Part shown: positions 1-37,149 of the stretch, piece after piece
Position numbering within the stretch: the stretch's first letter is position 1
Layout: each line of letters starts with the position of its first letter
Origin: a virus
Reading direction: 5' to 3' (one strand)
DNA length: 37,149 nucleotides
Virus record (IMG/VR): IMGVR_UViG_3300021962_000280
Span: 1-37,149 of that record
Notes under the pieces: model-generated
Databases searched by the model: none
Seen by the model: only the letters and a program-made list of their open reading frames with translations
Told to the model about the DNA's origin: nothing
Translations under genes and position numbers: made by a program

Positions 1-593
1 TACAATCAAATGTAGGATCAAAGGCTTCGTCCGCCTCTACAGGAGCCACTGTACAGACTTATAAATTAGTAGATGTGTTTATGGATCAACTGACAAATCC
101 ACAGGCTGATATGGTGAATATTAGATTAGACATTATGGGAGATCCTGCATGGATACCACAGACTCAATTTATGTCAATTAGAACAAACAGCACAATTTCT
201 GAAGATGAAAATTTAAAAGAATTTAGCAATACAAACGGCAACGATGTTGGGTGGAATACTCGTTTTGGTAATTTCAATACTGACCTAGCCGACCCTATTA
301 TTTTGATAAATTTTAAAATGCCAACAGATATTAATGACAGAACAGGACTTTATAGATTCCAAGATGAGTCAAACGGAATGTTTAGTGGATTGTATCAAGT
401 ATACAAGACCACGCACAGTTTTAATGGTGGAAAATTTATGCAAACATTACACTGTGTAAGATTCAATAATCAGAGCAACGAGAAACAAGGCACTGGAGAA
501 CCAACAGAATATGCACTAGGTCCAGACGGAGATATCATTGGATCTCCAGATCGTAGAGAACAAGATCTCACAGCAACAGAGGGCTCATCCTAA
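1..593 (+). CDS. Baseplate hub-like protein, C-terminal part (5' end outside window)
   Basis: The reading frame is open from base 3 to the stop at 591-593, so this is the 3' part of a longer gene; the GTG at 75 is an internal codon, not a start. The visible part has about 196 residues. The C-terminal pattern GLYQVYKTTHSFNGGKF followed by MQTLHCVRF is the kind seen at the end of tail hub proteins of the gp27/gpD type (Y-x-V-x-x-x-x-H-x-F-x-G-G-x-F-x-Q-x-L). The stop overlaps the next start by one base (TAATG), which suggests translational coupling to the spike gene. In T4 the hub gp27 and the spike gp5 form one complex, and the gene order here fits that. The family call rests on the C-terminal pattern and on context. 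Another baseplate or tail-tube-associated protein is possible. Confidence 0.6.
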   Translation, partial: QSNVGSKASSASTGATVQTYKLVDVFMDQLTNPQADMVNIRLDIMGDPAWIPQTQFMSIRTNSTISEDENLKEFSNTNGNDVGWNTRFGNFNTDLADPIILINFKMPTDINDRTGLYRFQDESNGMFSGLYQVYKTTHSFNGGKFMQTLHCVRFNNQSNEKQGTGEPTEYALGPDGDIIGSPDRREQDLTATEGSS

Positions 594-3415
594 TGGTAAT
601 GGAAAACGCATCGAGACTGTCAGGTGATGTAGCATCATATAAATCTCCTTCAAAAGATAATACAGGTATACGTGTCGACTCTGGACCGTATGTGGCTATT
701 GTTAAAAATAATATCGACCCTGCAAGAATGGGAAGATTAGAAGTTTTAATTCCAAGTTTGGTAGGTAAAGGATTAGCCGGTACACAAACACAACTTATTA
801 TCTGCGAATATCTTTCTCCTTTCTATGGAGCCAAAACCACAAGATATGTTGATCAATCTAATCCAGCCAGTTACAAAGCAAGCCAACATTCCTATGGTAT
901 GTGGATGGTACCACCTGACATTGACACCAAAGTATTAGTAATTTTTGCAGAAGGTGATATGTCTCAGGCCTACTGGATAGGCTGTGTGGTTGAACCATTC
1001 TTAAATCAAATGACTCCAGGTATAGGAGCCCTGGATCAAACTATGACAGAACCAGAAGCATCAGAAGGTTCCTACGCAGGCTCTGCTAAACAGGCAATTT
1101 ATGGAACAGACACGTTACCAGCTGGAGAAGTGAATAGAAGCTATTCTGAAGCCACAGGAGAGAGTGCCAAAGACGGAAGAAAACGTTATCCAATACATCC
1201 ATCAGCAGAGATTTTAAGACAACAAGGGTTGGTAGGGGATCCTATTAGAGGTACAACTACATCATCAGCACGAAGAGAATCTCCTAGTGCAGTGTTTGGA
1301 ATCAGTACTCCAGGCAGAAAAGATCTGTCCTCATCTCCAAAAAATATAGGAGCCACAGACAGTGTGCGAACAGATATTGTGGATCGTCTTGTTGGACATA
1401 CTTTTGTGTTGGACGACGGCGATAAAAATGGCAACAACCAGCTTGTTAGATTAAGATCAGCATCAGGACATCAATTGTTATTGAATGATTCAGCAGGTGT
1501 TGTGTATCTTGCCAATGCGTCAGGTAACACTTGGATGGAGTTTTCCGCTAACGGTTCTATAGATATCTATTCAGGCGGCAACGTTTCTTTGAGAGCAAGG
1601 GGTGATATCAACTATCACAGCGATGGTAACATCAATATGTTTGCTCATAATGATATTAAATTAAGTGCCGCTCGTAAATTGGTCCTAGACGGTTACGCAA
1701 TACAAAATTACGCAGATCAAGATATTTCTTTTCAAGCCACCACAGGTAGCATTGTTAACAAAGCGCCTGTGGGCAGTTTTATCACAGATGTAGGACAGAA
1801 TATTATGCAACAATCAATAGGTGTACAACATCTAATTGGTTCACAGATTCATTTTAACTCAGTGGGTCGTGTTAATGATCTTGTTAAAACTATTGAAAGA
1901 ACGTCGGTGTTGGATCCGTCAGGCACAGGAACCAAAAGAGAATATATTCCAGATGTGAATCCAGTGGCAAAATTTTTACTGCGTCCTATTGAAGTATCAC
2001 CTATAGGTACAGTTTCGATGTCGGGTATGCGAGTGCCAACACACGAACCATATCCGTATCACTATGATAAGGTGATTAGTTTTGCAGGATACGAACCAGA
2101 TTCAAATTCTTCTGTGCCAGGCACAGCACAGTTTGTGGCTCAAAGAAACAGAACCAGTGATAACCCCACAGTGAGAATTGGCCAGTTCCAGGCAGACCTT
2201 CAAGCATACATGGAAAAACAAGGTTACAGTTTGTCTGGTGCAGTGAATAAGTTAACAGGATCAATCGAAGCAGGCACAGGTAATATTGCTTCCCCTACAC
2301 TGGCAAAACTACAGTCGGCCGCAGATCAATTTACAAAAGATTATAACAAATTGTATGCTCTTCTAGATTCTGGACCATTCAAATTAAGTCCAATTTCAGC
2401 AGGTATAAGTGAGGCAGTGGAACAAACTATTCAAACTATTACAGGATCAACATTAGATCAATTAAAAGATAAAGTGTTTATTAATCAAGGGGGCAAAATA
2501 CTTTCAGCAGTTAATCTAGGAAAAGAAATCACAGGTGATGTACAAAGAGTATTTGGTGATTTAAGTGAAATTAATAAAATAAAAACCACAACAGGCAATG
2601 TGTTGAACAAAACACTAGAATTAGAATCTCTCAATAAAGTTTTTTCTGGAGCAGGCAGTTTGAATATTCCTGATATGCCAGATCTTGCAATATCGTTAGG
2701 AGATACTAAAGTGAATGATATTTTGTTTGGCCAAAAAGCATTAGGAGATTTTGACACAGGCACGCAAGGTATATTTGGTACTGGTGGTTCTGTTAATATA
2801 GATTTAAGCAAACTTACTACTAACCTTGCCTCTGACCAACTCAATGCAATAATAGGACGATCTAGTAAATTGTCAAATATTGCTGACATTGGTATGAGTG
2901 CCGCAAACACTTTTAAAAGCATAAATGATATCACAGGAGGCAAAGCAGGAGAAATTGGCAAAGATATTCTTTTTGGCAAAGGACCGTTAGGAGATTTTGA
3001 TACAGGAACCAAAGGTATATTTGGCAGTTATGGGCAGGCCGGAATTGGAGGAATTTTATCTAACACATTCAAAAACTTCCAAGGAGGAGCAGTTACCGCA
3101 GTGACTAAAGTATCAAGTTTAGTTTCGAATTTTGGTTCTAGTTTTTCGAGTACTATTGCTTCAGTTGCTTCGTCGATAGGAAAATTATTCTCTGATGCTC
3201 GATTGAAAGAGAACGTTATTAAAATTGATTCATATAATAATGTAAATTTCTATGAATACAATTATACGTTTAATAAAACACAAAGATTCGTTGGTGTGAT
3301 GGCCCAAGAAATTTTACAGAGTAAATACAGTGAGTGTGTTGAATTAGATTCAACAGGGTATTACAAAGTTGACTATACACAACTATTGGAGAGATTAAAT
3401 GGCGGCAGAAACTGA
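593..3415 (+). CDS. gp5: gp5-like central spike/hub protein with C-terminal S74 chaperone
   Basis: The protein has 940 residues. Residues about 27-140 look like the gp5/VgrG OB-fold (DPARMGRLEVLIPSL, then YGMWMVPPDIDTKVLVIFAEGD). Residues about 270-400 form a repetitive beta-helix-like stretch (GNVSLRARGDINYHSDGNI), as in membrane-piercing spikes. I see no lysozyme domain between these parts, unlike T4 gp5. Residues about 709-811 hold two copies of DILFGxKxxLGDFDTGTxGIFG. The last 74 residues are a Peptidase_S74 intramolecular chaperone. SDARLK supplies the Ser867/Lys872 dyad, with the same five-residue spacing as in endosialidase chaperones, and predicts self-cleavage just before Ser867. The start overlaps the hub stop; the end overlaps the gp25-like gene by 17 bases. 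The product should trimerise and form the tail tip. Confidence 0.82.
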   Translation: MVMENASRLSGDVASYKSPSKDNTGIRVDSGPYVAIVKNNIDPARMGRLEVLIPSLVGKGLAGTQTQLIICEYLSPFYGAKTTRYVDQSNPASYKASQHSYGMWMVPPDIDTKVLVIFAEGDMSQAYWIGCVVEPFLNQMTPGIGALDQTMTEPEASEGSYAGSAKQAIYGTDTLPAGEVNRSYSEATGESAKDGRKRYPIHPSAEILRQQGLVGDPIRGTTTSSARRESPSAVFGISTPGRKDLSSSPKNIGATDSVRTDIVDRLVGHTFVLDDGDKNGNNQLVRLRSASGHQLLLNDSAGVVYLANASGNTWMEFSANGSIDIYSGGNVSLRARGDINYHSDGNINMFAHNDIKLSAARKLVLDGYAIQNYADQDISFQATTGSIVNKAPVGSFITDVGQNIMQQSIGVQHLIGSQIHFNSVGRVNDLVKTIERTSVLDPSGTGTKREYIPDVNPVAKFLLRPIEVSPIGTVSMSGMRVPTHEPYPYHYDKVISFAGYEPDSNSSVPGTAQFVAQRNRTSDNPTVRIGQFQADLQAYMEKQGYSLSGAVNKLTGSIEAGTGNIASPTLAKLQSAADQFTKDYNKLYALLDSGPFKLSPISAGISEAVEQTIQTITGSTLDQLKDKVFINQGGKILSAVNLGKEITGDVQRVFGDLSEINKIKTTTGNVLNKTLELESLNKVFSGAGSLNIPDMPDLAISLGDTKVNDILFGQKALGDFDTGTQGIFGTGGSVNIDLSKLTTNLASDQLNAIIGRSSKLSNIADIGMSAANTFKSINDITGGKAGEIGKDILFGKGPLGDFDTGTKGIFGSYGQAGIGGILSNTFKNFQGGAVTAVTKVSSLVSNFGSSFSSTIASVASSIGKLFSDARLKENVIKIDSYNNVNFYEYNYTFNKTQRFVGVMAQEILQSKYSECVELDSTGYYKVDYTQLLERLNGGRN

Positions 3416-3809
3416 AAAGGGTAAAACAGGCATAACACGTCAGGTATTTAAAGGGTTTAGTTCTCGAGCAGACCAAGACAATTATAGACTGTACGATTTT
3501 AGTCTCATCAAACAGAATCTTATTAATAGGCTGAGTGTGCGTAAAGGAGAACGAGTAGAAAATCCAGAGTTTGGTACAATCATATATGATTCTCTTTTTG
3601 AACCTTTTACTGAAGCATTAAAACAAGCCATATTAGATGATGTTACACAAAATCTTAATGCTGATCCTCGTTTAAAAACCACAGACATTGTAGTGAGTCA
3701 AGCCGAACACGGTTTACAGATAGAAGCAACACTGACCTATGTGCCATACAATATCACTGAAAAACTTGTATTTTCTTTCGACGAAGACAGCATATTACGT
3801 CTATCTTAA
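3399..3809 (+). CDS. gp25: gp25-like baseplate wedge protein
   Basis: The protein has 136 residues, the usual length of the GPW/gp25 family. The family signature is clear: VRKGERVENPEFGT at residues 47-60, FEPF at 67-70, then an amphipathic helix and the LQIEATLTYVP beta strand. T4 gp25 is a baseplate wedge subunit at the inner ring that helps start sheath assembly. GGAGAG about seven bases before the ATG is a good ribosome-binding site. The gene overlaps the end of the spike gene, so the two are probably co-translated. Downstream lies the 43-base gap that carries a late-promoter string. Confidence 0.9.
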   Translation: MAAETEKGKTGITRQVFKGFSSRADQDNYRLYDFSLIKQNLINRLSVRKGERVENPEFGTIIYDSLFEPFTEALKQAILDDVTQNLNADPRLKTTDIVVSQAEHGLQIEATLTYVPYNITEKLVFSFDEDSILRLS

Positions 3810-3829
3810 TATACGCATATTTTATTTCT

Positions 3830-3837
3830 TATAAATA
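3830..3837 (+). promoter_or_regulatory. T4-type late promoter (TATAAATA)
   Basis: This is an exact match to the T4 late-promoter consensus, which is read by RNA polymerase carrying the phage sigma factor gp55. It sits in the only intergenic gap of the baseplate region, 15 bases before the gp6-like ATG. Transcription would start around 3844, leaving a leader under 10 bases with no Shine-Dalgarno sequence. Position and exact match support it, but the genome is AT-rich and the string is only eight bases. Confidence 0.55.
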
Positions 3838-3852
3838 TCATTGTAATTACAC

Positions 3853-6800
3853 ATGGCCACTACAGATAGACAAAATAGATTATTAGTTGCGGAAGATTGG
3901 AGAAAAATCTACACTGCTTTTCAACAGGCAGATTTTAAATCCTACGATTTTGCCACTCTAAGAAGAACCATGATAGCATATCTTCGTGAGAACTATCCTG
4001 ACGATTTCAACGATTTCGTAGAGTCTTCAGAGTATGTGGCTCTGATTGATCTTATTGCCTACATAGCACAATCACTTTCTTTCAGAGTGGACCTAAATGC
4101 TCGAGAAAATTTTTTAGACACAGCAGAAAGACGAGATTCAATTTTAAGATTAGCAAGATTAATCAATTATAATCCAAAAAGAAATATATCAGCAACAGGA
4201 CTTTTAAAAATTGATACAGTGTCAACTACTCAAACTATCAGAGATTTTACAGGTACCAACTTAGCGAATACCACAATTGTGTGGAATGATCCAACTAATT
4301 CAAATTATAGATCTCAATTTGTAACAATTTTAAATGCGGCAAACTTTACTGGTCAAAATTTTGGCAGGCCGAAAGAAACTGCTACAGTTGGAGGTATATT
4401 AACTGAAACTTACACAGTTAACTCAACCAACGTAGATTTGCCAATTTTTAAATTCACTAAAGCTATCAGCGGTATAACTAGGAACTTTGAAATAGTACCA
4501 GCATCATTGAGCACTGGAGAATCTATCGTTGAAGAAAGTCCATTATCAGGCGGAGCGTTTTCTTATGTTTATAGATCCGACGGGTCTGGAGATTCCTCAA
4601 ACAATACTGGATTCTTCTCAATGTTCAAACAAGGGTCATTGGCATTTAAAGATTTTACTATAGAAAAACCAACCACAAACTATGTTCAATCTTTTTCTAC
4701 ACAGAATGTTAATAACAACGATGTATGGTTATATCAATTAGACGATTTTGGACAAATACAAAAATTATGGACACAAGTTCCAGCATTGTCTGGAAATAAT
4801 GTTATCTATAATTCTTTATCAAAGAATGAAAGAGACATTTATAATGTTATTACAAAAAATAATGATACTATTGATCTAGTGTTTGGCGATGGAAATTTTT
4901 CTAATTTACCTTCTGGCACATTTAGACTTTATTACAGAACCAGCGACAATCAAAAGTACACAATCCAAAGTACAGACCTTCAATCGATAAGATTTAGTAT
5001 ACCATACCAAGATGCAAACGGCGGTCAGCAGACGTTAACAATGACAGCAAGTTTGAAACAATCAGTGTACAACGCCGCGGCAACAGAATCAAATGAATCT
5101 ATAAAACAAAAAGCATCACAGGTGTATTATGCACAGAATAGAATGATTACAGCAGAAGATTACAATGTTGTACCTCTTTCAGTTTCACAAGAGATTATTA
5201 AAATTAAATCCACAAACAGAATAGCATCAGGTATTTCCAGAGCTAAAGAGATTATTGATCCATCTGGAGCATATTCAAATGTTGCTGTGTATGCCGATGA
5301 TGGTATTCTTTATAGAGAAGAAACACAACCTACATTTACATTTACATTTACTAATAGAAACGAAATCCTAAGTACAATTAACTCTAATGTAGAAAACAAA
5401 TTAAATGATGCAAGTGCAAGACAATTTTATTACTTAAAATATGGAACAAAAAATCTATCAACTCTATCAGCGAGTTGGGTTAGCACAACGACTAGCACAA
5501 ATACTAACACAGGATTTTTTAATGGTTCGGGACCGTTGGTGGTTGGAGACTTTGCCACATCAAATTTAAAATATGCGAAACCTGGTGCTCTAATTAAATT
5601 TACATCTCCGGACTCACGTAAATTTTTAAATGGAAAATTAGTTACAGATGGTACAAACAGTGCTGAAGATCGACAATGGGCAAAACTTGCTCTAGTAAAC
5701 GGTGATGGAGCCAATGGAGGTGTAGGTAATCTAGAATCTGGGTTAGGGCCAATAACACTAGCAAGTATTGTACCCGCTAACGCAGTTTTAAATGCCGTAA
5801 TACCTAATTTTGTAACAGATTTTCCTGCATCTTTGAAACAGGATTTAACAAATAGAATTGAATCATATGAAGAATTTGGTTTAAGATACGATGAAGAAAA
5901 CGAAGAATGGAAAGTGATCACAAGTGCAAACCTAAGTACATCCTCTGTGTTTGATCTTGCATATGCTGGAGATGCCACAAGTTCAAATCTAGATGCAAGT
6001 TGGTTCTTTAAATTTACTAATGATGGAAACACATATACAGTAACATACCGATCATTAAAATACATTTTTGAATCAGTAGGACAAAATAAATTCCATTACG
6101 ATGCCGCAGAAAAAATATATGATTATGTTACAGGCACAACTGTCAAAGATACAGTAAAAATTTTAAAAAATAATACGTCTCCAACAAGCGGAACTGCTTT
6201 TGGCTATCCAATTAATTGGCAGGTAGTGAACACTGTGCAGGAAGCAGATGGGTATCAAGACAATCGCAAAGTTGAAGTGGGATTTTATGACGGAGATGAT
6301 GACGGTGTGGTGGATAATCCAGAAATTTTTGATATCGTTGTAGAACCAAACACAAGTGTGTCAACAAAATTTGTTTTCTTTGAAAAGTACACCAGTTATA
6401 ACAATATTGAAAGATACAGACCATATGCGGCAACAAACTTTGTGGTTACTGAAAACGAATCAGACATTTCTCTGCCTGGATCTTACACTAATGGACAATT
6501 GTTTTATTTCTATGCAAGTTCAGAAAATGTGATCAAAAAATACAATAGTACAACTGTTACTTTAACTACTTCAACAGATTATATTGCTCGAAGAGGCAGA
6601 TCTTCGATTGATTTTCAGTATAGACACAATGCAGGACAGAACACACGAATTGATCCTTCAGTGTCAAACATTATTGATATCTATCTATTAGAAAGAAATT
6701 ACGATACATTATTTAGAACTTGGTTACAGGAAGGCGGTACAAAACCCGAACCAAGTACCAGTGATCAAATGAGAATCAGTTATTCTTCTTCTTTGAATGC

Positions 6801-7320
6801 AATCAAAGGATTATCAGATCAAATTATATATCATCCTGTAAAGTATAATATATTATTTGGACCACAAGCAAACGAGGAGTATCGAGCTACATTTAAAGTT
6901 GTAAAAAACACCCAAACTAATGTTTCTAATGCTGTGGTTAGAACTCGAGTCATTGCCGCTATCAATGAGTTCTTTGCACTGAACAATTTTGATTTTGGTG
7001 ACACTTTTTATTTTACAGAATTAGCCGCATATATACACCAGGAACTTGCACCAGATCTATTGACTGTGGTAATTGTTCCTAACCAATCTACACAGAGTTT
7101 TGGTTCTCTGTTTCAGATCAGTTCAGCGGCAGACGAAATTTTTGTTAGCGGGGCCACCGTTGATAACGTTGAAATCATTGATGCACTTGGAGCCAATCAG
7201 TTGGTGTCTACAGGAACAGTGATTACGTCGACTACTTCAACAACATCAAACACTCGATCCTCATCAGCAGTATCTTCAGTGACCACGTCTACTCAACCAG
7301 GTAGTGGCACAGGATACTAA
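3853..7320 (+). CDS. gp6: gp6-like baseplate wedge protein (enlarged)
   Basis: The protein has 1155 residues, against about 660 in T4 gp6. The N-terminus (residues 38-112) matches gp6 of T4-like phages: [50 protein letters not shown] and [13 protein letters not shown]. Residues about 400-480 fit the baseplate J-like part ([15 protein letters not shown]). An extra middle section includes an acidic loop, [12 protein letters not shown]. The last 37 residues (about 7207-7317) are almost all Ser/Thr/Gly/Val, which is odd for a wedge core protein. T4 gp6 forms the ring that joins neighbouring wedges. The ATG has no clear Shine-Dalgarno sequence but follows the late-promoter string. The stop is two bases before the giant downstream gene, with which it probably shares a transcript. 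Confidence 0.88.
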
Positions 7321-7322
7321 CG

Positions 7323-10300
7323 ATGGCAGACTCTCCAACAAATTCAAAAACCAATTTCGAAGTTGTTACAGATAGTAACGGCACAAAGATTAGAAGATCC
7401 GTTGCTCATTTACCTTCATACTACAGAACAGATAATAACCAACGGTTTTTAGGAAGCACAGTAGATCAATTAATTCAACCAGGCGAGTTGGAAAGACTTG
7501 ATGGATATATTGGAAGAAGATATGCTTACACTCATAAAAATACAGACAATTATGTTCCAAGTACTAACAAATTAAGAGAAGATTATCAATTAGAGCCCGC
7601 AGTAACTTACATTGATCGAGATAACTCATCAATTAATCCTGAAGATCAGGTTAAATTTACAGCAACCTATGACGATTTTATAAATCAAATCAAATTCTTT
7701 GGAGGTAACGTAGACAATCATGACAGACTATCTCGAGAAACAGTGTATGCTTGGAATCCGGCTATAGATTTTGACAAACTCGTAAATTATCGAGAATACT
7801 ATTGGTTACCAGAAGGACCAAATCCAATTCTAATTCCATCAGTAGGTACAGGTGCTGTTACAGAAATAGATGTAACAAGTGACGGTCTCGCTTATAAATT
7901 TTCTAATATTAAAGACATAAAAAATCCAACATTAACTCTTTATAGAGGAAACACTTATAAATTTTTAGTTAACAGTCCAGGAACTACTCCAGGCACACGT
8001 GGTCGTCATCCATTCTACATAATGACGGAACCTTTCAAGACTGGTATAGCGGTGGATGGATCAACATCTGTGTTATACAACAATGGAGTGACCGGCAACG
8101 GCGCTTCTAACGGTATTGTAACTTTTGAAATACCATCTAATGCTCCTGACGTACTCTATTATCAATGTAGTACTCATGCTAGTATGCACGGTGTAATAAG
8201 AATTAAAACTATTTCAGCAACCACAAACATTGATGTTGCCAACGACATAATTGGAGCAAAAAATTATACCTCAGGGTCTGGGGTAAAATTTTCTAATGGT
8301 ATGAAAATTAAGTTTGGAACCAATGTGACAGATAGCGCCACATATGCAGGTAAACAATTTTATATCGAAGGAGTAGGTGAAGACATTACATTAACCAATG
8401 TTGAAGATCTAATCACACCAGAGAGTTATTCTGAAGAGACCACAACATTATACGACGAAGTTGCATATGACTCGAGACCGTATTCAATCAGCTTTTATCG
8501 ACCAAAGGATCCAGATTATATCACAATTAAGAGAGATTCTGTAGATAGAAATGCCTGGTCAAGATACAATAGATGGTTTCATCGAGCAATCATAGAAGCT
8601 ACTGCCAATGCTAACGGTTATACTGCTAATCTAGTTGAAGGAGATCGAGCAAAAAGACCAATTATAGAATTTGATTCAGGCCTCGCATTATATAATCACG
8701 GCACTGTTGCAAAAAAAAGCATTGCACTTATCGACGATAAAACAACAGATGTTATGAGCACTATTCCTAACACTCCAGGATATATTATTGACGGTGTTCC
8801 ATTAGTGAACGGTATGCGAGTGTTATTCACAGCTGACACAGATTCTCTCGTAAAGAATAAAATTTATGTGGTTAATTTTGTTACTGTAGGTTCTAGATCT
8901 GTGATATCTTTAACAGAAGCTATAGATACCACTCCAGAAGATGGCCAAACGGTGTTTGTAGAATTAGGTACCAGCAATCAAGGAAAAACCTATTATTATG
9001 ATAGTAACACAAAGAGTTGGAAAACAGGACAAACCAAAACTGCTCTAAACCAAGAGCCCCTATTTGGTATGTGGGACGATCATCACACACCATTTGATGA
9101 CACAACAGTGTATCCTAACAGTACATTTACAGGTGCTAAAGTTTTTAATTACAAAGTTTCAGCGTCGTCTCCTATAGACACAGTGTTAGGTAAACGAGTA
9201 AAATACAATACAATTAACAATGTAGGAGACATTGTGTTTGAAACAGACCTTTCGTCTGGCTCATTCTCATATATTTTCAACAAAAACAGTTATACAAAAA
9301 AATATGGTGCAGGACATCTACACTATACCACAGGTAGACTCACACATAATTCAAAGAGTGCCTGGATTAAAAGACCAGCACAAAGCCATCAGAGAGTAGT
9401 TCGAACATACACAGTAGATGCCAAAGAAAAAAGATTGTTTGCGATAGATGTTTTTGCTAATTCAAAAGATCTTGCAGAGTTAGAAGTGTCAGTGGATGTA
9501 AACCACCTAAGAAAAGATTCAACCATAGACTACACACTGGTCAATGGAACCGTACATAAATTTGTTCAATTCAGCAAGGATTTATCTGTAGGCGATTTAA
9601 TTAAATTAGAATGTTACAGTAAAACAGCCAAACAGTCTGCTGAAGGTTTATACGAAATTCCAGAAAATATTTCAACCAATCCATTCAACGAACAGATAGC
9701 AACTGCCACATTTGGTCAGATATTAAAACACGTTCACGACATTCATGAAAAGAACATTGACATTGTGGGACCAATGCCAGGATCATCCAATCTTCGAGAT
9801 CTACCAGATGTGCGATTAAAAGGTGGTACAATTTTACAGCACCTAGGACCATTGCCTGCGGCTTTTTTTAATTTAATTGACACAAACGCAAATTTTGTAA
9901 GTGCATTAGATTATTGTCGTGATGAGTATGTTCGATATAAAGAAGCATTTTTAAACTACGACACAGGTAAAACCTATGAGGGTACTGTCGCACAGCGAGT
10001 GGATGACATCATAGCAGGACTAGCTAAAGATAAAAATTATAGTTTTCCTTTCTTCTACGAAGATATGGTGGGTCATGGAGAAAATGTTTCTATAAGGAAT
10101 TATACAGTTCAAGACGAAAGCGAAGTAACGTATGCGATAGATTCACAATTTGACGTCACAAAAGCGAGTAATCGAGCAGTATATGTTTATCTTAACAATA
10201 CATTATTATTGAGAGGCACAGACTACTCATTCAGCACTACTGAAGACAGTGTTACAATTGTTACTACACTTGCAGTCGGCGATAAGTTAGTGATTAAAGA

Positions 10301-13300
10301 TTACACAGATACTACAGGCAGTTTCGTTCCTCCCACTCCAACCAAACTAGGAATGTATCCAAAATTCAAACCAGAGTTGGTGTCAGACAACACTTATAGA
10401 ACAGCGACCAACGTGATCGTGGGACACGATGGTTCAAGAACCAAAACATATGGAGACTTCCGTGATGATATTCTATTAGAATTAGAAAAAAGAATCTATA
10501 ACAACTGTAAGACTGCGTATAACGACACTCTTCTGCCAGCATCAGAAGTTATACCTTCTGGGTTTGTAGATACAGATTACACAGCTCAAGAAATCACAGA
10601 CATTTTAAGCACAGATTTTTATGCCTGGGCAGGTAAGAATGCTGTAGACTATCAGATAAACTCTACATATTCTGCCGCGGATCCGTTCACATACAATTAT
10701 AAATTCAACAAAGATATCAATGGCGGTCAGTTACCAGGCTACTGGAGAGCGATATACAAACATTTCTATGACACAGATCGTCCGCATACTCATCCGTGGG
10801 AGATGCTGGGTTATACAGAAAAACCTTCTACCTGGGAATCTCGATATGGACCAGCACCTTACACATCTGGCAACTCCGTGATGTGGGAGGATATTGCCGC
10901 AGGATACGATTCACCAGCTGGAAAGACCAATGAAAGATATGTCAGAGATGGGTTATTAAATCGTTTGCCTGTAAATGAAAATGGAGAACTATTGAATCCA
11001 ATTCAAACAGGATTAATTGACACATACGCAGGTGTAGGCATTGCAGAAAGATGGCAGTTTGGAGATCAAGCACCAGCGGAAACTGCTTGGCGCAGAAGCT
11101 CAGATTATGCTTACGCTGTTATAAAATTATTAGCACTAACTCGTCCTGCTAAGTTCTTTGGAGTATTTTTTGATAACTCAAGATTGACTCCAAACACAGC
11201 AGGTAATTTAGTTGATTTAGATACAGGTGTAAGACAAGATATTAAAACAGCACGATACCATTTAGAAACTGTAACAAATTCTGCTACAGGTATAGTAACA
11301 AGATATCAGACAGCAGGATATCAACCTTTTATAGTTAATTATTTGATTAAAAATACTCTTGATCCTGCTGTGTATTACTATGATAAAATGAAAAATCTAA
11401 GTGTGCAGTTGGCATACAAATTAGGTGGATTCACAGATAAAGACAATTTAAAAATATTAACAGATTCATTTTCACCAGGTAGTACAGCAGGCTCTCAATT
11501 TATTCCAGATGAAAATTATAAGATTGTTTTCAGAACATCTAATCCTGTTGCAAAATATGATTATTCAGGTGTGTTGATAGAAATTAACACAGACATTGGT
11601 GCTGATGGATCAAGTTTAGATGGCGGTTATAAACTCATTGGATACAATACTCTGAGACCTTACTTCAAATATCTTCAACCTATTAGAAACGGAAACAGTT
11701 ATTCGATTACTATGGGTAATGGTAAAGCCGTTATATATAAAAATTACAGTGTCAAAGAATCTATTTTAACGTACGGATCTGTTTTAAAAACACCACAAGA
11801 AGTTGTAGACTTTTTAACAGGGTACGGAAAGTATCTTGAATCACAAGGTTTCCGTTTTGAAAAATTCTCCAATGAAATAAATGCAATAGCCAATTGGGAA
11901 ACTTCTGCTAGAGAATTTGTGTATTGGACTCGCCAAGGGTGGGCACCAGGTTCAGCGATCACTCTATCGCCTGCAGGTAAAGGTTTTGAATTAGAAACAC
12001 AAAACAGCACAATAGGAAAACTTAAAAACTTATTAGGTGAATACACAGTGTTAGATGCTGGTGGAAGAACCATGAGTAAGAAAAGTATTAGTACTAAAAG
12101 AGTAGGTACAACTTTTGATATTGAGAGTACAGATCCTGAAAAAGGTATTTTCAATGTAGTACTAAACGCTGTGCAGAAAGAACAAATTATATTATTTGAT
12201 AATATCACAGTATTCAACGACATATTATTAGAGTTATCTACTGGGTTCCGTCAGGCAAGATTAAAACTAGTAGGATGGAAAACTGCTAATTGGAATGGTG
12301 ATTACTATTCACCTGGATTTATTTTTGATGAGGCAAAAATTAGTATTTGGTCTCCAAACACTGATTATGCAGTAGGAGACACAATAGAACACCAATCTAA
12401 ATTTTACGTATCAAAAACTAATCACAACTCAGGATCTAAATTTGATTACGAGCAGTGGAATAAAAATGATTCAAAACCAGCCGCTCAGTTAATTCCAAAT
12501 TTTGATTATAAAATATCACAATTTAATGACTTCTATAATTTAGAAACTAATAACTTTGTGGAAGGACAACAGAAACTAGCTCAACAATTAGTCGGATACC
12601 AATCAAGAGATTATTTAGAAAATCTTTTTGTCAACGACATAACCCAGTATAAATTTTATCAAGGTTATATCAGAGAAAAAGGTACAATGAATGCAATTGA
12701 TCGATTGTTAAAAGCAAGATTTGAAGGTGAAAATATTTCATTGTCTCTATATCCAGAATGGATGATCGGCGTAGGAGAATTTGGAAACAGTGACAATACA
12801 AAATCAGTACAAATTACAATGGATGATACAAAATTTACTGACAATATACAAAGTATTGAAATACTCGATAATCCTACTAATAATTCAGACTGGTCAAAAT
12901 CTATACGTGTTCTAGTAGATGATTTATATAATAAACCACTTGATTATGTGGCTGACAGTTTCTCTCGTTATGATTATTCTTCTGCAGGAATAGACAGAGA
13001 CGTAGTACAAATATATAAAACAGCAGGTTATCCTCGATTGCAAGATGTACAACACACAGCATTTAAAGTCAAAGATATTACAAATCTTGATGTTAATTTA
13101 ATTGAAGACAACGATTTACTGTGGATTGCTAATAAAGAAAATTTAGACTGGGACGTTCAACGAATTTCAAAAACAAATATAAAAATTGTAAGAATTGAAA
13201 ATGTTAATGAAGGACTACAGTTACAAGTTACATTGGATAAAGATCATTCGTTTACAAAAAACATATATTTTGCAATAAGAAATTCTGAATTTACTAATTT

Positions 13301-16300
13301 AAATGGTGTTTATAAAATTTCATCAGTGCCTTCATCACGAAAACTTGTTTTTGATTTTTCAGGAACAAATCAGATCATAGCATTATCACGGTTAGCAGAT
13401 GGCAGTACATTAGACACATTTGGTGATGTTTATAAATTAGTTTCTGTTAGATTAGCAAGTATAGATAATGTGAATGATCAATTAAATTATTCAGAATATC
13501 AAGATATTGATATAGTAAACGAGAAGAATGGAGATCGAGTATTTGTTGATTCTAAGTCTAACGATGGATTATGGAGAATTTATGAAAAATGTGATCCATA
13601 TACATTTAAATTATTAACTTCGCCGGACAGTAACAATGACCAAGATTTTGGATATCGTATAGTTGCTCGAAATGATGGAAGAACAGTGGTTGTTTCTGCT
13701 CCATCGCGAGGACAAGGAACCATACATTTCTTTTTTAGAAGACAAAGCACGGCGGGAACACAGTACACAATTCAAAGCAGTACCACAATGACTGATGCTA
13801 GTGAACTAGTGAGCAGTCGATTAGGAGAAAGTTTATCTATAAGCACCGATGAGAATTTTGTGGTTGCAGGTGCGCCATATACAGATGCAGTAGGCGGAGA
13901 TGGCAGTACAAGATACACGGAATCGGGTCTAATAAAAATTTATATTTGGAATAGTACTACAAAATCATATTCTCTATTAAGCACATTAACTTCACCACAC
14001 GACGGAAGCACTAATTTAGAAAATGCAAATTTTGGCTGGCATCATACTATCGCTGAACCTAGTGTTTCTAGTACAATATCTACATTAGAGAAGTATCTAT
14101 TTGTTTCTGCTCCAGGACACAATAATGACAATGGTGTTGTTCATATGTATACCTGGGGGGTTGGCGTAGACGGTTCAACCTACGATACGTGGACGCACAA
14201 TGTTTCAATTACTTCGTCAAATGCAGGCAGTAATAATAGATTTGGTCATAGAGTAGCAGTTAGCGATAATGGAGACATTCTTGCAGTTGCGGCAAAATCT
14301 CCAGGCAATGCAGGTGCAGTAGAAATTTTCACAAGAGGAGGCCACACCAACGACGGAAGCACGGTTAATATTTGGACTCATCGACAGACTCTGACAGGAG
14401 TTTCTGCTGATGGTACATCATTAAACACTAACTTTGGCGAAGATATTGCGATGAGCAAAGATGGTACAACACTTATTATAAGTTCTCCTAATCATGATAA
14501 AACAGATCAAGCAGATGCAGGTGCTGTGTATTATTACAAATGGAACGATGATGGAAGCACCAACACTTATACATTAAAACAAACTCTAGAATCTCCAGAA
14601 GATCAAATTAATATGAAATTCGGTACTTCATTAGATATCAACGATGCAGGTACGAGAGTAGTAATTGGTGCTGAAAACTTTTCAAACGCAAGGACAATGA
14701 AATTTGATTTAGGTGCCACAACATTTGATTTACAAGATACAAACATTGTAGATTCAAACATTGGTTCGGGTGGTGCATTTACTGCCACTATGTATGATAC
14801 AAAATTTGTTATTGATGATAAGATTGTTACAACTTCAGTATCAGTTAATGACGATTTTGGTAGAGGTGTATGTATCACAGACAATCAGTTGTATGTAGGT
14901 GCACCAGACGACGATTCTGCAAGTGGTGTTGTAAACGACGGAACTGTAAGCGTGTTTGATTGTAAGACTGCAGGTACGTATGCTTGGGCAGTGTTAGAAA
15001 CTGAAACAGCTTTAATAAACAGTACAACAATTAGTTCTGGATTTATTTTTGATAGAAGTAAAAATGCAATTATAGATTATCTAAACTATTATGATCCTGT
15101 GAAAGGAAGAATATTAGGCCCTGCTGACAGAGAAATTAATTACAAAACCGCCTGGGATCCAGCAGTATATAATATTGGATCAACATCAAAAGTAGTCAAC
15201 CCATCTACGGCGTGGGATGAAGAGAAAATAGGCACAGTATGGTGGGATCTGTCGACAGTAAAATGGTTATGGTATGAGCAAGGTGGACAAGAATATAAAG
15301 TCAAGAACTGGGGAAAACTGTTTCCTGGATCGTCAATAGATATTTACGAATGGGTAGAGTCTACACTACTTCCAAGTGAATGGGCACAGAGATCAAATAC
15401 TGTAACAGGATTAACTCAAAATATTTCAGGCCAACCTTTACATCCAGACAATACAGTATTCACCGTTAAACAAAAATATAATTCTACTGTAGACGGTTTT
15501 ATAAACTATTATTATTATTGGGTTAAAAATTCTGTATTCTTACCTGATACAGCGAAGAGTGTAGTGGTAAGAAAAAATACTACAAGCTATGTGTCTAATT
15601 TAATCTCTAATCCTTTTGCAAGTGGTATAAAATATTTTGCTGTGTGTGATACAAACAGTTTAATTACTTGGAATATTAAAGATTCTTTAATAACTCAAAA
15701 TACTGTATTAAATGTTGATTATAAAACTAATACAAACCAGTCTCAGACACATAAAATATGGAAAATAATTCAAGAAGGTAATAAGGATGATCGACCTAAT
15801 GCTTCAATAGAAAAAAAATGGTGGGATAGTTTAATTGGATCAGACGAGGCAGGTAATCAAATACCTGATATTGATCTTCCAGTGAATCAACGATATGGAA
15901 CAAGTGTGAGACCTAGACAAAGTTGGTTCACAGATAGATTTGAGGCTCTTCAACAACTAATAGATTACACAAACTCGGTGTTGTTAAAAAATCAATTAGC
16001 AGGCACAATTAATTTTAAAAATTTAAATTCAGAAGATCCAGAACCTACAGCACAATCAGGATTATGGGATGCCACTGTCGATACCTATCAAGATTTAACT
16101 TTTGTTAACACAGGAGAATTAAGTGGCACAGTGAATTATCTGGTCAGAGCTGATGAGCAAAACTCAAACGGTTTTTGGGCGATATATCAATGGACAGGCA
16201 CAGAATTCTCAAGAACTCGAGTGCAGACCTACAAAACTTCTGCCTACTATCGTTTGGCAGACTGGTATGCTTCGGGCTATGACACAAATACAAGGATTGA

Positions 16301-19300
16301 TGTTCAAGTTAATTACGAGTATAACTTAGATGAATTGTCATTAGATACGGATCAAATAGTTAAAGTTAAAAATGCTGACACCGGCGGATGGAAGTTGTAT
16401 GTAAAAACTAATGACGGATGGTCCAACGTTGCTACACAAAACGGTACAATTCAAATTAAAAAAGATATCTATGACTATAACATTCAAAATATTGGATTTG
16501 CTGGAGGAGATACATTCGACGGTAACTTCTTTGATAACGTTCCAACTACAGAAACTCGTAAAATTTTAACTGCATTGAGAGATGACATATTTGTAGGAGA
16601 TTTAAAAGTTGAATATAATAATATTTTCTTTACATCATTAAGAAACGTATTAGAACAACAATTGTATGTGGACTGGCTGTTTAAAACCAGTTTTATAAAT
16701 GTAACAAATACATTTAGACGATTGGATCAAAGAAAAACTTATACAACAGGCACAGAAAATTATGTAGAAAGTTATATCAGCGAAGTAAAACCGTATCACA
16801 CAAAAATCAGAGAATACAAAGTAGGCTATACCAACGTTGAAACACAAGATGGAATCAATACAGACTTTGATAACCCTACATTCTATGATGCTTCTGAGGC
16901 AAGAATTAGATCAATTGATATAAACGGTCCAGCAGATTCTACACGAATCACAGAGTATCCGTGGAAGTTCTGGATAGACAATTACAAAAAAACCATTGGT
17001 TCAATCACTGTGTTCAATCAAGGATCTGGCTATACACAGGCACCTACAGTCACTATCACAGGCGGTGGCGGAACAGGTGCTACTGCTGTTGCAAAAATCA
17101 GCAATGGTAAAGTTGTTTCAATCACAGTTACTAATGCAGGATCTGGATATACATCCACTCCTACAGTTGCAATCACAGGCGGAGAATCTGGAGGAAGCAC
17201 CCCAGCAAATCAAGCCAAGGGTTATGCTAATTTAGTCAATAGCACAGTGAGAGACCTAGAGGTTACAGTTAAGTTTGACCGAGTGGCTCGAGATGCTACA
17301 GTGTACACTTATACTGTAGGCACAACTTACGAATATGCAAGTTTAATAAGATACAATAATGAATTATATCGAGCAACATCAAGATTTACTGCCACTAGCG
17401 ACTTTGATTCTCATTTAGTAGACCTAACAAAATTAAGAGGTGATGAATCTTATATTACTGCCGCAGAGAGAACACTCGGATTATACACACCAACAGCAGG
17501 AATGGCAGGCAATGAGTTAGCACAGGTTATGGAGGGCATAGATTACGGTGGAGTTCAAGTTACAGGACTTGCATTCTCTAATGATCAAGGATGGGACAGA
17601 TCGTCGTGGTACGATTCACCATGGGACTCTTATGGATCTTCAAATGTGAGAACATTCTATGGAGATGGAAGTACAGTTGCTTTCACTTTCTCAACAGCAC
17701 CTGCTACTACAAAAGTTTATACAGTTTATTATAACGGAGTAAGACAAACAGCAGATGTGTTCAGAGGTGATGGATCAACAAAAACATTTACATTAAGTTC
17801 AGCACCAGGTAATGGCGTCAAAGTTGAATTTATTCCTTTTGACGAAGACAAAGTACTTACACCCACTGATGATAGAATTTTAGATTCTTTGATATCAGGT
17901 GGTCAGTTTACGAGTGCTGTGGGATTAAATCCAGCAGACATTAACCTTGAAGGTGATGCGTTTATTACACCTGACACCTCGTATGCACCAGAAGAGAATG
18001 TTCCAGGGTCAATCTTTGACACAGTGGATATTAAAGTTTATACGTCACCATTATCTGGTGTACCATTTATTATAAACAAAACATACATCGGTAATGGAAG
18101 CACAACAACATTTAATATAGGACAAAAACCCGGCACACAAGCAGGTGTTTTTGTGTCGGTCAACGGTGTAGCACAAACACTTAACTCAGAATTCACAGTA
18201 GATGTTCAAGCAAAAACTGTGACATTAACTCCTGCACCAGCAGTAGATGCGATAATCAACATTAAGAGTTTTGCAATATCAGGATCTAATTATGTGCTAT
18301 TAAACGAATTCACAGGAGATGGAAGTACTAGAAGTTTTGCTACCAGTGCTAGAGATACATATCAATTAGACAGCTCGTTGCCTCAGTTATATGTTACAAT
18401 AGATGGCGTACCTACTACAAGTTATACAACTTCAGAACAGAACAAAATAGTCACAGTAACATTTACTTCTGCACCATCGGCTAATGCCGCAATTCAAATT
18501 GCTGGATTCAACCAAACACCAGGTACTCGAGCATACAATGAATTAAGATCCCAAGCAATAACTTGGGACGGAGCAACACTAACATATGGTTTAACATATC
18601 CTCCAGGAGCAATTGGACCATATGCTGGGTTGACTATCGTAGAGTTAAATGGAAAAATTTTGCGAGGTCCAGACAACACTTATTATTCTGGGGATGGCAC
18701 AACCACAGCATTCAAATATGGAGTGGTATCGGGACTGTCAGATGGTAGCACAGTAGATCCTGCTAAAACAATCACATCTGCCGCACAGATTGAATTATAC
18801 AAAAATGGATCTAAACAGATGCTTAACACAGATTATATTGTGAACATTGGATCTGAACAGGTAGAATTTGTGACAGCACCAGCTGAAGGTGATGTCGTTG
18901 CTATCACAACACTGGTAGATAACCATTATAAAATTTCCTCAACAGATTTAAACATTAACACAACACAGATATCTGCAGATGGTATCACATTTACATCAGG
19001 AGATGTATTAACTGTGACAACATTTAACAATGCCGTAGGATCTAAAATTAGAAGAGAAGTGTTAGAAGGCAGAGCATCAGGGGAGTTTTATCTTGCCGCT
19101 GAACCGTATGATTACAACTATGTTTACGTAATGTTGAATCAATCACCTCTAGTATACGGACACGATTTCTTATTAGAAGGCAATAAAATCACAGTGTCTG
19201 GAAGAACTATAAGCACTGCTGACAGAATAGATGTTCTATATTTTGCTGTGGATGGATCAACAAATGCAACTGGATACAGAATTTTTAAAGATATGTTGAA

Positions 19301-19940
19301 CAGAACCTTCTACAAACGAATTTCAAAAAATAACACAACAACATTGGCGGCAGATGTAAATGACGAATCAACAACAATCACAGTTGCAGACGGATCAGTA
19401 TTATCAATACCAAGTGCATCAGCAAATCAACCAGGTGTTATAATGATAGACAAAGAAAGAATTGAATTTTTCACAAAAACAGGTAACACGTTAGGACAGA
19501 TCAGACGTGGTACTCTTGGAACAGGAATTAAGGCACACTCTTCTGGAGCAGACGTGGTAGACTTTGGAAGCAATCAAATTGTGCCTTATGCAGATACTAT
19601 CTATACCAAAACATATACAGGTGACGGTAGTACTGCTTCATTTGCCACAACATATGCACCGTCCTCGGCTAGTGAGTTAGACATTTTCATTGGTGGCCGA
19701 AGATTGATAGCAACTAGTGAGGACGGTAGCACTGTAAATTACATTGTGGACGGATCCACAGCATCAGTCACATTTACAGCGGTTCCTGCCTCAGGTACTC
19801 AAGTAAAAATACTACAAAAACGCGGATATGTGTGGTATGATGCAGGTGTATCCACAGCGGCAAACGGTAAAGGACTACAACGAGCAACAACTAACCAAGC
19901 TAAATTCATAGCAGGAGAACCAACAAATGCACCTGAATAA
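7323..19940 (+). CDS. Giant multidomain baseplate/tail structural protein (gp7 position)
   Basis: This is one uninterrupted 4205-codon frame with AGGA eight bases before the ATG. By order (25-6-this) it takes the place of T4 gp7 (about 1030 residues), but I cannot prove homology. Parts seen: an N-terminal region with [14 protein letters not shown] and [11 protein letters not shown] (about residues 120-165); a cupredoxin-like module with H229, C282, H285 and M288; a W1676-x5-Y-x-x-GD carbohydrate-binding-like motif; seven FG-GAP-like repeats (about 2105-2548) suggesting a beta-propeller; two GSGYTxxPTV repeats (about 3230-3290); a run of G(D/N)GSTxxF repeats (about 3445-4160); and an [11 protein letters not shown] motif near the end. 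The protein is probably an outer baseplate element or a baseplate-fibre network. The tetrapeptide DGST recurs about 15 times. The 3' end overlaps the next gene by 14 bases. Confidence 0.8.
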
Positions 19941-20610
19941 ATATAGTACGATGCAAGAAGAACAAAATCAAAAAATAGAAGAAAAAACGTCTGAGAAAAA
20001 ACCTCAGGATCAAACAGGTGTAATGATGCAAGGACACATCAAAATCTGGGATCCAGAATCAGGCGAAGTTATTGTGGATAAAAGAAACGCAATACACTAT
20101 GAAAATATGTCCACTGCACTGGCCAACAGTCTTGCAAATAAAACAACAGGATTCGTACACGAAATGGCATTTGGAAACGGTGGAACCACTGTAGATCCAA
20201 CAGGAATTATTACCTATCTAACTCCTAACTCAACAGGTACTAATGCAACACTTTATAATCAAACATATTATAAAGTGATAGACGATAATTCATCTACAAA
20301 TAAAGATACCACTAGAAACAAAATGGAAGTGCGTCACACAGCGGGCAACAAATATACAGATATCGTTGTGACTTGTACTCTTGATTACGGCGAACCAACA
20401 GGACAAGCGGCTTTTGATAACACAACAGATTTCAACGGAAATTATGTGTTTGACGAATTAGGATTAAAATCTTGGGAAGGCACAGAGAACGGATCGTCTA
20501 ACAAATTATTGACTCACGTGATCTTCCATCCTGTGCAAAAAAGTTTGAACAGATTGATACAGATTGATTATACTTTAAGAATACAATCATTAACAACTTT
20601 TACGGAATAA
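19927..20610 (+). CDS. Putative baseplate/tail structural protein
   Basis: The protein has 227 residues: a charged, Gln/Glu/Lys-rich N-terminus (about residues 9-30), then [20 protein letters not shown] and a beta-rich body ending in [10 protein letters not shown] recognise the pattern from structural proteins of marine T4-like phages but cannot assign a T4 gene; gp8 would be the positional equivalent. Two in-frame starts compete. ATG 19927 has AGGAG nine bases upstream inside the giant gene. ATG 19951 lies four bases after TAAATATAG, a late-promoter-like string. I chose 19927 because of the ribosome-binding site; the shorter form would lack eight residues. The gene sits directly before the tail-fibre paralogues. 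Confidence 0.65.
19936..19943 (+). promoter_or_regulatory. Possible late promoter (AATAAATA)
   Basis: The string has one mismatch to TATAAATA and lies across the stop of the giant gene. It extends into TAAATATAG, which is followed after four bases by ATG 19951. The same nine bases with the same four-base gap occur before the ATG at 22120. Transcription would begin about at the second in-frame ATG of the downstream gene. The support is the repeated geometry, not the string alone. Confidence 0.35.
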
Positions 20611-20615
20611 AGTAA

Positions 20616-22109
20616 ATGCCATATACAGTAAACAAAACAGATACATCAGCAACACCAAACAGTTATACGGTACAAGATTCAATTCTTAATATACAAACTG
20701 ATTTAAGTTTTGTAGGAAAAGGATATGCTGGATATGGAGAAGTTATTGCTGAAAACTTTTTACATCTATTAGAAAATTTTGCAGATCAAACTGCTCCGTC
20801 AAAACCTATTACTGGACAACTTTGGTATGATAAAACTGATGAAAGATTAAAAGTATACACAGGATCAACATTCGCTCCTGCAGGTGGAGCAAGGTATCAA
20901 TCAGATGCACCTGCAGGACAAGTTGCTGGAGACATTTGGATTGATTCTGATACAGGACAGTTATATTTTTACAATGGGTCGTCTAATGTTTTAGTAGGAC
21001 CTCCTTCAACTTCGGGAACCACAAACGGTTTTACATATGAGACAATCAAAGATTCCACAGATGCTGATCAAAACATCACAAATCTTTATAATGACGGTAC
21101 ACGAATTGCTATTATATCAGAAGATTCATTTACACCAAAATCTGCAATTTCAGGGTTTGCTACAATTACATCAGGTATAACTTTATCCACTTCTGTGTCA
21201 GGCAACAAATTTACAGGCACGTCTACAGACGCAGACAAATTAGGTGGAGTTGCCGCGGCTAATTATCTACGAAGTGATTCCAACGACACCACATCAGGCA
21301 CATTAGGTATTGTAAATGATGCTGGATTAACGGTAGGTGCTGACAACGATTTTAAAATTACAATTGACGGAACAGGAGCCGTTATTTCAAATCTAGTTGT
21401 AGACACAGATATTACATTTAAAGTCAATGATGGAGGAACAACTGCTACAGTTATGACTATTGATGGTTCAGCATCAAGAGTAGGAATTGGAACGATCACA
21501 CCTACAACAAAATTAGATGTGTCAGGTACAGTAAATGCAACTGCTTTCACAGGACCATTAACAGGTAATGTTACAGGAAACATTACAAGTGCAGGAATAA
21601 GTTCTTTTTCTATAATGAATGTTACAGGAACATTAACATCTGCTGGTATAGTACCATCTGTAGATGCCACGTATGATATTGGCACAAGTCTTAAAGGTTA
21701 CAATACAGTTTATGCTAAAGCAACATCAGCTCAGTACGCTGACTTAGCAGAGGTTTACAAATCAGATCACGAGTACGAGCCAGGCACAGTGGTGATATTT
21801 GGAGGACCAAAAGAAATCACAATATCTCAATGGGCCAATGACACACGAGTAGCAGGTGTTGTTTCTACAAATCCAGCCTACCTAATGAATGACAAATCAG
21901 AAGGTATTGCTGTTGCACTTGTGGGAAAAGTGCCTTGTAAAGTAGAAGGAGTAATTGAAAAAGGAGATTTATTAACAACTAGTGGCAACACAGCCGGCTA
22001 TGCTAAAAAAGCAATTGAACCTAAATTAGGATCTATTATTGGCAAGGCTATGGAAGATCATCGATCAGCAGGTACAGGCACGATCTATGTATCTGTAGGA
22101 AAACACTAA
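20616..22109 (+). CDS. Tail fibre protein, paralogue A
   Basis: The protein has 497 residues. The N-terminal region (about 1-90: LSFVGKGYAGYGE, NFLHLLENFADQTAPS, GQLWYDKTDERLKVY) is shared with the proteins at 22120 and 27028 and is probably the virion-attachment part. The middle holds low-complexity beta-rich repeats (SGTVNATAFTGPL, GNVTGNITSAG) typical of trimeric fibres. From about residue 370 the sequence SAQYADLAEVYKSD, GTVVIFGG and VAGVVSTNPAYLMN resembles the C-terminal module of many marine phage fibres, possibly related to the Peptidase_G2 self-cleaving chaperone; that family call is tentative. It sits with the adhesin and fibre genes and so likely contacts the host surface. Confidence 0.72.
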   Translation: MPYTVNKTDTSATPNSYTVQDSILNIQTDLSFVGKGYAGYGEVIAENFLHLLENFADQTAPSKPITGQLWYDKTDERLKVYTGSTFAPAGGARYQSDAPAGQVAGDIWIDSDTGQLYFYNGSSNVLVGPPSTSGTTNGFTYETIKDSTDADQNITNLYNDGTRIAIISEDSFTPKSAISGFATITSGITLSTSVSGNKFTGTSTDADKLGGVAAANYLRSDSNDTTSGTLGIVNDAGLTVGADNDFKITIDGTGAVISNLVVDTDITFKVNDGGTTATVMTIDGSASRVGIGTITPTTKLDVSGTVNATAFTGPLTGNVTGNITSAGISSFSIMNVTGTLTSAGIVPSVDATYDIGTSLKGYNTVYAKATSAQYADLAEVYKSDHEYEPGTVVIFGGPKEITISQWANDTRVAGVVSTNPAYLMNDKSEGIAVALVGKVPCKVEGVIEKGDLLTTSGNTAGYAKKAIEPKLGSIIGKAMEDHRSAGTGTIYVSVGKH

Positions 22110-22112
22110 ATA
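22105..22112 (+). promoter_or_regulatory. Possible late promoter (ACTAAATA)
   Basis: CTAAATA resembles the late-promoter form reported for T4-like cyanophages. It overlaps the stop of paralogue A and lies seven bases before the ATG at 22120. The longer string TAAATATAG (22107-22115) repeats exactly the string before ATG 19951, with the same distance to the ATG. An mRNA from here would have almost no leader. Confidence 0.4.
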
Positions 22113-22119
22113 TAGGTAT

Positions 22120-23529
22120 ATGGCGTACGTAATTAATAACACAAGAGGCACAGCAATCACCACAATCACTGACGGTACAGTGGATAACACCACATCGTTA
22201 CAGTTATTTGGAAAATCATATTCGGGGTTTGGTGAAGGATTAAACGAAAACCTTGTAAAATTATTAGAGAATTCAGCATCATCAGCGGCACCCACTGCTC
22301 CATTAGCAGGCGAGCTATGGTTCGACACATCAACATCACAAATCAAAGTGTACGATGGCACGAGCTGGAAGCCCACAGGTGGCGCAAAATCACAAACAAC
22401 ACAACCAACTTCTCCGTCAGCAGGAGATCTTTGGTCTGACAGCACAAACAAACAATTATATTTCTACACAGGAACTACTTGGCAATTAATAGGTCCAGAC
22501 TATACAGCAAATCAAAGTTTATCAGGGTGGAAAATTGAAACAGTAAATGATTCAGGGGGAATAAGCAAAGTTATTTCTTCTATGTATGTGGCTAACACAA
22601 GAACTGCAATACTTTCTAAAGAAACATTTACTCCTGGCTCAGCAATAGCTGGTTTTGCTACTGTGTATGCAGGACTCACACTTAATTCAACACTAGGTGC
22701 TGTATACCAAGGTGCTAATTCAGCTCAATCAGCGGCATTAGATGTGTCATCTACATCAAACACATCAGCAACAATTATTGCTGGAGGAAATTTCCTAAGA
22801 TCAGATCAGGCAGACACCACAACAGGTGCTCTTACTATCGATACAGATTCAGGAATTATCATCGGTGATGCACAAGAATTATCAGTAACAGTTACATCTG
22901 GAAATGTAACTTTAGCTCAAACTAGACAAGACAAAGATTTATCTATCACAGTAAACGACGGTGGAGTCACAAAAACTCCTTTTGCGATCACAGGTGCTGA
23001 TGGTAATATTGTGATCACAGGAGATGTGTCAATCACAGGAAATTTAAATATTAGTGGAGAATATAATTCGTCAGTATCAAATATTTCCACATATGATGAT
23101 GCATTTATTAAATTAAATTCTGGAAACTCAGAGGCAAATTCAGGTATTATTGTTGAGACTTCAGACACAGACGATGCAAGATTATTCTACAGTTATTTAG
23201 ATAACCATTGGTCAGCAGGCGAAGGAGGAGTATATTCTCAGGTTATTCGATTAGCAGATGCTGTCACAGACGGTAATGCTAATAAAGAAAAAGTTTTAAA
23301 AACAGATTCATCAGGTCGAGTTGTAGCAACGTGGTTTGCTAGACCGTCTGTAGAAACAATAACAACTTCCAACACAGCAGTAACTGATGTCCCGTCAACA
23401 GGAGCAGTTGTTAATTTAATAAACAGTGAGCAACCAAAATGGGGCTCATCAGAAAAATATGTTTCCACTGTAGCACCTACTTCGGGTGATGGTAATGATG
23501 GAGACTTTTGGTTCGTAAGGGAGGCTTAA
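22120..23529 (+). CDS. Tail fibre protein, paralogue B
   Basis: The protein has 469 residues. The N-terminal region (about 20-95: LFGKSYSGFGEGLNENLVK, LLENSASSAAPTAPLAGELW) matches paralogues A and C. The section around AIAGFATVYAGLTL and NFLRSDQADTTTGALTI is also related to A and C. The C-terminal half differs: it lacks the YADLAE module and ends in TVAPTSGDGNDGDFWFVREA, so it probably presents a different tip. The start follows the TAAATATAG string by four bases and AGG by four. The stop lies six bases before the glycine-rich adhesin gene. Inferred role: fibre or baseplate-attached spike in receptor contact. Confidence 0.7.
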   Translation: MAYVINNTRGTAITTITDGTVDNTTSLQLFGKSYSGFGEGLNENLVKLLENSASSAAPTAPLAGELWFDTSTSQIKVYDGTSWKPTGGAKSQTTQPTSPSAGDLWSDSTNKQLYFYTGTTWQLIGPDYTANQSLSGWKIETVNDSGGISKVISSMYVANTRTAILSKETFTPGSAIAGFATVYAGLTLNSTLGAVYQGANSAQSAALDVSSTSNTSATIIAGGNFLRSDQADTTTGALTIDTDSGIIIGDAQELSVTVTSGNVTLAQTRQDKDLSITVNDGGVTKTPFAITGADGNIVITGDVSITGNLNISGEYNSSVSNISTYDDAFIKLNSGNSEANSGIIVETSDTDDARLFYSYLDNHWSAGEGGVYSQVIRLADAVTDGNANKEKVLKTDSSGRVVATWFARPSVETITTSNTAVTDVPSTGAVVNLINSEQPKWGSSEKYVSTVAPTSGDGNDGDFWFVREA

Positions 23530-23535
23530 TCTCCT

Positions 23536-24966
23536 ATGCCAACTATTGTTAAAACTTTTACCTACACAGGCACTAAACAAGAGGTAGCAATACCAGCAGG
23601 CACAGTTTCTATGAACATCTCTATGTGGGGTGGTGGAGGCGGTGGCGGTGGTAGTGATTCTGCTGGTCCTGGAAGACCTGGAGCCGCAGGACATTATGTA
23701 ACAAAATCCTCATTTGATTTAAAACCATACATAGGACAAACTCTTACAGTCGCAGTGGGCGGCAGTGGAGCAGGTGGTTCATCAGGTGGTGGTGCCGCTG
23801 GTGGAAAAAATGGAAAGAGTTTAACAGGATATTCAGGAGGACGTGGAGGTAATTCAGGACCAACTCCTTTCTCAGGATCGGGCGGTGGAGGTGGTGGAGC
23901 CTCTGTTATACAGATCAACGGTGTTGATATCGCAATAGCAGGTGGCGGTGGCGGCGGTGCTGGAGACGGACAACATTCAGCGGGCACAGTGGGTATAAAC
24001 AGCAATTCAGCCACAGCAGGCTCCCCAAGCACACTGGGAGAAAACGGTGCTGATCACTCTGGAGACGGAGCAGGTGGAGGTGCAGGAGGCGGTGGAGCCA
24101 ATGGCGGACGAGGTGGCAACGGAGGCAGTGGAGACAATGGAGGCACAGGTGGTTATTCAGGATCAAATCTTGTACCAGCTGGTGGCACAGAGAACAACGG
24201 GTCAGGCAGAACACCAGGAGGAACAGGAGACGCTGTGTATCAATCTGGAGTTGCTGAAGGAGCAAGAGCCTCAACATCAGGCGGAAACGGTTTAATAGTA
24301 TTAACTTTTGATATTGGAGTTCAAGCAAAATATAAGGTAGCAGGTGATTGGAAAGATACTAATAATTTATATTATAAAGTATCAGGCGCATGGAAACAGA
24401 TTACAGCCGCTTATGTAAAAGTCGCAGGAGAATGGAAGGCTATGTTTAACTCAGGTATTGAATTCTTGTCAACATCAGCAGGATTTGGTGATACAGTAGG
24501 TGGGTCATCGTCAGGCACACCAGGAGGTGGCGGCGGATGTTTCCTTGCAGGCACACCGATCACAATGGCAGATGGTACAACCAAACCAGTTGAACTGGTA
24601 GATTTACGAGATGAAGTTGCTGTGGGTGGTTATGTATTTGCTACAGGTAAGTTTTTAATTGATAATCTTTATGATTACAAAGGTGTTAAAGTATCTGGAG
24701 AACACATGGTAAAAGAGGACGATGTTTGGATGCGAGTTAAAGACAGTGCTCACTCAGTATCGATGGGCGATGATGAACACGTGGTATATGTGTTTGGAAC
24801 AGAGTATAGAAGAATCATTATTAACGGTATAGAGTTCACTGACTACTTTGAGATCAGCGAAAAAGAAGAATTATTCAATCACGGTGATAAATTTTTTGGT
24901 ATTTGGCAGGATCATGATAGACAAATTCATGAAAAAAATGTTAAAATATTAAATGATGGAAAATAG
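23536..24966 (+). CDS. Glycine-rich adhesin with C-terminal Hint autoprocessing domain
   Basis: The protein has 476 residues. After an N-terminal beta segment (KTFTYTGTKQEVAIPAG) comes a glycine-rich region of about 200 residues with many GGGGG runs, like the polyglycine tip adhesins of T-even phages. Three YxKVxGxWK repeats follow (about 262-302). A linker ending in GGGGG leads to Cys335 and CFLAGTPITMADGTTKPVE, the first block of Hint (hedgehog/intein) domains. The block-B-like His is in SGEHMV (H390); further His are at 406 and 415. No C-terminal His-Asn junction or C-extein follows, so it looks like a hedgehog-type or bacterial-intein-like domain that cleaves at Cys335. AAGGGAGG eleven bases upstream is the ribosome-binding site. 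The 3' end overlaps the oxygenase gene by 14 bases. Confidence 0.8.
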   Translation: MPTIVKTFTYTGTKQEVAIPAGTVSMNISMWGGGGGGGGSDSAGPGRPGAAGHYVTKSSFDLKPYIGQTLTVAVGGSGAGGSSGGGAAGGKNGKSLTGYSGGRGGNSGPTPFSGSGGGGGGASVIQINGVDIAIAGGGGGGAGDGQHSAGTVGINSNSATAGSPSTLGENGADHSGDGAGGGAGGGGANGGRGGNGGSGDNGGTGGYSGSNLVPAGGTENNGSGRTPGGTGDAVYQSGVAEGARASTSGGNGLIVLTFDIGVQAKYKVAGDWKDTNNLYYKVSGAWKQITAAYVKVAGEWKAMFNSGIEFLSTSAGFGDTVGGSSSGTPGGGGGCFLAGTPITMADGTTKPVELVDLRDEVAVGGYVFATGKFLIDNLYDYKGVKVSGEHMVKEDDVWMRVKDSAHSVSMGDDEHVVYVFGTEYRRIIINGIEFTDYFEISEKEELFNHGDKFFGIWQDHDRQIHEKNVKILNDGK

Positions 24967-25630
24967 TTTTTATCAAGGAAAACAAGGCGAATGCTTCAAG
25001 TTATTAGAGCAAAACTTTGAAAAAATCAGACAAGAGTATATCAACAAACAGGACAAGATATTTTTAGATCCTGAAGATTTTTCTGACGGAGTGCGTGGAC
25101 TTGCTGACGACTTCTCAGACACAGATCGTCCGGGTGACTATGTCAAAGGAGATTGGAGAGCACTGGGCATAAGTTCTGGAGATCACGAGGGACAGTCCTA
25201 CGAGGATTTCCCTACTCTCTATGATATACTAAGACAATTCCCCTATAAGACCAATGTGGCATTTATGGTGGTAGGACCGAACACATCTATAGGCACTCAC
25301 AAAGATGACGAGGGCGGATGGAGATTTCAAATGTGTTTTGATGACGGCGGCGGAGATGACAGCGGAATGTACTATCAGGATTTAACGACCAAGGAAAAAA
25401 GATTACACACATTCAAGACAGGCAATCAGTTCGCTTTTAAACCAGGCGAGCAACCACACAACGGATTCAATCGCAATCCAGGCGAGAGATTGACGCTGTT
25501 GATCGATTTTTACAAAGAGTCTGAGTACACTCCAGAAGCATACGAATCCTATCTAAAGAACTATGACGAGAAGTTTGAAGGTCTAAAAGAGTTAGCGGAG
25601 TTGTATGAATCAAGAAAACAAAAAGCCTAA
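24953..25630 (+). CDS. Aspartyl/asparaginyl beta-hydroxylase-like 2OG-Fe(II) oxygenase
   Basis: The protein has 225 residues. TSIGTHKDDEGGWRFQMC supplies H116-x-D118. QPHNGFNRNPGERLTLLIDF supplies the distal His (H169) and the Arg that binds 2-oxoglutarate (R179). The order and spacing fit the aspartyl/asparaginyl hydroxylase group of cupin-fold oxygenases, which hydroxylate protein side chains or small molecules using 2-oxoglutarate and O2. No membrane segment or signal peptide is visible, so it acts in the cytoplasm of the infected cell. It overlaps the Hint adhesin gene before it and the dehydrogenase gene after it, so the three enzymes form one translational unit inside the fibre cluster. 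The substrate is unknown; a virion protein made next door is one option. Met24953 and Met24956 are both possible starts. Confidence 0.78.
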   Translation: MMENSFYQGKQGECFKLLEQNFEKIRQEYINKQDKIFLDPEDFSDGVRGLADDFSDTDRPGDYVKGDWRALGISSGDHEGQSYEDFPTLYDILRQFPYKTNVAFMVVGPNTSIGTHKDDEGGWRFQMCFDDGGGDDSGMYYQDLTTKEKRLHTFKTGNQFAFKPGEQPHNGFNRNPGERLTLLIDFYKESEYTPEAYESYLKNYDEKFEGLKELAELYESRKQKA

Positions 25631-26186
25631 GGCATTGATCACAGGACATACCCGCGGTATAGGACGAGCGATATATGATCGTCTCACCAGAGAAGGGTAT
25701 GAGTGTGTGGGATTGAGTAAGAGCACAGGACACGATGTATTGGATAGAGAGGACGAGATTGTGGAAAGAATACAGGACTTTGATTACGTGGTACTAAATG
25801 CATATGCTCAGCACTCGCAGTTGAATATGTTGAAAAAGATTGTGGATCGTTATTCCAACAAAGCACTTGGAGTGGCAGTGATAACCAGCACGTCAGGCAC
25901 ACCCGAGGGAGCAGACGAAGATATGCAGGACGAGGAGTATATAGAATACAAAAGAATAAAACGAGAATTGATACAATACATAGGACAGATACAACAGGCC
26001 ATTGTGGATAAAAAATTGAACATCTATGATGTGTGTCCAGACACAGTGTACACTGATATGACTGTGGGACTTTGGGAACAGTATCCTAAACTACAGCCGG
26101 CGGATGTGGCAGAGTGTGTGAGCCTGTGTTTCCACACAAAAGACTATAACATTAACAAGATTGTGATACAAAAAAATGCAGACTAG
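25605..26186 (+). CDS. Short-chain dehydrogenase/reductase-like protein
   Basis: The protein has 193 residues, shorter than the usual 240-260 of the family. It shows the Rossmann nucleotide motif TGHTRGIG at residues 13-20, the strand motif LNAYA near 64-68 in place of NNAG, a serine in VITSTSG (about 95-97), and a YxxxK dyad at Y112/K116 (YIEYK). CPDTVYTDM near 144-152 corresponds to the PGxxxTxM loop. It is therefore probably an active NAD(P)-dependent oxidoreductase; the substrate is unknown. The GGAG-led ATG lies inside the end of the oxygenase gene (26-base overlap), and the stop overlaps the next gene by 11 bases. The base composition looks richer in G+C than the neighbouring fibre genes, which hints at separate acquisition. 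Confidence 0.75.
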   Translation: MNQENKKPKALITGHTRGIGRAIYDRLTREGYECVGLSKSTGHDVLDREDEIVERIQDFDYVVLNAYAQHSQLNMLKKIVDRYSNKALGVAVITSTSGTPEGADEDMQDEEYIEYKRIKRELIQYIGQIQQAIVDKKLNIYDVCPDTVYTDMTVGLWEQYPKLQPADVAECVSLCFHTKDYNINKIVIQKNAD

Positions 26187-26658
26187 GCCCTGGAGCAGAG
26201 ACACGGACTACGACACACTGGTCAAATGGTGGAATCAGCACGAGTTTGGAGTGGTGCCTAGAGAAGTGCTACCACCAGATGGGATCATTGTGGAAGAAGC
26301 CGGTGTTCCCCTGTGTGCGGGCGGACTGTACATAGGCATGGGCACGGAGTTTGCTTTCATGGAGTGGGTAGTGGCAGACAAAGATGCCAACAAACGACAG
26401 TTGCACAGAGCTCTAAGAATGTGCGTGGATGCCCTATTTGAGTTGGCTCGCAGTAAAAATATGCAACTGGTATTCACAACTACATCAGAAGGTGCTCTGC
26501 AGAAGAGATACATCAAATATCACGGCATGGAATTAACAGAAAATCACGTCAAAACTTTTTTAAAAGACCTTACAAAAGACAAGCATTATGCGTCCAAAAG
26601 CCTGGATTGGATATCAGACGATACCCAGATTAGCATACAGCGAACAAATAATAAATAG
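26176..26658 (+). CDS. GNAT-like acetyltransferase family protein
   Basis: The protein has 160 residues. A central strand (FAFMEWVVADKD, about 59-70) is followed by a helix rich in Arg and Leu (ANKRQLHRALRMCVDALFEL), then QLVFTTTSEGALQKRYIKYHGMEL. This fits the late strand, helix and strand of the N-acetyltransferase fold. The canonical acetyl-CoA loop Q/RxxGxG/A is not clear, so catalytic activity is uncertain. It overlaps the dehydrogenase gene by 11 bases and ends the three-gene enzyme block. Like the dehydrogenase gene it is visibly richer in G+C than the fibre genes. It might acetylate an amino sugar or a protein amine in the same pathway. It could also be a non-catalytic relative. Confidence 0.55.
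   Translation: MQTRPWSRDTDYDTLVKWWNQHEFGVVPREVLPPDGIIVEEAGVPLCAGGLYIGMGTEFAFMEWVVADKDANKRQLHRALRMCVDALFELARSKNMQLVFTTTSEGALQKRYIKYHGMELTENHVKTFLKDLTKDKHYASKSLDWISDDTQISIQRTNNK
26650..26657 (+). promoter_or_regulatory. Possible late promoter (AATAAATA)
   Basis: The string has one mismatch to TATAAATA, spans the stop of the GNAT-like gene and lies 22 bases before the small gene at 26680. AAGGA at 26663-26667 would lie in the leader and could serve as a ribosome-binding site. This would restart late transcription after the enzyme block. Confidence 0.3.
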
Positions 26659-26679
26659 CAGTAAGGATATCTACGAATT

Positions 26680-26856
26680 ATGGCAACAAAAGAGCAAGTT
26701 ACAGAGTATATAAATGCAACGTGGTCAGAGGTATGGACAGCAGACGACGAAGCACTTGTGGACAGAATGCTTGATCCTGCTCTAGCAGATATTTTAATTA
26801 AATTAGTAGGCAACGTAGAATTTTTAACAGAGGTTTCAGCAAACAAGAGCAATTAG
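26680..26856 (+). CDS. Small conserved-looking protein, 58 residues (tandem paralogue 1)
   Basis: This short reading frame runs from ATG 26680 to TAG 26854-26856 and fills an otherwise empty gap. Its product begins MATKEQVTEYINATW and contains LADILIKLVGNVEFLTEV. It is acidic and probably all helical, with no signal peptide or membrane segment. The gene just downstream encodes a related product (shared pattern YINA-x(n)-LIKLxGxVxxLxE), which argues that both are real. AAGGA lies 12 bases before the ATG. The function is unknown. The position directly before a fibre gene would fit a fibre-assembly chaperone or small virion protein, but that is only inference. Confidence 0.62.
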   Translation: MATKEQVTEYINATWSEVWTADDEALVDRMLDPALADILIKLVGNVEFLTEVSANKSN

Positions 26857-26857
26857 T

Positions 26858-27028
26858 ATGATTACACAACAAGAAACAGCAGACTATATTAATGCAAATA
26901 TAACCTCAGCATTGACAGTGGAAGAAATTAACACTGTTAAATCAATAATTAATAAAGACCTTGCTGTAGTACTAATCAAATTACTAGGTGATGTAAGTAT
27001 GTTAGTTGAAATTAGGGACGCAGAATAA
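26858..27028 (+). CDS. Small conserved-looking protein, 56 residues (tandem paralogue 2)
   Basis: The frame runs from ATG 26858, one base after the previous stop, to TAA 27026-27028, which overlaps the next ATG (TAATG). The product begins MITQQETADYINANI and contains LAVVLIKLLGDVSMLVEI. It aligns with the preceding 58-residue protein over the first helix (YINA) and the C-terminal helix (LIKLxGxVxxLxE). The tight coupling on both sides supports translation. It is predicted soluble and helical. The function is unknown; the tandem duplication suggests a hetero-oligomer or dosage effect. Confidence 0.62.
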   Translation: MITQQETADYINANITSALTVEEINTVKSIINKDLAVVLIKLLGDVSMLVEIRDAE

Positions 27029-28638
27029 TGGCATATTCAATTAATAACACAGCAGGCACACTTTTAAAAACTCTAGCAGATGGCACTATCGATACCACCA
27101 CGACAGATCTTGCTCTGTTTGGTAAAGGCTATGCAGGATTTGGTGAGCGACTGAATGAGAACCTCGTCAAATTATTAGAGAATTTCGCCAACACTTCCGC
27201 ACCCTCAAACAAACAAAAAGGACAACTTTGGTATGATACTTTAAACAATCAGATCAAGGTATGGAACGGCAACAAATTCAAACCAGTAGGATCATCCACT
27301 AACTCCACTGCATCGCCCACCAACGCCAACACAGGGGATTTTTGGTTCGACACTAACAACTCACAATTCTATGTGTACAATGGCACTGCCTGGACACTAA
27401 TTGGACCAACTACTGTTTCAGGATCTGGAGTCACACAAGTTTCGTCAGAAACAGTGGCGGACAGTGTAGGAGTAAACAAATCTATTCTAAAATTAATTAC
27501 TAATGATATCATTGTAGGCATTGTGTCCGCAGAAGAATTCACACCAGGCACAGCAATATCAGGATTTGCGACAGTCTACAAAGGTATCACTCTTTCTACA
27601 GCAATATCAGGAAACAAATTAACAGGCACAGCCACAGATGCAGATGCATTGGGCGGAGTCGCCGCGGCAAACTATCTAAGATCTAACGCCAATGATACCA
27701 CATCAGGCACTTTAGGAATTCTTGCTGATGGCGGATTAACTGTAGGTGTTGGATCAGATCTTACAGTATCAGTATCTGGTAGTGATGCTGTTATAAAAAA
27801 CAACACATTGAACGGTGACATAAAATTTGATGTAACTAATTCTTTAGGATCAACCACAGTTATGTATGTGGATGGTCAACTAAGAACCTGTAATATTACA
27901 GATTTAATTGTATCAGGTAATTTAACAGTTAATGGAACAACTACAACATTAAACACATCTAGTTTATCAGTAGAAGACAACATTATTGAGTTGAATAGAA
28001 ATGTATCTTCAGCGGCTGGAATGCCAAATTACACAGGACTAAAAGTTAATCGAGGATCAACATCATCTGTTACTGAGCAAGACCTATACTGGGTATGGGA
28101 CGAAACGTTTGCCGATGATGGTACAACTATATATGGTAACGCAGGAGGTGCTTGGACAGCGTTCAAATCAGGCGGCGGCGGTGAGATGTCAGCACCCACA
28201 CTAGTAGATATTCGAGCTAACATAGTACACGCAACATCAACAGCGGCACAATATGCCGATCTAGCAGAGAGATATGAGACAGATGTTGCTGTAGAGTGCG
28301 GTGATGTAGTAATATTAGGTGGAGATAAAGAGATTACAAAGTGTATGAAAGAGTTAGACGATGCTGTATTTGGAGTGGTTTCTGAAAATCCAGCGTTTTT
28401 AATGAATAAAGACGCAGGAAACGATGATTCACACCCTATGATAGCACTCAAAGGACGTGTAAGAGTTAAAGTAAAGGGCACAGGATCTGCAGGTGCTCGT
28501 ATCGTTTCTGCAGGTAACGGAGAAGCAAGAGTAGCAAATCTAGAGGAATGTACCGCTTTTAATACCCTAGGTAGGCTGTTGAAGGCTAAATACTCACAAC
28601 AAACAGAATTACACGAATGCGTGATAGGAGTAAAATAA
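27028..28638 (+). CDS. Tail fibre protein, paralogue C
   Basis: The protein has 536 residues. The N-terminus (LALFGKGYAGFGERLNEN, KLLENFANTSAPSNKQKGQL) matches paralogues A and B. A middle block (AISGFATVYKGITLSTAISG, then GTATDADALGGVAAANYLRS) is almost the same as in paralogue A. From about residue 406, AAQYADLAERYETD, GDVVILGGDKEIT and FGVVSENPAFLMN matches the C-terminal module of A, possibly a Peptidase_G2-like processing or chaperone domain, followed by its own C-terminal end with several cysteines. The ATG overlaps the stop of the preceding small gene, so translation is coupled. It is probably a trimeric fibre or baseplate spike involved in receptor contact. Confidence 0.72.
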   Translation: MAYSINNTAGTLLKTLADGTIDTTTTDLALFGKGYAGFGERLNENLVKLLENFANTSAPSNKQKGQLWYDTLNNQIKVWNGNKFKPVGSSTNSTASPTNANTGDFWFDTNNSQFYVYNGTAWTLIGPTTVSGSGVTQVSSETVADSVGVNKSILKLITNDIIVGIVSAEEFTPGTAISGFATVYKGITLSTAISGNKLTGTATDADALGGVAAANYLRSNANDTTSGTLGILADGGLTVGVGSDLTVSVSGSDAVIKNNTLNGDIKFDVTNSLGSTTVMYVDGQLRTCNITDLIVSGNLTVNGTTTTLNTSSLSVEDNIIELNRNVSSAAGMPNYTGLKVNRGSTSSVTEQDLYWVWDETFADDGTTIYGNAGGAWTAFKSGGGGEMSAPTLVDIRANIVHATSTAAQYADLAERYETDVAVECGDVVILGGDKEITKCMKELDDAVFGVVSENPAFLMNKDAGNDDSHPMIALKGRVRVKVKGTGSAGARIVSAGNGEARVANLEECTAFNTLGRLLKAKYSQQTELHECVIGVK

Positions 28639-28639
28639 T

Positions 28640-29617
28640 ATGGCATATGTAGCAGGTGATACAATTACAGCGTCACAATACAATATTTTTGTAAATAATT
28701 CATCAGCACCTTACGGATACAACCATTTCGCAGGTACAGGTTCAGGCAGTTATGGTCTGGGACAATCTACTTTAGCAACAGTAACAGGTGGAGCAAATAC
28801 AATCACAGCGGCACAGTTCAACAGTTTATTCACAGCAATGAACAACATTGCGAATCACACTAATGACACACTAACTTCTACAACAGCAGTTGCCACAGGC
28901 GACACCATTGCTATCAAAGCGGCTCTAGAAGCAGACCTTGCCACATTGGCGGCGTCGATAGCGGCAGGTTCACCAAATGCCACAGCATTAACTACATCAG
29001 GAGCACTAGTAACTTCTGACTCTTCAGCAAGATGGAACGGAAATCACACAGTAGAACAGTCAGTGACATTTTCCAGTGCTGACGATTTACGATATTTTTT
29101 CAATGCTGGAGGAAAAGTAAGAGTTCAACCTTCAAGAGTTGGAAATGGCGGAAACAGCGGAGCAACTTCTAAAGACACATCTTTCGATGAACTAATTTCA
29201 GCAGTAGGAATTTTTTCAATTGCGGCTCAGACCTCTTCAAGATCTGGTTCAGGAGAAACTGTGACCACAAACGGTTTAGCGAACGGTGCTTTGGATTTAG
29301 GCACAAGCTACACAACACTATTAAGATTAACTCAAGACTCTGGCACATACACTTCAAACTATGTCGATATTCAAGCAAAACTAGATGCGGCAGTGGGTAC
29401 TGCGGTCACACTAACTGTTAGATTTCAATTTGTAGATCAAGATGGCACTGACAGCATATATGGCGGTGGTAATAACCCTCCAGGCTTCGATGCTTATCTA
29501 GAGTTTGTTGGTCAAACACGAGTTGTTTTAACCACTCAATCACCAAACACAGCAGAAGGTTTGGCTTCTGTTGGTACTGTTTCTACAACAGCACAGGTGT
29601 CTAACACAACAGCATAA
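28640..29617 (+). CDS. Putative virion structural protein (fibre region)
   Basis: The protein has 325 residues and is rich in Ala, Thr, Ser and Gly with few charged residues, as in phage virion proteins. It begins VAGDTITASQYNIFVNNSSA, then GTGSGSYGLGQSTLATVTGG and NTITAAQFNSLFTAMNNIA, an N-terminal pattern I associate with structural proteins of marine T4-like phages. The second half (about 145-310) is a beta-rich domain (FQFVDQDGTDSIYGGGNNPP). The start is two bases after the stop of paralogue C. It is the last gene of the structural run; a palindrome and promoter follow. I cannot give a specific function. Confidence 0.62.
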   Translation: MAYVAGDTITASQYNIFVNNSSAPYGYNHFAGTGSGSYGLGQSTLATVTGGANTITAAQFNSLFTAMNNIANHTNDTLTSTTAVATGDTIAIKAALEADLATLAASIAAGSPNATALTTSGALVTSDSSARWNGNHTVEQSVTFSSADDLRYFFNAGGKVRVQPSRVGNGGNSGATSKDTSFDELISAVGIFSIAAQTSSRSGSGETVTTNGLANGALDLGTSYTTLLRLTQDSGTYTSNYVDIQAKLDAAVGTAVTLTVRFQFVDQDGTDSIYGGGNNPPGFDAYLEFVGQTRVVLTTQSPNTAEGLASVGTVSTTAQVSNTTA

Positions 29618-29640
29618 TAATTTTACCACTAGGATTTCCA

Positions 29641-29665
29641 ACCATAATTATGTTATAATTGTGGT
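29641..29665 (+). promoter_or_regulatory. Operator-like palindrome overlapping the cluster promoter
   Basis: Two 11-base arms (ACCATAATTAT at 29641-29651 and ATAATTGTGGT at 29655-29665) are inverted repeats with one mismatch, separated by GTT. The second arm ends at the base before the ATG at 29666, and the palindrome contains the -10 box. It therefore looks like a repressor or activator site that would block RNA polymerase. If transcribed from upstream, it could also fold into an 11-pair hairpin with one G-U pair over the start codon. It lacks a T-tract, so it is a poor intrinsic terminator. Confidence 0.5.
29651..29659 (+). promoter_or_regulatory. Extended -10 promoter (TGTTATAAT)
   Basis: The string fits TGnTATAAT, the extended -10 element of sigma70-type promoters, which can work without a good -35 box; no good -35 is seen at 17 bases. 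The expected start of transcription is about seven bases after the box, at 29666, which is the A of the next gene's ATG. This would make a leaderless mRNA. It is the first promoter-like gap before the glycosyltransferase/radical SAM run and differs in type from the late-promoter strings upstream. Confidence 0.5.
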
Positions 29666-29980
29666 ATGGACCTTTCTGAACTTAAACAGCAATCAGATGC
29701 GAGCTTTGATATAGCAACTGCAAAAAAGAATGCTCTTGAAAAAGCATTCAGTCAGCAGATACTCGTATATAATCAATCAATATTTTTAGCCAATGCAGAA
29801 ACAATAAATCTTGTGGCTACTCTAAAACAAACTCATAAAACATTTGTTGTATTGGATTCAAATGATAATCCTTGTGTTATTGCTGAACCAGAAGAATTTT
29901 TAACAAAATTAATTGAAAAAAATCAGGAGGTCCTTAATCAGTATCATCATCTGTATGAAACATTTAGAAAGAAAATCTAA
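29666..29980 (+). CDS. Small hypothetical protein, first gene of the modification cluster
   Basis: The protein has 104 residues and is mostly helical, with a short strand section in the middle (TFVVLDSNDNPCVIAEPEEF). The N-terminal half is rich in Lys, Ala and Gln; the C-terminal helix is charged (KLIEKNQEVLNQYHHLYETF). I do not recognise a family. It has no signal peptide, membrane segment or metal motif. The ATG lies directly after the palindrome with no Shine-Dalgarno sequence, and its stop overlaps the next start (TAATG). Its leading position could suit a small regulator or partner protein of the enzymes downstream, which is inference only. Confidence 0.6.
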   Translation: MDLSELKQQSDASFDIATAKKNALEKAFSQQILVYNQSIFLANAETINLVATLKQTHKTFVVLDSNDNPCVIAEPEEFLTKLIEKNQEVLNQYHHLYETFRKKI

Positions 29981-30729
29981 TGAGCACTGGCATTTTGATT
30001 TATTGTTTTGACACTGATAAGATTCCGTATCATCCAACCACAAATTTTTGTATTTCACAAATTAAACGTTATTTAAATTTACCTGTCACAGTAATTACAA
30101 ACAAAAATACACAAAAAAATATTCAAGGAGCTGATTCGTTTGTTATTATAGACAACCAACTCAATAATCGAAGAACTTACAAAGGTGAAACAGTTGACTG
30201 GTATAATCTTGAAAGAGCGTGTGCTTATGACTATTCTCCTTATGATGTAACAATACTACTTGATTCGGATTATTTTGTGTACTCTCAACAATTAAAGCAA
30301 CTTGCAGATACTAGCTATGATTTTTTACTACACAATAAAGTGTATGATTTAACAGGAAGAAATTCTTTTAATTATAGAACTCGTTCGTTGATTCCGTTGG
30401 TGTGGGCAACTGTAGTAATTTTTAAAAAGAATGATCGAGTAAAGAGTATTTTTAGTTTAATTAAACATATTCAGAACAATTATCAACATTATTGCACTCT
30501 TTATAGAATAGATTTTCGTAATTTTAGGAACGATTATGCTTTTGCTATTGCTATGAATCAATTAAATGTTAACAATTTTATTCCTGTTAAGATGGCAATG
30601 TTACCCACAGATACAGATGTTGTAAAAATAGACAGCGACAGTGTTGTTTTTAAATATCAAAATAAAAAAAGCAGTATTACAAAACAGGATGTTCACGTGC
30701 TAAACAAGGAGATACCGTTCAATGTCTAA
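29980..30729 (+). CDS. Glycosyltransferase-like protein 1 (GT-A type, DSD motif)
   Basis: The protein has 249 residues. An N-terminal strand (GILIYCFDTD) and VTVITNKNT are followed by VTILLDSDYFVY, where D95-S-D97 is in the place of the DxD motif that binds the metal and nucleotide sugar in GT-A enzymes. Further strands (VWATVVIFKKND) and NDYAFAIAMNQL fit the acceptor side. It lacks a signal peptide or membrane helix, so it should act in the host cytoplasm. Donor and acceptor are unknown. It is coupled by TAATG to the preceding gene and overlaps the next by eight bases. Confidence 0.62.
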   Translation: MSTGILIYCFDTDKIPYHPTTNFCISQIKRYLNLPVTVITNKNTQKNIQGADSFVIIDNQLNNRRTYKGETVDWYNLERACAYDYSPYDVTILLDSDYFVYSQQLKQLADTSYDFLLHNKVYDLTGRNSFNYRTRSLIPLVWATVVIFKKNDRVKSIFSLIKHIQNNYQHYCTLYRIDFRNFRNDYAFAIAMNQLNVNNFIPVKMAMLPTDTDVVKIDSDSVVFKYQNKKSSITKQDVHVLNKEIPFNV

Positions 30730-31519
30730 AGGATTTCTATGGTTCGCACAGAATAATGACACAACAGATTATGCAGAATTAAGCATTGAATTGGCTCGTT
30801 CAATAAAAAAATATAATAAAGAAAATACAATCTGTGTCGTTACAGATTCTGATACAAAAATAAACAGCGAATACATAGATGTTGTAAAAGTATTAGGAGA
30901 AGACAACAGCAAAGATCAAAAAATAAAATTTTCTAATGAATATAAAGCATTTACACTTTCTCCGTTCACTCATACAATTAAACTAGAAGCAGATATGTTG
31001 TTTACATCATCAACAGATTGGTGGTGGAATTATCTATGTCAGCACAATATGGTATTTTCTATAGATTGTTTTAACTATTTAGACACTGTCGTAAAAGCAA
31101 CTCCTTATAGAAAACTATTTTATAAAAATTTACTATCAAACGTATATAATGGTTTGTTTTATTTTCGTAAGAGCGACATTTCTAAACATTTTTTTGATAT
31201 CTGTAAAACATTAACATTAAACTGGAGTAATGTTAAAGAAGAGTTTTTAAAAAATTGTCATGATGAGTACCCAACCACAGATGTGATATATGCTCTTGCA
31301 AAAAGAATAATAGATCCTACAAATCAAAATCAAATTAATTACCCATGGTTTAAATTTTTACACAATAAACCTGCTATAAACGAAACAGTAGATTCATTAA
31401 ATCATCTTTATCCTATCCAATTAAAAGACAGAATCTACTTAGGTGGACAAAGATTAAACAGACTGTGGCATTATTACGATAAAACAACAACGAAAATATT
31501 AAATGAACGAGCTTTTTAA
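30722..31519 (+). CDS. Glycosyltransferase-like protein 2 (GT-A type)
   Basis: The protein has 265 residues with the same general plan as its neighbour: GFLWFAQNND, an INSEYIDVVKVLG segment, then HTIKLEADMLF, where E89-A-D91 replaces a classical DxD. VYNGLFYFRKSD and EYPTTDVIYALA resemble acceptor-side elements of nucleotide-sugar transferases. The ribosome-binding site AAGGAG is ten bases before the ATG. The changed DxD may mean a different metal use or an inactive enzyme. It overlaps the preceding gene by 8 bases and the next by 17. It probably acts with the other two transferases. Confidence 0.58.
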   Translation: MSKGFLWFAQNNDTTDYAELSIELARSIKKYNKENTICVVTDSDTKINSEYIDVVKVLGEDNSKDQKIKFSNEYKAFTLSPFTHTIKLEADMLFTSSTDWWWNYLCQHNMVFSIDCFNYLDTVVKATPYRKLFYKNLLSNVYNGLFYFRKSDISKHFFDICKTLTLNWSNVKEEFLKNCHDEYPTTDVIYALAKRIIDPTNQNQINYPWFKFLHNKPAINETVDSLNHLYPIQLKDRIYLGGQRLNRLWHYYDKTTTKILNERAF

Positions 31520-31799
31520 AGACATAGTTATACCACAAACAAAAAAAAGACATTTTGTTGAATTTAAAGGAAAAAATATTGAAGTATCTCTACAGAAAAA
31601 ACTGGAGATTTTACGTAACGGAATTGAAAATTATATATTAGAAAACAATGAGTTTGTGTTAAAATCAAAAGTAAAAACACAGAGGACTTACGCTGAATTA
31701 AGGAAAGATAGCAAAGGTTATACTTTTTTAGACAGTGATCCTTATTGGCCAGCTGATATTATAGAGGGAGGTTATACGTGGCAAACACCGTCCGAGTAA
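31503..31799 (+). CDS. Small hypothetical protein between glycosyltransferases
   Basis: The protein has 98 residues, basic and Lys/Glu-rich in its first 70 (FVEFKGKNIEVSLQKKLEIL), then a distinct short tail rich in Asp and aromatics (DSDPYWPADIIEGGYTWQTP). I recognise no family. It overlaps the genes on both sides (17 and 22 bases), so it is translated as part of the cluster. No clear Shine-Dalgarno sequence is seen. It could be an accessory subunit. It could also, more speculatively, be a peptide substrate of the radical SAM enzymes, since it has a charged front part and an unusual tail; nothing seen proves this. Confidence 0.58.
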   Translation: MNELFKDIVIPQTKKRHFVEFKGKNIEVSLQKKLEILRNGIENYILENNEFVLKSKVKTQRTYAELRKDSKGYTFLDSDPYWPADIIEGGYTWQTPSE

Positions 31800-32677
31800 C
31801 AGATTTAGATTTTGTATTCATATCGTTTCGTGAGCCCAACAAGGAATACAATTATGCTGATCTACTGAATAAAGTGCCTTGGGCCAAACGTGTGGATGGT
31901 GTTGTGGGATTTGATTCAGCACACAAAGCCGCGGCTGAAATAGCAGAAACAGATTTCTTTATCAGCATAGACGGAGATAATATTTTAGATCCAACGTTTC
32001 TTTTACAAACATTAGATTTTTCTTTGACCAATCCTCAGGCAGTGCATAGATGGCGTGCTAGAAATTCCGTTAATGGATTGATATATGGTAATGGGGGTAT
32101 TGTGGGTTGGCCTCGTAAAACTTGTCTTGAAATGAAAACACACGAAAACGCAGACACAACAGAAAATGAGATAGACTTTTGTTGGGGAGTAGCACACGAG
32201 AATCTACACAATGTCTATTCAGACACAGTTATAAATCATTCTCCAGAACAGGCATTCGTTGCAGGATTCAGAGAAGGTGTAAAAATGAGTCTCGATCGTG
32301 GAAAGATAATACCTGCGGCTGAATTTGCAGAAAACATATATCTACCTAATCTTCGAGTATTGACCACGTGGATGAGTGTGGGTGCGGATGTTGAAAACGG
32401 AGAGTATGCTTTATTGGGTGCAAGAATGGGGTGTTGGTATACCACAGTGAAAGATATAGAACTAACCAGAGTTAGAGATTTAGATTTTATAAGTGAAATT
32501 TATTTTAACAGAGTAGCAAACATTCGAGAAACTATTGAAACTTATGGTAATTCTCTGCGTCAACGATTGGGCATACCTGTTGCTGACCTAGATGCAGATG
32601 AAAGTCGTTTCTTCAAGTTCTGTCAACCACAATGGATCAACAAGGGAGTGCAAGATCGTGAACAAAAGTCATTATAA
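31778..32677 (+). CDS. Glycosyltransferase-like protein 3 (DGD motif)
   Basis: The protein has 299 residues. It starts with GTG at 31778, supported by AGGGAGG about seven bases upstream. LDFVFISFREPN and RVDGVVGFDSAHKAAAEIA lead to TDFFISIDGDNILDPTF, where D65-G-D67 is a good DxD metal/nucleotide-sugar motif. GNGGIVGWPRKTCLEM and FCWGVAHENLHNVYSDTVIN are plausible acceptor-side elements. It has no membrane segment or signal peptide. Its last 20 bases overlap the first radical SAM gene, which links sugar transfer and radical chemistry in one operon. The family number is not assignable by eye. Confidence 0.65.
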   Translation: MANTVRVTDLDFVFISFREPNKEYNYADLLNKVPWAKRVDGVVGFDSAHKAAAEIAETDFFISIDGDNILDPTFLLQTLDFSLTNPQAVHRWRARNSVNGLIYGNGGIVGWPRKTCLEMKTHENADTTENEIDFCWGVAHENLHNVYSDTVINHSPEQAFVAGFREGVKMSLDRGKIIPAAEFAENIYLPNLRVLTTWMSVGADVENGEYALLGARMGCWYTTVKDIELTRVRDLDFISEIYFNRVANIRETIETYGNSLRQRLGIPVADLDADESRFFKFCQPQWINKGVQDREQKSL

Positions 32678-34025
32678 GACACAGGCTGATGAAGCAAAAG
32701 ACAAATTAGACTCAGTGTCTCCCACAATGTGTCTGGCCAAATGGAATCAGGTATCACTGCATCTGCCCACAGGACTGACAAACTCTTGCTATCATCCACC
32801 TCTGCACGAAATAGATGCAGAAGCATTGGAACACAATCCAGCCGCTCTGCACAATACTGATGAAAAAATACAGCAAAGGCAACAGATGATTGAGGGCAAA
32901 AGACCTCCGGGCTGTTCCTACTGCTGGCGTATGGAAGACACTGGAGAGATGTCAGATCGTCACTATCGGTCAGGTGAGCCTTGGGCTATGCAGGATTTTG
33001 ACACAATTCGTAACAATCCATTCAACCCAAAACATCCACCTCGTTATGTGGAAGTGAATTTCAACAATGCCTGCAACTTCAAATGCTCGTATTGTTCACC
33101 ACAGTTCTCCACTGCCTGGGCACAAGAGATAGATCGCTATGCTGAATATCCCACAGAACCACCTCACAACGCTCCTGAGCATTTTGAAGGCAGAAGAAGA
33201 CCTATACCAAACAGAGAACACAATCCCTATGTGGAAGCATTCTGGCGTTGGTGGCCAGAATTATACCCACACCTCAAACAGTTTCGTATGACCGGTGGCG
33301 AACCTATGATGGATAAAAATACCTATCGAGTATTTGATTATGTGCTGGGTAATCCTAAACAGGATCTACACCTAAATGTAACCAGTAATATGTGTCCACC
33401 AGACGACAAGTTAAAAAATCGTTATTTTGATATGGTCAAAAAGATGTGTATTGAAGAAAAGATAGAACATTTCATGCAGTTCGTATCAGTGGATTCACAC
33501 GGTTCACAGGCAGAATACATACGTCATGGATTAAATTACAACAAATTAATGGACAATGTAGACGAATTCTTGTCACGCATACCAGGTCGTAATTCTGTGT
33601 CCTTTATTATTACATACAATAATCTAAGTGTTACATCTTTAGAACCTTTATTGAAAGACATACAAGCATTGCGAAGCAAACACAGTCATACCTATCAGCG
33701 AGTATGGTTTGATATTCCTCTACTGCGTCAACCCGCTTGGCAACAGATAACACTGTTACCAGAAGCGTATCAGCAAATACATCGCAATAATATAGAATGG
33801 ATGTCTGCGAATTCTGGAGAGGACAATTACACTCAATTCAAAGACTTTGAGATTCAAAAAATGCAACGCAATCTTGCCTATTGGCAAAAAAATTACGCTG
33901 ACGATAAAACGCAAAAAAAGAACTTTTACGCATTTTTTAACGAACACGATCGCAGACGCGGAACAAGTTTCTTAAAAACGTTTCCAGAAATGGCAGAGTT
34001 TTGGGAAGAATGTAAAAACATATGA
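32658..34025 (+). CDS. Radical SAM protein 1 with N-terminal SPASM-like cysteine module
   Basis: From GTG 32658 the product has 455 residues. GGGAG nine bases upstream supports this start; an ATG at 32592 would add 22 residues (MQMKVVSSSSV...) that only mirror the overlapping upstream gene in another frame. The core has C139-x3-C143-x2-C146 (CNFKCSYC) for the SAM-bound [4Fe-4S] cluster and GGEP at 213-216. Before the core lie C25, C44, C86 and C89 (PGCSYCW), a likely auxiliary Fe-S site. The enzyme would split S-adenosylmethionine to a 5'-deoxyadenosyl radical and modify an unknown substrate. It is closely related in layout to the next protein (shared CLAKW/CGAKW, HPP, NPYVEAFxRWW). The stop overlaps the next ATG (ATGA). 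Confidence 0.88.
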   Translation: MNKSHYKTQADEAKDKLDSVSPTMCLAKWNQVSLHLPTGLTNSCYHPPLHEIDAEALEHNPAALHNTDEKIQQRQQMIEGKRPPGCSYCWRMEDTGEMSDRHYRSGEPWAMQDFDTIRNNPFNPKHPPRYVEVNFNNACNFKCSYCSPQFSTAWAQEIDRYAEYPTEPPHNAPEHFEGRRRPIPNREHNPYVEAFWRWWPELYPHLKQFRMTGGEPMMDKNTYRVFDYVLGNPKQDLHLNVTSNMCPPDDKLKNRYFDMVKKMCIEEKIEHFMQFVSVDSHGSQAEYIRHGLNYNKLMDNVDEFLSRIPGRNSVSFIITYNNLSVTSLEPLLKDIQALRSKHSHTYQRVWFDIPLLRQPAWQQITLLPEAYQQIHRNNIEWMSANSGEDNYTQFKDFEIQKMQRNLAYWQKNYADDKTQKKNFYAFFNEHDRRRGTSFLKTFPEMAEFWEECKNI

Positions 34026-35368
34026 AGGATATAGATTATAAAAAACAGATATTAGATTCTTTATCTCCTTCTTTCTGTGGAGCCAAATGGTACAATGCCA
34101 CTATATGGTTAGGGTCGGGTATGACCACGAGCTGTCATCATCCCCCAGCTCACAAGATAGATATAGACAAAGTTCAACTCAATCCAAAACTGCTACATAA
34201 CACCCCTGAGAAGAAACACGACAGAGCATTAATGGTATCTGGAGAGAGACCGAAGGGTTGCGAATACTGTTGGAAGATTGAAGATATGGGTAGAGAGGCA
34301 GTTAGTGATAGAGTTTATAAGAGTAAAATTTACAAAACAGAGGATTTACATCTTGCTAAGAATACTCCCATAACAGAAGATGTGAATTTAAAGACACTAG
34401 AAATTGCGTTTGACAGGACCTGCAACTTCGCTTGTTCGTATTGCAATCCTGCATTCTCAACCACGTGGGTGAGGGATATCAAACAGAAGGGTCCATACCA
34501 GAATTTGATATCAGATGGTAGAAACCATTTCACTCACCCACACGATGGAGCACAGTTATACAAACAGGATGAAACCAATCCCTACGTGGAAGCATTTTTC
34601 CGATGGTGGGAGTCGGATCTACATAATACTTTAGAGGAATTGAGGATCACAGGAGGAGAACCTATGATGAGTCCGCACCTATGGAGATTGTTGGACTGGT
34701 TTGAGACAGAAAAACATCGAGCGAATCCCTCAATGCGATTAGCAATTAATTCTAATCTTGTGCCTAAACCAGAACTGTTCTCTAAATTTATTGAGAAATG
34801 TAAAAACGTGCCCAACCTACACATATACACCTCCAACGAGGCCACGTTTGACCAGTCAGACTACATTCGTGACGGTATGCGTTTTTCAGAATGGTATATG
34901 AACTTTGCGAATGTGATCAATCAATTGAAACCTGCAGGTGTCCATAATATGTGTACAGTGAATGCACTGTGTTTGGAATCATTGCCAGAATTCTTAGACA
35001 AGATAGTGGAGAACAAAATTAATTCTAAAAGGGTGTACGGCGTGGATGTCAATTTTACACTTAACATTCTACGTTTTCCGTCATTTCAATCACCACTGGT
35101 ACTGCCAGATGAGTTGAGAACGAAATTTAAAGACAATCTTAACAACTGGTTAGATCGACAGATAGAACATCTAGAGCCTATGGAAGTGGCACACACTCAG
35201 CGATTGATAGATTATTTAGATGTGGTAAAAACACCGCATTCTGAAGCATTTGATTTACCAAGATTGAGATCAGACTTCAAGAATTTTTATAAACAATACG
35301 ATGAGAGACGAGGCAAAGACTTTGCTAAAACTTTCCCAACAATAGGAGCGTGGTATAGTGGCTTATGA
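34022..35368 (+). CDS. Radical SAM protein 2 with N-terminal SPASM-like cysteine module
   Basis: The protein has 448 residues. CNFACSYC gives C134, C138 and C141; GGEP is at 211-214. The N-terminal cysteines C19, C38, C80 and C83 have the same spacing as in protein 1 (x18, x41, x2). Shared motifs with protein 1 include CHHPPAHKID, GCEYCWKIED, NPYVEAFFRWW, RITGGEPMM and a C-terminal DERRGKDFAKTFP. It is therefore a tandem paralogue, diverged enough to act on a different step or partner. The start overlaps the previous stop by four bases, typical of translational coupling. Confidence 0.88.
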   Translation: MKDIDYKKQILDSLSPSFCGAKWYNATIWLGSGMTTSCHHPPAHKIDIDKVQLNPKLLHNTPEKKHDRALMVSGERPKGCEYCWKIEDMGREAVSDRVYKSKIYKTEDLHLAKNTPITEDVNLKTLEIAFDRTCNFACSYCNPAFSTTWVRDIKQKGPYQNLISDGRNHFTHPHDGAQLYKQDETNPYVEAFFRWWESDLHNTLEELRITGGEPMMSPHLWRLLDWFETEKHRANPSMRLAINSNLVPKPELFSKFIEKCKNVPNLHIYTSNEATFDQSDYIRDGMRFSEWYMNFANVINQLKPAGVHNMCTVNALCLESLPEFLDKIVENKINSKRVYGVDVNFTLNILRFPSFQSPLVLPDELRTKFKDNLNNWLDRQIEHLEPMEVAHTQRLIDYLDVVKTPHSEAFDLPRLRSDFKNFYKQYDERRGKDFAKTFPTIGAWYSGL

Positions 35369-36650
35369 ATACGGGGCTAAAGAGCCTGAAAAATTAAAGA
35401 TAAAAGATATGACTCCTCGCGAAAAGGAGTTGTTGATAGACAGCGAATCATTTTGTATGTTGCCGTGGATGCACCTCCACGCATATCCAGACGGTCGGGC
35501 ATATCCTTGTTGTTTTGCATTTGATCCCTATCCTGTAGGAGACTTAAACAAACAGAGTTTGAAAGAAGTATTCAACGGCGATAAGATGAAGCAGATACGG
35601 GTAAGAATGATGAACAATCAAAAATCACGCGAATGTATAAAATGTTATGATCAGGAAAAGGCTGGATTTTTTTCACTGCGTTTGAGTTCTAACAAACATT
35701 TTGGTCATAACATTCCTTTAGTGGAAAATACAACACCTGATGGGGAAGCAGATTTTATGATCAAATATTGGGACATACGATTTTCAAATCTATGTAATAT
35801 GGCCTGCCGTAGTTGCGGAACCTGGTTCTCTTCCAATTGGTACGAAGATCATAAAAAACTAACCGGCCAGCCACCTCCACACGCTAAGATAATGAAGGTA
35901 GGGAGAAGCACCAACGATATGTGGGAGCAGATGTTGGAATCATTTGATCATGCTGAGCAATTTTATTTTGCTGGAGGCGAACCTATCATAATGGAAGAAC
36001 ATTATAGGATTTTGAAAGAACTTGATCGACGTAAAATGTATCACGTTCGACTGATTTATAACACTAATTTCAGTAAAACAACATTCAAAGATATTGATGT
36101 ATTTGAGTTATGGAATAAATTTGATTCGGTATCAGTCGGCGCAAGTTTAGACGCAGAAGGTGCACGTGGAGAATTGATGCGTAAAGGCACGGTATGGGAA
36201 GAAACGATTGCAAATAGAAAGAGAATGATGGAAGTTTGTCCACAAGTGGATTTCTATATATCATCAACTGTTGGACTTATAAACAGTTTGCACGTCACAG
36301 ATTTTCACAGAAGTTGGGTGGAACAGGGTCTGATCAAACCACAGGATTTTAATTTCAATCTGTTGCAACATCCTACGTGGCAAAGAATGGACATACTTCC
36401 TCCTGAACACAAGCAGAGGGTAAAGGAAAAATATGATGAGCATATCAAATGGTTGAAAAGCCAAGATTCTTTGACACGAGCAACTAAAGGATACGAATCA
36501 GCACTAAATTGGATGTTCCAAACCAATAATCAACAACATCTAGAGTTGTTTTTCACACAGACACGGAAGTACGATGCCATTCGCAATGAAAACATATTGG
36601 AAGTATTTCCAGAATGGAAAGAACTGTTTGACAAATATGAAAAGAATTAA
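35358..36650 (+). CDS. Radical SAM protein 3 with N-terminal SPASM-like domain
   Basis: The protein has 430 residues. It starts with GTG at 35358, supported by AGGAG nine bases upstream, and overlaps the previous gene by 11 bases. CNMACRSCG gives C146, C150 and C153; FAGGEPI gives GGEP at 206-209. The N-terminus has the familiar SPASM-type look: C33 in FCMLPWMHLHAYPDG, then AYPCC (C51, C52), GDLNKQSLKEVFNGDKM, and C93/C96 in ECIKCYDQEKAG. In classical SPASM enzymes this domain lies after the radical core; here it lies before. It belongs to a second sub-type with protein 4 (FCMxPW, CC, CGxxxSSxW). The substrate is unknown. Confidence 0.88.
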   Translation: MAYEYGAKEPEKLKIKDMTPREKELLIDSESFCMLPWMHLHAYPDGRAYPCCFAFDPYPVGDLNKQSLKEVFNGDKMKQIRVRMMNNQKSRECIKCYDQEKAGFFSLRLSSNKHFGHNIPLVENTTPDGEADFMIKYWDIRFSNLCNMACRSCGTWFSSNWYEDHKKLTGQPPPHAKIMKVGRSTNDMWEQMLESFDHAEQFYFAGGEPIIMEEHYRILKELDRRKMYHVRLIYNTNFSKTTFKDIDVFELWNKFDSVSVGASLDAEGARGELMRKGTVWEETIANRKRMMEVCPQVDFYISSTVGLINSLHVTDFHRSWVEQGLIKPQDFNFNLLQHPTWQRMDILPPEHKQRVKEKYDEHIKWLKSQDSLTRATKGYESALNWMFQTNNQQHLELFFTQTRKYDAIRNENILEVFPEWKELFDKYEKN

Positions 36651-37149
36651 ACCCAAAGAAGGCAACCAAACATTCTGTATGGCACCGTGGACACACACTT
36701 ATTTGTCTCCACAGACCGAGAGGAGGATGTGCTGTGCTTCGAGAGAACCTGCCCAAAGTTTTAAGCAATACATTGACAGAGAGGGAGATCTAAAGCAGTA
36801 TCAGCCAGAAACACTGGAACAGCACTGGAACAACGAGCATATGAAGAGCGTGAGACGAAGGATGATGGCAGGAGAAACGCTTCCAGAATGTCAGGTATGT
36901 AATGATAAACTGCTCAACACGGATGTATATAGAAGTTATTTTAACAATCTGTTCGGTCACAAAATAGATGAAGCATACGAAAGCACAGATGACACAGGCC
37001 ACACAGAAATGAAAACTGTGAGCTTTGATTATCGTTTTAATAATCTCTGTAATTTTAAATGTCGCCAATGCGGCGATATGTTATCCAGCAGTTGGGAAGC
37101 AGAGCAAAGAAATAACGATATGTGGTCACCAGAGCGTCAACCTTGGATG
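36637..37149 (+). CDS. Radical SAM protein 4 with N-terminal SPASM-like domain (3' end outside window)
   Basis: The frame is open from ATG 36637 to the window end (171 codons, no stop), so the gene continues beyond. It overlaps the previous gene by 14 bases. FCMAPWTHTYLSPQTERRMC gives C14 and C32/C33; CQVCND gives C85/C88; CNFKCRQCG gives C138, C142 and C145. The layout and the FCMAPW and CGDMLSSSW motifs match protein 3. The GGEP and C-terminal parts are not in view. It shows that the radical SAM series has at least four members and may continue downstream. No strong Shine-Dalgarno sequence is seen, so it probably relies on coupling to the preceding gene. Confidence 0.82.
   Translation, partial: MKRIKPKEGNQTFCMAPWTHTYLSPQTERRMCCASREPAQSFKQYIDREGDLKQYQPETLEQHWNNEHMKSVRRRMMAGETLPECQVCNDKLLNTDVYRSYFNNLFGHKIDEAYESTDDTGHTEMKTVSFDYRFNNLCNFKCRQCGDMLSSSWEAEQRNNDMWSPERQPWM

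Follow-up and report, generated by a model that had tools for sequence, protein, structure and literature searches.

A candidate fibre-decoration cassette of glycosyltransferase-like and radical SAM genes in uncultured aquatic phages

Organization of the cassette

The window analyzed here is the whole 37,149-nt stretch of IMG/VR record IMGVR_UViG_3300021962_000280. Nine overlapping open reading frames (ORFs), all on the + strand, occupy positions 29666-37149 and comprise two small genes (A and D), three genes encoding glycosyltransferase (GT)-like proteins (B, C and E), and four radical SAM genes (R1-R4). This arrangement had been proposed in a first-pass annotation, and the ORFs bore it out. 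With corrected starts for R1 and R4, the overlaps range from 1 to ~22 bp. Transmembrane helices were absent from the A to R4 proteins of the window. The cassette closes the structural operon and directly follows the gene designated F10.

Gene counts are given for 49 non-redundant IMG/VR loci that carry the cassette. The gene at 27028..28638 (+) encodes a fibre-like structural protein, found as family 'fiber' in 47/49 loci, with a C-terminal domain weakly similar to Peptidase_G2 (intramolecular-chaperone autocleavage). F10 (28640..29617, +), directly 5' of the cassette, encodes a fibre-like protein that contains no Cys and approximately 26% Ser+Thr. It lies beside A-B-C in 48 of the 49 loci. 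The sole small conserved proteins of the cassette are A (29666..29980, +; 104 aa; 46/49 loci) and D (31503..31799, +; 98 aa), the latter an ORF call between C and E at a position filled in most loci by a small ORF from one of two families. That A serves as a fibre chaperone is a guess.

Glycosyltransferase-like and radical SAM proteins

B (29980..30729, +) and C (30722..31519, +) are present in 47/49 and 49/49 loci, respectively, and match phrog_1903, a family without an assigned function, weakly (E 1.7e-4 and 1.6e-8). The DxD-like motifs read from the sequence in the first-pass annotation are real and are kept within families: DSD in B, where D-x-D is conserved; EAD in C, where E-x-D is conserved; and DGDN in E (31778..32677, +), which is invariant across 18 relatives. 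The YGNGG and HE motifs of E are also invariant in the alignment. An AF2 model of E (pLDDT 90.5) has a GT-A fold, with matches to K4CP (Foldseek, E 2e-4) and B4GALNT1 (VIA, Z 10.1), and to protein- or capsid-glycosylating enzymes such as SunS/ThuS and the PBCV-1 capsid GT; IspD/MobA nucleotidyltransferases share the fold at Z 8-9. E is therefore described as a predicted GT-A-fold protein with a DxD motif and putative transferase activity. The earlier assignment of all three proteins as GT-A-like was sustained for E by the predicted model, yet none is a clear Pfam member, as E scored 15.3 bits against PF00535 (glycosyltransferase family 2), below the gathering cut-off of 23.3; B and C are GT-like by motif and by the weak phrog_1903 match.

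R1 through R4 all match a single NCBIfam family, NF033640 (N_Twi_rSAM), whose curated cut-off is 170 bits. R1 (32592..34025, +; E 9.6e-100), R2 (34022..35368, +; E 7.2e-88) and R3 (35358..36650, +; E 1.8e-120) exceeded it with 334, 295 and 403 bits, and R3 also matched SPASM (E 2.5e-13). A GTG at 32658 is possibly a likelier start for R1 than 32592. R4 (36574..37149, +), whose ORF is cut at the record edge and likely starts at ATG 36637, scored 142 bits (E 3.1e-41 over positions 1-149). It falls short of the cut-off owing to its truncation to 149 of 398 positions; a full-length orthologue is found in a relative (L005:12607-13920). Relatives also carry a fifth gene, R5, beyond the window edge, in agreement with the earlier count of at least four.

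The five proteins form separate, old paralogue groups. The CxxxCxxC and GGEP motifs noted previously were kept in 391/391 viral copies, and all four N-terminal twitch cysteines in 388/391. Since the motifs are intact and the five groups are separate, decayed or redundant copies were ruled out. An AF2 model of R2 (pLDDT 84) had the RiPP maturase SkfB as its top fold neighbour (Z 12.4), with MoaA, DesII and BlsE nearly as high, and a sequence search of solved structures gave only marginal MoaA matches. By its predicted fold, R2 is equally near to peptide maturases (SkfB, anSME, SuiB) and to small-molecule enzymes (MoaA, DesII, BlsE).

Gene order in phage relatives and bacterial counterparts

Across the 49 loci the order fibre-F10-A-B-C-D-E-R1-R2-R3-(R4/R5)-carbamoyltransferase is almost invariant, with R4 and R5 following R3 in either order. 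This synteny ruled out a chance gathering of genes. In many relatives the radical SAM genes are also followed by genes for SGNH-like, FkbM methyltransferase, epimerase and DegT proteins. A reverse search with E recovered F10-A-B-C-x-E without radical SAM genes, followed by a strand switch (for example in L126-L131, L133, L135, L136 and L190), and F10 was beside A-B-C in 34/36 loci of that search. Because this core occurs without radical SAM genes, the GT core is tied to the fibre, and the radical SAM/carbamoyl part is an add-on. Between phage types, the radical SAM sets are less diverged (R2, 61%) than F10 (27%). The first-pass annotation had treated descent of the four radical SAM proteins from unrelated metabolic families, or lack of joint conservation, as grounds for abandoning its reading. 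Neither applies, because the proteins belong to one family and the cluster is kept together in dozens of relatives.

The carriers are uncultured aquatic tailed phages, and their baseplate wedge is closest to that of PA5oct/Atu_ph07/SCTP-2-type jumbo phages. An INPHARED nucleotide search found no close phage; in the protein search R2 and R3 matched only Vibrio phages K566/K567, at 22.6%, and F10, E and C had no match. Hits in metagenome-assembled genomes (L085-L088) were set aside as host evidence; the phage cassette is present on them and they look like misbinned phage contigs.

Bdellovibrionota genomes contain up to 37 N_Twi_rSAM members, some in tandem. As in the phages, R1-R5 orthologues can be adjacent (L108) and E-like proteins can adjoin radical SAM genes (L100, L101); unlike in the phages, these islands lie on cellular contigs and the fibre module is absent. 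On one Bacteriovoracaceae contig all five orthologues lie beside obgE-rpmA-rplU, and GT and fibre genes are absent from the surroundings, so action on a fibre glycan is not obligatory for the radical SAM set. In Bacteriovoracaceae, R1-R2 are also preceded by the gene of a small protein that contains Cys and begins like a signal peptide, again with no GT.

Proposed function and comparison with known systems

The explanation we favor, which we rate at close to an even chance, is that the cassette is a late-expressed module for decoration of the virion fibre, in which the GTs glycosylate F10 and the radical SAM proteins and carbamoyltransferase modify either that glycan or the site that carries it. 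Following presumed late expression, B, C and E, as soluble transferases, would assemble a short F10-linked glycan, assisted by the small proteins A and D. R1-R5 would then each catalyse a different radical SAM reaction, whose most likely target is sugar (a nucleotide sugar or the attached glycan) or a sugar-bearing residue, and the carbamoyltransferase, together in many relatives with the SGNH-like, FkbM, epimerase and DegT proteins, would complete the decoration. The decorated surface may aid the phage against recognition by host or competitor, or may tune receptor binding. The acceptor, reaction order, chemistry and benefit are all proposed conditionally; we infer that F10 is the likeliest acceptor. 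The R2 fold, as near to peptide maturases as to small-molecule enzymes, the bacterial five-gene set lacking GTs, and the fibre-gene adjacency that is also typical of host-recognition islands (PMC7029224) all count against this proposal.

Several other roles were weighed. SPASM/twitch radical SAM enzymes are often peptide maturases, and the R1-R5 proteins could instead form a protein-maturation array acting on amino-acid side chains, either in the fibre or in another small protein (for example by epimerisation, crosslinking or C-methylation), with glycosylation by B, C and E as a separate activity. The SkfB match of R2 and the small Cys-containing protein of the Bacteriovoracaceae point in this direction, but MoaA, DesII and BlsE score nearly as well, the cassette contains no obvious precursor peptide, F10 usually has 0-1 Cys, which argues against Cys-dependent thioether chemistry on it, and the radical SAM genes accompany carbamoyl- and sugar-type genes; we regard this role as rather unlikely. 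Still more doubtful is an auxiliary metabolism in which the cluster would supply a free small molecule or cofactor to the infected cell, with the fibre neighborhood incidental. This would suit the MoaA-like fold and the adjacent bacterial orthologues, but it leaves the near-invariant link to F10-A-B-C-E over divergent phages unexplained, and the block has no known metabolic pathway gene set; we consider it very improbable.

Carbamoyltransferase, DegT and epimerase genes are also found in surface-polysaccharide loci, and the cluster could make or edit O-chain or capsule sugar during infection and so exclude competing phages. The same setting of tail-fibre region, GTs and radical SAM cassettes is seen in the pelagimyophage host recognition cluster, whose GTs have been suggested to change the O-chain of the host (PMC7029224). 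Against this role, the window cassette proteins are soluble, the core lies inside the structural operon adjoining F10, and neither the initiating sugar-phosphate transferase PF02397 nor the flippase PF01943, the two O-antigen families searched, was found in 16 related, fragmentary viral records, although a phage could edit a host-made glycan despite their absence. Overall, alteration of the host surface seems improbable.

The cluster suggested by the first-pass annotation was conserved as a unit that terminates the structural operon, and fibre decoration remains consistent with its proposed phage-encoded pathway, which would most plausibly build or edit the glycan of a virion protein. The novelty claimed for it was overstated: its remark that four tandem enzymes so alike are required by no known pathway overlooked a phage with 12 radical SAM genes (PMC5332604), the pelagimyophage cassettes (PMC7029224) and the Bdellovibrionota tandems. 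A further proposal, which we offer tentatively and with some doubt, is that a fixed five-enzyme radical SAM assembly line common to aquatic phages and Bdellovibrionota makes an undescribed fibre decoration, in the form of a carbamoylated glycan with radical edits or of an altered residue. If fibre decoration is correct, numerous uncultured aquatic phages have an unusually elaborate fibre-modification pathway, which makes the nature and purpose of a virion's decoration a testable matter, and the five different radical enzymes kept despite large sequence divergence would be a source of new radical SAM chemistry. The relatives lacking radical SAM genes and the bacterial five-gene set are natural controls.

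Action of virus-encoded GTs on structural proteins has been demonstrated or suggested for the PBCV-1 capsid and the glycoproteins of jumbo phage XacN1, for which the accessible text describes no radical SAM tailoring set (PMC5852040); E shares its predicted GT-A fold with the PBCV-1 enzyme, while glycosylation in the present phages is putative. R1-R3 share the N-terminal twitch, CxxxCxxC and GGEP with NF033640 (295-403 bits), a model that names no reaction, whereas here five fixed paralogues accompany GTs and a fibre gene. Marine T4-like phages are already on record as carrying many radical SAM genes as well as GTs. The T4-like marine genome TARA_ERS488813_N000010, reported in 2017, likewise has many radical SAM genes in one phage, but the accessible part of that report places them among Fe-S cluster genes, without paralogue groups, GT linkage or function (PMC5332604). 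No report of the five-paralogue cassette was found in the literature on twitch radical SAM proteins in phages, phage glycosylation and Bdellovibrio radical SAM proteins, which included few subscription papers. The pelagimyophage cluster is the nearest in setting, being an island in the structural region that contains tail fibres, GTs and radical SAM cassettes, but it is described as hypervariable and non-syntenic (PMC7029224), whereas the order of the present cassette is nearly constant.

The proposed modification cassette and the structural operon

The window is a linear viral fragment of 37149 bases, one complete IMG/VR record. On the left it carries the structural operon of a tailed phage, which encodes a baseplate hub/lysozyme and baseplate wedge proteins, several fibre-like proteins and one protein of 4205 aa. 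The gp6-like baseplate wedge was 36-41% identical to its nearest matches, jumbo myoviruses of the PA5oct, Atu_ph07 and SCTP-2 type. The 4205-aa ORF (7323-19940) matched FG-GAP repeats and, weakly, a carbohydrate-binding module, and is possibly a giant adhesin or a VrlC-like baseplate protein. Between fibre genes (24953-26658) lies a second small modification-like gene set, encoding Asp/Asn beta-hydroxylase-like (PF05118, E 2.1e-6), short-chain dehydrogenase-like and acetyltransferase-like (by eye, without a Pfam hit) proteins, which is kept together in close relatives. Two proteins from the same family, 58 and 56 aa long, are encoded in tandem (26680-27028) just ahead of the final long fibre gene, and this pair recurs in relatives.

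The nine overlapping ORFs of the cassette, A-B-C-D-E-R1-R2-R3-R4 (29666-37149), come after the structural operon on the same strand, directly downstream of the fibre-like protein F10 (28640-29617). R1-R4 belong to a single family, N_Twi_rSAM (NF033640), in which a twitch domain at the N-terminus precedes a radical SAM (rSAM) domain. After correction, the likely starts are GTG 32658 for R1 and ATG 36637 for R4, the latter read from the ORF translation. B and C both matched phrog_1903 (function not assigned) and are glycosyltransferase (GT)-like by sequence only, with D-x-D retained across the B family and E-x-D across the C family. E matched Pfam GT2 at sub-threshold level only, and its AlphaFold2 model (pLDDT 90.5) had a GT-A fold. 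Foldseek matched this model to K4 chondroitin polymerase (E 2e-4), the SunS/ThuS S-glycosyltransferases and the PBCV-1 capsid glycosyltransferase, and comparison with B4GALNT1 (VIA) gave Z 10.1 and rmsd 3.0 over 142 residues. Because IspD/MobA nucleotidyltransferases have the same fold, E is a putative sugar transferase. Profile searches of the small proteins A and D found no assignable family.

Conservation of the cassette and its core

A scan of IMG/VR with R2 yielded 454 relatives, and from the best 80 of these, 49 non-redundant loci (R2 <95% identical, sufficient flank) were drawn. R1, R2, R4, C and E were each present in 49/49; F10, R3 and a fifth paralogue, R5, in 48; B, the longer fibre-like gene before F10 (fibre) and a carbamoyltransferase in 47; and A in 46. 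The order F10-A-B-C-D-E-R1-R2-R3-(R4-R5 or R5-R4)-carbamoyltransferase was kept in nearly all 49 loci. The nearest relative among the best 80 of 454, L005 (R2 89%), extends past the window edge and there encodes full R4, R5, an SGNH-like protein (motif by eye, without a Pfam hit), an FkbM methyltransferase, the carbamoyltransferase, a cupin-like protein (by eye), an NAD-epimerase, a DegT aminotransferase and a second E-like protein. Longer viral records carried 5-13 N_Twi_rSAM genes each. In some phages (L023:11332-13029, L026, L027, L034 and others), R3 has an N-terminal extension of ~130 aa.

A reverse search was performed with E, and the 36 loci >18 kb among the best 80 matches listed were counted; the resulting fractions are not population estimates. 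C and E occurred in 36/36, A and B in 35/36 and F10 in 34/36, whereas R1 occurred in only 21/36 and the carbamoyltransferase in only 10/36. Several phages among the matches listed carried fibre-F10-A-B-C-x-E-E followed by a strand switch, with no rSAM gene in the available stretch. The frequency of F10-A-B-C-E against the patchiness of R1 and the carbamoyltransferase indicated that the GT core goes together with the fibre gene, where the structural operon ends, and that the rSAM and carbamoyl genes are an extension of this core.

In trees, R1, R2, R3, R4 and R5 formed separate groups, each nearly or wholly on one side of a branch. CxxxCxxC and GGEP were found in 391/391 viral copies, and the four twitch cysteines were complete in 388 of the 391. 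Between the two main phage types, identity was 61% for R2 and 56% for R1, compared to 27% for F10 and 24% for A. The separate groups, the intact motifs and the higher identity of R2 and R1 point to five maintained, active-looking enzymes rather than decaying duplicates.

Bacterial counterparts

Four loci (L085-L088) carried the phage cassette with fibre genes on contigs labelled as Rickettsiales, Pelagibacter, Verrucomicrobia and Betaproteobacteria MAGs, and look like misbinned phage contigs. Apart from these, relatives in GTDB genomes were found in Bdellovibrionota MAGs, with 3-37 N_Twi_rSAM matches per genome; the family cut-off was exceeded in 30/99 genomes of one class. On one Bacteriovoracaceae contig, orthologues of R1, R2, R3, R4 and R5 adjoin obgE, rpmA and rplU (named by eye from translations), with no GT nearby. 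Each orthologue branched beside its own viral group, so the five paralogues predate the divergence of the phage and bacterial genes. At L100 and L101, E-like proteins are encoded next to rSAM genes. In Bdellovibrionia, L104-L105 (G026 C1:738000-776000) holds >12 N_Twi_rSAM genes in ~30 kb, together with one amidinotransferase-like protein and numerous ORFs that gave no Pfam hit. A B12-binding radical SAM protein (L109:10578-12098, Bdellovibrionota MAG) lies amid N_Twi_rSAM genes and a carbamoyltransferase.

Possible functions and known systems

We tentatively favor, at close to an even chance, a reading in which B, C and E would glycosylate F10, and R1-R5 with the carbamoyltransferase would then tailor the glycan or its attachment. 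This reading draws on the conservation of the cassette, the maintenance of five enzymes and the linkage of the GT core to the fibre gene. It is also favored by a hydropathy scan, in which the cassette proteins of the window showed no TM segments (relatives had a few marginal ones), and by the lack of matches to PF02397 and PF01943 in 16 viral records, which argues against a complete pathway for O-antigen. Modification of the host surface is quite unlikely.

The R2 model fitted peptide enzymes (SkfB, Z 12.4, rmsd 3.7 over 218; also anSME and SuiB) and small-molecule enzymes (MoaA, DesII and BlsE, Z 11.7, 11.6 and 11.4) alike, so the substrate cannot be read from the fold. Direct modification of a peptide by the rSAM enzymes is rather unlikely, and synthesis of a free metabolite very improbable.

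In the open-access literature searched, we found no account of a fixed cassette of five paralogues, of its nesting on a GT core linked to a fibre gene, or of the bacterial five-gene counterpart. A T4-like marine phage with many rSAM genes has been published (PMC5332604), and cassettes of GT and rSAM genes have been described in the host recognition clusters of pelagimyophages (PMC7029224). We class the cassette with phage-encoded modification of fibre or surface glycans, a known kind.
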